Assembly: GCF_017581925.1 (NCBI RefSeq)
Contig: NZ_JAGEVG010000016.1
Span: 1-64,000, forward strand
Length of the DNA: 64,000 bases
Direction of reading: 5' to 3'
Source of the DNA: Gelidibacter pelagius
GTDB lineage: Bacteria > Bacteroidota > Bacteroidia > Flavobacteriales > Flavobacteriaceae
Of this stretch, positions 1 to 64,000 are shown in pieces. The notes below the pieces were generated by a model. It did no database searches and was not told the DNA's origin. It worked only from the letters and a program-made list of their open reading frames with translations. Each line of letters opens with the position of its first letter. Position 1 is the first letter of the stretch. The translations under genes were made by a program, and so were the position numbers.

Positions 1-204
1 ATAAAATATTATGCGATGTATGAATCGAGGAAAGATCGCATAAATGCTATGGAAACAATCTATTTTAACATCTCTTAAGTTGACGCCTATGCGCTTTTTA
101 GCGGGATCTTTGGCTTTTATTTCCCGATGCTCTGCGTCGAAACAAAAAAAAATCTAATTGATACCTCGTCCCCTTGGGTTGAAGTTGTTCATTAAACTCA
201 TATT

Positions 205-429
205 ATGAAAATAAATTTACTGTCTTGTGATGCTCCGAGACCCGATAGAAGAGCTATATCCAAATGTCTTATAGAGATTTCCTCAAGCATTGATGAATCC
301 TTATCGAATGAACTTACTGATATACTTTTGGAGGGAGATGCCGTAGCTATCGAGGTGGAAGATAAAGAAGCGGGATCTGTTTTAAGAGCTTTGCGAAAAT
401 TGTCCATTGACTACGAAATTATAGAATAA
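205..429 (+). CDS. small hypothetical protein, possibly L7/L12 C-terminal-like
   Basis: A 74-residue acidic protein with no signal peptide or membrane segment. The pattern of a basic/hydrophobic N-terminal strand, a helix, and a C-terminal run ending in alternating hydrophobics (SIDYEIIE) loosely resembles the C-terminal domain of ribosomal protein L7/L12; this is a resemblance by eye, not a recognised family match. It lies 40 bases upstream of the broken tspO gene on the same strand, so the two may once have been co-transcribed. It is the only intact open frame in the first 2.3 kb, and that neighbourhood is decayed, so it may itself be a remnant. Confidence 0.4.
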   Translation: MKINLLSCDAPRPDRRAISKCLIEISSSIDESLSNELTDILLEGDAVAIEVEDKEAGSVLRALRKLSIDYEIIE

Positions 430-469
430 AACAAATTATCACTTCCGAATAATTTAAAAACAGCTGGGA

Positions 470-928
470 ATGATTTATAGACTTATATTATTTTTAATAC
501 TAAACTTTGCTTCTGTCGGACTTGGACGTTTCATAGGAGGGGAGGGGCCAAAGTCTGAATGGTATGTTGGGATGAACACGGCGCCTTGGACTCCCCCAGG
601 ATTCGTCATTGGCCTATCCTGGACTCTAATACTGATTTGATTTAGTATTTATCTGTCATATTTGTGGCCTACGGTGGAGAATAAAAAACTACTTCTTGGC
701 CTATTAATACTATATTATATATTGAGCCTTGTCTGGAACCCTATCTTCTTTCAATACCAACAGATTTTAGCGGGTTTGTTTCTAATAATTGGGCTTGCTG
801 TAGTTGTTGGTTTCATCATGTTTTATTATTGGACAAATGTGAAGCTTAAATCGCTTTTAGTAGTTCCCTATTTTCTTTGGTTAATCTTTGCCACATCGCT
901 AAATGCTTATATCCTAATAAAAAACTAA
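470..928 (+). pseudogene. tspO: TspO/MBR family protein interrupted by an in-frame TGA
   Basis: Reading one frame from ATG 470 gives a protein of normal TspO length (152 codons before the terminal stop) with family hallmarks: the WYxxMNTAPWTPPG segment, then WTL, then SLVWNPIFF, and near the end YFLWLIFATSLNAYI. The only defect is codon 57, a TGA at 638-640, directly after WTLILI; upstream and downstream halves are in the same frame with no indel. TspO proteins are five-helix membrane proteins that bind porphyrins/tetrapyrroles. The 3' part could still give an 88-residue fragment from 662, but it lacks helix 1 and the loop. A recent nonsense mutation, or a sequencing error at one base, explains it best. 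Confidence 0.85.
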
Positions 929-1129
929 TCGGATAATTCATTTAAATCACATTAATTTCGATTTCATGAAACCTCATTGATTTATGATTGACACCAGGTT
1001 CAATAAATTTAAACTAAAAATTACTTCCTATGATTTCTTTTGATAATTCTAAAGAACTGGTTTTTATCGCAATAGAAATATAGACTTCTGAAGCAATTTT
1101 TAAAATTTCTAAACCAAAAATGTAGCATT

Positions 1130-1295
1130 TTAAAATTCTTTCCTTAGTGGGATAGCGTTAGCTTTAAATTTGGACAATCCGTCCTGAATGACATCTAAGA
1201 TAGGCTCCACTGCGGTTTTAGTGTCATCTGTATTACATGAATCAAAATTTAACAAACACCAAATTATGCTCCTCCTTAGAACCTAAAGCATATGC
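1130..1295 (-). pseudogene. unidentified decayed coding fragment
   Basis: On the minus strand a coding-like stretch can be read from about 1295 (AYALGSKEEHNLVFVKF) and, after one apparent extra base in a run of four T near 1242-1247, on to a TAA at 1130-1132 (DDTKTAVEPILDVIQDG near its middle). Two stop codons lie directly upstream. I do not recognise the family. The amino-acid composition looks protein-like, which is why it is listed, but with one assumed frameshift the support is weak. Confidence 0.25.
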
Positions 1296-1386
1296 TTATT
1301 ATGTGATCCGTTTTAGCGCGCTATGATATAACATTGATTTAAATTTAATTTCTACCTTTAAAAACATTCTGTAAAGACATGTAGCT

Positions 1387-1569
1387 CTTGATGCTGAAAC
1401 GCGAATGAATCTGCAAGATTTAGTGAAAAACATTCATCAAAAGCTGAATACTACTTTTGTGATGGTCACTCATGATATCGACGAAGCCGAAAGATTGTCC
1501 ACCCGAATCATTCACATGGATGCAGGAAATATTAAGACAACACTTAACGAATTTCCATCGAATTCATAA
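1387..1569 (+). pseudogene. C-terminal remnant of an ABC transporter ATP-binding protein
   Basis: About 60 residues read in one frame: LDAETR (the D-loop after Walker B), an amphipathic helix, then FVMVTHDIDEAERLSTRII with the H-loop histidine, and HMDAGNI. The arrangement resembles NitT/TauT-type (SsuB/TauB) ATPases. Walker A, the signature motif and Walker B are missing; an in-frame stop sits at 1372-1374, just before the fragment, and there is no matching N-terminal half upstream. It ends at TAA 1567-1569. It cannot be a functional ATPase and marks a lost transporter gene. Confidence 0.75.
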
Positions 1570-1646
1570 GAACATTGACAAATCCGAAAATGTAATCGGG
1601 AGTGATAGTCGGAATATCCCTGAAAAATGGAATTTCCTTGATATAC

Positions 1647-1758
1647 GTGGAGTCTCCATTCAGTGGGGTTTGAACCATTGATTTTATATCCGTTCGAAAA
1701 TTCACACAAAAAAACCTACAATTAATTGATTATTAGTGTTTTATTTGACAAAGAGGGG
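1647..1758. repeat. decayed copy of the tRNA-Ser 3' end/terminator module
   Basis: This stretch aligns by eye with 42574-42678, the region just downstream of the intact tRNA-Ser gene and into its 3' end. Shared parts are GTGGAGTC, AACCATTGAT, a run of seven A followed by a hairpin built around CAATTAATTGATTAT versus CAATCAATTGATTAT, and an AAAGAGGGG end that corresponds to the acceptor-stem end of the tRNA gene. The hairpin arms and tRNA part are mutated here, so it is probably non-functional. Confidence 0.5.
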
Positions 1759-1890
1759 CGACACAAAAAGTTGTGGAGTTTTGAAAAATAAATGAACTAT
1801 AATATAATATTAAACCTGCTTCAAAGGGTATATAGTTGTTCTAAGAAATCTAATAACCTGTATAGTTATTTTAAGACAGGTCCAATACAT

Positions 1891-1945
1891 AGATACTCCA
1901 TAGATACTCCATGGATACTCCATGGATACTCCATGGATAGTGTAT
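1891..1945. repeat. 11-bp tandem repeat, about 4-5 units
   Basis: Four consecutive 11-bp units of the form (A/G)GATACTCCAT occupy 1891-1934: two start with AG and two with GG. A fifth, degenerate unit follows to 1945. The unit length is not a multiple of three and no frame runs through it. It is a simple minisatellite in an eroded region. Confidence 0.85.
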
Positions 1946-1994
1946 GGAATGGATAACGTCGAACGGTAAATCCCACAACTTTTTGACTTGATCC

Positions 1995-2083
1995 CCTTTC
2001 AAGCCGAAGGGGCTTGAGTCGTTCTAATAAGTAAAAAACCCACGACTAAAAAAAGTCGTGGGTTCCTTTTGCGGAGAATGAGA
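1995..2083. repeat. direct repeat R1: hairpins plus tRNA-Ser 3'-end-like sequence
   Basis: R1 shares with R2 (8036-8125) the ordered blocks CTTTCAAGCCGAAGGGGCTT, an AATAAAAAACCCAC-type hairpin arm, GTCGTGGGTT, CCTTTTGCGGAGAA. The hairpin AACCCACGACT (2037-2047) / AGTCGTGGGTT (2054-2064) is a perfect 11-bp stem. The final GCGGAGAA is the same as the start of the tRNA-Ser gene's 3' end at 42665-42672. R1 and R2 are in direct orientation and bracket the B12 uptake operon. Confidence 0.7.
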
Positions 2084-2205
2084 AATTAATGCTATTGATC
2101 CCAATACTCGTCGCACCTTACAATAAAGCTGAGAATTGCTAAGGCAATTTTTGGACTTTTGTTTTTATCCACTTAAGATAACGGTCTGTTTTCAAGGCTC
2201 GTAAA

Positions 2206-2248
2206 AAAGAAAAGGTCGTCTAAATGGTTTTTAGACGACCTTTTCTTT
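2206..2248 (-). terminator. terminator of the B12 uptake operon
   Basis: A perfect 19-bp inverted repeat (2206-2224 with 2230-2248) with a 5-base loop; the arms contain AAAAGGTCGTCTAAA. On the minus strand the stem runs out into T residues. It sits 54 bases after the stop codon of the last gene of the minus-strand operon, where an intrinsic terminator is expected; the A/T-rich arms could also serve the other strand. Confidence 0.85.
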
Positions 2249-2301
2249 ACAAATATTTCTTAAGGCTTGCTCTGTTTGAGACCCCTCTCAGATAAAAAAA
2301 C

Positions 2302-3429
2302 TTATTCTAGTAAACTTAAATCCGCAATGCCGGCAACCTCGGTAGAAAGCTCACCCAACCAGCCCATATTGGCCTGGATTCCAGTTTGGATCTTTATAAA
2401 ATCAATCCCGCTTAAATGCACTGGGTTTCCTTCTGTATCAATGGCATCTGCAATATTTATTTTATCTCCGCCTGGCGTATTGTCTGCATAGCCATAGTCG
2501 AAAGGTGCACTGGTAATCACTGACGGATTGCTCATATCGATACGACTATTTGACAACAATGTTCCAGTAAGCGTATAAGAGTCTTCTGTAATCCATTCTG
2601 GATAATAAGCTTGTTTGTGAAATGCGTTTTTTAAGACAAAACCAGTATTTCCTCGATTGTCCTCCCAGGCCACATCGTCTTCTGCCGTTTCAGGTCTGAA
2701 ATACGTCACTTTATAAGTTCTAAGAGTTCCTTCTTGAGCATGCGCACTTCCATTAATCTCGTACCAAGTGTCGTCAGGCAATCCATTCCCGTTGTCGTCC
2801 TGCATCACATACACAACACCAGGCTCAGCAAAAGTTGGCATGGCATTTCCATAAATGATAAGATCATCTTCATCTTCGCGATTAATAACGGTATGATCAA
2901 AAGCATAACTTACGGAACCGCCCCAAGCTCCCAAGGTTACTAACCCACGTTTCCCGATAAGTCCTTCTGCACTTTCTAAATTTCCAACACCCTTATTGAT
3001 AAACTGACCTGGGGCTGGAAGGTATTCCAAAAGTTCAGTTATATAGGCGTTGCTCTCATCTGTTATAGGTCTTATTTTAGCCGCAACCTCAATAGTATAG
3101 TCATAATTAAATGTCCCCGTTATATTTGAGGCTTCATAAGATAGGGTATAAGTTCCGGAATTGGTCGGTTCAAAAACATAGGTATCCACAGTGGCAACAA
3201 TACTGTCACCTAAAGTCCAATGTTCAGTATATTCTGAATTGTTTAGATTGACGGCTGCAAATTTTAAGGTGTCTCCAACCGTAATCTGAAGTTCTTTTTC
3301 TAATTTGGACATAGAAATTTCCGGTGCTAAAACCTGTACATCATCGTCATTAGAACATGAGGTGAAAAGTAGGGCAAGGGCAAAAAAGGCAAGAAGTAAT
3401 TGTTTGTAATTGGTTAACATTGTATTCAT
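2302..3429 (-). CDS. PKD-like surface lipoprotein of the B12 locus
   Basis: 375 residues with a lipoprotein signal (LLFTSCSNDDD, Cys about 25). Residues about 35-115 look like a PKD/Ig-like domain (GTYTLSYEASN). The C-terminal part is a larger beta-rich domain containing a calcium-loop-like DDNGNGLPDDTW segment and a C-terminal PGGDKINIADAID stretch. It is the third gene of the riboswitch-controlled operon, 15 bases after the BtuG-like gene. Bacteroidota B12 loci often carry extra surface lipoproteins that bind corrinoid, and this protein is a candidate for such a role by position only. No catalytic motif is visible. Confidence 0.7.
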   Translation of the reverse strand: MNTMLTNYKQLLLAFFALALLFTSCSNDDDVQVLAPEISMSKLEKELQITVGDTLKFAAVNLNNSEYTEHWTLGDSIVATVDTYVFEPTNSGTYTLSYEASNITGTFNYDYTIEVAAKIRPITDESNAYITELLEYLPAPGQFINKGVGNLESAEGLIGKRGLVTLGAWGGSVSYAFDHTVINREDEDDLIIYGNAMPTFAEPGVVYVMQDDNGNGLPDDTWYEINGSAHAQEGTLRTYKVTYFRPETAEDDVAWEDNRGNTGFVLKNAFHKQAYYPEWITEDSYTLTGTLLSNSRIDMSNPSVITSAPFDYGYADNTPGGDKINIADAIDTEGNPVHLSGIDFIKIQTGIQANMGWLGELSTEVAGIADLSLLE

Positions 3430-3444
3430 TATTTAAGGTTTAAA

Positions 3445-4569
3445 TTATTCGTAATTAAAAGTGATATGTGCCGGAATATCTCCTGTTTGAACGGACCATT
3501 TGAGCGCTCCATCAGGTGTAAAACAATAGAGGTTTCCAGGGGTGACATAATCTTTGGCGTCGGTAATCAGTACCTCATCGGTTTCAGGATTGACCGCAAT
3601 CCCATAGGGCATCTCAATCAGGCTCTTGTCCTTTTCGGAAATATAGGTCTGGTCTAAAATCGTTTCTGTTTTAGTGTCCAACATGAGGTATGATATCTCA
3701 TAGTCGCCAGTGATAAAGCTGAACTCCGAATTGTACATATAGGCAATATCTTTGTGTATGGTCAAATTGCTGACGCCAATATCAAAACTCTTTTTAACCG
3801 TTTCTGTGTTGGTATCAACCACAAACAATTTGGAAGGTATCTCGTAATAATCACCTCTTGAAGTCACGTATAAATCTCCTTCACCATCTATTTTAAGACG
3901 ATGGAGGTTGATACCTACTTCAATGCGATTGACCTCTATAAAAGTATTGACATCAATTACTGAAACGGTGGACTCGTATTCTGGCGGACTATAGCCTCCG
4001 GAATTGGCGACGTAGATTTTGCCGTTGTAGGCCACCAGTTCTTCCGGTTGACGTCCAACCTCCACCCGACGTGTAATGTTCAGACTGGTGGTATCAATTT
4101 CGGCCACGATACCGTTGGGAGCCTTCGGATCGCCGATAGTTCCCAAGTAACTGCTCAAATACGCCTTTCCGTTATAAAATGTAAGATATCGGGGATTATC
4201 AATATCAATTTGCTTAATGCGTTTGCCCGAATTCACATCGAGCACTTCCACTTTGTTGGAGCCATTCACTACCACATATAACTTTGAACCATAAATTCCT
4301 ATATCGTTACCAACATCTCCGAGCCCGCCAACAAGATCAGGATTGGCTTGACTGAATACAGTGCGTTTATAGTCGCCCGTTTCATAATCCATATAATCCA
4401 ATGAGGCTTTATTCATTGACATATTGCCTTCATTTAAAAGATAGAAACCGGCTACGGAAGTTGGATTTTGACCTCCAGGGTTTTGAACATCATCATCTGG
4501 GATGGGATCATCGCTTTGGCAAGCGTATAATCCGAAGAAAATTAAAATTAATGCACTAATTTTTTTCAT
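3445..4569 (-). CDS. btuG: BtuG-like beta-propeller surface lipoprotein
   Basis: 374 residues; lipoprotein signal with Cys at 17 (GLYACQSDD) followed by an acidic, surface-export-like stretch. The rest is a repeated YVxNxGxxxVxVID-type pattern, e.g. KLYVVVNGSNKVEVLDVNSGK and KIYVANSGG, typical of a YncE-like seven-bladed propeller. In Bacteroides, BtuG is a propeller lipoprotein that binds cobalamin tightly and caps BtuB; gene order here (18 bases downstream of the TonB receptor, behind a cobalamin riboswitch) supports the same role. Family assignment is by fold pattern and context, so a generic YncE protein is the alternative. Confidence 0.75.
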   Translation of the reverse strand: MKKISALILIFFGLYACQSDDPIPDDDVQNPGGQNPTSVAGFYLLNEGNMSMNKASLDYMDYETGDYKRTVFSQANPDLVGGLGDVGNDIGIYGSKLYVVVNGSNKVEVLDVNSGKRIKQIDIDNPRYLTFYNGKAYLSSYLGTIGDPKAPNGIVAEIDTTSLNITRRVEVGRQPEELVAYNGKIYVANSGGYSPPEYESTVSVIDVNTFIEVNRIEVGINLHRLKIDGEGDLYVTSRGDYYEIPSKLFVVDTNTETVKKSFDIGVSNLTIHKDIAYMYNSEFSFITGDYEISYLMLDTKTETILDQTYISEKDKSLIEMPYGIAVNPETDEVLITDAKDYVTPGNLYCFTPDGALKWSVQTGDIPAHITFNYE

Positions 4570-4587
4570 AGTTGTTTGTTTAAAATA

Positions 4588-6594
4588 TTAGAATTGATAA
4601 TTAAGATTTAGCCGGAAAGACCTTCCGGGCATTGGAAAATTTTTGATAACGGCATAATGTTGATCAAATAGGTTGTTGACTTCTAGGCCAAACTCTAATG
4701 GGTTTTCCTCAAAAATGGGAAGCTCATAATTGACCGATATATCGTGGGTATACCAAGGTTGTAGATAATTGGACGCGATGTTTGCTTTTTGGCTATAGCG
4801 TTCACCGGTATAGATGAAGCTGTAGTTGAGGGCGATATTTTTATAATCCATCATCAAGGTGGCACTACCACTATGCTTGGGCACATAAGGGATTTGTTGA
4901 CCAAAACTGTTACCGCCAGGCGTCTTGTCTAAAGACTCTTGGAAAGTATAGGTGAGGCGTGCACTGTAATTAATATCAGCACTGATCTTCCCAGAAGTGG
5001 TTACGCTGGTTTCTATCCCCTTGGTTTCCACTTCGCCCAAATTATACATGGTCCATCTAAACAGATTCGTCCCCGGAATGGCAACAATTTTATCCGTAAT
5101 CCATATATTATAAATATCGCTGGTGACATTTAAAAGGGTAGAACCTAGATTCTTTTGCCAAGAAAAGCCCAGGTTGATCTGTTCTGAATACTCCGGATCC
5201 AAAAAAGTATTACCAACAAAAGTGTAATACAGATCATTGAAAGTGGGCATCCTGAACATCTTTTTATAAAATCCGCGAAGCCTAAAATCGGCCGATTTAA
5301 AAGGCTGTACGTTAAAAAGAAGACTTGGTGAAAATTCCTGAAAATCATCCGCAGCCTCATAGTACTTTACAGATTCATAAACTCCGGTACTTAAAAGACT
5401 TGCTTGGATAGTGAGTCTCTTAAAATTAAAATCGGAGGCCAATACATTGAGTAGGGTGGTTCTTTTTGGATAGGCAAAACGATACATATTGGACTGCATG
5501 GCGTTGTGCTGAACGTCGGTGGCCAGACTCAATGTCCAATACGGCTTGACTTTGTACGTGTGCACCAACGACAGGTAATACTCTTGCTGATCGTAGGTGT
5601 TTTCCAGAAATCCGGTGGTCGTGACGATTTCGGGATCTAAATACCGCGAATAATCGTCACCATATTTACCGCGGACTTTAATAGCATACGTTTCTCCAAA
5701 TTGATGTTTATAATCGGCTTGTAGAAAGTTATTCCGATCCCACAAACGTTGCGGTCGTGCAAACCTATTGGCCACAATAGCCCCAGGCAGACCTCGTTCT
5801 GAATTGTAATGGTAATATTTTACGTTCCAAATGTCTTTGTTTTTGTGATTACCGTGTATCGAAGCTTCCACGCGATAGGATTTGATGTCTGCATTATTTC
5901 GTACCGCCGTGGTATCATAAATACCATTGGAATATTGAAATTTATAGCGACCGTGAGCGTTGACCAGCTCGGTACTGAGCCGGGCTGAAATAGCATCGTT
6001 GATTTTATAATTGAGATTCAGAGACGGATTAAAAAGTCCGAAGGACCCTGACCGCACGCCTACAGCTAATTGATAGGTTTCGTCAGGTTCAAATTTTGGC
6101 GTTTTAGTTTGCAGATAAATGGTATTGGAAGATGCATAAGCTTTTGCCGATTGTTGCATCTCACTGCGCTGTCCTTGATACAGACTGACCTGCTGCATAT
6201 TATCGAGCGAGAACTTCCCGAGATCGACCTGCCCATTTTGTGCATTCCCGAGTTGAATCCCGTCAAAAAACACCCCCGTATGTTGTGATCCCATACTACG
6301 AACATTAACTGTTTTGATGCCGCCGATGCCCCCGTAATCTTTGAGTTGAATGCCGCTAAAATAGCGTAGTGCATCCGCAACACTTAAACTGTTCAGTTTT
6401 TTTAATTGTTCTCCAGAGAGGGATTGCACCGGGGCTGGCGAGGTGTGAGATTCGAATCGGTTTTTATCATGACGCAAGAAAATTTCTGGCAACGCTACCG
6501 GTGTCAGCGTATCCTGCGTTTGGGCCCAAAGTGCGGTCGGACAAAAGAGCAGTCCAAAAATAAATATTGTAATACGTTTTAAATAGGTCCTCAT
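4588..6594 (-). CDS. btuB: TonB-dependent outer-membrane receptor, BtuB-like
   Basis: 668 residues from the ATG at 6594, chosen because it begins a clean signal peptide (TIFIFGLLFCPTALWAQ); the longer open frame upstream runs through the riboswitch and is not protein-like. A plug domain follows (SLSVADALRYFSGIQLKDYGG, then VNVRSMGSQHTGVFFDG), then a 22-strand-type barrel with NLF near the end and a terminal aromatic (LNLNYQF). The receptor imports a scarce ligand with TonB energy; the cobalamin riboswitch in its leader makes B12 or another corrinoid the likely cargo. First gene of the three-gene operon. Confidence 0.9.
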   Translation of the reverse strand: MRTYLKRITIFIFGLLFCPTALWAQTQDTLTPVALPEIFLRHDKNRFESHTSPAPVQSLSGEQLKKLNSLSVADALRYFSGIQLKDYGGIGGIKTVNVRSMGSQHTGVFFDGIQLGNAQNGQVDLGKFSLDNMQQVSLYQGQRSEMQQSAKAYASSNTIYLQTKTPKFEPDETYQLAVGVRSGSFGLFNPSLNLNYKINDAISARLSTELVNAHGRYKFQYSNGIYDTTAVRNNADIKSYRVEASIHGNHKNKDIWNVKYYHYNSERGLPGAIVANRFARPQRLWDRNNFLQADYKHQFGETYAIKVRGKYGDDYSRYLDPEIVTTTGFLENTYDQQEYYLSLVHTYKVKPYWTLSLATDVQHNAMQSNMYRFAYPKRTTLLNVLASDFNFKRLTIQASLLSTGVYESVKYYEAADDFQEFSPSLLFNVQPFKSADFRLRGFYKKMFRMPTFNDLYYTFVGNTFLDPEYSEQINLGFSWQKNLGSTLLNVTSDIYNIWITDKIVAIPGTNLFRWTMYNLGEVETKGIETSVTTSGKISADINYSARLTYTFQESLDKTPGGNSFGQQIPYVPKHSGSATLMMDYKNIALNYSFIYTGERYSQKANIASNYLQPWYTHDISVNYELPIFEENPLEFGLEVNNLFDQHYAVIKNFPMPGRSFRLNLNYQF

Positions 6595-6710
6595 AATGAC
6601 AGTGCGCCAACGAGGACTAACAAGAAAGGTAAGCCGCTTCGTAAGAACCAAAGCGTCTATACAACCATTCCAAGCTTCAATCCCCGAAAGCCTTATAGAA
6701 TTACATGAAA

Positions 6711-6864
6711 TGGCAGGTATTCTGACTTGCTTTATCCACCCGGCCTTCCCATCTAAACAGACAGTGACCATAATTGGGTTTCATCAAAAAGCTTACAGCT
6801 GCGGGACAGTTCTGGAATTACACCAGATTCCCATTTAATGTCTGCCTAAGCAGACAACCGTTTC
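6711..6864 (-). promoter_or_regulatory. cobalamin (B12) riboswitch
   Basis: Read on the minus strand, the leader contains the hallmark blocks in order: AAATGGGAATCTGGTGTAA, then CCAGAACTGTCCCGCAGCTGTAA, then the B12-box-like GGTCACTGTC, then ATGGGAAGGCCGGG, AAGTCAGAATACCTGCC. A short extra hairpin GTCTGC/GCAGAC lies near the 5' end. It is followed by about 115 bases to the btuB start codon, room for an expression platform. Cobalamin binding normally turns such genes off. The B12 box has GGTCACTG instead of the usual GCCACTG. Confidence 0.93.
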
Positions 6865-6885
6865 TTGAAAATTTTTAATAATTGG

Positions 6886-6915
6886 CAAATATAGATATTC
6901 TTTTTGAGGAGGCAA
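6886..6915 (-). promoter_or_regulatory. promoter of the btuB riboswitch operon
   Basis: On the minus strand TTG (6915-6913), 19 bases, then TATATTTG (6893-6886). This matches the Bacteroidota consensus TTG - 17 to 23 bases - TAnnTTTG. The -7 element ends about 20 bases before the riboswitch, the expected place for its transcription start. Confidence 0.7.
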
Positions 6916-7505
6916 CATATATTCGCTGCTTGGATGATTCAGGGTTTTTGGGAGACTATGATATATTTTATTAGCTATGGAGTAGGGGTTATGTAGGGGT
7001 CTGAAGCTTTGTTTGCTTAAAATTCTTGATCAAAAGATTGAAGAGTAATGCTGTAATTCTATATGGATTAAAATTGAGGCTTTTAATTTAGGTATCGGAT
7101 ATTAATAGTCCCCATCACAATTTGGGAATAGAGAGCATATTGTGTAGCGTTTTAAAACTAAAAAGTTTAGAAGAATGTTAAATTTTGACTTTGAAAGAAA
7201 CAGTGCTTGACAAATGAAGTTTTCGATGTTGATAGTGTATGATTGTATCAGGTTACATATCTGAAGATGTAAGAGAGCTTTGTTAATAAAATTGCAAAAG
7301 TTCTTGATTGTTGATGCTATGTGAATATCTAAAGTATTAAAGACGAGTTAATTTTCCTATTTTAGAGGCTTCCTAACACTCTATAATAGATTATGCCATT
7401 ATTTCAAACCTCCGTACTTAAATGATGAGATTGCTATTGTAGAAAATAGTTAGTAATGAAGTTTCAGAGTTTAAACAAACTCATTCTTTTCAAACAATTC
7501 AGGTT
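6916..7505. other. intergenic, nothing recognised
   Basis: About 590 AT-rich bases with frequent stops in all frames. I see no RNA gene, repeat or convincing hairpin. It separates the divergent btuB promoter from the nuclease-like pseudogene and is probably decayed DNA. Confidence 0.5.
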
Positions 7506-7873
7506 ATGATTGACATAATAGAAATAGAAAATGCTTTGGATAGGATTAATGGGGACATCTTCCAAGAGTTTTGTATTCATTTTTGTATTTGAAACTAAAT
7601 CCAAATACAATTACTCCGATTGGTAGTGTTATCGGTAAAGAAAAATCAAGAAAGGGTTTTCCGGATTCATATTTCACTAGTGATGATAATAAATTAATTT
7701 TTGCCGAATATACTACAAGAAAAAGAATAGAAAAGGGACAAAGTTTTTTCAATAAACTAAAGTCTGATATTGAAGACTGTTTTGATACTTCAAAAACAGG
7801 ATTAAAAAAAATCTATCTATTTATAAACAAAATCAACAATATTCACATAAAAAAACACCCAATTCAAACATGA
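7506..7873 (+). pseudogene. frameshifted, truncated PD-(D/E)XK-like nuclease domain protein
   Basis: From ATG 7506 one frame encodes IENALDRINGDIFQEFCIHF; after a one-base loss in a T run near 7581-7584 the next frame continues LYLKLNPN...IGSVIGKEKSRKGFPDSYF...KLIFAEYTTRKR...KLKSDIEDCFDTSKTG and stops at 7873. The PD plus EYTT pattern after GKxKxxKG is what I know from N-terminal nuclease-like domains of large bacterial NTPases, several linked to phage defence. The expected C-terminal region, including any NTPase, is absent. The junction with downstream sequence lies beside hairpins and tRNA-derived repeats. Family assignment is from memory of the motif and is moderate. Confidence 0.55.
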
Positions 7874-7993
7874 CTGGGTGTAATTTTGGGTGTCAAACTC
7901 ATAACCAGCTGATTACCAGATAGATTCTTGGTGAAAGAGGGACTATTAAAAAATGATCCCAATAGATTATCCTGTGCAAGCATAGAAACCCAC

Positions 7994-8026
7994 GCATCGC
8001 CAGAAAAAGGCGATGCTGTGTTTTTT
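7994..8026 (+). terminator. intrinsic terminator-like hairpin
   Basis: GCATCGCC (7994-8001) pairs with GGCGATGC (8009-8016), followed by TGTGTTTTTTATTT. This is a standard Rho-independent terminator shape on the plus strand. No intact plus-strand gene precedes it; the truncated nuclease-like fragment ends 120 bases upstream. Confidence 0.7.
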
Positions 8027-8035
8027 ATTTAGTTC

Positions 8036-8125
8036 CACTCCTTTCAAGCCGAAGGGGCTTGAGTGGTTGCACTAAATAAAAAACCCACAACTTTCGTCGT
8101 GGGTTTCCTTTTGCGGAGAAAGAGG
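8036..8125. repeat. direct repeat R2: hairpins plus tRNA-Ser 3'-end-like sequence
   Basis: Partner of R1 (1995-2083). It contains CTTTCAAGCCGAAGGGGCTT with flanking CACTC/GAGTG, the hairpin AAACCCAC (8081-8088) / GTGGGTTT (8099-8106), and ends GCGGAGAAAGAGG. That last 13-mer is identical to the 3' end of the intact tRNA-Ser gene (42665-42677), after which the sequences part. It looks like a truncated tRNA gene end with its terminator. Confidence 0.75.
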
Positions 8126-8621
8126 AACATTTTTTATCTTTTAGATATATTTAAAATCAATTAGTTATAGCTAATTTAATAGATTTACTCACCGAATTAC
8201 GCACCTACATTGATTTGTTATATTTCATCTAAAAATGCATCAAAATTTTCGAATCATCATACTCACTTAATCTCTTTTACTTGGTAACATTGTTTTTATA
8301 CAAAAATAAAAAATAGTTTGTGTATCCAAGGTTGTTATTTAAATTTGTATCCTTTTCCTATTCAATTTTTGCAAATGCTTTATAAGTACATTTTTGTGCA
8401 AATGGTAAAAAATGTTTTGCCAACTGATTTAATTAGGGGATCCTTATTTTACCTCTGACGTGTTATTACATGTGGTTCGATTGTTGCTAATTTTTAAGTA
8501 CTAAGATCAACGTGAGTAAGATTTTTACTTAATCTATAGGTCGAAGCTGATAATGGTCAAACTTCAAAATACTTCAATGTTTTTCAAATTTTAAATATGG
8601 TAGATGATTTATGTGGAAATA
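8126..8621. other. intergenic with short words shared with 42.4 kb
   Basis: About 500 AT-rich bases without coding signs. At 8182-8208 are the words GATTTACTCACCGA and TTACGCACCTA, which recur (one reversed) at 42434-42470. No clear terminator for the TRAP operon ending at 8622 was found. Confidence 0.5.
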
Positions 8622-9917
8622 TTAGAGATCAAATAAACCTGGTAACCACAAGCTTAATTCAGGAATATAGGTGACCAATAATAATGCAATAATCATCGCT
8701 AGGAAAAGAGGCAGCAGGGGCCTGAATACTTTTTCGATGGTGGTATTTGCAATTCCAACGCCCACAAAAAGTACGGAACCAACGGGTGGTGTACATAGCC
8801 CGATACATAAATTCAAGATCATCACAATACCAAAATGCACAGGATCCATTCCTAATTTCATGATAATAGGCAAGAAAATGGGGGTAAATATCAATACTGC
8901 GGGGGTCATGTCCATAAATATACCGACCAGTAACAATAGGATATTGATGATAAGTAAAATCACAATTGGGTTATCACTCAATCCTAGCAATAAGTTGCTC
9001 ATGTCTTGAGGGATATTCTCATAGGACATAACCCAGGACATGCTCATAGAGGCACCAATCAACAACATGACGATGGCTGTTGTACCAACAGACTCCAAAA
9101 GAATTTGTGGTAATTTTTTGGTTTTGATCTCTTTGTAGTAATACCCTAAAATGAGCGTATAGAGTACTGCGATCGCAGAAGCTTCAGTTGCTGTGAATAT
9201 ACCAGCCACAATGCCCCCAATAACCACAACCAAGAGCATCAAACTTGGAAAAGCTCTTACAAATGTTTTGGCGACTGCTTTCAAGGAACTTCTTTCACCT
9301 AATTTATATTTCTTCTTTTTTGCATATAACGATGCCACAATCATTAAAAAAAGACCTGTTAAGATTCCAGGAATATAACCTGCCAAAAATAAAGCGGCAA
9401 TAGAGACACCGCCACTGGCCAATGAATAAACAATGAGCACATTACTTGGGGGAATAATCAATCCGAGGGTTGATGAAGTCACATTTACTGCCGCACCAAA
9501 TTCTTTGGAATAGCCTTCTTTTTCCATTTCTGGGCCTAAAATACTGCCCATAGCGGAAGCAGATGCCATCGCTGATCCGGCAATGGCGCCCATCAGCATG
9601 GCGGCCACTACGTTAATAAGTGCCAATCCACCTGGCAAGGCACCAACCAGGGTTTTGGCAAAATCAATGAGGCGATGCGCAATGCCGCCTTTGTTCATTA
9701 ATTGTCCCGAAAGCACAAAAAACGGAATGGCCAATAGTGCAAAACTATCCAATCCGGTAGCGATGCGCTGGGACACAGTGGTCAATGCCGGAAGCATTGA
9801 AATACTGGTCATCATGGTCAATAAAGACGAGATGGCAATGCTCCATGCCACTGGAACGCCAATGAGCAATAATCCGATAAAACTAAATATTAGAACGTAG
9901 ATAGGTAGATACTCCAT
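8622..9917 (-). CDS. dctM: TRAP transporter large membrane subunit
   Basis: 431 residues, almost all hydrophobic, with about 12 predicted membrane helices and family segments such as AIPFFVLSGQLM, GAIAGSAMASASAMG and LGLIIPPSNVLIVYSLA. DctM forms the sodium- or proton-driven channel of tripartite carboxylate transporters. Its ATG overlaps the TAA of the small subunit by one base (TAATG), suggesting translational coupling. It is the last gene of the kdu operon, so the expected cargo is an unsaturated or saturated uronate. Confidence 0.95.
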   Translation of the reverse strand: MEYLPIYVLIFSFIGLLLIGVPVAWSIAISSLLTMMTSISMLPALTTVSQRIATGLDSFALLAIPFFVLSGQLMNKGGIAHRLIDFAKTLVGALPGGLALINVVAAMLMGAIAGSAMASASAMGSILGPEMEKEGYSKEFGAAVNVTSSTLGLIIPPSNVLIVYSLASGGVSIAALFLAGYIPGILTGLFLMIVASLYAKKKKYKLGERSSLKAVAKTFVRAFPSLMLLVVVIGGIVAGIFTATEASAIAVLYTLILGYYYKEIKTKKLPQILLESVGTTAIVMLLIGASMSMSWVMSYENIPQDMSNLLLGLSDNPIVILLIINILLLLVGIFMDMTPAVLIFTPIFLPIIMKLGMDPVHFGIVMILNLCIGLCTPPVGSVLFVGVGIANTTIEKVFRPLLPLFLAMIIALLLVTYIPELSLWLPGLFDL

Positions 9918-10381
9918 TAGAATTGTTTAAGATAAATGTCCGATATTTTATAGTAGATAATAAGGATGCCACTGATAGGTATAATTAAATATACCAGAGC
10001 TAAAGGAATTTGTAGTGCTGGCGAATGCTGGTCAAGAATATAGGTAATATAGACCAATCTTAAACCGCCGACTACCAAAGCCCCAAAGCAAAAAAGTATG
10101 ATGATAAAGTTCACAAACTTCTTGAGCTGCACTTGTTTTTCCTTACTCAAACGGTTAGGTAATATATCTATGGCAACGTGCATTCTTTTTCCGGAAATGT
10201 AGGCGGCGCCCAGGACCCCAACCCAAATCATGAGGTATCGGGCAAGCTCATCAGTAAACGAACTTGGAGCGCCCATAACAAATCTTGTAAACACCTGCCA
10301 AAGAACGTTTATAACCATAATACCCATAATAAGGGCAAGAATATAACCTAAATACAGGTCTATTTTTCTTCGAATTTCCAT
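9917..10381 (-). CDS. dctQ: TRAP transporter small membrane subunit
   Basis: 154 residues with four hydrophobic segments and the DctQ pattern: VLWQVFTRFVMGAPSSFTDELARYLMIWVGVLGAAY, with the conserved Arg/Glu-rich loop before the second helix. It pairs with the downstream DctM and upstream substrate-binding DctP to import an acidic sugar across the inner membrane. The gap to dctP is about 60 bases. Confidence 0.93.
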   Translation of the reverse strand: MEIRRKIDLYLGYILALIMGIMVINVLWQVFTRFVMGAPSSFTDELARYLMIWVGVLGAAYISGKRMHVAIDILPNRLSKEKQVQLKKFVNFIIILFCFGALVVGGLRLVYITYILDQHSPALQIPLALVYLIIPISGILIIYYKISDIYLKQF

Positions 10382-10442
10382 ATTGTTTGATTATCGATTA
10401 TTAAAAGAATTACTGTTTTATATTATAGGGTTGAAAATTGTT

Positions 10443-11429
10443 CTAATTGGTCTCTTGAATTCTCTTAATGAGACTGTATATTTCAGTATTGTCCCTATAA
10501 GAATCATAGACCGAGGTTACTTTTTCCATAAATGGCGTCTTGTCAGGTCTTGAAATGGTGACACCAGCTTTTTCCACTGCCGCAAGAGCTTCCTCTTCAG
10601 CATTAGCCCAAAGTTTTCTTTGATATTGAACTGAAGCGTCAGCCGCCTCTTGCACCCAACCTTGCTCTTCTTTATTAAGTGAATTCCAAAGATGCGTACT
10701 CATAATAAGGACGTCAGGAATGGTGGTGTGTTCATCTAACGAGAAATACTTACAAACTTCATATTCCCTGGTCAAGTAAAATGTAGGGGGATTGTTTTCA
10801 GCACCGTCCACAACGCCTTGCTGTAACGCCGTATATAACTCTCCAGAAGAAATTGGAGTTGGCGCGCCTCCCATGCTCTTGATCATATTCATGGCGGTGA
10901 CACTTTCCATGACTCGAATTTTCAATCCTTTCAGATCATCCGGTTTCTCAATAGGTGACTTCACGGTATAAAAACTTCTGCTCCCAGCATCATAATAGCC
11001 CAAACCTTTTAACCAATATTTTTCACCACCATCCAAAAGCTCTTTTCCAATCGGGCCATCTAGAACCCTAAAGGTTTGTGCACGATTCTTGAACAAATAC
11101 GGTAATCCAAACACTTTCATATTTGGTGAAAAGTTTTCCATAACGGCGGCGGACACCTTGGTCATTCCCAAACTTCCAATTTGCAGAAGTTCCAGACATT
11201 GACGCTCTGAACCTAATTGTTGATTTGGATACACGTGGATTTTTAAAGTACCTTCAGATTTCTTCTCCAGTTCCTGGCCCATAAATACCATAGCTCTGTG
11301 TACAGGATGTGTTTCATCCAGACCGTGAGCCAACTTGATTGTTTTGGCTTCTTCAACCGATTGGCAGGACACGAGTCCAAAAAACAGAGCAATCGCAAAA
11401 AACGTATATATATATTCCTTCATATTCAA
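10443..11429 (-). CDS. dctP: TRAP transporter substrate-binding protein, lipoprotein form
   Basis: 328 residues. The signal ends in a lipobox (FGLVSCQSVE), so this binding protein is probably tethered rather than free in the periplasm, as is usual for DctP proteins. Family marks: NQQLGSERQCLELLQIGSLGMT, LKGLKIRVMES, where the Arg normally salt-bridges the substrate carboxylate, and GVVDGAENNP. Cargo is inferred from the operon to be the uronate released by GH105. It lies only 7 bases from the KDPG aldolase gene, making one transcript likely. Confidence 0.93.
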   Translation of the reverse strand: MNMKEYIYTFFAIALFFGLVSCQSVEEAKTIKLAHGLDETHPVHRAMVFMGQELEKKSEGTLKIHVYPNQQLGSERQCLELLQIGSLGMTKVSAAVMENFSPNMKVFGLPYLFKNRAQTFRVLDGPIGKELLDGGEKYWLKGLGYYDAGSRSFYTVKSPIEKPDDLKGLKIRVMESVTAMNMIKSMGGAPTPISSGELYTALQQGVVDGAENNPPTFYLTREYEVCKYFSLDEHTTIPDVLIMSTHLWNSLNKEEQGWVQEAADASVQYQRKLWANAEEEALAAVEKAGVTISRPDKTPFMEKVTSVYDSYRDNTEIYSLIKRIQETN

Positions 11430-11436
11430 ACAGTAA

Positions 11437-12105
11437 TTAATGTTTTAGGGATTTGATGGTCTCTATTGTCCAACGGACCTGTTCTTCCAGCTTTTTAAAA
11501 TTCTGTTGATCCACTATGTCCTTAGTAATCAGTTGAGAACCCATGCCAACACATGTCGCTCCGGCATCAAACCATTCCTTAAGATTTTCTTTATTTGGAG
11601 ATACACCTCCAGTAGGCATGATGTTGGTCCATGGCTGCGGACCTTTGATGTTCTTTATGAATTTTGCACCAAAACTATCGCCAGGGAAAAGCTTGACAAT
11701 TTCACAGCCCATCTCTTCGGCCTGTGCAATTTCTGTTAACGAACCACATCCAGGAGACCATAAGACTTTGCGTCTATTGCAAACAATAGCAATGTCTTTA
11801 CGAAATACGGGCGTTACGATAAAGTTGGCGCCCAATGCCATGTATAAAGAGGCAGATGCCGCATCTGTTATGGAACCAACACCCATGACCATTCCTGGTA
11901 ATTCACTAATGGCATATTTGGTCATTTGGCCAAAGATCTCATGGGCAAAATCCCCGCGTGCCGTAAATTCCAGCAGACGTGCACCACCATCATAACAGGC
12001 TTTAAGAATGTGCTTGCTCAATTCTAAATCTTGGCTAAAGAATAAGGGTACCAATCCCGTTTCTTTCATGATGTTCACCACTTCTATTCTTGAAAATTGT
12101 GCCAT
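11437..12105 (-). CDS. eda: KDPG aldolase (2-keto-3-deoxy-6-phosphogluconate aldolase)
   Basis: 222 residues, the normal length of the class I Eda/KHG family. E46 (LLEFTARG) and the Schiff-base lysine K138 (EIVKLFPGD) match the E. coli Glu45/Lys133 pair; the phosphate-binding region MPTGGVSP follows. The reaction splits KDPG to pyruvate and glyceraldehyde-3-phosphate in the cytoplasm and is the last step of the pathway encoded by this operon. It sits 30 bases after kdgK. Confidence 0.95.
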   Translation of the reverse strand: MAQFSRIEVVNIMKETGLVPLFFSQDLELSKHILKACYDGGARLLEFTARGDFAHEIFGQMTKYAISELPGMVMGVGSITDAASASLYMALGANFIVTPVFRKDIAIVCNRRKVLWSPGCGSLTEIAQAEEMGCEIVKLFPGDSFGAKFIKNIKGPQPWTNIMPTGGVSPNKENLKEWFDAGATCVGMGSQLITKDIVDQQNFKKLEEQVRWTIETIKSLKH

Positions 12106-12135
12106 AAACTATTTTTTTACACGGTTTTATATAAA

Positions 12136-13158
12136 TTATCTTGAGACCAAACCTGAGGCATTTCCTTTGACCATCGCTTCTACTTCTTCAAGGGTAGCTA
12201 AATTAAAATCGCCCGAAATAGTATGTTTCAGGCAACAGGCTGCAACTGCAAAATTGATTGTGTATTGAGGATCAAAAGGGGTTTTCAACAATCCATAAAT
12301 AAGGCCTCCCATGAAGGCATCACCACTTCCAACACGATCAACTACAGGAGTGACCTCACTAACGGCAGCGGTATATACTTTCGCTCTATTATAAAAAACA
12401 CCGCCTATCTGTTGATGGGACGCACTTATGGAATAGCGCATGGTAGTAGCCATATATTTCAAATCGGGATACTGCTCAAAAAACAAATTATAATACTGAG
12501 GCAAACTGTCTGTATTTTTATAATCAAGGTTGAGCTTATCCTTTCCGGTCATCATAAATGCCGTGTCAAGATCACCCAAGATGACATGGCTATAATTTAA
12601 AAGCTCTGGCATAATGTCTTTCGGTGCCTTACCGTATTGCCAAAGCTTTGATCTATAATTTAAGTCAGTGGTAATTAGAACTCCCATACCTTTGGCAACT
12701 TTAACCGCTTCCAAACACACATCAGCTGCATTTTGGGATATAGCCGGTGTAATGCCGCTCCAATGGAAGACACTTGTATCTTGAAAGACCTTTTTCCAAT
12801 CGATCATACCAACCTCAATATTAGAAATAGCCGAATGATTCCGATCGTAGACCACTTTACTGCCACGTGTTCCTGCACCAGTTTCTAAAAAGTAAATTCC
12901 CAAACGTTCGCCACCGTACACAATGTTTTCTGAAGATACATTTTGTTTGCGTATTTCCATCAATGCTGATTGCCCAATATCGTTATAAGGAAGTCTGGTT
13001 ACGAATTCAGTGGGAACACCATAGTTGGACAGTGAGACAGCGACGTTAAACTCGCCGCCCCCATAATTGGCCATGAAAGAATTGGCTTGGGAAAATCTTA
13101 AATGATGCTCCGTAGATAGGCGTAACATGATTTCTCCAAAGGTGACTACTTTTTGCAT
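12136..13158 (-). CDS. kdgK: 2-keto-3-deoxygluconate kinase (PfkB family)
   Basis: 340 residues. N-terminal VTFGEIMLRL with YGGGEFNVAVSLSNYG and C-terminal VVDRVGSGDAFMGGLIYGLL, with catalytic Asp about 280, define a ribokinase/PfkB sugar kinase. In this operon it should phosphorylate KDG to KDPG, linking KduD to the aldolase. Sugar specificity rests on the neighbours; the family also includes fructokinases. Confidence 0.93.
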   Translation of the reverse strand: MQKVVTFGEIMLRLSTEHHLRFSQANSFMANYGGGEFNVAVSLSNYGVPTEFVTRLPYNDIGQSALMEIRKQNVSSENIVYGGERLGIYFLETGAGTRGSKVVYDRNHSAISNIEVGMIDWKKVFQDTSVFHWSGITPAISQNAADVCLEAVKVAKGMGVLITTDLNYRSKLWQYGKAPKDIMPELLNYSHVILGDLDTAFMMTGKDKLNLDYKNTDSLPQYYNLFFEQYPDLKYMATTMRYSISASHQQIGGVFYNRAKVYTAAVSEVTPVVDRVGSGDAFMGGLIYGLLKTPFDPQYTINFAVAACCLKHTISGDFNLATLEEVEAMVKGNASGLVSR

Positions 13159-13269
13159 TTATTGAATATTGTTTAATTAGAACTTGATATAAAGTCTTGC
13201 TCTTTTCTTGTTTCTATCCATAACTTTTTTTGGGTGCGGGTCTTTAAGGTTATTGGACAGTTAAGAGCA

Positions 13270-14448
13270 CTAATCTAAAGTAACAGTCATTGGGCTTTTT
13301 ATTTGTTTTGAAAAGCGGTCCAAATAGGCTTCCCATAATTCCTTTGTTGGATACTGCCCTGATTTTTTCCAAGCAAAACCGGCATAATAGATGACTCTTT
13401 CATCTAAAACCTCAAGATGGGCATAAGCATTGCTTAAATCGGTAACTTCGGTGTCATACGTTTCGTAATCGATAAAGTACTTTTTAGGTGCAACAATGGC
13501 AGTTCCTATTTCAGTATCCGCAATAGGTTGCCAATAGCTTACCCATCCCTGATCTTTATCGCCACTGACCACACCGTCATTTTCGTGCAGGGTCAATCCA
13601 GCCGAAATTTTGTCCACACCTTTAATACTGGTGTCATACTTTGAGAGATTTTGACCCAGGTCCAAACTAATTACTTTGGATTCGGTGATTTCATTTCCCG
13701 CAGCATCCCAATTAGCGTATTCCAAATAAAAACTTGTTCTGAGTGGACCAGTAGTAATGGTACGCCATTGGGTAAAGTTTTTTGAAATATAGTATGCTGT
13801 ATCCACTTTTACGGCAATGCCACCAACGCCACGGCTAGGCCCGACATGAAAGTTGTCAAGACCTTCACCGGTATCTTCATGATAGCTTCCTGTACCGTCT
13901 GTAGCTTTTTGGTACCACTTGTTGATAATTGGATACTCGACTCGTTTTAACCAAGCATCAACACCGCTGGATAGAGTGCCACCGGGAATATTCTGCTCAA
14001 TCATTTGTTGTGCTACAGGGCCATAGACCCTAAAAGCGACTTTGTCATTTTCCCACGCATAATCATCGGTACGTTCCGGTACAAAGCGCGAGTAGCACAA
14101 TTCCGGTGCTTCAGGGCGCTCTGCCTCGGTAACAGTCACAATTTCAAAAGATTGTTCACTATTGGCTTTGATTTCCGGTTGAAAGATGATGAGGTCTAAA
14201 ATCCCATCTCCATCAGTGTCAATGGTCTGTGTAACCAACAATGTCTGGGTATCGATATTTTTGATACCCACATTAGAAAGATCATCCACTTTTAAAAAGT
14301 CTTTGGTCAATTCAACCGTTTCGAAAGAGCGATCCATGTCCAAACTGTTTTTTACTGTAAATGTTTTCGCTTTTTCTTGATCAGCACATGAAGCCATCAA
14401 TGCGAATAAAGTAATAAACAAGGCGTATTTACGAAGGTGCAACATCAT
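13270..14448 (-). CDS. DUF4861 family lipoprotein of the uronate operon
   Basis: 392 residues with a lipoprotein signal (LMASCADQEKA, Cys about 21). Features include DTDGDGILDLIIFQPE near residue 75, ENDKVAFRVYGP, GLDNFHVGPSRGVGG and a C-terminal ERVIYYAGFAWKKSG. I recognise it as the DUF4861 type found in many Bacteroidota PULs, but no reaction is known to me. It lies between kduD (3-base gap) and kdgK, within an otherwise cytoplasmic catabolic operon, although it is exported. A periplasmic enzyme acting on the unsaturated sugar before TRAP import is a reasonable inference. Confidence 0.8.
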   Translation of the reverse strand: MMLHLRKYALFITLFALMASCADQEKAKTFTVKNSLDMDRSFETVELTKDFLKVDDLSNVGIKNIDTQTLLVTQTIDTDGDGILDLIIFQPEIKANSEQSFEIVTVTEAERPEAPELCYSRFVPERTDDYAWENDKVAFRVYGPVAQQMIEQNIPGGTLSSGVDAWLKRVEYPIINKWYQKATDGTGSYHEDTGEGLDNFHVGPSRGVGGIAVKVDTAYYISKNFTQWRTITTGPLRTSFYLEYANWDAAGNEITESKVISLDLGQNLSKYDTSIKGVDKISAGLTLHENDGVVSGDKDQGWVSYWQPIADTEIGTAIVAPKKYFIDYETYDTEVTDLSNAYAHLEVLDERVIYYAGFAWKKSGQYPTKELWEAYLDRFSKQIKSPMTVTLD

Positions 14449-14451
14449 TTT

Positions 14452-15243
14452 TTATTTTTCGTTAGAAGGTTTTCCGATGGTCGCCAAAATTCCGCCATCT
14501 ACATAAACGACATGGCCATTGACAAAATCACTGGCTTGGGAGGCTAAGAATATAGCAGTTCCTTGTAGGTCTTCCGGATTTCCCCAACGCCCGGCAGGAG
14601 TTCTCCCAATGATGAAATCATTAAAAGGATGTCCATCAACGCGAATTGGTGCGGTTTGGCTTGTCGCAAAATATCCAGGACCGATGCCGTTGGTTTGGAT
14701 ATTATAGCGCGCCCATTCTGTAGCCATGCTTTTGGTCAGCATTTTTAAGCCACCTTTTGCAGCGGCATAGGCACTTACAGAATCTCTGCCCAACTCACTC
14801 ATCATTGAGCAAATGTTTATGATTTTTCCGCCACCTCTGTTGATCATACTTTTGGCAACGAATTTTGAAACGATAAATGGGCCCACAAGATCCACTTTTA
14901 TGACTTCTTCAAAATCGACAGTTTCCATTTCTATAATTGGTGTTCTTTTGATAATCCCGGCATTGTTGACCAAAATGTCAATTGGTCCAACTTCGGTTTC
15001 AATTTTCGTGATGGCGGCTTCGACCGCTTCCGTATCCGTCACGTCAAAGACGTAACCATGAGCGTTTAAGCCTGAATTCTTATATTCCTTAACCGCAGCT
15101 TCCAAAGAATCTCCAGAATGGTTGTTCACTACAATGGTGGCGCCTGCATTTCCGAGGCCTTTGGCCATAGCCATGCCAAGACCGTGAACAGCACCTGTTA
15201 CCAATGCTACTTTTCCTGTTAAATCAAATAATTTAGTTGACAT
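14452..15243 (-). CDS. kduD: 2-deoxy-D-gluconate 3-dehydrogenase/KDG 5-dehydrogenase
   Basis: 263 residues, classical short-chain dehydrogenase. TGAVHGLGMAMAKG binds the dinucleotide, NNAGI is present, and the catalytic set is Ser in INICSMMS plus YAAAKGG. The C-terminal ASDFVNGHVVYVDGG is typical. In the kdu route it reduces 2,5-diketo-3-deoxygluconate to KDG. The gene follows kduI by 19 bases and precedes DUF4861 by 3, supporting the assignment over other SDRs. Confidence 0.94.
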   Translation of the reverse strand: MSTKLFDLTGKVALVTGAVHGLGMAMAKGLGNAGATIVVNNHSGDSLEAAVKEYKNSGLNAHGYVFDVTDTEAVEAAITKIETEVGPIDILVNNAGIIKRTPIIEMETVDFEEVIKVDLVGPFIVSKFVAKSMINRGGGKIINICSMMSELGRDSVSAYAAAKGGLKMLTKSMATEWARYNIQTNGIGPGYFATSQTAPIRVDGHPFNDFIIGRTPAGRWGNPEDLQGTAIFLASQASDFVNGHVVYVDGGILATIGKPSNEK

Positions 15244-15262
15244 AATATAGTGTTTTATGAGT

Positions 15263-16105
15263 TTATCTTAATTCGTTTATTTTGCAATGGTCCATGTCGC
15301 CATAGTCTAAGTTTTCTCCTGCCATCCCCCATATAAAGGTATAGCTGCTGGTTCCGGAGCCAGAGTGAATTGACCAAGGAGGGGAGATGACCGCTTGGTC
15401 ATTGGCCATCCAAATATGCCTTGTTTCGTGTGGTTGACCCATAAAATGACAGACTGCTTGATCTTCCGGAACTTCAAAGTAGAAATAGACTTCCATGCGT
15501 CGGTCATGTACGTGGGCAGGCATCGTGTTCCACGAACTACCTGGTTTTAGTGTAGTCATTCCCATTTGTAATTGGCACACGTCTACCACAGTATTGACTA
15601 TGTACTTTCTTAGTGTTCTTGCGTTGGCAGTTTCTGGTGCTCCCAATTCAATAACTTCAACATCATCAGTACCTATTTTTTTGGTAGGGAATGCTTTATG
15701 GGCAGGAGTGGAGTTCAAATAGAACTTAGCAGGTTTATTGGCAGATGTACTTGAAAAAGTGACATCCTTGTTGCCTTGTCCTATATAGAGGGCTTCTTTA
15801 TGGTTCAACACATAGTCTGTGCCATCAACCGATACCGTACCTTGCTCGCCAACATTGATAATACCTAATTCTCTTCGTTCCAAGAAGAACTCGGATTTTA
15901 GAGCATCAACAGTCTCTAACTTTAAGGGTGTGCTTGTTGGTACTGCACTACCTGCCATGTACCTATCATAATGTGTATAAACAAAATGGATTGTATCTGG
16001 CTTCATTAGTGAGTCGATCAAGAATTCATCACGTAATTTCTGGGTGTCGTAGGATTTTACATCATTCGGAGACGCCGCATATCTTACTTCATAGGTCGTT
16101 TTCAT
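15263..16105 (-). CDS. kduI: 5-keto-4-deoxyuronate isomerase
   Basis: 280 residues from the ATG at 16105; the longer upstream frame adds non-homologous hydrophobic residues and would overlap the promoter/operator. The tandem-cupin protein has the KduI metal site pattern AHVHDRRMEVYFYF, HETRHIWM and SPPWSIHSG, and begins with YEVRYAASPNDVKSYDT, typical of the family. It isomerises 5-keto-4-deoxyuronate to 2,5-diketo-3-deoxygluconate. First gene of an eight-gene minus-strand operon and divergent from the LacI regulator gene. Confidence 0.97.
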   Translation of the reverse strand: MKTTYEVRYAASPNDVKSYDTQKLRDEFLIDSLMKPDTIHFVYTHYDRYMAGSAVPTSTPLKLETVDALKSEFFLERRELGIINVGEQGTVSVDGTDYVLNHKEALYIGQGNKDVTFSSTSANKPAKFYLNSTPAHKAFPTKKIGTDDVEVIELGAPETANARTLRKYIVNTVVDVCQLQMGMTTLKPGSSWNTMPAHVHDRRMEVYFYFEVPEDQAVCHFMGQPHETRHIWMANDQAVISPPWSIHSGSGTSSYTFIWGMAGENLDYGDMDHCKINELR

Positions 16106-16171
16106 AACTTCAGTATTATTTATTAATAAAATTTTAGTTGTTCTAATAATTAGAATTGTAAATGTAACAAA

Positions 16172-16199
16172 ATAAAAATACAATCGATTGTATTTTTAT
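16172..16199. promoter_or_regulatory. 28-bp perfect palindrome, probable LacI-family operator
   Basis: The bases 16172-16199 read the same on both strands; the core is ATACAATCGATTGTAT, with the central CG pair usual for LacI-family operators. It lies in the 232-base gap between kduI (minus) and the LacI-type gene (plus), 66 bases from the kduI start. Control of both promoters by the adjacent LacI protein, released by a pathway intermediate, is inferred. Confidence 0.85.
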
Positions 16200-16202
16200 A
16201 CT

Positions 16203-16210
16203 TATCTTTG
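16203..16210 (+). promoter_or_regulatory. possible -7 element of the lacI-type gene
   Basis: TATCTTTG fits TAnnTTTG and starts 3 bases after the palindrome. A TTG at 16188-16190, inside the palindrome, is only 12 bases upstream, shorter than the usual 17 or more, so the promoter is tentative. If real, repressor bound to the palindrome would cover its upstream half. Confidence 0.4.
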
Positions 16211-16337
16211 CTATAGGAGTTTTATCTTTAGTAAAAGAAGCTTCTGACATTGAAAGCGATCATATAAGTTGAATTTTGATTAATTTAGAATTTTTCAAAA
16301 CACACTATATTACCTTAAATTTTGTTCCATTTACGCT

Positions 16338-17369
16338 ATGAGCCCCGATAAAATAACCATACACGATATTGCTCGGATTCTAAATGTTGATAGTTCTACC
16401 GTTTCACGGGCACTTAACGACAGTCCCAGGGTAACTGAAAAAACTAAAAACAGAATTATTGCCAAGGCCCATGAATTGGGGTATCAGCGGAATGATTTGG
16501 CCTCAAACTTGCGCAAAAATAAAACCAATACCCTGGGTGTTATTGTGCCTCGTATTTCAAGGCATTTCTTTTCTTCTGCCATTGCGGGAATTGAAGAGAC
16601 GTCTTATAATCTTGGGTATAATGTTATTATTTGTCAATCCTTGGAACAATTGGAACGCGAGCATAATAATATCAATACCTTAGTGGCGAATAGGGTAGAT
16701 GGTGTTTTGGTATCCATATCTATGGAGACGAAAAACTACGAGCATTTTGAAGGCCTAAGAAAGCGAAAGATCCCATTTGTTTTTTTTGACAGGCATCTCG
16801 ATATACCCGATACGAGCAGTGTCCTTATTGATGATTTCCAAGCTGGTTTTGATGCTACAGAGCATCTTATAATAAAAGGATGTGAAAAAATCGCCCATTT
16901 TTCTGGGCCCATGCATTTGGAAATCTATAAAAACCGTTGTGAAGGCTATAAAGCGGCACTTCTAAAACATGATATGGAGTTTAGTGAAGAACTGATTTTT
17001 AGTTCCCGCCTAATGGAACAAGACGGTGTGGACAATGTCAATAAAATTATAGAGTTACCTTATAAGGTAGATGGTATCTTTTCAGCAAATGATGTTGCCG
17101 CCATTAGTGCCTTGCAACAGCTCAAAAGAAATGGATATAAAATACCTGAGGATATTGCCATTGTAGGTTTTAGTAATGAAGGTATATCTGCCGTGATTGA
17201 GCCGTCGTTGACGACTATCAATCAGCCTGGGTTTGATATTGGAAAACGGGCTGCTGAACTTTTAATTTCTCAGATCACTAATTCTAATAAAAACTTCATC
17301 AATGAGAAAATTGTTATTCAGGCGAGTCTTGTAGAACGAGATTCTTCCCAGCATAATATGGCCTTTTAA
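16338..17369 (+). CDS. LacI-family transcriptional regulator
   Basis: 343 residues. Residues 4-50 form the LacI helix-turn-helix (ITIHDIARILNVDSSTVSRALND) plus hinge region (RKNKTNTLGVIVP), followed by a periplasmic-binding-protein-like effector domain ending in PSLTTINQPGFDIGKRAAELLI. It is transcribed away from kduI with a palindromic operator between them, so it most likely represses the kdu/TRAP operon and itself. The effector is probably a keto-deoxy sugar acid, by context only. Confidence 0.95.
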   Translation: MSPDKITIHDIARILNVDSSTVSRALNDSPRVTEKTKNRIIAKAHELGYQRNDLASNLRKNKTNTLGVIVPRISRHFFSSAIAGIEETSYNLGYNVIICQSLEQLEREHNNINTLVANRVDGVLVSISMETKNYEHFEGLRKRKIPFVFFDRHLDIPDTSSVLIDDFQAGFDATEHLIIKGCEKIAHFSGPMHLEIYKNRCEGYKAALLKHDMEFSEELIFSSRLMEQDGVDNVNKIIELPYKVDGIFSANDVAAISALQQLKRNGYKIPEDIAIVGFSNEGISAVIEPSLTTINQPGFDIGKRAAELLISQITNSNKNFINEKIVIQASLVERDSSQHNMAF

Positions 17370-17399
17370 GAAAGGAGACTAAATAGACTTAAAATAAAA

Positions 17400-17427
17400 A
17401 GGCTTACCCGAAATTTCGAGTAAGCCT
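17400..17427 (-). terminator. terminator between lacI and the PL8 gene
   Basis: AGGCTTAC (17400-17407) pairs with GTAAGCCT (17420-17427), with an inner CGAAATTTCG palindrome. On the minus strand the stem is followed by TTTTTATTTT. It lies in the 83-base gap between two converging genes and may act on both strands. Confidence 0.85.
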
Positions 17428-17452
17428 AATTGAGGGTTTCTATTAATTCAAA

Positions 17453-20400
17453 CTATTTTACAACAAACTTTACGGTTGCTATTTGATTGGTTGTTCTTTC
17501 AAATACTTTCAAAAAGTATATTCCAGATGACAATCCTGCAGTATTTATTACTGTTCCTTTTGCTTTTTGGTGACAGGTTCCTAAAATATCGTAAACTTCA
17601 AAAACGACATCATCCGAAAATCCTGACAACTTGAAATTTAGATGATCACCTGAATTCACAGGGTTTGGATAGACAAATACAGAGAACTCTGATGGATTGT
17701 AATTAACTGGAAGATCTTCCAATCCGAGAGTGGTATTGTTCAAGTTTCCTACATTGAACTCTGACACTTGAATGGTACTTCCTGAGTTAACATCCCATCC
17801 GGTAATAACTAATTTAATATAACGATAGCTCACTTCAGGGAAGGATACTTTAACTTCTGGTACATCGGTTGCAATAGGCACATCTTCAACTATTGGGTTG
17901 AAGGGGCCATTTTCTGAATTACTACCATAGAAGGATACTGAAGTCGCCCGTAGAATGCTTAAACTATTGTCCGAACGGTGTCTATAGGTAAAGAAGCTAA
18001 TATTTTGAAGAGCTTGCATGTCTATGGTAAAGGACGGTTCATATTCTGGATCAGCCGTAATTCCTCCAAAGGTCTTTCCTGGCTTTACAAACAAAAAGGC
18101 GGTTTGTGTATTGTCATCTATGATATACTCTGGCTCTGAACCTCCCACAACCGTATCCGTAGGCCCTTCTATTGAAGTTTTAATGATCCAGCCTGATTTA
18201 TCCAACAAAGTTTCTTTGCCTGGGTAAAGAGGCGAGTCTTGGTTAATATTAAATCTTAAGGACTGTCCTAAATGAGGACTGGAAGCGCTATAAGTGATTA
18301 ATCTTGGCTCTCTAACTTCAGAGGTTACCACACCCAAATTAATCGGAATTGTTTCATTTTGTGGATCTGCAACATAGATGATCGCTTCGGCTTGATCTAC
18401 ATCTTTGGCCAGTACTACACAACCTGCATCTGCTTCTATCGCAAAATCATTATGAACGAATTTCGAGGCTTTATGAAACACCAAGCCGTAACTTTTTTGT
18501 GCTTTATGGTAAACGGCTTGTAAAGAATCAGAATTTACCAAGATTTCAATATCTGAAATCATATAAGTATCTACTTCTGCCTCAGAAACTCCTGGAACAA
18601 TTACGTAGGCGTAGGTGTCTTCCGTAGGATCGACACCATGGTCAAAGGCTAATGTGAAAACGTCTTTTACAACCGTAGGCTCATTTGCATAATTGGTGTT
18701 TATACTTGACCATAAACCAGTTTTTTGCTGCGCCGATAGATTGATGTTGCCATGCTCTGGAAAGTAATAGGCTACTTTATCGTGATATACCCAATCTAAG
18801 TTGTTGTAATCATAATCGCCTGAGATTATGGAAGATTTTGTACCACCGGAAGACACGGTGATATTCCCCTCAAGAAGGTTCTGATTGACGGTTGTATTTA
18901 CTTTTAGACCTGAAGTGGATTGAATGCTGTTTCCTAAACAAACAATTTCATTATCAAAAAAGAACCATGCTTTATTCGCAGAAGTATTGATTCCACTGTA
19001 AGTGTCGTTATATTGATAGGCGGAAACGGTATTTAAATTATCGGTTACTCCACCAACAAAGTCTGATGTTCCTTTCTGAAGATAACTTGATGCTTGGGGA
19101 ATAGAAGTGTATTCTGGAGAAGTAACGCCAGGGATTTTAGACCAGTCCCACACTGGGAAAATATTATAATACTCATCGCCATCAACAAAAATTCCAGTAG
19201 CACCATCGGACAAAAAGTATTGTTTGATGCCCTCTCCGTTATCGCTTAGGTATTCATTGCGAACCGTTCTATTGGAAACCATGCGTAAATCTACTGTATA
19301 GGCTGGTTTGTTGTGTAATGTATAATCGGAATGGTAATAATGAACGCTCGAAGGTGTGATGCCATAGTTTGGATCTTCGGCTCCTGTTAATCGAGAAATT
19401 ACATTATCGTAAATTGCCGCATTTGCAGGATCAAGACTTTTCATTCGTTCAAAGATACTTGTATCCCCTGTCTTTTTTGTGGCGTTAGGTCGGGTAGAAG
19501 CCCGTCCTAAAGGGTTGAAAAGCATATATTCACCTCTAAATATAGTTGCATAGGAATCCTTTACCAAATTACTTAGAATTTGCAATCTATCAGATGGAAT
19601 GGCATATTCTGTGTCTACAGCATACATGCTTGCCTTGGTAATTCCTGTTAGAAAAACATTTCCATAGGAACCAGTATACAACTGGCGTCCGTGTTGTGTG
19701 TAAGAATTATCATATTGTATCCCTTCACTTCCTGTTGTTAGCTCAATAGGCGAATAGATATAGGTCATTGTCTCGTTCAGTAAATCGGAATCTTTGATAA
19801 GACAAGCTCTATACATATGGTGCAAAGCCACATCAATGCGGTTGGCGCCAGTTTGAGACGAAGGGTTTCCTCCATTATTGCTTAAGCGTGCAATAGCTGT
19901 GTTCAATAAGACTTCCGGAATTCTTTCACTCCCTAAATAATCCATTAGGATAAGATACTGTCCCATTAGTTTTGGTTCTCCAATTTGGTTATAATACCAA
20001 TTGTTTGAGCTTGGTTGCTCGGTTTGCCAATATTGAAGCATTGTATCCATCTTTGCTTTTAAGGAAGTATCTTCATAGTAGGTGCTTCTCTCATCAGTGT
20101 AGGCCAGCCCCATATCCATTAAACGGTCTAAATGCACTAGTGGAGGCCAGTCTGTTCTGGCGGTTGATGAATAATCGACATCCGGAAATGCACCATCTGA
20201 TTGCAATTGAGCCAAGTAAGAAGCAACATCTGCATCTCTTTGACTAACATCTTTTGATTTCTCTTGTATGAGGTCAGCAACAATACGCTCTTTAAACAAG
20301 TCAAATACCAACCTGTCCAAGACCGTTACTTGACAAGTTGCTGTAATCGATGGGTCATTTATGGCTATAGCCGTTATAGTCACGGTACCTAGAGCGAGAC

Positions 20401-21943
20401 CTTTAATTTTATTGTCTGAAGTAATTTCTACGATAGACCCATCACTAGATTCCAACGTAAATTCCTTATTGGCTACAAAAATTGGAGAGAAGTAAACGTT
20501 TAAAGTTTCAATATCATTTATCACAAGGTTGTACTCCTCATTTTCGAAGGCTATTGCCGTTGGAGTTACTGCATTGCCTATTGCCATTATTTTGGTGTCA
20601 AAATCTACGGGACTTGAGTACTCGCCCTGCATCCAGACGATATCTAAAGGAGCGTTTTCAGGCAGATTTTTTACTCGCCTTGGACGTATGTTCACTTGGC
20701 TGGAACTTGTTCCTGAAGTTAAAGTTTCTGCCTCATGCCACGTACTTCCTGAATCTGAGGTGGTATATTTGTAGATCTCGAAAACACCTTGCTCACTTCT
20801 TTTAGATAAATAAACTGTTGATAAGTCGTTGGCAGCAAAGTTAAGACCTCCTGAAGAAAAAGAATGTGAAGGAAACCGCGATTGGTTTGCAGAATAGGCA
20901 GCAGTATGCAGACCATCACCTGCATCGGCTATTTCTGTGGTTACCCATTGGTTGCTGACACTGTCCCAACGAGCCTGATGGTAAACATGTTCTGTACCAT
21001 CAGGGTTAAAAGTGTCAAACAACACAACAGGTTGATCATTGGCATCTAATTGAATATCGTAAGCCCAAGCCTTTTTGCCACCCTCTTGTTCATTAAAAAT
21101 CACATCTGGTGGACTTCCGGCATCAATGGTTGACTTGACTATGAGTGTTCCATCTGCTTTAAACAAGTCAAAACTTAATCCTGTGGTAGGTGTTGAAGTT
21201 CCTACCAATTTCATATAATGTATTGAACCTTGGTTATAAGCGTAGAAATTATCTGATTCACCACCACTGGCCAGCTGGGTAAAAACTATATGTATTGCGC
21301 CATCACTACCTTGGTAAGCCTTCATGTACGGGATATCTAATTTTACCCTATAATCATTGCCATTTTGGATGGGAAATAATCCTGCACGCCTAGTACCACT
21401 GGCTAAATCTGCATTTACAGTTTGATCTGTTGCCGAATTTAATCCTGCTCCATAAGTTATACCAACACTATTTTTTCCACGATATAATACATATATATCG
21501 TCTCCCACGGCAAATGGAAGAGTCCCACCGGCACCATATGCTATAGCTGTTTTTGGAACGGACCAATCCGAAATATCTTCAGGATTGGTAGAAACCCAAA
21601 TGAAATAATGGGCCTCTCCTTCATTTCTCGAAGCAAACAATAGAATTTGACCATTCTCCCTTACTAACAACGCCGGCGAGGCAAAATCGCCCCTATAGCT
21701 GGAAGCGACGATAGTCTCTTGATAATCACCTGTTGAATGATCATACGACGCTGCCACTAGGGACTTATTACTGTTTACCCATGAAAAATAAGACTTCCCG
21801 TTATGGTAAACGGCACTTGGCTGCGAATTCACAGACCAAGCACCGTCTTCAGTTAAAGGAACTGTAATCTTTTCCTGAGCACTTAAAATGTTGTTTCCTA
21901 AAAGGAAAACAACAAGTAATGCAAAGAGTAATTTGTTTTTCAT
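17453..21943 (-). CDS. secreted BNR propeller-PL8 polysaccharide lyase chimera with T9SS sorting domain
   Basis: 1496 residues, by far the largest enzyme of the PUL. Signal peptide 1-22 (GNNILSAQ). Residues about 25-455 form a BNR_4-type propeller (VYHQARWD, SDSGSTWHEAE), a fold also found in PL24/PL25 ulvan lyases. About 458-541 is a bacterial Ig-like (Big_2) domain. About 545-1215 is a polysaccharide lyase family 8 domain: aromatic patch W649/Y650 and catalytic N701, H751, Y760, R814 and R818, with the same spacing (50, 9, 54, 4) as in PL8 hyaluronate and chondroitin lyases. About 1245-1400 is a discoidin-like binding domain also found in the lipoprotein at 23887-25071, and 1422-1496 is a type IX secretion C-terminal domain (VYPNPVNSGD...GIYFLKV). 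PL8 enzymes cleave uronate polymers by beta-elimination, giving unsaturated products for GH105. Substrate is not defined by sequence; the propeller may be a second lyase or a binding module. Confidence 0.92.
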   Translation of the reverse strand: MKNKLLFALLVVFLLGNNILSAQEKITVPLTEDGAWSVNSQPSAVYHNGKSYFSWVNSNKSLVAASYDHSTGDYQETIVASSYRGDFASPALLVRENGQILLFASRNEGEAHYFIWVSTNPEDISDWSVPKTAIAYGAGGTLPFAVGDDIYVLYRGKNSVGITYGAGLNSATDQTVNADLASGTRRAGLFPIQNGNDYRVKLDIPYMKAYQGSDGAIHIVFTQLASGGESDNFYAYNQGSIHYMKLVGTSTPTTGLSFDLFKADGTLIVKSTIDAGSPPDVIFNEQEGGKKAWAYDIQLDANDQPVVLFDTFNPDGTEHVYHQARWDSVSNQWVTTEIADAGDGLHTAAYSANQSRFPSHSFSSGGLNFAANDLSTVYLSKRSEQGVFEIYKYTTSDSGSTWHEAETLTSGTSSSQVNIRPRRVKNLPENAPLDIVWMQGEYSSPVDFDTKIMAIGNAVTPTAIAFENEEYNLVINDIETLNVYFSPIFVANKEFTLESSDGSIVEITSDNKIKGLALGTVTITAIAINDPSITATCQVTVLDRLVFDLFKERIVADLIQEKSKDVSQRDADVASYLAQLQSDGAFPDVDYSSTARTDWPPLVHLDRLMDMGLAYTDERSTYYEDTSLKAKMDTMLQYWQTEQPSSNNWYYNQIGEPKLMGQYLILMDYLGSERIPEVLLNTAIARLSNNGGNPSSQTGANRIDVALHHMYRACLIKDSDLLNETMTYIYSPIELTTGSEGIQYDNSYTQHGRQLYTGSYGNVFLTGITKASMYAVDTEYAIPSDRLQILSNLVKDSYATIFRGEYMLFNPLGRASTRPNATKKTGDTSIFERMKSLDPANAAIYDNVISRLTGAEDPNYGITPSSVHYYHSDYTLHNKPAYTVDLRMVSNRTVRNEYLSDNGEGIKQYFLSDGATGIFVDGDEYYNIFPVWDWSKIPGVTSPEYTSIPQASSYLQKGTSDFVGGVTDNLNTVSAYQYNDTYSGINTSANKAWFFFDNEIVCLGNSIQSTSGLKVNTTVNQNLLEGNITVSSGGTKSSIISGDYDYNNLDWVYHDKVAYYFPEHGNINLSAQQKTGLWSSINTNYANEPTVVKDVFTLAFDHGVDPTEDTYAYVIVPGVSEAEVDTYMISDIEILVNSDSLQAVYHKAQKSYGLVFHKASKFVHNDFAIEADAGCVVLAKDVDQAEAIIYVADPQNETIPINLGVVTSEVREPRLITYSASSPHLGQSLRFNINQDSPLYPGKETLLDKSGWIIKTSIEGPTDTVVGGSEPEYIIDDNTQTAFLFVKPGKTFGGITADPEYEPSFTIDMQALQNISFFTYRHRSDNSLSILRATSVSFYGSNSENGPFNPIVEDVPIATDVPEVKVSFPEVSYRYIKLVITGWDVNSGSTIQVSEFNVGNLNNTTLGLEDLPVNYNPSEFSVFVYPNPVNSGDHLNFKLSGFSDDVVFEVYDILGTCHQKAKGTVINTAGLSSGIYFLKVFERTTNQIATVKFVVK

Positions 21944-22371
21944 AACAACTATTTAAGAATTAATAAATTTTTGTTGATAAAGCTTGTAATTCAGTTGCTT
22001 TAGGTTGGAACAAATTATTATTATATCTTAAGTTACAGTTGTCTTATTTGCTTTAGTATTTGCCGTTTCTGGTTGTATTTTCAAGTATTTATGCCAAGAT
22101 GTCTACGGGTGTCACTGTTTTATGTAAATCTCCTCGATTTTTAGGATGAAACTTAAAGTTACTCTAAACTGGAGGTTCGTAATCTTTCTTGTTATTGAAG
22201 AAACTGCATCTCCGGGATATGCTAAGCGATGGGATTTATATTATGATTTTGCTATTTCAGGAGATAATCTATCAAGAATTATTTGAGTTTCTGTTGTTAA
22301 TCATTAAAATGGAAGGTTACTTAAAGTAAATATTCTTAAATGTTTTAGCGATGCTTTGGCGAATTGTGATA
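21944..22371. other. leader/promoter region of the PL8 gene, no element resolved
   Basis: About 430 bases upstream of the lyase start on its coding strand. It must contain the lyase promoter, but I found no exact TAnnTTTG with a spaced TTG, nor a copy of the kduI palindrome. No coding or RNA gene is seen. Confidence 0.4.
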
Positions 22372-22412
22372 AAAAAAGGAAGCTTATGCATGATACAAGA
22401 GCTTCCTTTTTT
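22372..22412 (-). terminator. terminator after the DUF2264/GH154 gene
   Basis: Perfect 13-bp stem AAAAAAGGAAGCT (22372-22384) with AGCTTCCTTTTTT (22400-22412). It starts 21 bases after the stop of the minus-strand gene ending at 22434, and the symmetrical A/T tails would let it work on either strand. It isolates the PL8 gene as a separate transcription unit. Confidence 0.85.
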
Positions 22413-22433
22413 ATGGGCCTTTATTTAAGATTA

Positions 22434-23690
22434 TCAATATTTTACATGATAATCTTTCTTAAACGCAGCGCCGTTCCAGGCCTTTTGGGAGGTCCATTCT
22501 TCTGCAGGATCACTCCAAAAAGGATTGTCGGCTGGGAGGCCTAAAGGTAAAAAACTTAAGGATGCCATGTATAAACTTCCGGTGGAGGTATAATAATCGG
22601 CTATTTCCGGAGTGTGTCCCGTAAATCCAAGTTTTAACCAGCCATTTTTATCAAACGCCTCGCCGCCAAGCATATTTTCAGTGACTTTAGTGAGTGCACA
22701 TCGTACTTGTGCAGGACTGACACCTTCAGGAAGGTTTTCTTCCAATGCTACTTGTGCCAACGCTTGCATTGCACCGGTCCGATAGGTTATTGACCGTCCT
22801 ATGACGGGAAATGTACCCACTGGCGAGATCATTCGTTCCAACTGATCGGCGTAGCGCACCATGCGTTTTAGCGCAAGATCGTAGTCAGCTTGCGGTTTTA
22901 TGTTATGTTTGACCAAGATTTCCAAAGTATCCACCAACATGGGGTGAATTACAAACGAGTTGTAATAATCAAGCGCAAAGGTTGGTCCGTCACTGTACCA
23001 TCCATCACCCACGTACCATTCGTCAAACTTATCGAGTGCTTTATCCACTGCTTTCTTATCCCAATCTTTTTCACCTATTGATAGCAAAAAAGATTCTGTT
23101 AACGCGGTGAAAAGTAACCAATTGCTATCGAATGCTTTTCGCGTTCTCAGTGCTTTAAGTTCTGTAATCACTCGTGTTTTAGTTTGTGCATCGAGTGGTT
23201 CCCATAATGCTTTTCTTGCTCTAACAAAACCATGGACCATATAAGCGGCATCCACAATGGGTTGATGCTCGTTTCTGAAATTCAAATAATCTGGACTTGA
23301 TGGGTTCACTCCGTTAGCTATTCCTTTGAGTACATTCGCTCTTAGGGTGGCTCTCAATTTTCCTTCTTCAGAAGAATCATCAGGTAATGCCAACCACGGC
23401 GCTATTCCTGCCAAACATCGCCCAACGGCTTCCAAATAGGTGACGTTCTTTCGGCTATCGTAAAAAGGCGATTTTTCCACCAGCATGTTTTTTCGTAAAG
23501 TTCCCTTGGCCAGATTGGAAAAAATGGGATCGGCCATTTTATAAATAATATGTACCCATAAATCTCTATCATTCCCTGAAACAGGAAGGGGATGGGACAA
23601 CTTAGTGTCGCTAGCCACCATTCCAAAGGGTGTGATGGCGGAAAGCATCACGGCTCCAGAAACTGATCCTAAAAATTTTCTTCGTTCCAT
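22434..23690 (-). CDS. Tat-exported DUF2264 protein, GH154-type glucuronidase candidate
   Basis: 418 residues. It starts MERRKFLGSVSGAVMLSAITPFG, a twin-arginine (Tat) signal unlike the Sec/lipobox signals of other PUL members. The body has an alpha/alpha-toroid look with RCLAGIAPWLALP, FDEWYVGDGWYSDGPTFALDYYNSFVIHPML and PVIGRSITYRTGAMQALAQ, which I recognise as DUF2264. As I recall, the founding characterised member of this family (GH154) is a beta-glucuronidase. In this locus it would remove glucuronate or act on end sugars in the periplasm. It is flanked by terminators on both sides, so it has its own promoter. Confidence 0.82.
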   Translation of the reverse strand: MERRKFLGSVSGAVMLSAITPFGMVASDTKLSHPLPVSGNDRDLWVHIIYKMADPIFSNLAKGTLRKNMLVEKSPFYDSRKNVTYLEAVGRCLAGIAPWLALPDDSSEEGKLRATLRANVLKGIANGVNPSSPDYLNFRNEHQPIVDAAYMVHGFVRARKALWEPLDAQTKTRVITELKALRTRKAFDSNWLLFTALTESFLLSIGEKDWDKKAVDKALDKFDEWYVGDGWYSDGPTFALDYYNSFVIHPMLVDTLEILVKHNIKPQADYDLALKRMVRYADQLERMISPVGTFPVIGRSITYRTGAMQALAQVALEENLPEGVSPAQVRCALTKVTENMLGGEAFDKNGWLKLGFTGHTPEIADYYTSTGSLYMASLSFLPLGLPADNPFWSDPAEEWTSQKAWNGAAFKKDYHVKY

Positions 23691-23760
23691 TTTGTTTTTA
23701 AAATATATAAAATTATTAATCTGATTTTACAGATGTTTTATAATTGCTAACAATAATAAA

Positions 23761-23795
23761 GAAAAACGAGGTGACCAAAAGCTTCGTCACCTCGT
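23761..23795 (-). terminator. terminator of the GH105/SusCD surface operon
   Basis: Stem ACGAGGTGAC (23766-23775) / GTCACCTCGT (23786-23795), continuing on the minus strand into TTTTTC. It lies about 90 bases after the stop of the glycan-binding lipoprotein gene and closes the operon that begins upstream of SusC. Confidence 0.85.
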
Positions 23796-23886
23796 CATTC
23801 CAGACTAAAACAAATTATTGCGGGGTATTCGCTTTAAAATTCTTTGAATCGACTTCAAAAGCTTTTATCCTTTATAATTGTCTCAA

Positions 23887-25071
23887 TTAAAGCTCTTCAT
23901 ATCCAAGTTTGATGATATTAAAATCGGATATCTGAACCGTATTCCCTGTGGCATGCCACTTGTCATAAGTTAACTTGAAATAACGGTAACTGACCGTTTT
24001 AGGTAGATCGACGATGACTTCATTTTCTTCAACATTAATACTTAAGCCTTCAGCCACAGACTCAAAATCTACACCGTTGTTGCTTCCATACACACTTGCT
24101 TCCGCTAATCTTAAAAAAGCTGAAGCATTCTTGAGACGATGACGTAAGTAAAAGGCATCAAAATCTTCTTCCTTTTTCATATCAATAATAAAATACACTT
24201 CCTCATCGTTTCCAACGGTTATTCCTCCTAATGACTTTCCTGGTTTTACCAAAACCAAACAAGTAGGCTCTCCTTCCATAGTGCCGTAAGCATCTGGGTC
24301 ATCGATTAAACTTTCTGGAGTCCCAACTACAGTACCATCAGCGAAATACGGGTGAGAGGTTGTGACTTCCCAACCATCGCGATCTAAATTTTGATAGGTT
24401 GTGTTTCTAACCTTAATTTTTATGGTTTTTTCTATATTACTGCCATCATCCGATTTAATGGAGATGTTAACATCACCAAGACCCACCGTGGTAAGAACCC
24501 CTCTACGGGTTATCGTTGCAACTGAAGTATCATCTGAAGCAAAGATTAGATCCTTGTTGGTAGCGAACTCTGGGTTAATACTAATGATTTCTGATAAATT
24601 AATGGATTTATCGATACCCATATAAAAATCTTGATATGCTGGATCTATATCCAAAGATTCAATCAAAAACAATTTACTATTCACTTTAACTGTTATGGAG
24701 GTCCATAAATCGGTATTGTTCACTGGATCTATCCTTAATGCCGCTTCACCAACTCCAATAGCGGTAATAACACCATCTTCGTTTACTTTAAAGACCTCTT
24801 CATTTGCGCTAGAGTACTCATAGCTGTACGCGTCTTTATCTTCAGCGTCATCTGGCAATAACTTCACATTGACCTTGTATGTATCGGCCACTTCCAATAC
24901 GACAATGTCATCAGTTATGCCCTCCACTTCTATACGCGTTACTTTTATGACGTTTTCCTGTACGTCGTCATCTGAATTACAGGAAACAGTCATTATGGTA
25001 AGGGAAAGTAATACTATCCAAACAAACCCAATACTTTTCACTAATCTCATATTTTTATAGTTTATTCTCAT
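23887..25071 (-). CDS. putative surface glycan-binding lipoprotein
   Basis: 394 residues with a lipobox (SLTIMTVSCNSDDD); the real start may be M1 or the second Met 7 codons in. Two Big_2-like domains span about 40-130 and 135-215 (DGVITAIGVGEAALRI; RRGVLTTVGLGDVNISI). Residues about 220-390 are a discoidin-like domain clearly related to that in the PL8 enzyme: shared LVKPGKSLGGIT, FIIDM, RHR, YGSN and VSYRYFKL. Position after SusCD and domain make-up fit an SGBP that captures the polymer at the cell surface. No catalytic residues are visible. Confidence 0.8.
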   Translation of the reverse strand: MRINYKNMRLVKSIGFVWIVLLSLTIMTVSCNSDDDVQENVIKVTRIEVEGITDDIVVLEVADTYKVNVKLLPDDAEDKDAYSYEYSSANEEVFKVNEDGVITAIGVGEAALRIDPVNNTDLWTSITVKVNSKLFLIESLDIDPAYQDFYMGIDKSINLSEIISINPEFATNKDLIFASDDTSVATITRRGVLTTVGLGDVNISIKSDDGSNIEKTIKIKVRNTTYQNLDRDGWEVTTSHPYFADGTVVGTPESLIDDPDAYGTMEGEPTCLVLVKPGKSLGGITVGNDEEVYFIIDMKKEEDFDAFYLRHRLKNASAFLRLAEASVYGSNNGVDFESVAEGLSINVEENEVIVDLPKTVSYRYFKLTYDKWHATGNTVQISDFNIIKLGYEEL

Positions 25072-25091
25072 GATTAAAATAACTTTACTAA

Positions 25092-27395
25092 TTACTTATA
25101 TAGATTGATATTATCATCTTGAATATCCTCCACATTGGCATGGGGCATTTCATAGCCAGCGGCATTGACTTCAGTAATTAGGGCATCTATTTGTTCTTGT
25201 GTGATTTTAAACGGTTTATTACCGTAATCGTTTATGGTTTTATCTATAGGAGTAAGGAAGCCCCACTTCTGGAAAAAGTCAATCATATTTAATCCTGAGA
25301 TTTTACAAACCTGTCGGACAAAATCTAACTGCAATACAGCCTCTGTATTTGCACTAGTATTTAAATTATTGGTGATACGATAGTGCTCATAAAGATCCTT
25401 ATAGAAATCTTCTTTGCCCAAAGCGTCAACCATATATAGTTTCAGTTGCCAGAAAGGTACAAGTTTTACCATAAATTCATTGGATGCATTGTCCAATGCG
25501 TGAGGTGCTCCTGCGTCTATAATTTGAGTCTTCGCCTCAGCATAAGTTCCATCAACAAGTAGTTTCGAAGGCTCTCCAAATTCGGTCTGTACATACATAG
25601 ACATAATGTTATTGGTAACTTCAGTTGTTCCAGCCCATTTTAATGCTGGCCTAAGTTGATTGACATGGCCTACTTCATGAGCAGGACCCCATAGACGGGC
25701 TTCAAAACGATCCGCATTACAAAATATCTCTGCATAACTAGAGGTGTACGCAGTTCGGTAATTTGTAGCATATGGGCTAGCTCCATTGTAGTCTATGTGA
25801 AAATACATTCTGTTCTTAAACATTTTGTCATATTTTTCCAATCCAGCAAATTCCGATTCCAAATAGACCAAACGGTCGTATTTTTCAAGAACACTCACAA
25901 TATCCGTGTTGAATGATCGGAAATTTTCGGTTGTCCAGGTTATATGGGAACGCAAGCCGAGTACATCTATATCTTGATATGATGCGTTGTTGAGTATCGA
26001 TGACCAGTCCTCACTAGTGTGTTTTGCTAAATCAAAATAGCCGTTGACTTTAGCATTGACAAAATGAATATCTACTGATTTGGCTGTAGCGGCAGCCTTA
26101 TCTGCTTCGGATTCCAAAATGAGTGGAATGTCATCTGCGGTAAGGTTTTGGACATAGATGAGCCCTCCAGCATCCATATTCAATCGGTTTTCTCCTTCTT
26201 GGAGTGGATAGCTTTTGGCGTTGCCAAACCCAACATTTAAATCCTGAACAATTAATGATATGTTCTGCTTGTAAGCCCCTCCAACAATCACGACCAATTC
26301 CTCTCCTTCTTCTACATAAATTCCTGTTGGATTATCTCTTAAACTATATGGTGAAGTTTTGTTAATTGCACTTTGAATCGATGGATTTTGATACGGGCGG
26401 AAAGATGCCACTCTAAACTCACGATCGTATTCTCCAACAAATAGGTCTAAAGCTAAATTGCGTAACTCATCATCTGGAATGGCTTTCAATTGAGCTTCGG
26501 TGACGACATCCTTCAAAACTGAGAAGACATCATCTTCAAAAATGGATGAATAATCGTAGCCTGTGTTGCCATCTTGATAAAACTCCATTTCTGCACAACT
26601 GATTCGATTTTGATAGGCTGAATAAATATCAAAACGCACTTTCGCGGCATTTACAATCGGAGTTTCCAATTTCATTATGGTTGGATTATGGTTGCCATCC
26701 CCGCGTTCGTATTCGCCCACCTTTGTAAAGGTGTCTGGTGCATCTTTTGTTGATACCCATACTTCATATTCGTTAAACGATCCCCATTTGTTTCCTGAAT
26801 CCGATCGCGGATAATAAATAATCCTATTTAACGTATGGCCTTCCTCAAGTGTATATTCTATTTGGAAAGGCCATTCCGTAATAGCGCCAAATTTCGAATT
26901 GAAATAAGTTTCATAATCGCCATCATATGACTTTTCAAGACCGCGGTCTTCATTTACAGTTTCTTCGGAAGTTGCCTTGCCACTAATAACCTCAATAAGT
27001 TGATCACCAACGGCAGCATCTTGACTAATAGGCACCTTACGACTATAATCTCCATAGTCTATAGTTAAAATAGTGTTTCGTGGAGATTCATAATAGTTGG
27101 GCATGGTAGTTACATGCAAATAGTTGCCTTCTAAATTAAGTGTACACCAATCCTTTCCATTATCAGAGACCCGGTAGGTAACATCCTGTGGATCGATATC
27201 GTTTGTGAGTACTAAATACACATCTTTAGTTCCACCGCTAGCATTAAAATCTAATTCCAGGGGCAAGACCTTTAGCCATCCATCATTTTCGGAGTCTATG
27301 ACATTATCTTTATCACAAGAATGAACTCCAACGACAAAAATCATAAGTAAGGCATAAATCCAGACTTTTCTTTTATAAATTAGTTTCGTTATCAT
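25092..27395 (-). CDS. M60-family zinc metallopeptidase lipoprotein with BACON and F5/8 domains
   Basis: 767 residues; lipoprotein (VVGVHSCDKD). A BACON-type domain spans about 40-130 (LDFNASGGTKDVYL), a discoidin/F5/8-type binding domain about 140-280 (SYDGDYETYFNS ... ISCAEMEFY), and an M60 catalytic region. The gluzincin motif H573-E574-V-G-H577 is complete, with the downstream zinc-ligand candidate E592 in TTEVTNNI. M60 (enhancin/IMPa-type) peptidases cut heavily glycosylated proteins. Within a uronate PUL this suggests the natural glycan is protein-linked, or that host/algal glycoprotein must be opened. It sits 26 bases after susD and 20 before the SGBP gene. Confidence 0.88.
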   Translation of the reverse strand: MITKLIYKRKVWIYALLMIFVVGVHSCDKDNVIDSENDGWLKVLPLELDFNASGGTKDVYLVLTNDIDPQDVTYRVSDNGKDWCTLNLEGNYLHVTTMPNYYESPRNTILTIDYGDYSRKVPISQDAAVGDQLIEVISGKATSEETVNEDRGLEKSYDGDYETYFNSKFGAITEWPFQIEYTLEEGHTLNRIIYYPRSDSGNKWGSFNEYEVWVSTKDAPDTFTKVGEYERGDGNHNPTIMKLETPIVNAAKVRFDIYSAYQNRISCAEMEFYQDGNTGYDYSSIFEDDVFSVLKDVVTEAQLKAIPDDELRNLALDLFVGEYDREFRVASFRPYQNPSIQSAINKTSPYSLRDNPTGIYVEEGEELVVIVGGAYKQNISLIVQDLNVGFGNAKSYPLQEGENRLNMDAGGLIYVQNLTADDIPLILESEADKAAATAKSVDIHFVNAKVNGYFDLAKHTSEDWSSILNNASYQDIDVLGLRSHITWTTENFRSFNTDIVSVLEKYDRLVYLESEFAGLEKYDKMFKNRMYFHIDYNGASPYATNYRTAYTSSYAEIFCNADRFEARLWGPAHEVGHVNQLRPALKWAGTTEVTNNIMSMYVQTEFGEPSKLLVDGTYAEAKTQIIDAGAPHALDNASNEFMVKLVPFWQLKLYMVDALGKEDFYKDLYEHYRITNNLNTSANTEAVLQLDFVRQVCKISGLNMIDFFQKWGFLTPIDKTINDYGNKPFKITQEQIDALITEVNAAGYEMPHANVEDIQDDNINLYK

Positions 27396-27421
27396 CTTTT
27401 TATCTTATTTGATTATGTTAT

Positions 27422-29299
27422 TTAATTGGCATGATCAATAGGTTCAATATTACTTTCAGAACCAGCATATCCTTCATTTTGATTGATATGACCTTGAACG
27501 TTTACACTTATGGCTGACTCAGAGATCGGCCATAGTACATGCCATGGCGCAAGGGTATATTCATTTCCAATTTGATTGGTAACACCTAGATTATAAAAGT
27601 TTGTCACCGATGAAATATGATCAAAAAAGAAGTTGTTTTCAGAAAAATTGGTTAAGGAATAACTTTTGCCATTATCGGCTGCGATTCCTGTTTTTGCGTA
27701 GATATAAGAAATTCGTGTGAGCTCTGTTTTTCTTGGTTCTTCATAGAACAATTCACGAGCACGCTCATCAATCAATTGGCGCATATTTATTTCTGCAGTA
27801 GTCAATGGTCTGGCACCCGCTCTTTCTCTTACCGCATTGATGTCAATCATGGCATTGGATAAATCACCTTTCCAGATATGAGCTTCTGCCCGGAGCAAAT
27901 AGGTTTCTGCTAAACGGAAAATGTACCAAGCAGCGCTACCACCTCTCCAGTTGGCAGTTTTTTGATCCGGAACATTTGATTTGTAGTTTGGCCAACCTCC
28001 CCAACCTCGAATGGTATCCTTACAAATTGCACTCACATCACCACCTACCGATGCCAACGCCTCTTTAATAGGTCTTCCAAACCATTCGCTTTTACCTTCT
28101 AAATTTGGACTGTTATAATTGAACTCTTCAACATGCATCCAATTCTTAGATTCACGATCGTGACGTAAATCGGTATTGTCCAATTTCCAGATTAAATCTT
28201 GCTGGTAACTAGTGGAGCGTAAGGTGAAAATACCTCGTCCGTACTCAGCCAAATATGGATTTTTAACTTCGTCATTATCCACAAATGCATTTTCTCCATT
28301 TGGCGTAGATATCATTCCTGGATAAGAATACCATGGAATGACCTGACGTTTAATTTCCAACCCTGTAGGCGTTGCAGATTCATCTTCATACTCGTCGGTC
28401 ACAACATATAATGCTTCCCTGTTTTCTGAAGATGTTTTGTTTTTATTTTGATGTAGGTCCCAGGTCACGTTTTTTGTGGGATCATCAGAGCCAACGGCAT
28501 TACCAAAACGTTGTGTCATTAACGAATGTGATCCTCCGTCAATTACAGCGGAGGCTGATGCGATAGCATCATCAAATTCGGCAAGTGCCAGATTGATTTT
28601 AGTAAGCAAATGATAGGCTGCGCCTTGAGTAACCATTCCTATGTGGACGTTTTTTGGCATAAATTCTACGGTCAGGTCGAGATCTTCTTTCATTTGTCTT
28701 AAAATCACCTCCCTTTTTGTAGTATAGAAGTCATAACGCGGACCGGTAACTTCTTCCGCAATAAATGGGACATCACCAAACTGGTTTACTAATCTATAAT
28801 ATCGGTAAGCACGATGAAAGTAGGCCAATGCTAAAACTTCTTTCTTTTGATTTTCGTTATCAAATTCTGCAAATTCGGACCGGGAAATTATAGTATTTGC
28901 GTCCTTAATACCTTTATACAGTGCTTGCCAATAAAAATGGACTCGTGCTCTATTTCCGCCACTTAGGTTTGCGCTTGGCGTAATTTGACGCACCAAATCC
29001 TGAGGAGCACTTGCATCATCCACACGACCGTTTACACCGATATCTGAAAAGAAGGCCTCGGTTAAATAGGCAGGATCTTGTGAAAATCCTGTTGGATAAA
29101 ACTCTAAATAACGCACATCACGATTCAACATATCCGTTCCGGTTTTCAACCCTTGATAATCTTGAAATGCATTTTCTGGCGTATAAAAGGATAAGGGTTT
29201 TGGATCTAACCAATCATCGCTACAGCCTACAGCCATCATTAGAGCTGTAAACAAAACGAAATATCCTACGATTTTATTTATATTTTTCATAATCTTCAT
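27422..29299 (-). CDS. susD: SusD/RagB-like glycan-binding outer-membrane lipoprotein
   Basis: 625 residues; lipoprotein (MAVGCSDDWLDP). SusD marks include DWLDPKPLSFYTPENAF, the helical ALAYFHRAYRYYRLVNQFGDVPFI, and WYIFRLAETYLLRAEAHIWKGDLSNAMIDINAVRERAGA with ERARELFYEEPRKTEL. It forms the lid of the SusC porin and binds oligosaccharides at the surface. It is 3 bases downstream of susC, the normal coupling. Confidence 0.97.
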   Translation of the reverse strand: MKIMKNINKIVGYFVLFTALMMAVGCSDDWLDPKPLSFYTPENAFQDYQGLKTGTDMLNRDVRYLEFYPTGFSQDPAYLTEAFFSDIGVNGRVDDASAPQDLVRQITPSANLSGGNRARVHFYWQALYKGIKDANTIISRSEFAEFDNENQKKEVLALAYFHRAYRYYRLVNQFGDVPFIAEEVTGPRYDFYTTKREVILRQMKEDLDLTVEFMPKNVHIGMVTQGAAYHLLTKINLALAEFDDAIASASAVIDGGSHSLMTQRFGNAVGSDDPTKNVTWDLHQNKNKTSSENREALYVVTDEYEDESATPTGLEIKRQVIPWYSYPGMISTPNGENAFVDNDEVKNPYLAEYGRGIFTLRSTSYQQDLIWKLDNTDLRHDRESKNWMHVEEFNYNSPNLEGKSEWFGRPIKEALASVGGDVSAICKDTIRGWGGWPNYKSNVPDQKTANWRGGSAAWYIFRLAETYLLRAEAHIWKGDLSNAMIDINAVRERAGARPLTTAEINMRQLIDERARELFYEEPRKTELTRISYIYAKTGIAADNGKSYSLTNFSENNFFFDHISSVTNFYNLGVTNQIGNEYTLAPWHVLWPISESAISVNVQGHINQNEGYAGSESNIEPIDHAN

Positions 29300-29302
29300 T
29301 TT

Positions 29303-32300
29303 TTAAAAGGTTACATTAAATCCTAATAATATACTGATGGGCACGTTACTGCCGGAAAGCTCAGGGTCTTCTCCTGGCCAATTGCTCCAATAGGCGATAT
29401 TTTTACCGGTTAGGTTTAAATTCATATCTGAAATTTTTAATTGCTTCAAAAGTGAATCAGGGAGTGTGTACCCGATAGATACATTATCCAATCGAATAAA
29501 ATCCGCCTTTCTCCAAACCGAATAGCCAATACCGCTAGGTGCCTTAGAACTTAATCTTGCATAATCATTGGTTGGGTTATCCTCACTCCAATATTCCGTT
29601 ATAATTTGGTTGGTGGTGTTTATTAATGCACCATCATTTTTAGCACGGTTGAACGCTTTTTTCTGACCTAAATAAGAATATAGGTTGAACGAGAAGTTGA
29701 AGTTTTTATAGGTAAAGGTATTTCGCATGCTCAATCGGGTGGTAGGCACCTTAGATCCTTGAAATTCCTTGTCGTCGTTGTTGTATTTTTGGTTGCCATC
29801 TTTGTCCAAGAATTTGAAATCTCCAGGTGATTGGCCATAGACTGCAGCTTCATCTTTTTCGTCTATTTGCCATACGCCCAGAATATTATAATCCCAAATC
29901 TCATCAATGGACTTTCCTATGAACCATCCGTTGCCGATGTCGTCTGCTTCTTTTTGCCCGATAACATTTCCATTATCATCTAAAATATTCTGCATCAAGC
30001 CGTGCAATGAATTAATTCTGTTTTTGTTATATGAATACCCCAAAAAGGTTTCCCATTTGAAATTATCGTTTCTTATGTTGGTTGAATTTATAGATAGTTC
30101 TATTCCTTTGTTTTCTACCTCACCAATATTACCCCATACACTTGAAAAGCCTATGATGTCCGGCAAGTCACGTTGGATAAGCAAGTCGTTGGTTTTCTTT
30201 TGGTAGACATCTACACTTCCCGTGATTCTATTATTTATAAAACCAAAATCGAATCCAATATTATATGATTCTGTGCTTTCCCATTTTAAGTTGGAGTTTG
30301 CCATTCTATAGGCATAATATGCATTGATGCTGATTGGTTCGCCAGAAGCATCATAGTATAAATATTTCCGAGCGTCAAGGTTCATTAAAGCTTGATACAT
30401 TCCAATGTCTCTGTTGCCATTTAACCCCCAAGACAATCGGAGTTTTCCATAGTTGAACGCATCGGATTTTGGAAAAAAGGATTCGTTTGTAAATACCCAA
30501 CCTGCCGCAATGGAAGGGAAGGTCGCTCGAGGTTGGTCCTGACCAAAAGCTGAATACCCATCACGGCGAACTGTCCCTGTCAACATATATCGGTCGTCAT
30601 AACTGTAATGTAATCGCGCCATAAGTGCGTCACCTGTGCTATAGGTATCATTGCTGGAAATTTTCGGATTGGTTCCCCATTCAATACCGTGTGCTCCTAA
30701 TATATCACTCGGTTGAAAGCCGCTATTGGTCATGGAATCTGACCATGTTTGTAACTTCTCCAAGTTAGCTAAGAATGTGAAATCGAAATCATGCTTTCCA
30801 AACTCTCTTTTCCATTTCAAAGTGTTGTCCAATTGCCAGTTATAGGTTCTGGAATTCGATCGTGATGCTGTATTTGTGGCATCAGCCCATAGTGGGTGTG
30901 AGGTTGAATTATGATTTAGATAGTTACGCCACTGGAAACGCGGCGAGAATGTAGACTGCACAGAAAAACCATGTGGTAAACTAATCTTTAAATATATTGC
31001 GGAGTTTAAAATACTATAATTGTCCATTCTATCGATATACTCTCTATCTAAAAATGGATTGTAGCCGTTTAAATTGTCATTAGGATAATACTTGTAGGTT
31101 TCACCGTCAGTTTCGTAGAGACTTCCGTATGGAGAAAGTGGTTGATACCCCCCGACGCTTATGGCACTTTCATCGCGGTTAATAAATTGGGTGTTGACCC
31201 CAAATGTTAAGAAGTCCGTCACCTTCGATTCCAAGTTTAATCGTGCTCGGACTGCAGAATATCCAGATCCTACTTGATTGGCTTCGTTATCAATATAGTT
31301 GAACGACGTATAATAGGAGGTGTTCTCCGTTCTGCCAGATAGGCTCAAAGAATAATCCTTGCTAATGGCTGTGCGATAGGTCATATCTTTCCAATTGAGC
31401 ACCCGGCCCGCCATATAGTTTTCTCTCTCAATGTCTGAAAACCCTAATCTTGTAAACCACACGCCGGTAGGGTCGCCACTTGAGTTTGTCATAGCCATCC
31501 AGTCCACCAGATCCCTATTTGATAAATTCTTAGGATTGTCATAATAGCCTTGCTGTCTGCCTTTGTTCTGTGCTTTCATCACTTCTTGTCTGTAAGCAAT
31601 AAACTCCTCACCTTGGTAAACTTCTGGTAAGGAATTGGTAAACGCGGAGGTCAAAATTGATGAAAAGCGAATGACCGGTTTTCCGGCTTTTCCTTTTTTG
31701 GTGGTGATCAAAATGACACCATTCGCGGCCTTGGCACCATAAACAGCAGCCGAACTGGCATCTTTTAAAACATCAACTCGCTCAATATCCTGTGGGTTGA
31801 TGTCTGTAAGTTCTCCGTCATAGATAACGCCATCCAAAACAAATAATGGAGTAGTACTGCCACGTAAATTGTTTTTACCACGGATAAGAATATTCCCTGC
31901 ATTTCCTTTCGCGCTATTGGATATTCCCATGGATAATCCAGGAACATTGGTTCGCAATAGATCTTGTACTGTTGCAGGTTGTTCTTTTTTAAGTTGGTCG
32001 GCATTAACGGTGCCCAATGCACCCGTTAAATCTCTTTTCTTCATCGTTCCATAACCAACAACTACCACTTCATCAAGCTGGGCAATATCTTCTTGGAGGA
32101 TGACCGTAATAAAGTCTTGGTTTTCAACCTTAATTTCATTGGTCTGATAACCCATGAAGGAAAATACAAGGACTTCTCCTTCTTTGGCATTAATACTAAA
32201 GTTTCCATCGAAATCGGTGATCACACCTCGCGTTGTATTCTTGACAAGAACGTTGGCACCTAAGATGGGTAAGCGATTTTGATCTAAAACTTCTCCTTTT

Positions 32301-32410
32301 ATTTCTTGGGCGTTAACCCATGAAACTGAAAGGAAATAAAAGGCTAACACGGGTAAGATTCTTATAAGTGGTGTTTTTACGAATAAGAATGGTTTCAAAA
32401 AATGTTTCAT
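29303..32410 (-). CDS. susC: SusC/RagA-like TonB-dependent oligosaccharide transporter
   Basis: 1035 residues. Signal peptide to about 35; carboxypeptidase-regulatory-like domain (IKGEVLDQNRLPILGANVLVKNT) about 36-110; TonB box region (LDEVVVVGYG) about 113-122; plug to about 235 (NILIRGKNNL, PLFVLDGVIYDG, AAVYGAKAANGVILITTKKG); then a 22-strand barrel ending in Phe (LGFNVTF). It imports lyase products into the periplasm with SusD. The downstream order SusD-M60-SGBP forms one operon, closed by the hairpin at 23766-23795. Confidence 0.98.
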   Translation of the reverse strand: MKHFLKPFLFVKTPLIRILPVLAFYFLSVSWVNAQEIKGEVLDQNRLPILGANVLVKNTTRGVITDFDGNFSINAKEGEVLVFSFMGYQTNEIKVENQDFITVILQEDIAQLDEVVVVGYGTMKKRDLTGALGTVNADQLKKEQPATVQDLLRTNVPGLSMGISNSAKGNAGNILIRGKNNLRGSTTPLFVLDGVIYDGELTDINPQDIERVDVLKDASSAAVYGAKAANGVILITTKKGKAGKPVIRFSSILTSAFTNSLPEVYQGEEFIAYRQEVMKAQNKGRQQGYYDNPKNLSNRDLVDWMAMTNSSGDPTGVWFTRLGFSDIERENYMAGRVLNWKDMTYRTAISKDYSLSLSGRTENTSYYTSFNYIDNEANQVGSGYSAVRARLNLESKVTDFLTFGVNTQFINRDESAISVGGYQPLSPYGSLYETDGETYKYYPNDNLNGYNPFLDREYIDRMDNYSILNSAIYLKISLPHGFSVQSTFSPRFQWRNYLNHNSTSHPLWADATNTASRSNSRTYNWQLDNTLKWKREFGKHDFDFTFLANLEKLQTWSDSMTNSGFQPSDILGAHGIEWGTNPKISSNDTYSTGDALMARLHYSYDDRYMLTGTVRRDGYSAFGQDQPRATFPSIAAGWVFTNESFFPKSDAFNYGKLRLSWGLNGNRDIGMYQALMNLDARKYLYYDASGEPISINAYYAYRMANSNLKWESTESYNIGFDFGFINNRITGSVDVYQKKTNDLLIQRDLPDIIGFSSVWGNIGEVENKGIELSINSTNIRNDNFKWETFLGYSYNKNRINSLHGLMQNILDDNGNVIGQKEADDIGNGWFIGKSIDEIWDYNILGVWQIDEKDEAAVYGQSPGDFKFLDKDGNQKYNNDDKEFQGSKVPTTRLSMRNTFTYKNFNFSFNLYSYLGQKKAFNRAKNDGALINTTNQIITEYWSEDNPTNDYARLSSKAPSGIGYSVWRKADFIRLDNVSIGYTLPDSLLKQLKISDMNLNLTGKNIAYWSNWPGEDPELSGSNVPISILLGFNVTF

Positions 32411-32612
32411 AATGTTGGTCTAATTAATAATTATAATCTCGTGAAAGGTTCACACTCGGCACTGTTACTGTAGTCAATAATGTCAATAAATCTTTTAATT
32501 CCATGGTTACATTTGTGTTTTATGCCCTTGTCCCAACGTGTAAGCATTTGTGTATGCCTTAAAAACGAATCCACTTCAAATGGAAACTTAAAGGTGGAAC
32601 TTGATGGGCATT

Positions 32613-33791
32613 TTATAGTTTGTAAATTTCACTTCCGGCCAACAAAAAAGCACCCACTCCATAAGGGGCAGTCATGTCTGCGGTCACTTTTTTGGGATCA
32701 GCTCCAATTGGTTGCACCCAACCTAACTTTCCTTCCTCCTCTACAATAGACAGTAGTGACTCCCAAGCTTTATCTGTAATTGGACAATAAAATGTCCTAT
32801 CTAATAATCCGTTATTAATTCCATAAGCAATGGCATAGGTTATTAATGCCGTTGCACTTGTTTCCGGTGCAGGATAGCTATCAGGATCCAGGAGGCTTGC
32901 ATGCCAAAAACCGGATTCACTCTGTAGCGATGCAAGTCTTGGAATAAACTCCTTAAACAAGTTTTCATAAAAAGGTCGGTATTGGGAGTCTTTTGACAAT
33001 TGCTTTAATATGCTGACCAATCCAGCTGCCACCCAACCGTTTCCTCTTCCCCAGAACACTTTTTCTCCATTGTTTTCTGTTTTATTGAAATAGCTATCAT
33101 CCCTGAAAAACAACTTATCATCGGGACTATATAGATGGTTGTATGTGCGTTTAAATTCCGCATCCATAAAAGCCAGATACTTTTCATCATTCTCTATCTC
33201 GGCTAAATGCGCATACACCGGAGGTGCCATAAAAAGCGCATCGCACCAGGTCCAAGATTGTTTGTTTCTGTAATTCATGTTCGAGTTCCCTGGATTGCTC
33301 AGAACCCAATCCGCACGCTCACGGACCGATGTAAGCATTTCCGGATCGCCGTAGGTGTCATAGGCATTTAAATACAACTGGCCAATACAGAACTCATCAG
33401 CATGATAAAGTTGATAGTGTGCATTATTTTTAAAATTACTTGGCATTATCCAAGAGGTTTTTTCACCAATTCCCTTAAGCCACTTTATAAAGGTTGGGTT
33501 ATTATTATCAGTTTTGGCCCACTCGTTTAAACCCAAATAAAAGGTTGCATTGGTCCATGAGTCAATACCTTGGTCATGTAGGTTTCCAGTTGTACTATAA
33601 GAGAAATTATCAATCTGCCAATTGACAATTTTGGTTAATTCCTCTTTTATCTCGTTCTTACTAACACAAGGTTTTTCTGTCTTCTCTATTTCATTAGGTT
33701 TGCTATCTTCTTTTTTGTCATTACACCCAAAATTGAGCAGTGAAAAGAGAAGAAATGTGACACACAAGATGTAGTAATTATTTTTTTTCAT
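32613..33791 (-). CDS. GH105 unsaturated uronyl hydrolase, lipoprotein
   Basis: 392 residues with a lipobox (LLNFGCNDKK). The (alpha/alpha)6-barrel signatures of GH105 are present: YHADEFCIGQLYL, SWTWCDALFMAPPVYAHLAE, VFWGRGNGWVAAGL and APETSATALITYAIAYGI. These enzymes hydrate the 4,5-double bond left by a polysaccharide lyase and release the unsaturated uronate, which rearranges to 5-keto-4-deoxyuronate, the KduI substrate. As an exported lipoprotein it would act outside the cytoplasm, explaining the need for the TRAP importer. It is the first gene of the surface operon or has its own unit; the 200-base gap to susC may hold a second promoter. Confidence 0.93.
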   Translation of the reverse strand: MKKNNYYILCVTFLLFSLLNFGCNDKKEDSKPNEIEKTEKPCVSKNEIKEELTKIVNWQIDNFSYSTTGNLHDQGIDSWTNATFYLGLNEWAKTDNNNPTFIKWLKGIGEKTSWIMPSNFKNNAHYQLYHADEFCIGQLYLNAYDTYGDPEMLTSVRERADWVLSNPGNSNMNYRNKQSWTWCDALFMAPPVYAHLAEIENDEKYLAFMDAEFKRTYNHLYSPDDKLFFRDDSYFNKTENNGEKVFWGRGNGWVAAGLVSILKQLSKDSQYRPFYENLFKEFIPRLASLQSESGFWHASLLDPDSYPAPETSATALITYAIAYGINNGLLDRTFYCPITDKAWESLLSIVEEEGKLGWVQPIGADPKKVTADMTAPYGVGAFLLAGSEIYKL

Positions 33792-33970
33792 TAAAAGTGA
33801 TTTATGGTGATTACAAATGTATTTTCATCAGGCTGTTAAACTCTTGTCCTATTTGGTTTATGTTTTGCTGCTTTTGCTTTTTGTTATATAAATCGATACT
33901 TTTTAGCGAATTGAAATTGTATATTCGGACAAAATCATATGGTCACCATTATTATAATCTTCTATTAAAA

Positions 33971-36900
33971 ATGAAGTTGATTTTCAATTTGCTCAAATTT
34001 TTATTTTTCTTCTTGATTGGAACGGTCGCTTTATCACAAGAAAAAGGAGACTACCAATTTCAGACCTTTTCTCCCGAAGGCGGTTTTAATTATGACGGGG
34101 TCAAAAAAATTCAACAAGATTCAAATGGCTTTATATGGATATTAATGGACAATGACCTGTTTCGTTTTGATGGTTACGAGCATAAGTCTTATCAAAGTCA
34201 TTTTAATCAAAATGATGTGCAGTTGGAAAAAACCTTTAGAGATATTGTTGCGGACCAAAATGGGCAATTATATGTCTCGGTGACGGATGGGTTATATGCT
34301 TATGACATATTGCAGAACACCTTCACCAGAATACGTGAAGATGATTTTCTTTATTTATGGTCCACTGCGGACAAGACTTTATTGACCACCAAATCAAACC
34401 ACCTGGGTAAATATGATAGGGAAACCGACCAGTTTACTGAACTTTCATATAAAGGAAAACCACTCACTAGGGTTCAGTCTATTGTCCCCGAAGAAAATGG
34501 ATTCTTTTTTTTGTCCTGGGGTAGAAATATTTTTAGATACAATAATGATACAGAAGAGGTAACACTGTTTTATGCGTTTAAAAATGATAATTCTATAAAA
34601 GGCTTTTGCAAGATCAACAATACAATTTGGTGTCTTTCCACGGATAACATATTGAATGCCATTGATATTCCGACAGGAGAATTTATGGATAGTTTCGAAT
34701 TTATATCAGATGCGGAAAATGTTTATTCTAAAATGATTCTTGCCGATAAGAATGAAAATATTTGGGTTGCTAGTCAAAATGGATTGTATGTGTACAATAC
34801 AAAAACCAACTCATATCAACATTATGTGCATCATAAAATGGATCCTTTTAGCTTACCGAACAACTCTATTTGGACTATAGAAGAAGATGCACAACGAAAT
34901 CTCTGGATAGGAACATATTCTGGTGGACTAAGCTATGTCAATCTTGATAAAAAAAATCATTTTGAATCTTATTCCACCATTAATAGTCCCTTAAACCAAA
35001 ATCTTGTCAGTGGTTTTGCCGAGGACAAAGAAAATTTTTGGATCGCTACCGAAGGTGGTGGTATTAACCAAGTTGATAAAGAAACAAACGCTTATACATT
35101 TCATGAGTCTGACGTTAATTCCAATAGTATATCTTCAAACAATGTCAAATCGTTAATAATAGATCATAATGAGAACCTATGGTTTGCTACATTTAGGGGA
35201 GGTTTGGGCTTCTACAATACTAAAACCAAAAAGTTTAAAAATTACAGACACAGTTTTAATGACCCCAATTCTATCTTAAATGATGATTTAAGAAAACTAA
35301 GCTTAAATTCTGATTCTGGCTTTTGGATAATCTATCAGACCAAAAGTTTGGATTTGTCATACTATAGCATTGAAGAAGGTCTTTTTACCCATTATAAAAT
35401 AAGCACAGAGGATCCTAATTATTATATTTTTGATATATGCCAAGGTAGTGATGGGTTGGTATGGGTTCTTACCCACAATAAGCTGTATGCTTTAAATAGA
35501 GAAACTGGAGAAACAAAAAAAATAAGACTACCTGATTCTTCGTTACTCTACGGACAAACGCTTGCTATGGATGGCAACGAGAATTTATGGATTGGAACGG
35601 TTGGAAAGGGCCTTTATAGATATAATACAAAAACCGGGGTTTTTAAAAATTTTGACGAAATTTTAAAATTTGGCGTTTCCACTATTTTCAGTATTATTCT
35701 CGATGCTAAAAATGATTTATGGTTAGGAACAGACAATGGGTTGTTCTATTACAATACATCAACAAATGAAATTTTCAGATTTGATAAAGATGATGGCGTT
35801 CAAGGACAAGTCTTTTATCCTTTAGCCACATATCGGGATAAATCAGGGAAGTTATATTTTGGCGGAACAGAAGGTTTTACAATTATAAAACCTACCGAAA
35901 TTGTCCAAGACACTACCAAGGCGAAGGTCAATATTTCCAGTTTTTTTATAGATAATATTCCTACAAACCCACCAGTCGATGATGGTGATAAATTGGGGGA
36001 TACCATACGTTTCCCAGAAACGATCGAACTGAACCATAAGCAATCGAACTTTGGATTTACGTTCACATCCAACAGTTATTTGACACCAAAAAACAACCGT
36101 TTCAAATATCGGTTAAAAGGATATGATAACCGTTGGATTGAGGTAGATGCTTCTAACCGCAATGTTTTCTATTCGAAGGTGCCTCCAGGAACATATACTT
36201 TTGAAGTCGTCGCTGCCAATAGCGATGGCGTATGGGGATGGCCATTAGATATAACAATAAAACGAATCCCCGCACCTTGGTTTAGCTGGTGGGCCTATAC
36301 TATTTATTTCTCGATTGCATCATCGGTGATTTTTGTGCTCGTTCGGTATTATTACAATCAAAAGAAACTAAAAATGCAACTTTATCTTGATAAACTAAAT
36401 CAAGAAAAAAAAGAAGAAATCCATCAATCTCAGTTAACCTTCTTTACGAGTATCTCTCATGATTTTCGAACGCCACTCTCATTGATTAGCGCCGCTGTTG
36501 ATAAGTTAAGGGAAGAAGGTTTAAAAGAATATTATTATCGGATTTTAAGTGGGAACACAAAGCGTTTATTGGGGCTTGTTACTGAATTGATGGATTTTAG
36601 GAAGATTGAAAGTGATAAAATGCCACTTCAGGTAACGAAATCGGATATCAATAATTTAGTGAACATCTTTGCCTTTGATTTTAAAGATTACGCACTTCAG
36701 CATAGTATAAATTTTAAGATTGATCTCGATCCCAAAATACCGAAAGATATATATATCGATAAACACATCTTGGAAAAGGTAATTATGAACCTCTTAAATA
36801 ATGCATTTAAGTTTACTAAGAATGATGGAACTATTTCGTTAAGCACCCATAGCAACAGAAGTGATTTCTATTCGGACTATTCTAACGCCGTTACCATAGG

Positions 36901-38047
36901 AGAGTCCAATCTGGAAGAGAATTGTTTTTGCATTGTTATAAGAGATACAGGTATCGGTATTTCTAACGAAGCGCTTCCACTGATTTTTGACTCTTATTAT
37001 AAGGCAAAAACAGAGGATTTCACATCTGTTTTTGGAACGGGCATCGGATTGTTCATAATAAAAAACCTGGTTTTATTGCATAAAGGTGAAATAACCGTGT
37101 TTAGTGAGCAAGGAAAGGGCTCAGATATTATTGTCTGTTTTCCTTTGGATCCCAGTATATATGGTCCCGAAGACTTCCTAAGGATAGAGGCCTTGGAAGA
37201 AACCTCCTCTCCTGCGGTTTTGACTGAAGAATCTGCAACTAACGGACTTGAGTCTGAGGGATTTGTTGTTGAAAATTTTATCAAAGACAAAAAACGCATT
37301 CTTTTGGCTGAGGACAATGATGATCTACGACAAATGATTGCTGATTATTTATCTTCGGATTTTGAAATTATTGAAGCCGAAAATGGGCTGATAGCTTCAA
37401 ACATTCTTAAAAAGACCCATGTAGATCTTATTGTTAGCGATATTATGATGCCCATAAAAGATGGGATCACATTTTGTAAAGAAGTAAAGGAGAACATGGA
37501 ACATTCTCATATTCCATTTATTCTATTGACCGCAAAAGCCGGATTGGATAGTAAGTTGGAAGGCGCCGATTCTGGAGCCGATATCTATTTGGAAAAACCA
37601 ATCGATTTCAATTTATTGCGATTATCCCTTCGAAATGTGTTTAACCAACAGCAGCAAATGCGCGAATATTATGCAAAGAACTTCTTTGCTGAAACGCATG
37701 AACTTACGACCAATAAAAGAGAAAGTGATTTTATGAGGAAGTTCATTGCTATTTTAGATGAAAATCTGGATAAGCCACAGATGGATGTTAATAAAATTGC
37801 TTCTGAACTTTCTATGAGTAGGAGTAAGCTCTACAATAAAATAAAGAGTATCACTGGCAATTCAATTATTGAGTTCATAAAAAGTTATCGCTTGCGCAAG
37901 GCCGCCAATTTAATTATTGATACTAACTTATCGATGCGGGAAATAATGATTATGATAGGAATCGAGAGTCAATCGTATTTTTCACGATCGTTTAAAAAAG
38001 AATTTGGCGAAACACCAACCAGTTTTGGAGCAAAGCACAAAAATTGA
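33971..38047 (+). CDS. hybrid two-component system regulator (HTCS)
   Basis: 1358 residues from ATG 33971, chosen because it begins a good signal peptide (LLKFLFFFLIGTVALSQ); a GTG 58 codons upstream gives no better N-terminus. A periplasmic two-propeller sensor (repeats such as NLWIGTYSGGLSYVN, NLWFATFRGGLGFYN) ends in a Y_Y_Y domain (GTYTFEVVAANSDGVWG); a membrane helix lies near 770-795; a histidine kinase follows with H830 (SISHDFRTPLSLI), then an HATPase (NLLNNAFKFT, GTGIGLFI), a receiver with D1157 (IVSDIMMP) and a C-terminal AraC helix-turn-helix domain. HTCS proteins sense oligosaccharide products and switch on the neighbouring PUL. It is divergent from GH105 with 179 bases between. 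Confidence 0.97.
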   Translation: MKLIFNLLKFLFFFLIGTVALSQEKGDYQFQTFSPEGGFNYDGVKKIQQDSNGFIWILMDNDLFRFDGYEHKSYQSHFNQNDVQLEKTFRDIVADQNGQLYVSVTDGLYAYDILQNTFTRIREDDFLYLWSTADKTLLTTKSNHLGKYDRETDQFTELSYKGKPLTRVQSIVPEENGFFFLSWGRNIFRYNNDTEEVTLFYAFKNDNSIKGFCKINNTIWCLSTDNILNAIDIPTGEFMDSFEFISDAENVYSKMILADKNENIWVASQNGLYVYNTKTNSYQHYVHHKMDPFSLPNNSIWTIEEDAQRNLWIGTYSGGLSYVNLDKKNHFESYSTINSPLNQNLVSGFAEDKENFWIATEGGGINQVDKETNAYTFHESDVNSNSISSNNVKSLIIDHNENLWFATFRGGLGFYNTKTKKFKNYRHSFNDPNSILNDDLRKLSLNSDSGFWIIYQTKSLDLSYYSIEEGLFTHYKISTEDPNYYIFDICQGSDGLVWVLTHNKLYALNRETGETKKIRLPDSSLLYGQTLAMDGNENLWIGTVGKGLYRYNTKTGVFKNFDEILKFGVSTIFSIILDAKNDLWLGTDNGLFYYNTSTNEIFRFDKDDGVQGQVFYPLATYRDKSGKLYFGGTEGFTIIKPTEIVQDTTKAKVNISSFFIDNIPTNPPVDDGDKLGDTIRFPETIELNHKQSNFGFTFTSNSYLTPKNNRFKYRLKGYDNRWIEVDASNRNVFYSKVPPGTYTFEVVAANSDGVWGWPLDITIKRIPAPWFSWWAYTIYFSIASSVIFVLVRYYYNQKKLKMQLYLDKLNQEKKEEIHQSQLTFFTSISHDFRTPLSLISAAVDKLREEGLKEYYYRILSGNTKRLLGLVTELMDFRKIESDKMPLQVTKSDINNLVNIFAFDFKDYALQHSINFKIDLDPKIPKDIYIDKHILEKVIMNLLNNAFKFTKNDGTISLSTHSNRSDFYSDYSNAVTIGESNLEENCFCIVIRDTGIGISNEALPLIFDSYYKAKTEDFTSVFGTGIGLFIIKNLVLLHKGEITVFSEQGKGSDIIVCFPLDPSIYGPEDFLRIEALEETSSPAVLTEESATNGLESEGFVVENFIKDKKRILLAEDNDDLRQMIADYLSSDFEIIEAENGLIASNILKKTHVDLIVSDIMMPIKDGITFCKEVKENMEHSHIPFILLTAKAGLDSKLEGADSGADIYLEKPIDFNLLRLSLRNVFNQQQQMREYYAKNFFAETHELTTNKRESDFMRKFIAILDENLDKPQMDVNKIASELSMSRSKLYNKIKSITGNSIIEFIKSYRLRKAANLIIDTNLSMREIMIMIGIESQSYFSRSFKKEFGETPTSFGAKHKN

Positions 38048-38262
38048 ATTTAAAATGATGATCGGCTTGTTTCCATAAAATGATGATTATAGTGTTTCAT
38101 TATTTCGTTAATTTCTTATAAACCTAGTATATATTATAGAAATACTCCTCCTTTTAGCCTAAATGATACCCACTTCAATTATATTAAATGGGTTTTCTTT
38201 GTTAAAATGAGTACCTGACCACGAAGGTTAAATTAGTTCTGAATAAATTTAAAGATAGAAAA

Positions 38263-39948
38263 TTGAATAGGGAATATGATGCCATTGTTATCGGCACTGG
38301 AATTTCAGGTGGCTGGGCAGCTAAAGAATTGTGTGAGCAAGGACTTAAAACTTTGGTGCTTGAGCGCGGCAGAATGGTGAGCCACGGAGATTACCCCACC
38401 GCCACTAAAGACGTCTGGGAATTTGATTATCGTGGTAAGCCAAGTGCCGATTCCAATTCTAAGCAAAAAACTCAAAGTCGGACTGGTTTTGTTACCCAGG
38501 AAACAACGGCCCATTGGTTTGTAAACGATATCGAACACCCCTATAACGAAACCAAACGTTTTGATTGGATAAGAGGCTATCATGTTGGCGGCCGGTCACT
38601 AACCTGGGGTAGACAGGCATTGAGAATGAGTGACCTCGATTTTGAGGCCAATAAATTGGAAGGGATTGCCGTGGATTGGCCCATTCGTTATAGGGACATA
38701 GAACCTTGGTATACAAAAGTGGAGAAATTCATCGGTGTCTGCGGTGAGAATTTAGGATTGCCTCATTTGCCGGATGGTCATTTTTCGCCCGCCATGCCCT
38801 TAAATGAGGTGGAAAAGGACTTTCGGTATCAAATTTCCAAACATTATAAAGATAGATATTTAACTATGGGACGATTTGCCAATCTTACTGGTAATACACA
38901 TCATATAGGGAGGTCAAATTGTGTATACAGAAATAGGTGTATGCGCGGCTGTCCGTTAGGTGCCTATTTTAGCAGCAACTCGTCCACTTTGCCCGCTGCG
39001 GAACGTACGGGCAATATGACAATAAGACCTTATTCGATAGTCTCTGAGATTCTATATGACGATACCAGCAAAAAAGCAACCGGAGTCAAAATAATTGATG
39101 CCGAAACTTACGAAACTCTGGAGTTTTCTGCTAAAGTCATTTTTTGTTGTGCGTCTACGGTGGGGACAACCAGCATTTTATTGCAATCAAAATCTGATAG
39201 ATTTCCTAACGGATTGGGTAATGATAGTGGAGAATTGGGTCATAATTTAATGGACCACCATTTTCGAGTTGGGGCGTCTGGCACCACCACAAAATTTAAA
39301 AATGTACCCTATTCCAATAATCGTCCAGCAAGTTTTCACATTCCGCGATTTAGAAATTTAAATAGGAGTGAACCCCAATCCAATTTTTTAAGAGGCTATT
39401 CCTTTCAGGGTAGTGCCAGCAGAACTGATTGGCGAAGAGCCATCAAAGAACTGAGCTATGGCAAAGACTTTAAGGATGATCTCTTAAAACCTGGACCATG
39501 GCGTATAGGACTCACCGGTTTTGGTGAATGTTTGCCATATCATGAGAACAAAATGGCCTTAGATTATGACAAGAAAGACCAATGGGGCTTGCCAACCGTT
39601 ACTTTTGATGCTGAATTTAAAGATAATGAATTGGAGATGCGAAAAGACATGCAAGAGGAAGCCATTAGAATGTTAAGGCTCGCTGGTTTTGAAGATGTCA
39701 AAGGATTTGATACGACGGCCTATTTAGGACATGCCATCCATGAGATGGGAACGGCCAGAATGGGACATGACCCTAAAACTTCGGTGTTGAACAGATTCAA
39801 CCAAATTCACGCCGTCCCAAACGTATATGTCACTGATGGTTCCTGTATGACCTCTTCAGGAAACCAGAACCCCTCATTGACTTATATGGCTCTCACTGCA
39901 AGGGCAGTTGATCATGCGGTGAAACAGTTTAAAGATAACTTATGGTAA
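38263..39948 (+). CDS. GMC-family oxidoreductase
   Basis: 561 residues. It has an FAD-binding GxGxxG segment (AIVIGTGISGGWAAKELCEQG ends the first strand-helix), RGYHVGGRSLTWGRQALR, and the C-terminal HEMGTARMGHDPKTSVL...NQNPSLTYMALTARA with the His/Asn region of GMC enzymes. No ATG is available: the frame opens after a TAA at 38203 and the best start is TTG 38263, so translation initiation is unusual or the true start is a few codons upstream. It is paired with a gluconate-2-dehydrogenase-subunit-3-like protein, an arrangement used to oxidise sugars or sugar acids in the periplasm. A link to the PUL is only positional (215 bases from the HTCS stop). Confidence 0.9.
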   Translation: MNREYDAIVIGTGISGGWAAKELCEQGLKTLVLERGRMVSHGDYPTATKDVWEFDYRGKPSADSNSKQKTQSRTGFVTQETTAHWFVNDIEHPYNETKRFDWIRGYHVGGRSLTWGRQALRMSDLDFEANKLEGIAVDWPIRYRDIEPWYTKVEKFIGVCGENLGLPHLPDGHFSPAMPLNEVEKDFRYQISKHYKDRYLTMGRFANLTGNTHHIGRSNCVYRNRCMRGCPLGAYFSSNSSTLPAAERTGNMTIRPYSIVSEILYDDTSKKATGVKIIDAETYETLEFSAKVIFCCASTVGTTSILLQSKSDRFPNGLGNDSGELGHNLMDHHFRVGASGTTTKFKNVPYSNNRPASFHIPRFRNLNRSEPQSNFLRGYSFQGSASRTDWRRAIKELSYGKDFKDDLLKPGPWRIGLTGFGECLPYHENKMALDYDKKDQWGLPTVTFDAEFKDNELEMRKDMQEEAIRMLRLAGFEDVKGFDTTAYLGHAIHEMGTARMGHDPKTSVLNRFNQIHAVPNVYVTDGSCMTSSGNQNPSLTYMALTARAVDHAVKQFKDNLW

Positions 39949-39950
39949 TT

Positions 39951-40508
39951 ATGGATAGAAGAACAGCCGTCAAAAACATTGCACTTTCATTGGGTTTGGT
40001 CGTTTCAGGTTCAACCATTTTAAGTGTTTTTAATGCTTGTACCACTGACAAAACTGTGGTATTGCCAGAATTTTTTAAGAAGTCTGATATATATGGTATT
40101 GAGGGATTGGTAGATATAATACTGCCTAAAACGTCAAGTATTGGAGCGAACGATTTAAATACTTCCCAATTTATTGATAAAATGTGCTATCATGTACTGT
40201 TGAAAAAGCAACAGGACGAAATTCGAATGGGGATTCAGGAGTTTTCAAAACGATTTGAAGAAATCACAAATAAACTCCCATCAAATGGAAATAGGGAAGA
40301 TTATCAGCAGATGGTCGCCACGTATTTTGACGTTTCAGAAGAAAGAGAAAATGCTGTTTTTGAAATGTTGGAAAATGGTAGTGATAAGCTCGCAGAAAAT
40401 GTCAAACCAGATTATTATTTATATGCGTTCCTAACCACTATTCGCGATTTGGGAATGCTCGGTTATTTTACCTCCCAAGTTGTTATGGAAGGTGACATAG
40501 AGGTTTAA
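39951..40508 (+). CDS. gluconate 2-dehydrogenase subunit 3-like protein
   Basis: 185 residues from ATG 39951, two bases after the GMC stop; a second ATG at 39942 overlaps the GMC gene. It begins MDRRTAVKNIALSLGLVVSG, a Tat-like signal, then a Cys (NACT) that could be lipidated. The body, GLVDIILPKTSSIGANDLNTSQFIDKMCYHVL, matches the small gamma subunit type that accompanies FAD sugar dehydrogenases, helping export and assembly of the catalytic partner. The 3' end overlaps the convergent Lrp gene by 4 bases. Confidence 0.85.
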   Translation: MDRRTAVKNIALSLGLVVSGSTILSVFNACTTDKTVVLPEFFKKSDIYGIEGLVDIILPKTSSIGANDLNTSQFIDKMCYHVLLKKQQDEIRMGIQEFSKRFEEITNKLPSNGNREDYQQMVATYFDVSEERENAVFEMLENGSDKLAENVKPDYYLYAFLTTIRDLGMLGYFTSQVVMEGDIEV

Positions 40509-40966
40509 AAATAGTACGCTGTGGTGTGTAAAATTTCCTTGAGTACAAAATAGCTTTCCAGTACGCCTATATTATCAATTTTTGAGAGTTTTGACCGAAT
40601 AAATTCGTGATAGGCATCTAAACTTTCAAGGTTGATTTTTAAAAAGAAATCCACTTTCCCAGCCATATGATAACACTCCTGAACTTCTTTCAGTTCTTTG
40701 ATCTGTTGATCAAATTTATCAATAAAACCTTCATTATGATAACGAAGAGACACCATGCAGATCGCGGTGATTGGTCTGCCTATCAACTTTTTATCAAGAA
40801 GTGCCACATTTCTTTTGATGTAGCCCTTTTTTTCCAATCTACGAATACGTTCGTAGACGGGCGACGCTGATAAGTGCAGCGTATCGGCAATTTCTTTTGT
40901 TGTTTTTTTGGAATCATGTTGGAGAATTCTCAAAATTTTCAAATCAGTTTCATCAAGCTTTTCCAT
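40505..40966 (-). CDS. Lrp/AsnC family regulator
   Basis: 153 residues. It has an N-terminal helix-turn-helix (DLKILRILQHDSKKTTKEIADTLHLSASPVYERIRRLEKKGYI) and a C-terminal RAM ligand-binding domain (FFLKINLESLDAYHEFI). These feast/famine regulators respond to amino acids. It is transcribed away from the L-threonine dehydrogenase gene with 169 bases between, so control of that gene is likely, as Lrp controls tdh in E. coli. Confidence 0.95.
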   Translation of the reverse strand: MEKLDETDLKILRILQHDSKKTTKEIADTLHLSASPVYERIRRLEKKGYIKRNVALLDKKLIGRPITAICMVSLRYHNEGFIDKFDQQIKELKEVQECYHMAGKVDFFLKINLESLDAYHEFIRSKLSKIDNIGVLESYFVLKEILHTTAYYF

Positions 40967-41135
40967 AAAAGAAGATTTGGTTGTTTTTCAATAGCCTATT
41001 GGTTGTAAAAAGTGTTTTTGCCTTTAAATAAAGGTTTGAAAGATAAAATTACTTATTATTTATACAATCTAAGATAATTAAACTGACTTTGTGCAATTTT
41101 ATATAGATTTGATCTGTTGTTAATTTTATTTGATT

Positions 41136-42089
41136 ATGCATACCGAAAAAATCTTGATTATAGGGGCAAACGGCCAACTGGGAACCGTGCTTACTCAGCG
41201 TCTACAAGAAAAGTGGGGTTTAAAAAATGTAATAGCCTCAGATATATATCCAAGTGATCAGCTTAATGGGAAATTCGAAATTCTTGATGCGACAAATTTT
41301 GATGGAGTACAAAAGATTGTAAAGCATTATAGGATTACACAAATCTATCATTTAGCGGCAGTTTTATCTGCTAATGGTGAAAAGGATCCTTTAAAAACCT
41401 GGAATATAAATATGACAACGCTTTTTAATGTGTTGGAGACTTCAAGATTAAATTCTGTTGGGAAAGTGTTTTTTCCAAGTTCTATTGCTGTATTTGGTGA
41501 CAATGTACAAAAAGAGCTAACGCCGCAATATAGCATTCTAACACCTTCTACCGTTTATGGAATGAGTAAAGTTGCGGGTGAGAACTGGGTAAGTTATTAT
41601 CATGAAAAGTATGGCTTAGATGTTCGGTCCATACGTTATCCAGGAGTCATTGGGTATCAATCCTTACCAGGAGGGGGAACTACTGATTATGCGGTGGAGA
41701 TATATCATAAGGCAATGAACAATGAGCCCTTTGAATGTTTCCTGAAAAACACTGCGACCTTACCAATGATCTACATGGAGGACGCTATTAGGGCAACTAT
41801 AGAACTTATGGATGCGCCCAAGACAAATATTACCGTAAGATCGTCCTACAATCTTGCAGGAATGAGTTTTAGCCCAATGCAAATTGCAAAAACGATTCAA
41901 AAATTATATCCAGATTTTAAAATTGCCTATAAACCAGATTTTAGACAGGAGATTGCCGATTCATGGCCGCAAAGTATTGATGATTCTTGCGCTAGAAAGG
42001 ATTGGAATTGGATGCCCAATTATAACTTGGAATCAATGACGGAAGACATGATTAGAAATTTAAAGCTAAGGGAAGAATGTTTTGTTTAG
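41136..42089 (+). CDS. SDR-type L-threonine 3-dehydrogenase
   Basis: 317 residues from ATG 41136 (a TTG two codons earlier is less likely). Extended SDR/UDP-galactose-epimerase-like fold: ILIIGANGQLGTVL for NAD, FPSSIAVFGDN, catalytic Tyr-Lys in STVYGMSKVAGE, then RYPGVIGYQSLPGGGTTDYAVEIYHKA, which is distinctive of short-chain threonine dehydrogenases. It oxidises threonine to 2-amino-3-ketobutyrate. Its partner ligase (kbl) is not in the window. Confidence 0.92.
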   Translation: MHTEKILIIGANGQLGTVLTQRLQEKWGLKNVIASDIYPSDQLNGKFEILDATNFDGVQKIVKHYRITQIYHLAAVLSANGEKDPLKTWNINMTTLFNVLETSRLNSVGKVFFPSSIAVFGDNVQKELTPQYSILTPSTVYGMSKVAGENWVSYYHEKYGLDVRSIRYPGVIGYQSLPGGGTTDYAVEIYHKAMNNEPFECFLKNTATLPMIYMEDAIRATIELMDAPKTNITVRSSYNLAGMSFSPMQIAKTIQKLYPDFKIAYKPDFRQEIADSWPQSIDDSCARKDWNWMPNYNLESMTEDMIRNLKLREECFV

Positions 42090-42630
42090 TAGGGCATTTG
42101 AGAACAAAGTAATGTAACGACCATTGAATCCAATATTCACCCTTAGAAAATCTAAGTCTTGTTGACTGAACAAATCAATAAGATTTTATTTTTGGATTTT
42201 ACCTTGTATAGATATTCATTGATGGTTATCAAAAATGATGTCAATACAGGAAATGGTTATGTATGGATATCAATGTCCAAAAGTCAAATAGATTGCCATG
42301 TTCTAAAATGTCCTTACCATAAGCTTGTAATAATTCAATTAGGTTTTAATGTTATTCACCATTATGCTGAACCTAATTTATTTTACTAAGTCAATATGCG
42401 ATCGATTATTACTTGATTAATATTGGGCATGACTCGGTGAGTAAATCCATCTAATAATTTACGCACCTAATCCCTCACCGAATATTTGAAATTAACTAAA
42501 TTTGATTGATTTTGAGAAAAAAGTTAACAACCCGAAAATATAACGGTATTTGGTGTCATTTAATGCAAACGTTGTGGAGTCAACGGGTTCAGAACCATTG
42601 ATATTATCTCTATTCAGTAATATATACAAA
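42090..42630. other. intergenic with a nested hairpin
   Basis: About 540 bases without a convincing gene; the open frame at 42159-42389 has no family-like features. At 42435-42480 CGGTGAG pairs with CTCACCG, enclosing GTAAAT/ATTTAC. The end (42574-42678) is the parent of the decayed copy at 1647-1758. Confidence 0.5.
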
Positions 42631-42663
42631 AAAACCCTGCAATCAATTGATTATCAGGGTTTT
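42631..42663 (-). terminator. terminator of the tRNA-Ser gene
   Basis: AAAACCCTG (42631-42639) pairs with CAGGGTTTT (42655-42663). On the minus strand it directly follows the tRNA 3' end (2 bases) and ends in seven T. Classic tRNA terminator. Confidence 0.9.
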
Positions 42664-42665
42664 AG

Positions 42666-42750
42666 CGGAGAAAGAGGGATTCGAACCCCCGGAGGTATGA
42701 CCCTCAACAGTTTTCAAGACTGCCGCATTCGACCGCTCTGCCATTTCTCC
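42666..42750 (-). tRNA. tRNA-Ser (anticodon UGA)
   Basis: 85 bases on the minus strand. Acceptor stem GGAGAAA/TTTCTCC with discriminator G, class II long variable arm (TTGAGGGTCATACCTCC), T-arm GGGGGTTCGAATCCCTC and anticodon loop CTTGAAA with TGA. CCA is not encoded. It reads UCA serine codons. The same 3' end sequence occurs, truncated, at R1 and R2 near 2 kb and 8 kb. Confidence 0.97.
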
Positions 42751-42801
42751 AGTGTCGCTGCGCTTGCCCGAATAAGCAAATTATGTTTGCTTAGGTGGGT
42801 G

Positions 42802-42832
42802 CAAATATAGAACCCTTTTTTAATTCTTTCAA
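42802..42832 (-). promoter_or_regulatory. promoter of tRNA-Ser
   Basis: On the minus strand TTG (42832-42830), 20 bases, TATATTTG (42809-42802). Matches the Bacteroidota consensus. It is 52 bases upstream of the mature tRNA 5' end, with a small hairpin TAAGCAAA/TTTGCTTA in between. Confidence 0.75.
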
Positions 42833-42944
42833 GTAAAATCACAACTTTTTAAAAAATAAAATCGGCCATAGAATTAATTTATCGAAATGGCTTAAAATTG
42901 ACGTCGGCAACCCTTATTTTTGCAGCAATCTGAAACCAATACTA

Positions 42945-43574
42945 ATGAGCATTATAGAGAGTTTAAAATGGCGCTATGCCACCAAAAAATTTGATCCCAA
43001 TAAGGTTCTGACCACAGATAAACTGCATACACTCAAGCAGGCCTTTAATCTGACGGCGACATCGTTCGGGTTGCAGACCATTTCTTTGCTTATCGTTAAA
43101 GACGAAGTTTTGAGAAATCAATTGTTGGAAGCGGCCTATAACCAACGCCAAATCGTCGATGCTTCGCATTTATTGGTGCTTTGTGTCAGAAAAACAATCA
43201 AGGACGATGATGTGGACGATTTGTTTGATAATGTCAGCCAATTAAGGAACACCCCAGAAACCATTCTTGAGCCATATCGAAACAATCTGAAATCCATTAT
43301 GGAAAATATGACTTTGGAAGAACAGCAGGAATGGTCCATTAGACAAGTTTATATAGCCATTGGCAACCTAATGACGGTCTGTGCTGTAGAGCGCATCGAT
43401 TCCTGTCCTATGGAAGGTTTTGACCGTGCACGCTTTGATGAGATTTTAAAACTTGATGAGAAACATCTCACATCGACTTTGTTGCTACCTGTGGGATATC
43501 GCGCAGAGGATGATATGTTTTCAGGCTTTAAAAAAGTGAGAAAAGAGTTGAAACATAGTATCATCGAAATGTAA
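42945..43574 (+). CDS. NAD(P)H-dependent nitroreductase family oxidoreductase
   Basis: 209 residues. It starts SIIESLKWRYATKKFDPNKVL, the FMN-binding RYA(T)KxFD signature, continues with TSFGLQTISLLIVKD, and has SIRQVYIAIGNLMTVCAVERIDSCPMEGF, as in NfsB/YdgI-type reductases. Likely reduces quinones or nitro compounds with FMN in the cytoplasm. A possible -7 element TATTTTTG lies at 42915-42922. Confidence 0.93.
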   Translation: MSIIESLKWRYATKKFDPNKVLTTDKLHTLKQAFNLTATSFGLQTISLLIVKDEVLRNQLLEAAYNQRQIVDASHLLVLCVRKTIKDDDVDDLFDNVSQLRNTPETILEPYRNNLKSIMENMTLEEQQEWSIRQVYIAIGNLMTVCAVERIDSCPMEGFDRARFDEILKLDEKHLTSTLLLPVGYRAEDDMFSGFKKVRKELKHSIIEM

Positions 43575-43607
43575 AACACTCACTGAAGATGGTTTTAAAC
43601 GATGTTC

Positions 43608-43988
43608 TTAGTCGGGAATTTTATTTCCATTCGCCTGATAATCTTCTCCCATTCCTGAGACATACCCCTTAAAAAGCTGATTTTCAAAATTACCAATAAT
43701 ATCAAACTCAGCCCCCTGAACCAAAAAACCCGCTGAAAGTTTACTGTCCATAATTTTTACATCATAAAGATCAAATGTGCCCACGTCAGAATTGACACGT
43801 CCAGAATATGCACCTTCCGTGTTTTTTGTAATTGTCATTGTGGCTGAAACATTGCCTTGTGGTGTATCTTCAATCAACAAGCTCCAAGCACCGATATAAG
43901 GATCAACCTTTACGGCACTTTTACTAGAACCACAATTGGTTATGAGTAGAGAAGAAAATAAAACGAATAATACATACGATTTTTTCAT
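43608..43988 (-). CDS. small hypothetical lipoprotein
   Basis: 126 residues with a lipobox (SLLITNCGSSKS, Cys 19). The mature part (IGAWSLLIEDTPQGNVSATMTITKN ends its first half) is beta-rich, calycin/lipocalin-like in pattern, with a GxW start and GYVSGMGEDYQANG near the end. No family was recognised beyond that. It converges on the nitroreductase gene, with 33 bases between. Confidence 0.75.
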   Translation of the reverse strand: MKKSYVLFVLFSSLLITNCGSSKSAVKVDPYIGAWSLLIEDTPQGNVSATMTITKNTEGAYSGRVNSDVGTFDLYDVKIMDSKLSAGFLVQGAEFDIIGNFENQLFKGYVSGMGEDYQANGNKIPD

Positions 43989-44313
43989 GGCAAGAATGGA
44001 TTTTATAATCTAAATTATTAGTGTCCGGTAAAAATACAAAAGCTAATAAACCCATTTAAAACAAAGGGTTTCACGAGATTTTTAAAATAACACCTTACTT
44101 TTTAGAAACTATTTCTATAGAGAATGATTGGACAATTTTAATTAAACACTAGGTATTGGTCAATTAGTTACAATCAAGTCTATATTCTTTATTCTATAAG
44201 CGCAGCGGTCTTGATTCATTATCAGACAACAATGAATATAAATATACAAAATCTCAATGTTCCCGATTGATTTTTATGTTTAAATCGCGATTATTAATTC
44301 ATATCATTCACTT

Positions 44314-44342
44314 TTTGCTTGAACATATATATTGTAAATTTG
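44314..44342 (+). promoter_or_regulatory. promoter of the DegT-type aminotransferase gene
   Basis: TTTG at 44314-44317, 17 bases, then TAAATTTG at 44335-44342. A full match to the Bacteroidota promoter consensus, 30 bases before the start codon. The rest of the 43989-44372 gap shows nothing else. Confidence 0.75.
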
Positions 44343-44372
44343 AATTCTCAATTTATTAATGAATAGATAATT

Positions 44373-45572
44373 ATGCCAGGATTTGAATTATTTGGAAATG
44401 CGGAACGCAAAGAAGTCAATGATGTTTTGGAAAACGGTGTGTTGATGCGTTACGGATTTGACGGAATGCGCAACGGACATTGGAAAGCAAAGGAATTGGA
44501 ATCCGAATTGCAATCGGCCTTCAAATCAAAACATGTACAATTGGTATCCAGTGGAACCGCAGCAGTATCGGTTGCTTTGGCGGTAGCAGGAATTGGAGCA
44601 GGGGATGAGGTCATTATGCCATCGTTTACCTTCGTAGCCAGTTTTGAAGCTATTATGATGATGGGAGCCATCCCCGTTTTGGTGGATATTGATGATACTT
44701 TGACTTTGGATCCGAAGGCTGTTGAAAAAGCAATTTCGTCCAAAACCAAAGCTATCATGGTCGTGCACATGTGCGGCAGTATGGGCGATATGGATGCCTT
44801 ACAAAGTATTTGCGATGCGCATAATCTAGTCCTGATTGAAGATGCCTGTCAGGCTATCGGCGGTACTTATAAAGGAAAACCCTTGGGCAGTGTTGGTGAC
44901 TTGGGCTGTTTTTCATTCGATTTTGTTAAAACCATTACTTGTGGCGAAGGTGGTGCCGTCATCACCGACAATGAGCAATACTATATTAATGCCGACCATT
45001 ATTCGGATCATGGCCATGATCATATAGGGAATGATAGAGGTGCTGAAGATCATCCATTTATGGGCTATAACTTTAGAATTTCAGAGCTCCATGCTGCGGT
45101 TGGTTTGGCACAGGTAAGACGCTTGCCCGATTTCCTAACTATCCAACAAAAAAACTACACCATAATCAGAGATGCGCTTTCTGAAATTCCCGAAATCACT
45201 TTTAGAACGGTTCCAGATGGTGGCGAAGAAAACTATGGCTTTTTGAACTTTTTTCTTCCCGATTTGGAAATTGCACGTAAAGCTTCCAAGAACTTGAAAG
45301 AGGCCAGCGTAGACGGTTGTTTCCATTATTATGACAACAATTGGCATTATATCAGAAAATGGGACCATTTAAAGAACCTAAAAACCCTATACCCAATTTC
45401 AGAGCAAGTAAAAACAGGTCTCAAATATCTTCAAACAAAAACCTTTGAGCAATCTGATCATTTTATTGGACGGAATATTTCATGTCTGATCAAATTATCT
45501 TGGACAGAAAAAGCAGTGAAGACACGTGCAGAAGCCATGGTGAAAGCAATTACTTCAGCTATTGAAAAATAA
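44373..45572 (+). CDS. DegT/DnrJ/EryC1/StrS-type PLP aminotransferase
   Basis: 399 residues. Fold-type I PLP enzyme: LVSSGTAAVSVALAVAGIGAGDEVIMPSFTF region, VEDACQAIGG-like LIEDACQAIGGTYKG, and the lysine segment SFDFVKTITCGEGGAVITD. The family aminates keto sugars (or dehydrates) in cell-surface sugar synthesis. The neighbours are not a surface-glycan cluster, so its substrate is unknown. It stands alone with its own promoter. Confidence 0.93.
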   Translation: MPGFELFGNAERKEVNDVLENGVLMRYGFDGMRNGHWKAKELESELQSAFKSKHVQLVSSGTAAVSVALAVAGIGAGDEVIMPSFTFVASFEAIMMMGAIPVLVDIDDTLTLDPKAVEKAISSKTKAIMVVHMCGSMGDMDALQSICDAHNLVLIEDACQAIGGTYKGKPLGSVGDLGCFSFDFVKTITCGEGGAVITDNEQYYINADHYSDHGHDHIGNDRGAEDHPFMGYNFRISELHAAVGLAQVRRLPDFLTIQQKNYTIIRDALSEIPEITFRTVPDGGEENYGFLNFFLPDLEIARKASKNLKEASVDGCFHYYDNNWHYIRKWDHLKNLKTLYPISEQVKTGLKYLQTKTFEQSDHFIGRNISCLIKLSWTEKAVKTRAEAMVKAITSAIEK

Positions 45573-46310
45573 TGACAAACATTTTAGGGTTAAGAAAATA
45601 TTTTTTAATAAGATAAAGCATCCCGATTAGTTGATAGTGCACCAATATAAACCGCAATGGAATGGAAGTCCATGGTTTTATATTGACAGATTGAAAGTCT
45701 GCTTTGTGTAACGGTTGAAGATGTGAAAATATATATTATTCTTTTTTTCGATTGCAATCGGGACATGTTTAAGTTTATCATAGAAACTTCTGTACAGCAA
45801 ATCCATTGATGTCTCCGACTTAAAACAGGGATTTACTTTGCAAAAGTAAGGACCGATAACGGAGAAGACACTAAAAAGATAGTAAAAGAATAGTCTTATT
45901 AGAGCTGTTGTTCTAAATCCTTTTTTTGAATGGTCATTTAAAATATAATTTTAGAATCTTAATTATCTGTCTTCAGTCCGAGATGTAGTTGATGGCATAC
46001 AGCTTAAATATTATTTGGGCATGTCTTTAAAAAAATGTAAATTGGTAAGAATAAACGACTTATTCATCTTCTAAGTTTACGAAGAGATTTGCACGTTTAT
46101 TTTTTGACCGCTGTCCCTCATTTAGCAATGACTTAAAAAAATCAAATTCCCTTAGGCATGACGATGCTGTATTTTTTATAATGAAAGTCGTAAAATAGTT
46201 TCTACTTATATTTTGGTATTATCATTGACAATTGATTCGATTTTAGATGCTCACATCTATTATTGATTCATTGTATAACTATATGTTAAACCATTCTAAA
46301 AACGATAATT
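45573..46310. other. intergenic with a half-lost terminator copy
   Basis: About 740 bases without an open gene. At 45899-45925, 27 bases are identical to the loop and right arm of the terminator at 47591-47626, but the left arm is absent. Near 46157-46175 a GACGATGCTGTATTTTTT stretch recalls the right side of the hairpin at 7994-8026, again without a clean left arm. These look like decayed terminators. Confidence 0.5.
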
Positions 46311-47525
46311 ATGAAACAATTTTTACTTTTTCCAACATTTATGTTGTGCTTGTTAATGTCCTTCTCTGGATATTCCCAATATAAAATTGATGAGCAACGG
46401 ATTTACACATGGGAGGATGGTTCTCCCGATTGGGATCATGAAGCGACTCTGGATTATACTTACGAGAATGAAGGCGACAAAGAAACAAGCTTACTCACCT
46501 TAGCCATGCCCGGTTCGACGAACATCACGAAATTGGACAAACAATATAATGCCAACAACGATATTATTTCTTCGGTAATGCAATTTTGGGATGACACCAA
46601 TCTTCAATGGCAAGATATTTCCAAAACGGATTATGAATATGATGGTGCCAATAATTTGATTGTTGAGACTTCTCAGAGCAATAACTTTGGTACAACGCCG
46701 TATTCAAATAGTCAAAGAATCCTATATACCTATTCCGATGGGAATGTGAGTTCTGAAATCAGCCAAAATTGGAATTCCGTAACCAGCGCATGGGTTAATA
46801 ACGAGAGAGATTTATACGAGTATTCAGGTTCTGATATGACCAAGCATACAGAGCAAAAATGGGAGGCTGGCCAATGGGTGAATGAGGAGCAAACAGAAAT
46901 GGCCTACGAATCTGCAGGAAAACTATCACAAATTATTATCAAGGAGTGGAACTCTGGGATTAATGACTGGGAATTTGACGAAAGGGTGACCTATAATTAT
47001 AATGGGAACCTAATGACAGAGGCCGTTGGAGATGATTATATTGGAGGGGCATGGGTTTTGGATCACAGAACACAACTGACCTATGAAAATGGATCGCCAA
47101 CGGTGATCATATATCAAGAAAGAAGAGGTAACGATTGGGAGAATCAAGATCGCCAATTATATACCTACGATGCCAATGGAAATAATACAATCCTTATTGC
47201 TGAGGAGTGGGATAATACGGGAATGGAATGGGAACTCGAAAGTAAAATTGAAACTGATTATTCCTTGGTACTTCCTTTTGTCTTGGATTTAGAATCTTTT
47301 GATACGGAAAGCTTTAAGGTGTTTCCCAATCCTGCTTCCGATGTGATCCATGTATCTTATTTCCAGCCCATAGAAAAAATGGAACTCTATGATGTTTTAG
47401 GGAAAAAAGTAACCTCTTCCTTAAGCATGAGTCAACTAAATGTTGAAAGCATAACAGCAGGAATGTATGTGCTGAAAGTGTATGATAAAAACTCAAGCAC
47501 AACGAGAAAAATAATGATCAAATAG
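46311..47525 (+). CDS. T9SS-secreted repeat protein of unknown function
   Basis: 404 residues. Signal peptide (LMSFSGYSQ). The middle consists of about eight degenerate repeats of the form W..QWVN.E...Y.Y...G....., e.g. NSVTSAWVNNERDLYEYSG and EAGQWVNEEQTEMAYES. Residues about 330-404 are a type A T9SS sorting domain (VFPNPASDVIHVSY ... GMYVLKVYDKNS). The repeats resemble YD/RHS-like strands but with a Trp-rich spacing. It should be secreted or anchored on the surface; function unknown. Confidence 0.85.
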   Translation: MKQFLLFPTFMLCLLMSFSGYSQYKIDEQRIYTWEDGSPDWDHEATLDYTYENEGDKETSLLTLAMPGSTNITKLDKQYNANNDIISSVMQFWDDTNLQWQDISKTDYEYDGANNLIVETSQSNNFGTTPYSNSQRILYTYSDGNVSSEISQNWNSVTSAWVNNERDLYEYSGSDMTKHTEQKWEAGQWVNEEQTEMAYESAGKLSQIIIKEWNSGINDWEFDERVTYNYNGNLMTEAVGDDYIGGAWVLDHRTQLTYENGSPTVIIYQERRGNDWENQDRQLYTYDANGNNTILIAEEWDNTGMEWELESKIETDYSLVLPFVLDLESFDTESFKVFPNPASDVIHVSYFQPIEKMELYDVLGKKVTSSLSMSQLNVESITAGMYVLKVYDKNSSTTRKIMIK

Positions 47526-47590
47526 TATCCAGAAATTACTTCAAAGAAGAAGTATAGGGTCAAATTATATATTTACCCACGAGTTCAAAA

Positions 47591-47626
47591 AAAAAGGATT
47601 TAGAGCTGTTGTTCTAAATCCTTTTT
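47591..47626. terminator. bidirectional intrinsic terminator
   Basis: A 14-bp perfect stem AAAAAGGATTTAGA / TCTAAATCCTTTTT with an 8-base loop, between the T9SS protein gene (+, ends 47525) and ribBA (-, ends 47703). T runs on both strands. Confidence 0.9.
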
Positions 47627-47702
47627 CTATTTGAAATTTATTGGTCGTTGCTATAAATAGATATTAAAGCCATTAAACGCTATGGTTTTTTAGTCTTAAT
47701 TC

Positions 47703-48851
47703 TTAATAACTCACATGATCCACGATTTCCAATCCATAGCCAATAATTCCAACACGTTTGGTGTGTTCACTATTGGACATCAGCAATAATTTATGGATGT
47801 TGAGGTCGTGCAGAATTTGCGCTCCAATTCCAAAATCCCTGTTATCCATGACAATAGTTGGTGCCTTGATGACATCAGTATGATTCTGTTCTTGTTTTAA
47901 GGTTTTAAGGCGGTTGAGCAGATCGGTAGATTGATGCTGCTGATTGATAAACAGGATGGCGCCCTTGCCGTCGTCGTTGATCAACTTGAACATATCATCC
48001 AGTTTTTTATCAGCGTTGTTGGTCAGCGTCCCCAAGATATCATTATTGACCAAAGTAGAGTTCACTCTGGTCAAAACTGGTTCATTGATTTCCCAAGCAC
48101 CTTTGGTCAGGGCAATATGTACTTGATTATTTGTAGTTTGCTGATAGGCTCTTAGTCTAAACTTCCCAAAACGGGTGACAATCTCAAAATCCTCTTTCTT
48201 TTCAATCAAAGAGTCGTGCTGCATTCTATAAGCTACCAAATCTTCGATGGATACAATCTTGACGTCAAATTTCTCGGCAACCTTCATAAGCTCAGGCAGT
48301 CTAGCCATGGTGCCATCATCATTCATGATTTCAACAATCACACCAGCTGGCTGTAATCCCGCTAAGCGTGCAAAATCTATGGCAGCTTCGGTATGCCCGG
48401 TACGTCTTAATACGCCACCTTGCTTAGCAACCAATGGAAAAATATGTCCTGGACGTCCCAATTCAAAAGGTTTGGTCTCCGGATTGATCAAAGCTTGTAC
48501 TGTTTTTGCTCGGTCACTGGCCGAAATTCCCGTGGTCACACCATTGCCACGCAAATCGACCGAAACTGTAAATGCAGTTTCCATAGGGTCTGTATTATTG
48601 TGGACCATAGGGTTTAACTCCAATTCCTTACAGCGTTTTTCTGTAAGTGGTGTGCAAATCAATCCACGACCGTGAGTGGCCATAAAATTGATCATTTCTG
48701 GAGTCACCATTTCTGCTGCAGCTACAAAATCGCCTTCATTTTCTCTGTCGGCATCGTCAACAACAATAATGACTTTTCCATTCTTAATATCCTCAATGGC
48801 CTCTTCAATGGTATTTAACGTTATAGTTGGCATATAGGTGCTTGTTGTCAT
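47703..48851 (-). CDS. ribB: DHBP synthase with degenerate GTP cyclohydrolase II domain (RibBA-like)
   Basis: 382 residues from ATG 48851 (a Met 6 codons later is also possible). Residues about 10-205 are a complete 3,4-dihydroxy-2-butanone-4-phosphate synthase: DDADRENEGDFV, THGRGLICTPL, ASDRAKTV, RRTGHTEAAIDFARLAG. The second half aligns with GTP cyclohydrolase II, but the zinc Cys triad and the HSECLTGD and GRGIGL segments are gone (VNSTLVNNDILGTLTNN, INQQHQS). Only DFGIGAQILHDL and GYGLEIVD remain. So it should make the riboflavin butanone precursor but not the pyrimidine one. Last gene of the tpx-to-ribBA run. Confidence 0.92.
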   Translation of the reverse strand: MTTSTYMPTITLNTIEEAIEDIKNGKVIIVVDDADRENEGDFVAAAEMVTPEMINFMATHGRGLICTPLTEKRCKELELNPMVHNNTDPMETAFTVSVDLRGNGVTTGISASDRAKTVQALINPETKPFELGRPGHIFPLVAKQGGVLRRTGHTEAAIDFARLAGLQPAGVIVEIMNDDGTMARLPELMKVAEKFDVKIVSIEDLVAYRMQHDSLIEKKEDFEIVTRFGKFRLRAYQQTTNNQVHIALTKGAWEINEPVLTRVNSTLVNNDILGTLTNNADKKLDDMFKLINDDGKGAILFINQQHQSTDLLNRLKTLKQEQNHTDVIKAPTIVMDNRDFGIGAQILHDLNIHKLLLMSNSEHTKRVGIIGYGLEIVDHVSY

Positions 48852-48881
48852 TTTTTTTGAAATTATATGCAAAGATATGGC

Positions 48882-50864
48882 TTATTTTACATTTAGGATA
48901 CAACTTTTGTCCAAGTCTTCCTTGATCTTGTTCTTGAGAAGAAAGTGGGAAGCACCATAAAAAGGAAAAGCAATTAACATTAATATTGGGTCTAAGCCTT
49001 TTGCCTTGAATCCAATGTTTTTGTAGAAAACAGTGGTTTTGACCCAAGTGACAATATAGTAAAGCAGATAGATGATAAAGGAAATAATACTTAAATCTAT
49101 TGCAGCCGAAGCGAATTCCGGGAATTTATTGTTTTTAAAAACTAAATGTAAAATGAGAAGAACCACCCCGATAATATAGAAAATAAAAGCAAATTTCGAA
49201 TAGTCAACGGCGTCCTTAGCGTCTTTATTTGAGGTAATATAGGCATCATTTATGAGGACCCCTTGTTTTTGAAGATCTTCAATAGTTTGCTCACGCTTTA
49301 ACAACTGATTCATAGCGAAAGGCTTGATGCTTTGATCAAAATTGAGATCGTCATGGTTCTTGATGATGTTGATCAGCTTTTCATTGTTATAATCATTTAA
49401 GAAGCTATACTGAACGAGTTCGCCATCAATCATGACCGAGTTTTTTGGACGGAGATTGAGGAATTTCTTGATGGGATTGAGATAACTATCAAAATCGAAT
49501 AGGCCTTTATCGTTGGTGGCACGCGTGGTTAGATAGATGCCCAATGGCAACATGATCAATGTGGAGAGCCAAGTAGCTAAAATCGGATTTAATGTACCAT
49601 CTTCTGAACTGTTTTTTGCAAAAATTCCTATAAAATGATAAGTAAGGAACAAAAGAATGGCAACGACCAATGGTAAACCAATCCCACCTTTTCTGATCAA
49701 GGCTCCTAATGGTGCACCTACAAAAAAGAGAATAAAACAAGCGAAGCCCAAAACGTATTTTTCGTGCAGTGCTATAAGATGCTTGTTCAGATTTTTGTCC
49801 GAAATCTCCAGAAACTGTTCCTTTGTAGAGATAATTTGGGTCGTACTGCTAATGGTGTTCAATGACAAATTCACAAGTTGCAATTTGCCTTTGGTCTCAA
49901 AAAGGTCGAGGACATTCCCTTTAAAAATACTATCCGTTTCTGGTGTAATATTATTATTTAAAGAGTTTATTGAGGTTCTACTATATAAGGTTTCGGCGAG
50001 ATTTTTGTATTCATCTGATTTGTTTCTGTAAAGACTGTCAATGGTGTAGTTGAGATCTCCAACATCAAGCATATTATATCTGTCCGTATAGCTTTTTTCG
50101 CCTAAATCCACATCATTTAAAGCTTCCAAATCGATATTCATGGTATAGGTGTCAAAATAACTTTTGGCATGTGGCTTCTTCTGAATTTCCTTTGGATTTT
50201 TACTGTATATTTCTTCGTAGTAGTTACCGTTGAATAACACCAGTTGAAGAATATTTGAAGTGGTACTGCTTATGAGCTCTCCAGATTCGGCTATAATGAC
50301 GAGGTGATTGCCAGGACGATTATTTTTACGCTGGTGCATAATCACATTGGAAAGATACTGACCGCGATCGCCACTTTTTTTCTCGACCTTGATATTAAAA
50401 TCGCCTATTTCATTAAACTGCCCTTCGGCAATGGCCATTTGCGGTTTGAGCTTAGCAATATTTTTTCTCAGATTATAGGCGTTGTATTCCGCCCAGGGAA
50501 TAACATTATTCGCAAACAAAAATGTAGTGACAGAAAGTAATACGATGAAAACACTCAAGCCTCTCATGGCGCGTTGCAATGAAATACCTGTAGATTTCAT
50601 AGCCGCAAACTCATAGTTTTCAGCAAAAGTTCCAAAAACCATAATGGAGACCAATAGAATGGTTAGTGGTAAGATTAGTGGAATAAGGGTAGGGGTGATG
50701 TAAAGTAAGAATTTGAAGATGGTATCAATATCGAGATCCTTCCCGGCCAACTCGGAAATATACAACCAAACGGCCTGTAAAACAAAAATGAGCATGAGTA
50801 TAACAAACACGCTCAAAAAAGTTTTTAAGTAGGTCTTAAGTATGTACCTATCCAGTATTTTCAT
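48882..50864 (-). CDS. LptF/LptG-family LPS export permease
   Basis: 660 residues. The N-terminus MKILDRYILKTYLKTFLSVFVI and LILPLTILLVSIMVFGTFAENYEFAAMKSTGIS are typical of YjgP/YjgQ permeases. There are six main membrane helices with a large periplasmic beta-jellyroll-like region between about 110 and 380, plus an extra C-terminal extension with two or three helices that is longer than the roughly 360-residue proteobacterial forms. It should extract LPS from the inner membrane with LptB. It lies 16 bases after lolA and 30 before ribBA. Confidence 0.92.
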   Translation of the reverse strand: MKILDRYILKTYLKTFLSVFVILMLIFVLQAVWLYISELAGKDLDIDTIFKFLLYITPTLIPLILPLTILLVSIMVFGTFAENYEFAAMKSTGISLQRAMRGLSVFIVLLSVTTFLFANNVIPWAEYNAYNLRKNIAKLKPQMAIAEGQFNEIGDFNIKVEKKSGDRGQYLSNVIMHQRKNNRPGNHLVIIAESGELISSTTSNILQLVLFNGNYYEEIYSKNPKEIQKKPHAKSYFDTYTMNIDLEALNDVDLGEKSYTDRYNMLDVGDLNYTIDSLYRNKSDEYKNLAETLYSRTSINSLNNNITPETDSIFKGNVLDLFETKGKLQLVNLSLNTISSTTQIISTKEQFLEISDKNLNKHLIALHEKYVLGFACFILFFVGAPLGALIRKGGIGLPLVVAILLFLTYHFIGIFAKNSSEDGTLNPILATWLSTLIMLPLGIYLTTRATNDKGLFDFDSYLNPIKKFLNLRPKNSVMIDGELVQYSFLNDYNNEKLINIIKNHDDLNFDQSIKPFAMNQLLKREQTIEDLQKQGVLINDAYITSNKDAKDAVDYSKFAFIFYIIGVVLLILHLVFKNNKFPEFASAAIDLSIISFIIYLLYYIVTWVKTTVFYKNIGFKAKGLDPILMLIAFPFYGASHFLLKNKIKEDLDKSCILNVK

Positions 50865-50880
50865 AAAATTGACGCCTTAT

Positions 50881-51522
50881 CTAATCGAGCTTATTGATGT
50901 AATAGCCTTTGTATTTATTAGCATCAAAAGTAAATAAGGTTTTTGAAATAGGCTCATTAGTTTTAAAACTATTTACAGTTAAGGTGGTTTGGGTGCCGTT
51001 TTTACCTATCTCTATAAGATTGTAAATATGTTTGGTCTGCGCGTCAATACCCAACAGGACTTGCTTGATTTCAGAATTGCTGTCAATTGGTGTCAGTTTT
51101 ACATACTGAATTTTTCGACCACTGACATTTTGAACGATATCCATGGCATAATTGTAGCCATTTTGGTAAAACGATAACATTTTGCTTGGGGTAATGGTGT
51201 TTTCGTCTTCTGTGTTGTTCTTTGAGATGGTCACTTCTTCATCTTCAGGACTAATAGTATAAAGTGTCTTGCCGTCGTAAATACGGGTAACCCCAAGGAT
51301 GTTTAAAAGGTATTTTTCACCCTCAATGATGACATCACCACGTGTTTCTTGATTAATGTTCTCACTGGTGTTTCTTAAGACATATTTGAAATCAATGCTG
51401 ATGTTATTATAACCTTTTACTTTAGCATTCACTTCGTTTAACAAGGTCTTTGCTTTCTCTGCATCTTGCGCATAAGTTGAGAATGATAATAAGACAATGG
51501 CTAATACAAATAATTTTTTCAT
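50881..51522 (-). CDS. lolA: LolA-like outer-membrane lipoprotein carrier
   Basis: 213 residues with signal peptide (VLLSFSTYAQ). The LolA pattern is present: a helix with AKTLLNEVNAKVKGYNNISIDF, then GDVIIEGEKYLLNILGVTRIYDGKTLYTISPEDEEVTI and a long antiparallel sheet ending YKGYYINKLD. It carries lipoproteins, or a related lipid cargo, across the periplasm. It sits between ftsK and lptF/G as in other flavobacteria. Confidence 0.9.
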   Translation of the reverse strand: MKKLFVLAIVLLSFSTYAQDAEKAKTLLNEVNAKVKGYNNISIDFKYVLRNTSENINQETRGDVIIEGEKYLLNILGVTRIYDGKTLYTISPEDEEVTISKNNTEDENTITPSKMLSFYQNGYNYAMDIVQNVSGRKIQYVKLTPIDSNSEIKQVLLGIDAQTKHIYNLIEIGKNGTQTTLTVNSFKTNEPISKTLFTFDANKYKGYYINKLD

Positions 51523-51689
51523 TATTAAGTTTTTTGTTAATTCTGTTTATAGAATTGCTGTTTTATCGGCTTCAAATTTAGTTAAAACTATGTACTTTAG
51601 AACATCTCATTTTAGTTTCTGAAAATTTCCAAAATGAATCCGTCCCTTAGATTGGTCAATTTGCACTCAACCTTGCTTTGGTACAACTA

Positions 51690-54083
51690 TTATGATATTT
51701 CATTTGCTAAAAGTTGATCTAAAGCCACAAGATCAGGCACAAGTACCTGTCTAGCCTTACTGCCTTCAAATTGGCCAACAATACCAGCAGCTTCCAATTG
51801 ATCAATCAATCGACCAGCTCTATTATAACCAAGCTTTAATTTTCTTTGCAATAGTGAGGCAGATCCTTGTTGTGCGGTGACGATGACTTCAGCAGCTTCT
51901 CTAAACAATTTATCTCTGTCGGATATGTCTACATCAAGACTTGTGCCACTTTCCTCACCAACATATTCGGGTAAAAGATAAGCATCTGGATAGGCTTTCT
52001 GTCCGCCAATAAATTCGGTTATCACTTCTACTTCAGGAGTATCTACAAAGGCACATTGGATCCTGGTCAATTCATTCCCTTGGGTATAGAGCATATCTCC
52101 ACGTCCAATTAATTGATCGGCTCCAGAACTGTCCAAAATTGTTCGGGAATCAATCTTGGAAGTCACCCTAAAAGCAATTCTTGCCGGGAAATTGGCCTTG
52201 ATGATCCCTGTAATAACGTTTACAGAAGGTCTTTGCGTCGCAATGATCAAATGGATGCCAATAGCACGGGCCAATTGCGCCAAACGTGCAATCGGTGTTT
52301 CCACTTCTTTGCCAGCAGTCATGATCAAATCTGCAAACTCATCCACCACCAAGACAATATAGGGTAAGAACTGATGCCCTTCGTTAGGATTTAGTTTACG
52401 AGCCTTAAACTTGTCGTTGTATTCTTTAATGTTACGACAAAGCGCATTTTTCAACATTTCATAACGGTTGTCCATCTCAATACACAAGGAATTTAAGGTA
52501 TTGATGACCTTGGTGTTGTCCGTAATGATCGCTTCCTCGCTATCCGGTAATTTGGCTAAGTAATGGCGTTCTATCTTATTGAATAAGGTCAGTTCCACTT
52601 TTTTGGGATCCACCAGAACAAACTTCACTTCTGCAGGATGTTTTTTGTAAAGCAACGATGTCAAAACAGCATTTAACCCGACCGATTTTCCTTGACCGGT
52701 CGCACCCGCCATTAATAGATGGGGCATTTTCGCCAAATCGACAACAAAGGTTTCATTGCTGATGGTTTTGCCAAAAGCAATTGGCAATTCCATTTCTGAT
52801 TTTTGGAATTTCTGAGAGGCAATTACCGAACGCATCGATACAATCGTTGAGTTCTTGTTGGGCACCTCAATACCAATCGTTCCCTTTCCAGGAATAGGCG
52901 CAATAATACGGATGCCCAAAGCTGCCAAAGAGAGGGCGATATCATCTTCTAAGTTTTTAATTTTAGAAATACGAACTCCAGCGTTAGGAACAATTTCATA
53001 CAAGGTTACTGTAGGACCGATGGTTGCCTTGATATTGCTGATGCCAATATTGTAATTGTTTAAGGTCTCAACAATTCGGTTTTTGTTTTCTTCAAGCTCA
53101 TCTTGATCAATGGTGATGCCTTCAGAATCATATTTTTTCAATAGGTCCAATGGCGGGAATTGGTATTTGCTCAACTCTAATGTCGGATCAAATTGGCCAA
53201 AATCGGCCACCAATTTATTTGAGAGATTATCACTTTCAGAAACCTCTTCAACAACATGTTCAACTTCCATGGCCAATTCTTCTTCCTCAATTATTGGAGG
53301 AACTTCAATGTTAAGACTTGGACTTTTAGCAGGTTCAGCTTTGGCTTTTTTAATTGGCGGAACGTCCTGCTTGGAAGGCTTCAAATTAAAAGCAGCCTTG
53401 ATATCTTCGGCTTCAGCAGTTAAGTCATTATCTAAAGTAGCGTAAGATTCTGAAGGTTCCACTGTGCTTTTAAAATCTTCTTTAATATCTTTTTTGGCCG
53501 ATTTGAAAAAGCTGACAATAGAGTCACCAGTTACCCTAAATCTGATGGCAGCATAAATGATCATTCCAAAAAAGAGCAGGAGGGCGGTACCAATAATTCC
53601 AATATAATCCTGAAAAAAGGAATTCATTTCAAATCCGATCGTACCACCAAGAGCATCATATTTATGGGTGAAAAATCCAAAGAAAACAGATAGCCATATG
53701 GCAATCAGTGTTCCCCATATCCAGTGGCTTCTGAGTTTGGCTTTGTTGATATTTAAGGTAACATAGATTCCAGACAGAAATATTAATCCAGCAAAAATAA
53801 AAGAGGAGACACCAAAACCTTTCATAATGAAAAAGTCGCTCACCCAAGCACCAAGTTTATTAAGCCAATTTTCAGCAACCACTTCTCTGGTACCTATTTC
53901 AGTAAGCGTACTCTGATCTGCTTTTCCAGTAAAAAAGAAGGAAAGAAAGGCAATAAATAATAAAACACCAAGAATCATCAACAAGCTTCCAAAAATGAGT
54001 TTTTGTTGACTTGATAGTTTGAGATTTGGTTTTTTTATTTTTTTTGTGGTACTGCTTTTAGCTTTGATTTTCTTCTTCGCCAT
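51690..54083 (-). CDS. ftsK: FtsK/SpoIIIE DNA translocase
   Basis: 797 residues. Four N-terminal membrane helices (about 25-185) and a short acidic linker (about 215-300, EEEELAMEVEHVVEEVS). The motor has Walker A GATGQGKSVGLN, Walker B IVLVVDEFADL and IATQRPSVNVITGIIKANFPARIAF, and a C-terminal winged-helix gamma domain (LLQRKLKLGYNRAGRLIDQLE) that reads orienting sequences. It moves and resolves chromosome termini at the division septum. Linker shorter than in E. coli, normal for the phylum. Confidence 0.97.
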   Translation of the reverse strand: MAKKKIKAKSSTTKKIKKPNLKLSSQQKLIFGSLLMILGVLLFIAFLSFFFTGKADQSTLTEIGTREVVAENWLNKLGAWVSDFFIMKGFGVSSFIFAGLIFLSGIYVTLNINKAKLRSHWIWGTLIAIWLSVFFGFFTHKYDALGGTIGFEMNSFFQDYIGIIGTALLLFFGMIIYAAIRFRVTGDSIVSFFKSAKKDIKEDFKSTVEPSESYATLDNDLTAEAEDIKAAFNLKPSKQDVPPIKKAKAEPAKSPSLNIEVPPIIEEEELAMEVEHVVEEVSESDNLSNKLVADFGQFDPTLELSKYQFPPLDLLKKYDSEGITIDQDELEENKNRIVETLNNYNIGISNIKATIGPTVTLYEIVPNAGVRISKIKNLEDDIALSLAALGIRIIAPIPGKGTIGIEVPNKNSTIVSMRSVIASQKFQKSEMELPIAFGKTISNETFVVDLAKMPHLLMAGATGQGKSVGLNAVLTSLLYKKHPAEVKFVLVDPKKVELTLFNKIERHYLAKLPDSEEAIITDNTKVINTLNSLCIEMDNRYEMLKNALCRNIKEYNDKFKARKLNPNEGHQFLPYIVLVVDEFADLIMTAGKEVETPIARLAQLARAIGIHLIIATQRPSVNVITGIIKANFPARIAFRVTSKIDSRTILDSSGADQLIGRGDMLYTQGNELTRIQCAFVDTPEVEVITEFIGGQKAYPDAYLLPEYVGEESGTSLDVDISDRDKLFREAAEVIVTAQQGSASLLQRKLKLGYNRAGRLIDQLEAAGIVGQFEGSKARQVLVPDLVALDQLLANEIS

Positions 54084-54210
54084 TGTTAACTTTCCGTGAC
54101 CACGGAAATCTGTTGATTTTTAATTGGATTACTAAAATACGTTAGAATTATTTGCTTTTATAAAGAAACAAAAATACAAATTACTAACGTTAAACCTATC
54201 GGAATTAGTA

Positions 54211-54582
54211 TTAAAAAAGCTTGGGATAATAAATGATTGCAGCCACAATGACGGCTGATATTGCTGCTATAAATACGGCACCTGCAGCAACATCTTTGAT
54301 TCGTCCAATACTAGAATGGCGTTCTGGGTGAATAAAGTCTGCTATGTACTCAATAGAGGTGTTGAGGCCTTCAATACTCATGACCAAGCCAATCATAGCT
54401 ACCTGAAATAGCCATTCAGTAGTGGAGATTTCAAAGTAGAACCCAGCAATAGTAACCACAATGGCGATTACAAACTGAATTTTGATACTAGCTTCCGTTC
54501 GAAGTAAAATCAGCGCACCTTTGAATGCCCACCCTACACTTTTTAAGCGATTGACCAGGAACGAATCTTTTTTTTTGGACAT
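54211..54582 (-). CDS. dgkA: diacylglycerol/undecaprenol kinase family protein
   Basis: 123 residues. Three membrane helices and the DgkA signature EGLNTSIEYIADF followed by IGRIKDVAAGAVFIAAISAVIV. The N-terminal RLKSVGWAFKGALILLRTEASIKIQ is the family start. It phosphorylates a membrane lipid alcohol. It starts 7 bases after tpx and precedes ftsK. Confidence 0.93.
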   Translation of the reverse strand: MSKKKDSFLVNRLKSVGWAFKGALILLRTEASIKIQFVIAIVVTIAGFYFEISTTEWLFQVAMIGLVMSIEGLNTSIEYIADFIHPERHSSIGRIKDVAAGAVFIAAISAVIVAAIIYYPKLF

Positions 54583-54589
54583 AAAAAAG

Positions 54590-55090
54590 TTATGAAATCG
54601 ATTTTAATGCTGCTTCGTAATCAGGTTCATCAGTTATTTCAGAAACTTGCTCAGTGTAGATGACTTCAGCTTTGTCGTTTAGCACTACAACACATCTTGA
54701 ATGCAAACCTTCCATTGGACCGTCAACAAAGGTCAGGCCGTAGTTCTTGCCAAAATTACCATCTCTAAAGTCAGATAAGCTCTCTACATTGTCTATACCT
54801 TCCGCCGCACAGAAACGTGCGAAAGCAAATGGTAAATCTTTAGAAATACAAAGTACTTTGGTGTTGTCAAGTTGTGACGCTTTTTCGTTAAAAGTTCTAA
54901 CAGATTGTGCACAAACACCAGTGTCCACGCTAGGGAAAATGTTTAATACAACATTATGACCCAAATAATTATTAAGCGATTTTGAAGAGAGATCAGTTGC
55001 GGTTAATCTGAAGTTTGGAGCATCAGCTCCTATTTTTGGAAGTTCACCAAATGTTGTTACTGGATTACCTTTAAATGTTACAGTTGCCAT
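54590..55090 (-). CDS. tpx: thiol peroxidase (atypical 2-Cys peroxiredoxin)
   Basis: 166 residues. Peroxidatic Cys in FPSVDTGVCAQSVRTF and resolving Cys in LPFAFARFCAAEGI, with the Tpx N-terminus VTFKGNPVTTFGELPKIGADAP. It reduces hydroperoxides using thioredoxin in the cytoplasm. First gene of the run leading to dgkA and ftsK. Confidence 0.96.
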   Translation of the reverse strand: MATVTFKGNPVTTFGELPKIGADAPNFRLTATDLSSKSLNNYLGHNVVLNIFPSVDTGVCAQSVRTFNEKASQLDNTKVLCISKDLPFAFARFCAAEGIDNVESLSDFRDGNFGKNYGLTFVDGPMEGLHSRCVVVLNDKAEVIYTEQVSEITDEPDYEAALKSIS

Positions 55091-55430
55091 AATATATGAT
55101 GTTTATTGTGAGATGTTAAAATTAAGAATTATTTAGTGCTTTGTCTATTAATAAGAACATAATATTTTTTGAACATTCAGTTAATGAAATCGACTGTTCA
55201 AAGTCGTATATTGTTTAGAATCATCTAAAAAACATCAACTCATATTTTCCACTAAAAATAATTCAAAACTATTTTATTTAATTAGTATTCAAATAGATAG
55301 TCTTGAATATAATCAAAACTTGAATGAATAACGAATAATTGATGACTGAAATTGATTCCCGCGAATGGATTTTAATTAGTGAAACTCACTTTTTTAAAAA
55401 TAGCGAAGCCAATGCATTCAGAATTGATAG

Positions 55431-55489
55431 TTATCCCGATAGTATCGGGATAATCGGCTTTTCAGGGGAATCTTCGGGTTTAATTCCCC
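55431..55489. terminator. paired hairpins between pheT and tpx
   Basis: TTATCCCGAT (55431-55440) / ATCGGGATAA (55444-55453) is a perfect 10-bp stem with a 3-base loop; GGGGAAT (55465-55471) / ATTCCCC (55483-55489) follows. They lie just downstream of pheT on the minus strand and are plausible terminators, though T runs are weak. The rest of 55091-55518 shows nothing else. Confidence 0.55.
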
Positions 55490-55518
55490 GAGGTTCTTGA
55501 TTTTAGACGCTTTAAGTC

Positions 55519-57945
55519 CTATCGCAATTCCGCACCGAGTTGCTCTTCAAAATTGGATTTCAGTTTTTGCATGATCTTATCCACCTGCTTATCTGTAAGT
55601 GTGCTATGTTCGTCTTGGAATTTAAAACTTACTGCATAACTTTTTTTGCCTTTTGGTAGTTTTTCTCCCTGATAAACATCAAACAGATCGACGTCCTTTA
55701 GCAATCGTTTTTCTGTTTTATTGGCGATGGTGTCAATGGCTTCAAAAGTTACCTTGTCATCTATCAAGAGTGCAAAATCACGTCTGGTTGACGGGTATTT
55801 GGGCAACTCCTTAAAGTTTATATTATTATGTTTTGCCATATCGATCACATGGTCCCAATTAAAATCAGCATACAGTACATCTTGCGAGATGTCAAAATGC
55901 TTCATGATCTTTTTGTTGACCAATCCAAAATCTACTAAAGTCTTTTTTCCCATCCGTAAACTGATGCCTTCACTGAAAACATCATTTTCAATAGGAGAAA
56001 CAGAAATTCGGTTCAGGCCTAATCGCTCTAAAACAGCAGTGATAACTCCTTTTAAATAAAAGAAATTGCTCGGTTGTTGATTGGTATTCCAGCGTTCAGC
56101 ATCTTTGTTGCCAGTTACAAAAAGTGCTAAATGTTTATTTTCAATATACTTATCGCCGTGGCTATGGTAAGTTTTTCCAAATTCAAACAGTTTTATGTCC
56201 GAACGCCTTCTATTGATATTTCTATTTATGGCTTCAAGTCCTGAGAACAACAAACTCTGGCGCATCACACTTAAGTCATGGCTCAATGGGTTTAACATGA
56301 TCACATTGTGCTCTTCTTTTAAATCAACGCTCAACTTCGCATAAGCAGGAGTAGTCAAGGAATTTGATAAAATCTCATAAAAACCTTGTGCGGCCAATTG
56401 GTTGCCCGTCACATTCTGAAGTTTAAAATCTTCAAAACGGGACGTTGGAGAGATGGAAGCATTCAGTTTTTCGGTAAAATTGATATTGTTGTAGCCATAG
56501 ATTCGTAAGACCTCCTCAATGACATCGGCCTCACGAACCACGTCATTTCTATAGGCTGGTACCATTAATCCCAAGCCGGTTTCAGTAACATTGTTGACTT
56601 TGATATCCAAAGACATCAAGATGCTCTTGATAATGTCTTTTGGGATTTCTTCGCCAATTAGTTTTTCTGCATTGGCAAAGCTGAAGTGCACTGGAGAATC
56701 TTCGATTTTTTTAGGATAGAAGTCCACGAGATTATTGGTGACATAACCTCCAGCTATTTCTTGTATCAATAAAGCAGCACGTTTTAAGGCGTATTCTGTA
56801 ATATTCGGATCAACGCCACGTTCAAATCTAAATGAGGCATCGGTATTTAGTCCATGTCTTTTGGCAGATTTCCGAACGGTTATCGGATTGAAATACGCAC
56901 TTTCCAGGAAAATGCTCGTAGTGTGTTCCGTAACCCCTGAGTTTTCGCCACCAAAAACACCTGCAATACACATAGGTTTTACGGCATCACAAATCATTAG
57001 ATCTTCTTCATGTAATTCACGTTCAACACCATCTAAGGTTGTGAATTTCGTTCCTTTTGGTAGTGTTTTTACAATAATTTTTTTGCCTTCAATTTTATTG
57101 GCATCAAAAGCATGCAAAGGCTGTCCAAGCTCATGAAGAACGTAATTGGTGATGTCAACAATATTGTTTTTTGGAGCGATTCCAATCGCTTTAAGTCTGT
57201 TTTGCAACCAAGTTGGTGAGGTGTCAACTTTCACATCTGAAATGGTGACGCCACAATAGCGAGGTGATAATTCTTTGTTTAGGACCTCAACACCAATTTT
57301 CAAAGTTCCTTGATCGACTCTAAATGCACTCACTGAAGGTGTGATCAATTCCACGTGCATGTTTTTTTGTAAAAGTCCAGCTTTGAGATCTCTTGCAGTC
57401 CCGAAATGGCTCATGGCATCGGCTCTGTTTGGGGTCAGTCCAATTTCAAAAACATGATCATTTTCAACTTCATAAATATCGGCTACTAAAGTGCCAACAG
57501 ATAGGTCATTGTCAAGCACCAAAATCCCGTCGTGAGATGCACCAAGACCTAATTCATCTTCGGCACAGATCATTCCATGGCTTTCTTCGCCTCTTATCTT
57601 TCCCTTTTTAATGGTCCAGGCTTCTCCTTCTGCAGTGTATAGCGTTGTTCCAATGGTTGCCACAGGTACCTTTTGGCCGGCTGCTACGTTAGGTGCGCCA
57701 CAGACAATTTGTAGAGGTGTTCCTGAACCAATGTTTACCGTGGTCACTTTAAGACGATCAGCATTCGGATGTTGTACACAGGTGAGTACTTCGCCAACCA
57801 CGATACCTTCCAATGCACCTTTGATAGATTGAAATGGCTGTATGCCTTCAACTTCAAGACCCAAGTCAGTAAGGAGCTCGCCTGTTTGCTCAGGAGTCCA
57901 ATCAATATTAACAAATTGCTTTAACCAATTATATGAAATCTTCAT
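55519..57945 (-). CDS. pheT: phenylalanyl-tRNA synthetase beta subunit
   Basis: 808 residues, full length for bacterial PheT. N-terminal ISYNWLKQFVNI; tRNA-binding OB domain about 40-150 (VGEVLTCVQHPNADRLKVTTVNIG, GMICAEDELGLG); B3/B4 editing domain about 215-390 (TNYVLHELGQPLHAFDA, VFGGENSGVTEHTTSIFLESAYFNP); B5 domain; a catalytic-like core; and an FDX-ACB anticodon domain about 712-808 (YPSTRRDFALLIDD ... LTDKQVDKIMQKL). It charges tRNA-Phe with PheS, whose gene is not here. Confidence 0.98.
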   Translation of the reverse strand: MKISYNWLKQFVNIDWTPEQTGELLTDLGLEVEGIQPFQSIKGALEGIVVGEVLTCVQHPNADRLKVTTVNIGSGTPLQIVCGAPNVAAGQKVPVATIGTTLYTAEGEAWTIKKGKIRGEESHGMICAEDELGLGASHDGILVLDNDLSVGTLVADIYEVENDHVFEIGLTPNRADAMSHFGTARDLKAGLLQKNMHVELITPSVSAFRVDQGTLKIGVEVLNKELSPRYCGVTISDVKVDTSPTWLQNRLKAIGIAPKNNIVDITNYVLHELGQPLHAFDANKIEGKKIIVKTLPKGTKFTTLDGVERELHEEDLMICDAVKPMCIAGVFGGENSGVTEHTTSIFLESAYFNPITVRKSAKRHGLNTDASFRFERGVDPNITEYALKRAALLIQEIAGGYVTNNLVDFYPKKIEDSPVHFSFANAEKLIGEEIPKDIIKSILMSLDIKVNNVTETGLGLMVPAYRNDVVREADVIEEVLRIYGYNNINFTEKLNASISPTSRFEDFKLQNVTGNQLAAQGFYEILSNSLTTPAYAKLSVDLKEEHNVIMLNPLSHDLSVMRQSLLFSGLEAINRNINRRRSDIKLFEFGKTYHSHGDKYIENKHLALFVTGNKDAERWNTNQQPSNFFYLKGVITAVLERLGLNRISVSPIENDVFSEGISLRMGKKTLVDFGLVNKKIMKHFDISQDVLYADFNWDHVIDMAKHNNINFKELPKYPSTRRDFALLIDDKVTFEAIDTIANKTEKRLLKDVDLFDVYQGEKLPKGKKSYAVSFKFQDEHSTLTDKQVDKIMQKLKSNFEEQLGAELR

Positions 57946-58148
57946 TTTATGAGTGTTATGCTACAGGGTGATGTTTCGTATTCCTTTTTCTTGAGATTGA
58001 AATAATCTACATGCATCCCAATGTTCCGTCTTATTTTCAAATTCGGGGTAAAGATAATAATAGTATATAGTTATAGAAATTGTAAATAATTTTATTTTGA
58101 ATGATTTTAGTTTTATTTTAACCCTCAATTAAAAGTCCCAATTATATT

Positions 58149-59360
58149 ATGAAGATTGTTCTCTTTATTTTGTCTGTTTTCACTCTGTTTTCCTGTAATA
58201 AGGATTATTCAACAAAAATGCAACGTGGGCACTGGTTGGGTGAGCTACAGGTCAATGACACTGAAAACCTGCCTTTCAATTTTGAGGTTACTGCAGATAA
58301 CAGTTTGAAGATTCTCAATGGAGAAGAAGTCATCTTAGTGGATGATGTGACCTATAAAAACGATTCTATCTTTATTAAGATGCCAGTTTTTGAAGGGTAT
58401 TTTGCTGTAAAACTTACAAAAGAAGGCATGGAAGGCAATTTTATCAATGAGGATATGAATATGAATCTGCCTTTTAAAGCCATTTATAATTCTAAAGAGC
58501 GATTTGAGGTTAAAGAAGCACCCACAAACGATGTTTCAGGAAATTGGGAAGTGGTTTTTAGTCCTGATTCTGATCAAGAAAATTACTTTGCCAAAGGCAT
58601 CTTTCATCAAAATGGGCATAGGGTGACTGGGACTTTTAGAACTAAAATAGGCGATTACAGATATTTGGAAGGTGTTTTGGATGGGAATGAGTTGAAGATG
58701 TCTGCGTTTGATGGCTCCCATGCATTTTTGTTCGTGGCTACCATAAAGGACAGCGTATTCAACGGTGTGTTTTATTCGGGGAATACTTGGAGTGCAGCTT
58801 TTGAGGGAAAACGAAATGAGAATTTTGAATTGCCGGATGCCAATACACTGACCACTATGCGTAATGACGCTGAAAATTTTGACTTCAGTTTTCCAGATGA
58901 AAGTGGCCAAAAGGTCTCTTTGACTGATGAGCAGTTTCAAGATAAAGTGGTGGTGGTACAGCTTATGGGAACTTGGTGTCCTAATTGTTTGGACGAAAGC
59001 ATATTTTTTTCCGAATATGCGAAACTAAATTCTGAAAAAGATATAGAATTCGTAGCACTTGCTTTTGAAAATGCCAAGACAGATTCGCTGGCATTTGAGG
59101 GTATAAAACGTTTAAAGGATAGATTGGGTATTGATTACCCGATTTTGTTGGCACAGTATGGATCCACAGATAAGGTTGAGGCTCAGAAGAAATTGCCAAT
59201 GTTGACGCAGGTGGTCTCTTATCCAACGACTATTTTTATTGGTAAAAAGGGAAAAGTGCGAAAGATTCACACAGGTTTTAATGGTCCGGCAACTGGAGCA
59301 AAGTACGTAGAATTTAAAAATGAATTCCGGACTTATGTGGAAGAGCTTTTGGAAGAATAA
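58149..59360 (+). CDS. TlpA-like thioredoxin-fold lipoprotein
   Basis: 403 residues; lipoprotein (VFTLFSCNKDYS, Cys 16). Residues about 25-230 are beta-rich, DUF4369-like in pattern (SGNWEVVF, GHRVTGTFRT). Residues about 245-403 are a TlpA/ResA thioredoxin domain with active-site GTWCPNCLDES and cis-Pro region SYPTTIFIGKKGKVRKIHTGF. It probably reduces or oxidises disulfides outside the cytoplasm. Divergent from pheT across about 200 bases. Confidence 0.92.
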   Translation: MKIVLFILSVFTLFSCNKDYSTKMQRGHWLGELQVNDTENLPFNFEVTADNSLKILNGEEVILVDDVTYKNDSIFIKMPVFEGYFAVKLTKEGMEGNFINEDMNMNLPFKAIYNSKERFEVKEAPTNDVSGNWEVVFSPDSDQENYFAKGIFHQNGHRVTGTFRTKIGDYRYLEGVLDGNELKMSAFDGSHAFLFVATIKDSVFNGVFYSGNTWSAAFEGKRNENFELPDANTLTTMRNDAENFDFSFPDESGQKVSLTDEQFQDKVVVVQLMGTWCPNCLDESIFFSEYAKLNSEKDIEFVALAFENAKTDSLAFEGIKRLKDRLGIDYPILLAQYGSTDKVEAQKKLPMLTQVVSYPTTIFIGKKGKVRKIHTGFNGPATGAKYVEFKNEFRTYVEELLEE

Positions 59361-59435
59361 GGATGAGTCAAGATTAAAGGTTGCTGCTGAACTAATAAAT
59401 TTTAAAATTCATATTCACTGTTTTAAATAAACCAA

Positions 59436-60443
59436 TCATTTTTCTATTGCCGATGGCGTCGTTCTATAGACGCCATCGGTGCTTAAAATAACTTTTTTAT
59501 CATTGCCATTAGCGTTGCAACTATACAAGCTAAACGGTGGTGGCCCGTTCTTTCCAAGTACATGGAAAATCAAGCGTTCGCCATTTGGGGTCCATGTGGG
59601 CACGCCATTGAGCTTGCCATCTTGTAATACCAACACGTCTTCAGAACCATCAGGCCTGCATTTGTAAATATCGTGGTTCATATGCAAATACAGATTGATA
59701 AAAGTGCCTTTGCTGTAAGCAATCCACTTACCGTCCGGCGACCACGCGGGATCGTAACAGTAGACATCGTCAAAAGTTAGTCTAATGGGATTTTCTAAAG
59801 CCATTGTGGTATAATTGAGTGTTGCTTGATAGATTTCAGCTTTTTCTGGGTTTGTTGGAAAATTTAAATCCGAAGGTCCCACGTAGGTGACTTGACGTCC
59901 GTCAGGCGACCAAGCGGGATCTGCAATGTCGTGCTTGAATTTTGAGATAATATAAGGATTGCTGCCATCTGCATCAAAGACTACCATTCGCCCTCGTGAC
60001 ACCATATCGTTGATGGATGGGTCTGGGCATTTTGCTGTTGCCAATATTTTTGTGCCATCTGGAGACCATTTGGCATGCGCCTGAATTTCCCAGCCGTAAG
60101 AATGGAGCGGTACAATCACTCGACCATTACTGCCATCAATATCAAAAACCATTAACTCACAAACGGGATATGAATTATGCCCGGCATTTTTCGGAGAGCG
60201 ATAGCATAAGAATTTCGTTTTATCAGGACTTACCTTAATCCACCAATAATCATAGGAATTATCATTGACTAAATTGGTTTCTTGAATGCCGTCATAAGAG
60301 TAAACTTGAAGATTGCCATTTTCTTTACGATCGTAATAATAGATTAGAGAGTGGTCATCGTCTGGCGGAATAGTCGTGGCATCTTCGGTCGTGCAAGAAA
60401 TAATACCAAAAAATACAAATAAGAAAAAAAGGAAACTTTTCAT
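59436..60443 (-). CDS. TolB-like WD40/PD40 propeller lipoprotein
   Basis: 335 residues with a lipobox (FGIISCTTED). Repeated blades of the form AKWSPDGTKILATA, PAWSPDGRQVTYVG, PAWSPDGKWIAYSK and PTWTPNGERLIFHV, i.e. the TolB/DPP-IV propeller. No peptidase domain follows, so a binding or scaffold role is likely. The last codons contain an 11-bp inverted repeat (see findings). Confidence 0.88.
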   Translation of the reverse strand: MKSFLFFLFVFFGIISCTTEDATTIPPDDDHSLIYYYDRKENGNLQVYSYDGIQETNLVNDNSYDYWWIKVSPDKTKFLCYRSPKNAGHNSYPVCELMVFDIDGSNGRVIVPLHSYGWEIQAHAKWSPDGTKILATAKCPDPSINDMVSRGRMVVFDADGSNPYIISKFKHDIADPAWSPDGRQVTYVGPSDLNFPTNPEKAEIYQATLNYTTMALENPIRLTFDDVYCYDPAWSPDGKWIAYSKGTFINLYLHMNHDIYKCRPDGSEDVLVLQDGKLNGVPTWTPNGERLIFHVLGKNGPPPFSLYSCNANGNDKKVILSTDGVYRTTPSAIEK

Positions 60444-60634
60444 AAGACTATTGTTTTTGATAATCCATTGTGAAACAGTCTAATCCAAATAGTAAGCGAA
60501 CATCTAATTTAGTCATTTTTATTAAAACAGGAAAGTGGTCTATTAGAAAGTTATGTATCCATTTTTTAGATACATTGAGTTATAAACTGGGAGACAGCCC
60601 TATTCACTCCGTCCATCCCGCTTGCCACTTCAGT

Positions 60635-61216
60635 CTACCCATGAATACTCTCGCTCTTTCCGTATTCCTTAATCAATTCACCTTCAAAATCCACGAGTTC
60701 TTTCCAACGCTTATCGACATCAATATCTTTACCGTATTTTCGTGCATAAGTGATGAAAAGTGTGTAGTGTCCAGCTTCACTGACCATTAATTCGTAATAA
60801 AATTTTGAAAGTTCTGGGTCCTGAACGTGTTTTGATAGCATTTTAAAGCGTTCGCAGCTTCTTGCTTCAATCATGGCTGAAAACAATAATCGGTCCACCA
60901 TACTCTGCAACTGGCTGCCACCCTTGTTCATGAATTTATAGAGTTTGTTGACGTAGCAGTCTTTACGTTCTCTTCCTAAAGTGTAGCCTCTCTTTTTAAT
61001 AATTTCGTGCACCATCTGAAAATGTTCCAACTCTTCCCTGGCCAATTCGAGTAAATCTGTCACCAAATCTTCGTATTGTGGATTGAGGGTAATGATGGTG
61101 ATGGCGTTTGTGGCGGCTTTTTGCTCGCACCAGGCATGGTCCGTTAAGATTTCTTCTATGTTTTCTTCGGCAATGGCAGCCCAACGCGGATCTGTTTCTA
61201 ATTTTAGGTGTAACAT
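60635..61216 (-). CDS. miaE: tRNA-(ms2io6A)-hydroxylase
   Basis: 193 residues, ferritin-like di-iron protein. Ligand motifs: DHAWCEQKAATNAI, ELAREELEHFQMVHEII, LLFSAMIEARSCERFKML and ELMVSEAGHYTLFI, matching the MiaE EX(n)EXXH pattern. It hydroxylates the isopentenyl group on tRNA position 37. Stand-alone gene. Confidence 0.93.
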   Translation of the reverse strand: MLHLKLETDPRWAAIAEENIEEILTDHAWCEQKAATNAITIITLNPQYEDLVTDLLELAREELEHFQMVHEIIKKRGYTLGRERKDCYVNKLYKFMNKGGSQLQSMVDRLLFSAMIEARSCERFKMLSKHVQDPELSKFYYELMVSEAGHYTLFITYARKYGKDIDVDKRWKELVDFEGELIKEYGKSESIHG

Positions 61217-61535
61217 CTGATATCAATGAAAGATTAAACTTCTGAAATAGGCTTCGAAGATAGTCATATTTTCATACCGACTATGATTTTACAAATCGCA
61301 TAAATGCTCTTAAAATCTATAGCGTTATGGCATCTTAAGGCGATAGACACAACATTAAAAAATTAAATTGGTATCAGAGATGTGGTTAAAGAACAATAAG
61401 CCTGGAAATAATCGAGTTTTTAACCCAATATAGGTTGTGCTGGCTCTGAAAACATCATGACATTGGAATAGCCCAAACCAGTCTAGTTGATTTGTAGTTG
61501 ATTCGAAATAGTCTTTTAGCATAAATAACGTTCGT
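61217..61535. other. intergenic, nothing recognised
   Basis: About 320 bases between miaE and the serine-hydrolase gene. No repeat, RNA gene or clear promoter seen; the short minus-strand open frame here overlaps the next gene and has no family features. Confidence 0.5.
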
Positions 61536-62444
61536 TTAGTTGCTAAGTACATAATCATAAAGGCTTTTTGATATTTTAGCCAATTGATCGGTTCCTTTGT
61601 CAAAATCCTTTAGGTTTTTAGAAAGTAAAACCAAAATATAGGCACGGCCATCAGGGAGGTAGATAATTCCCGCATCGTGGTGTACTCCAGTTATAGAACC
61701 CGTTTTGTGAGCCACTTTGACCTCTTTGGGTAAATACAATGGAATTATATCATTGTGTTGTTGATCTTTTAAAATAGCAATCATCGCGTCACAATCTTCC
61801 TGCTTACTAGCAGTATTATTGGCAATGGCTTCCATGATTATCATTAAATCTCGGGCGGTTGTGGAATTACTGAGACCTTTATCATACGCCTTTTGATCTT
61901 CTACGCCTCTCAAAACTTCGATGTTTTTTGCGCCTAAACGCCGCATTGTTGCAGTTGTTTTTTTAGCGTCAACCAATTCGAGAAGTATATTGGTTGCTAA
62001 ATTGCTGCTTACGGTAACCATGCTGTGCATCAAGTCACTGAGCGCTACTTTAGTGCCGATATGACTGTAAATAATATCATCGCTATCATCGTTAATATCC
62101 ATGCTGTACAAACTGCCGTCCACAATGCTTTTAAATTCATTTTTCAATAAGATAGAATCCTTCAAATCTAATTTTCCTTCAGAAGCTTGTTTGAACAGTT
62201 CGATCATCACAGGTACTTTCATGGTGCTGGCCGCATGAAATTTTTCGTCGACATTAATTAATAAACTGTCCTTGGGTTTGGATAAGCTATAAAACGCCAC
62301 AGCGACTGTACCTTCTATGGAGTCAATTTTGGCTTGGATGGTTTTCTCTAAGTTTTCTTTTTTAGAAATTTTATCTTGACAGGAAGAAGCAAAAAGTAAT
62401 AAAGAACCCAATATAATTGAAAAAGTAGTTTTTAAGGATTTCAT
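61536..62444 (-). CDS. class A beta-lactamase-related serine hydrolase, lipoprotein
   Basis: 302 residues; lipobox FASSCQDKI (Cys 22). Active-site S73-T-M-K76, S146-S-N148 where class A enzymes have SDN, E182 in RGVED as the likely Glu166 equivalent, and K247-T-G. The S-to-SDN distance is longer than usual. These belong to the PF13354 group of chromosomal, lipid-anchored enzymes; penicillin hydrolysis is possible but not assured, and cell-wall or other amide substrates are alternatives. Confidence 0.85.
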   Translation of the reverse strand: MKSLKTTFSIILGSLLLFASSCQDKISKKENLEKTIQAKIDSIEGTVAVAFYSLSKPKDSLLINVDEKFHAASTMKVPVMIELFKQASEGKLDLKDSILLKNEFKSIVDGSLYSMDINDDSDDIIYSHIGTKVALSDLMHSMVTVSSNLATNILLELVDAKKTTATMRRLGAKNIEVLRGVEDQKAYDKGLSNSTTARDLMIIMEAIANNTASKQEDCDAMIAILKDQQHNDIIPLYLPKEVKVAHKTGSITGVHHDAGIIYLPDGRAYILVLLSKNLKDFDKGTDQLAKISKSLYDYVLSN

Positions 62445-62511
62445 AGTTTTTAATCAGTATTTTAATATTATTTGAGGAGTGGATTGCAGTGTTTTAGTTT
62501 TTGCGTGCAGT

Positions 62512-63633
62512 TTACAGCCATTTATTTTTGATCAACCATTTCGTGATATATTCTGTAAATCCATCAACATCTCTTGGTGTGTTGCAGAGAATAATAAATG
62601 TAATATTCTTTTCGGGTACAGTGACATAATTACATAAAAAACCACCTTGGCTCCCGGTGTGGCCCACCGTTTTTAAACCGTCTGTTGTTTTTCCAATAAA
62701 CCAAGACCAACCTATGAATGGTGGTGTGGCGTCTTGCCAATTTGGCCATGGTTTGATCGCTCTTGAGTCTATCAAAATAGAATCAGAAATAAATTTGTGT
62801 TCTTGTAATGCCAATTCATATTTAGCCAATTCGTTTACTGAACTCCAAACTCCTCCGTTACCTGCAGCCGCAAATGTGGGTTCCTCGCCATAGTCTTTTT
62901 CTATCCATTTTCCGTTGTTTTGTATATAGCCATGAGATACACCTGATTCTGGGTGTGGTCCATCCGTAATGGTGCTTGTTTTCATGCCTGAAGGCTCAAA
63001 AATGTTGTCTGCAATATATTTTTGCCATTTCATATCGGTCACTTCTTCAATTATTAAAGCCAATGCATTGTACGCGGGATTTGAATACTCGTAACGGGTG
63101 CCAGGTTCAAAGTTTAGATTTTCGGCCTGCGTTGTTGGGTACCAGTTTTCAACATCTTTAGCAGTCAGATAAAATAGAGAATCCGTTTTCGTCTCCCTAT
63201 TGTCTTGTAAGCCTGAAGTGTGTGTGATTAAATGTTTGATTTTTACCTTTTCGGCTATGGCCTTATTTTTAAAATTAGGAAAGTATTTGGCCATATTGTC
63301 TTCAATGGAAAGTTTGCCTTCATCTTGTAACATAAGAATGGCGTTGGAAACGAATGTTTTAGAAATGCTGCCAACGTTGAATAAGGTATGGTCATCTATC
63401 TTGGTGTTAAGTTCAAGATCGGCAAGGCCATATCCTTTGCTGAAAATGATGCTGTCGCCTTTCATGATTAAAATGGCACCACCTGGCTCATCAGCTGGCA
63501 TATTGTTGGAGAAATAGGCGTCTAATTGACTGGTGTATAGTGTGTCTGTCGGCTGTGTTGTTCCTTTATTGTCTTTACAGCTGAGCATTAGCACAACCAC
63601 GGTAAGTGGTAAAAATAAATTGAATTTTCCCAT
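62512..63633 (-). CDS. PBP4*/AmpC-type serine hydrolase lipoprotein
   Basis: 373 residues; lipobox VLMLSCKDN. Beta-lactamase family (PF00144) motifs: SxxK in VGSISKTFVS, YxN in YEYSNPAYN, HTG in VGHTGSQGG. Typically D-aminopeptidase, esterase or DD-carboxypeptidase activity; true beta-lactamase activity is less likely. It is 67 bases upstream of the class A-like gene on the same strand, so they may be co-transcribed. Confidence 0.88.
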   Translation of the reverse strand: MGKFNLFLPLTVVVLMLSCKDNKGTTQPTDTLYTSQLDAYFSNNMPADEPGGAILIMKGDSIIFSKGYGLADLELNTKIDDHTLFNVGSISKTFVSNAILMLQDEGKLSIEDNMAKYFPNFKNKAIAEKVKIKHLITHTSGLQDNRETKTDSLFYLTAKDVENWYPTTQAENLNFEPGTRYEYSNPAYNALALIIEEVTDMKWQKYIADNIFEPSGMKTSTITDGPHPESGVSHGYIQNNGKWIEKDYGEEPTFAAAGNGGVWSSVNELAKYELALQEHKFISDSILIDSRAIKPWPNWQDATPPFIGWSWFIGKTTDGLKTVGHTGSQGGFLCNYVTVPEKNITFIILCNTPRDVDGFTEYITKWLIKNKWL

Positions 63634-63953
63634 CTCATTTAGTTTGAATTAAATCTCCACTTGAAAGGTCAGTTAATATGGAATTTGTTGCATTCCACTC
63701 AAATTTAGGAAAAATGTGACACGAATTTCTTGTTTTGGACAGAAAACACCTCAGAATTGACGTTTTAATGCCCTGACTACTGAAAGCTTAAAGTTTAAAG
63801 CTGCAAACTTCCTTCAGAAAACTCTTCCATAGTCCGTCAGTCGAGCAAATTTTCGCTGATCATTTTAGATGGTGTTCTCAGGCACAAAATTTATTTTATA
63901 GATTTTTTGGATGGGGATCGATACTTCTTATTTTGTTAACTGTACACTATAGT

Positions 63954-64000
63954 CTGAGGACTGCCTACTGAGGACTGCCTACTGAGGACTGCCTACTGAG
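63954..64000. repeat. 14-bp tandem repeat running off the window
   Basis: Three exact copies of CTGAGGACTGCCTA (63954-63967, 63968-63981, 63982-63995) and the start of a fourth to the window end. The upstream 63634-63953 region holds no gene. The full array length cannot be seen. Confidence 0.95.

Follow-up and report, generated by a model that had tools for sequence, protein, structure and literature searches.

A PL8 lyase of Gelidibacter pelagius fused to a degenerate PL25-type propeller, a putative uronate-binding module

Gene content of the locus

The window, a 64,000-nucleotide stretch of Gelidibacter pelagius (contig NZ_JAGEVG010000016.1), contains on its minus strand an open reading frame at 17453-21943. 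This frame starts with ATG, has no internal stop and encodes 1496 amino acids; the plus strand over the same interval has stop codons throughout. The features of the locus are as follows.

8622-11429, minus: TRAP transporter (DctM, small intervening ORF, DctP)
11437-16183, minus: uronate catabolism (KduI, short-chain dehydrogenase taken as KduD by inference, DUF4861, PfkB kinase, KDPG/KHG aldolase)
16338-17369, plus: LacI-family regulator
17453-21943, minus: whole gene, propeller-Big_2-PL8-F5/8C-T9SS tail, 1496 amino acids (ORF and Pfam)
22434-23690, minus: DUF2264 protein, beta-D-glucuronate dehydratase type (9o4u, E 1.9e-145)
23887-25071, minus: small protein with Big_2 and F5/8C domains, perhaps one that binds glycan at the surface; it shares 40% identity with fusion residues 1247-1410
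25092-27395, minus: peptidase M60 protein (domain scan)
27422-29299, minus: SusD (domain scan)
29303-32410, minus: SusC/TonB-dependent receptor (domain scan)
32613-33791, minus: GH88 unsaturated uronyl hydrolase (domain scan)
33797-38047, plus: hybrid two-component sensor (Reg_prop, HisKA, HATPase, Response_reg, HTH_18)

The SusC/SusD pair, the CAZymes and a regulator together make up a Bacteroidota PUL. An upstream promoter scan gave six weak matches to the consensus where 2.6 (sd 1.5) were expected, and the accompanying search for a terminator found none.

The locus resembles the chondroitin locus PUL25 of Bacteroides caccae (PL35, GH88, BcGDH, GH109, M60). GH88, a glucuronate dehydratase and M60 are shared, and both loci are without a chondroitin sulfatase, as far as the available part of PMC12269599 describes PUL25. 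PL8 stands in the window where PUL25 has PL35, and unlike PUL25 the window has no GH109-type (Gfo/Idh) domain among its 28 other proteins that were scanned. No sulfatase was found among these 28 either; the rest of the genome has five sulfatase matches, all of them on contigs other than that of the window. The nearest PDB entry to the window GH88 is the 3S-rhamnoglycuronyl hydrolase 4ce7, which points toward ulvan. Ulvan was nevertheless not favoured as substrate, because the lyase is chondroitinase-AC-like and the dehydratase and M60 genes are like those of PUL25.

Domain architecture and distribution

The fusion protein was divided into the following domains, all on the minus strand.

21875-21943: residues 1-23, likely signal peptide (by eye; hydrophobic N-terminus ending in NNILSAQ)
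20579-21874: residues 24-455, degenerate PL25-type beta-propeller, BNR_4 (Pfam, profile, model)
20363-20509: residues 479-527, Big_2 domain (Pfam)
18329-20308: residues 546-1205, PL8 lyase, chondroitinase-AC-like (Pfam, phmmer)
17783-18136: residues 1270-1387, F5/8 type C domain, F5_F8_type_C (Pfam)
17456-17674: residues 1424-1496, T9SS C-terminal sorting tail (Pfam Por_Secre_tail at 1424-1494; TIGR04183)

BNR_4 (PF15892) was matched at residues 51-340 with E 1.8e-13 and 50.9 bits against a gathering cut-off of 27.3. The bit scores of Lyase_8_N (567-838), Lyase_8 (868-1120) and Lyase_8_C (1133-1198) were 202.9, 245.2 and 44.5, above their respective cut-offs of 24, 27 and 22. The type A sorting C-terminus TIGR04183 scored 40.5 against 23 bits, marking the protein as T9SS cargo. 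A single protein made of a BNR_4 propeller and a complete PL8 lyase, as proposed in the initial annotation, was thus borne out by the ORF and Pfam, and its strand is the minus strand.

The G. maritimus ortholog has identical architecture and is 92% identical over residues 1-1496. The architecture was also found in a second genus (genome G1032), where Big_2 and F5/8C lie slightly below the Pfam cut-offs. With the architecture whole in both, an assembly artefact was ruled out as the source of the fusion. The G. japonicus copy (residues 312-1496) is truncated, beginning where the scaffold has a stretch of N, and so looks like the product of an assembly gap, not a shorter form. In sampled searches the PL8-propeller fusion was seen only in Gelidibacter and the one other genus, and a plasmid search returned no record in which a single region covers 80% of the protein. 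The initial annotation knew of no described case, and none was found in the open-access literature; many described homologues did not appear in that literature or among the sampled sequences.

The PL8 lyase

Chondroitinase AC (1hm2) was aligned to residues 550-1197 by phmmer with E 3.2e-136. The proposed catalytic residues N701, H751, Y760, R814 and R818 are in place and align to N175, H225, Y234, R288 and R292 of 1hm2. W126, E371 and N374 are kept as W649, E897 and N902, and W127 is replaced by Y650. N701/H751/Y760/R814/R818/E897 are also present in both other PL8 fusions, and the equivalents of the Asn, His, Tyr, two Arg and Glu371 are taken by us to have their PL8 catalytic roles in the window protein. 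Chondroitinase AC (1hm2/1cb8, from Pedobacter heparinus) is likewise a three-domain PL8 lyase with the same catalytic N, H, Y, R, R and E; its chains of 678-700 residues are too short to include a propeller at the N-terminus, a Big_2 or an F5/8C domain. The window protein falls below the cut-off of the NCBIfam chondroitinase-AC equivalog (567 of 1000 bits). The PL8 half has a complete lyase site, from which cleavage of GAG is predicted.

Fold and lyase-site residues of the propeller

The model of residues 22-460 shows a single propeller-type fold (pTM 0.83, mean pLDDT 75.5; pLDDT below 50 at residues 144-182, 205-215, 230-233 and 326-342), in good agreement with the bounds of 25-455 proposed initially. 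PL25 ranked first in Foldseek (E 1.2e-14) and in VIA (Z 31.7, 373 aligned, rmsd 3.2), at about 15% identity; the nearest solved structure is the ulvan lyase PLSV_3936 (5uam/5uas). VIA Z values were 27-31 for PL42/former GH145 (FoRham1 7esk, BT3686 5muk) and 25-26 for PLL lectins, which have the propeller fold too. PL24 chains, with the site residues His146/His167/Tyr243/Arg259, ranked below PL25, GH145 and PL42 in Foldseek; they were absent among the best 50 matches listed by VIA, an absence that excludes nothing. The earlier assignment to the PL24/PL25 class agrees with this match of the predicted model to the PL25/GH145/PL42 fold.

Site residues were mapped by profile alignment, at about 15% identity between PL25 and the model. 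PL25 also has a Zn site, at His208/Cys266/His264/His278. Alignment of the A1 profile to PL25 5uam (E 1.2e-10) sets the family residues H/H/Y/R/Y onto H123/H143/Y188/R204/Y246 (numbering from the accessible parts of PMC8377490 and PMC13193363). All five are kept in 37 of 42 members of the propeller subfamily, a set from which L182 (a propeller left incomplete by the edge of its contig), duplicates from re-fetched loci, and archaeal and other plasmid hits were left out. The window propeller has the following residues at the five positions, all on the minus strand.

21683-21685: F87, place of the PL25 catalytic (acid) His123; His in 38 of 42 members (profile alignment)
21623-21625: N107, place of PL25 His143 (profile alignment)
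21524-21526: G140, place of the PL25 base Tyr188 (profile alignment)
21479-21481: R155, retained neutraliser Arg (PL25 Arg204, PL42 Arg166; profile and direct alignment)
21326-21328: Y206, retained Tyr (PL25 Tyr246, PL42 Tyr202; profile and direct alignment)

F, N and G occupy the first three positions in all three PL8 fusions (window, G. maritimus, second genus), and direct alignment places the R and Y in all three; the Arg column of fusion L188 reads Ala in the HMM alignment and Arg in the direct alignment. Only one of the PL25 catalytic residues His123/Tyr188/Arg204 is therefore kept (F87, G140, R155), and the PL42/GH145 anterior residues His85/His105/Tyr150/Arg166/Tyr202 correspond, through the PL25-equivalent columns, to F, N, G, R and Y. 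The loss of all lyase-site residues, which together with absent ligand binding the initial annotation would have taken as a refutation, is partial: base and acid are gone, and R155 and Y206 remain. Over the columns invariant in 15 intact relatives, 26 of 39 are kept in the window, whereas in a leave-one-out control every intact row keeps 39 of its 39-44 invariant columns.

A two-lyase enzyme, with the propeller acting as a PL24/PL25/PL42-type lyase on a second linkage, had been raised initially and was not borne out. It would account for the fold, the profile match to PL25 and the retained R155 and Y206, but the acid His, its neighbouring His and the base Tyr are replaced in every fusion, and in the GH145/PL42-type relative BACCELL_00856 the H90Q change alone is reported to have abolished lyase activity (PMC8406133, in the part available). 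This reading is now highly improbable. Since the acid/base His and Tyr are lost, it is strongly inferred that the propeller no longer acts as a PL25/PL42-type lyase.

Constraint and ancestry

The propeller has a dN/dS of 0.123, against 0.147 for PL8, and its identity to the second genus is 68%, against 67% for PL8. By both measures it is as constrained as the lyase. At 13 core pocket positions, 12 are identical in the three species compared with 232 of 375 elsewhere (Fisher p 0.037), and for all 22 lost positions the count is 18 (p 0.07); both sets of sites were picked post hoc. The replaced pocket contains runs fixed across the two genera (VPLTEDGAWSVNSQPSA, RGDFASPALLVR and AYGAGGTLPF), and E108, E110, H112 and H242 are invariant in the three fusions.

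In the tree, the fusion propellers cluster with separate propeller genes of two PL8 loci, L041 and L044 (99/97), on a very long stem branch of 1.95 changes per column. From this the fused propeller probably derives from a PL25/PL42-kind propeller that was once a separate gene beside PL8. The stem branch and the many lost family residues would also suit a propeller in decay since the fusion of the genes, a reading that the constraint largely refutes and that is scarcely credible.

Among non-degenerate propeller relatives, 17 of 38 are GH88-fused. Bacteroidota BNR_4-GH88 and BNR_4-Big_2 proteins encoded near PL8 genes (L110, L111, L041, L044) belong to the same propeller subfamily, and L041 and L044 share the BNR_4-Big_2 layout of the window protein. 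Unlike the window, L111, L041 and L044 have every lyase-site residue; in L110 the second His is replaced by Tyr. The propellers of these four are GH88-fused or separate, whereas that of the window is PL8-fused. No characterised member of the full-site subfamily was found in the open-access literature. The dehydratase P29_PDnc was considered as a propeller relative and dropped, as the accessible part of PMC8511951 has no mention of a propeller or BNR.

Site loss in the BNR_4-GH88 protein L151 seems independent of the fusion clade. A single loss shared by the two was rejected by the AU test (p 0.007), for a group with long branches that was named after seeing the data. A dehydratase gene lies near the degenerate propellers of the window, its ortholog L146 and L151, not near that of L188, and in none of 36 stretches with non-degenerate propellers. 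This association is only a hint, because L111 and L151 share a contig, the stretch lengths are unequal, the idea is post hoc and the gene also occurs at PL8 loci without a propeller (L040, L045).

Function of the propeller

Of the two alternatives first offered, a second lyase or a new binding module, the binding module fits best. We propose that the propeller is a disarmed lyase kept as a putative uronate-binding module beside a PL8 lyase with an intact site, and assign this reading a probability of about 0.58. In PL42 the carboxylate site is contacted by Arg166 and Tyr202 (PMC8377490, in the part available), and retention of this pair, together with selection on the domain, makes binding of a uronate chain the most likely role. 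The retained Arg and Tyr could also be structural, and fixation of the pocket replacements would be expected from a new catalytic role too.

Such a role, in which the enzyme would have been re-tooled around another active site, has a precedent in GH145, where a glycosidase pocket on the posterior side (BT3686 His48) gives one propeller two sites (PMC8406133, in the part available). The GH145 structures 5muk/5mum gave VIA Z of about 30. The fixed pocket runs and the invariant E108, E110, H112 and H242 would fit it. A conserved binding pocket would predict the same fixation, however, a recognisable catalytic set is lacking, and at 12% identity to GH145 the His48 equivalent is unmappable. We regard a re-tooled enzyme as rather unlikely. 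It is doubtful that the propeller makes no glycan contact and serves as a structural spacer or as a platform on which another surface protein (SusC/D, M60, SGBP) docks. The low-confidence stretches of the model agree with this reading, as do the Big_2 and F5/8C modules common to neighbours and the F5/8C domain already present, which could itself bind. Against it, a continuing role of the central face is suggested by retention of the Arg/Tyr pair and by fixation of the former pocket.

Under the binding-module reading, T9SS would export the PL8 lyase, which would cut chondroitin- or hyaluronan-like chains by beta-elimination; the products would carry an unsaturated uronate end, to be removed by GH88. 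The propeller may grip the uronate-containing chain and so keep it near the PL8 site. A fuller version is offered tentatively: a lyase-fold propeller rebuilt as a uronate-reading module, with Arg/Tyr kept and a re-fixed, non-catalytic pocket, joined to the PL8 that it feeds, from a parent clade of propeller lyases/dehydratases. In that clade, a single BNR_4-GH88 polypeptide would both form the unsaturated uronate and remove it. If another enzyme performs this step (the GDH dehydratase or, perhaps, a GH2 of the second genus), the propeller would be free to lose it.

The fusion is a clear example, open to testing, of how an enzyme propeller became a conserved module that is no lyase, and to annotate such BNR_4-PL8 proteins as ulvan lyases would be a mistake. 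Propellers of the subfamily that have the full PL25-type site, often GH88-fused, may supply unsaturated uronate for GH88 in GAG and other uronate pathways.

Fusion protein and its PL8 half

The fusion is encoded by a single open reading frame:

17453-21943, minus strand: fusion ORF, 1496 aa

Pfam assigned BNR_4, Big_2, three PL8 domains (the complete PL8 set), F5/8C and a T9SS tail to this protein, so that propeller and PL8 lyase do share one chain, as initially annotated. The PL8 part matched chondroitinase AC (1hm2, E 3.2e-136), and the five residues annotated as catalytic all aligned with its site (N701=N175, H751=H225, Y760=Y234, R814=R288, R818=R292); W126, E371 and N374 of chondroitinase AC were also conserved, and W127 was replaced by Tyr. 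The NCBIfam chondroitinase-AC equivalog scored 567 bits, below its cut-off of 1000, so this match alone gives no exact PL8 specificity. Judged from sequence, the PL8 lyase of the fusion is intact, and its propeller is a pseudo-lyase that has been maintained. One PL8 match was found in the window genome; in G. maritimus there are two more PL8 genes (L145:11435-13843 and L146:5664-7817), accompanied on the contig by additional SusC-like genes.

The initial annotation knew of no described case, and a search of the open-access literature (titles and abstract openings) found no description of this propeller family or of its fusions to PL8 or GH88. Passages in ulvan papers mention BNR4 and GH88, as separate genes. 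The BNR_4-PL8 architecture does exist and, within the literature searched, has not been described.

Propeller fold and site

A profile of 18 propellers (A1) was compared with the PDB, where PL25 5uam was the sole match under 0.001 (E 1.2e-10; next 0.0045). Fusion residues 22-460 were modelled with AlphaFold2 (pTM 0.83, mean pLDDT 75.5, four stretches below 50), and Foldseek ranked PL25 first (E 1.2e-14), followed by GH145, PL42 and PL24. VIA gave Z 31.7 against PL25 (373 aligned, rmsd 3.2), about 30 for GH145, 27-28 for PL42 and 25-26 for PLL lectins. The predicted fold thus agrees with the proposed PL24/PL25 class. The site-intact propeller of L044, a related stretch, gave a better model (pTM 0.90; PL25 Z 36.0).

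Published site residues are His123/Tyr188/Arg204 plus His143 in PL25, His146/His167/Tyr243/Arg259 in PL24 and His85/His105/Tyr150/Arg166/Tyr202 in PL42 (PMC8377490), with Tyr246 also a PL25 site residue (PMC13193363). In the A1-to-5uam alignment the family site residues fell on chain positions 99, 119, 164, 180 and 222, which with an offset of 24 are H123, H143, Y188, R204 and Y246. All five were kept in 37 of 42 propellers (40 stretches). L110 differs by a Tyr in place of the second His; the remaining four propellers are degenerate and belong to the three PL8 fusions and to L151's BNR_4-GH88 protein. The PL8 fusions have F87, N107, G140, R155 and Y206 at these positions. An active PL24/PL25-type lyase was rejected on these F/N/G replacements, and the suggested two-lyase enzyme fails in that sense, base and acid being lost. 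In a related propeller, H90Q alone abolished lyase activity (PMC8406133). Fifteen intact relatives share 39 invariant columns, of which 26 were kept by the window protein, 26 by the G. maritimus protein and 20 by L129, which is the L151 protein; in a leave-one-out control every intact row kept 39 of 39-44 invariant columns. The L151 paralog (L151:6791-9250) has lost both His, Arg and the second Tyr and keeps the base-Tyr position; its gene adjoins a DUF2264 dehydratase gene.

Constraint on the propeller

Between the window and G. maritimus proteins, dN/dS was 0.123 for the propeller (dN 0.044, dS 0.357) and 0.147 for PL8. Identity to the second-genus fusion (L188) was 293/432 for the propeller and 439/660 for PL8. 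Propeller decay was largely ruled out by this low dN/dS and by cross-genus identity like that of PL8. Lost family positions were the same in all three fusions at 18/22, versus 232/375 other positions (p 0.07), and core pocket positions at 12/13 (p 0.037), both sets having been picked after the loss was noticed.

Locus and proposed function

The minus-strand gene order is GH88, SusC, SusD, M60 peptidase, a Big_2+F5/8C protein, a DUF2264 protein and the fusion. The DUF2264 protein matched crystallised glucuronate dehydratases (9o4u, E 1.9e-145; 9nwf, 1.4e-144). Its B. caccae homologue, encoded alongside PL35, GH88, GH109 and M60 genes in a locus for chondroitin, converts saturated GlcA ends to the unsaturated form removed by GH88 (PMC12269599). 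The window also encodes LacI and hybrid two-component regulators, KduI, a short-chain dehydrogenase, PfkB, KDPG/KHG aldolase and a TRAP transporter. The locus probably serves a GlcA-containing GAG, e.g. chondroitin or hyaluronan; the nearest PDB entry to its GH88, unsaturated 3S-rhamnoglycuronyl hydrolase 4ce7 (E 6.9e-63), counts against a firm substrate call.

The sequence itself shows the secretion tail, the complete PL8 site, the genes of the pathway and the loss of propeller base and acid. The PL8 domain would cut the chain, the GH88 and dehydratase would clear its ends, and the propeller would probably bind a uronate chain via R155/Y206. By analogy the propeller could instead be a re-tooled enzyme, for which GH145 offers a precedent in this fold (PMC8406133); a docking domain is a rival to both.

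Elsewhere in the window, 2302-6771 may be an uptake cluster of its own: it encodes a TonB receptor, a DUF5074 protein and a protein that matches PKD_3 weakly. Directly beyond the regulator of the fusion locus, 38263-40508 holds a GMC oxidoreductase gene and, with it, a small partner ORF. In L188 a GH2 gene (11794-13851) occupies the place of the Gelidibacter dehydratase gene.

Distribution and origin

A single-ORF fusion was found in 3/9 genus genomes, one interrupted by a scaffold gap. The profile search found it in at least 2 of 397 family genomes (its own and G1032, a non-Gelidibacter genome); the protein search (199 family genomes) and the class and phylum samples (395 genomes each) found it in its own only. 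Because the draws overlap and are samples of larger groups, and only 2 (protein search) or up to 4 candidates were scored per genome, the counts are lower bounds. Restricted to close relatives, the contig search gave 78 loci, with the fusion in two (L032 and L033, one partial).

L041 and L044 (among the 78 loci), and also L110 and L111, carry a propeller gene near PL8 but separate from it. The L041/L044 propeller proteins are BNR_4-Big_2, the order of the fusion's first half, with a T9SS-tail match below cut-off. In the propeller tree the fusion clade joined L041/L044 (support 99/97; stem 1.95 changes per column), and L151 was placed apart (AU p 0.007 against one clade). In a quick PL8 tree (85 rows) the L041/L044 PL8 were not nearest to the fusion PL8, so the fusion's PL8 partner need not share the propeller's locus type. 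L041:4810-9138 encodes a single 1442-aa protein combining DUF4861, GH88 and F5/8C; its L044 counterpart is two adjacent ORFs (6038-7537 and 7553-9340), possibly a frame break.

Wider propeller family

By ORF partner, the 42 propellers comprise 18 with GH88, 3 with PL8, 12 alone and 9 others; GH88 shares the ORF in 17 of 38 non-degenerate propellers. One of the 9, L132 (the same gene as L161:6813-10253), joins BNR_4 to Pec_lyase, retains every one of the five site residues and is possibly a true two-lyase protein. GH88 comes first in some propeller proteins, e.g. L197; those with this reverse order in L196-L201, L204, L205 and L148 form a second subfamily, scoring about 260-290 bits, in which the site is present. 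The BNR_4-GH88 proteins include the following three, a PL8 gene lying beside two of their genes:

L110:6912-9311: BNR_4-GH88, Tyr at second His
L111:5798-8263: BNR_4-GH88, full PL25-type site
L112:619-3123: BNR_4-GH88, full PL25-type site

These proteins are candidates for making and removing unsaturated uronate on one chain.
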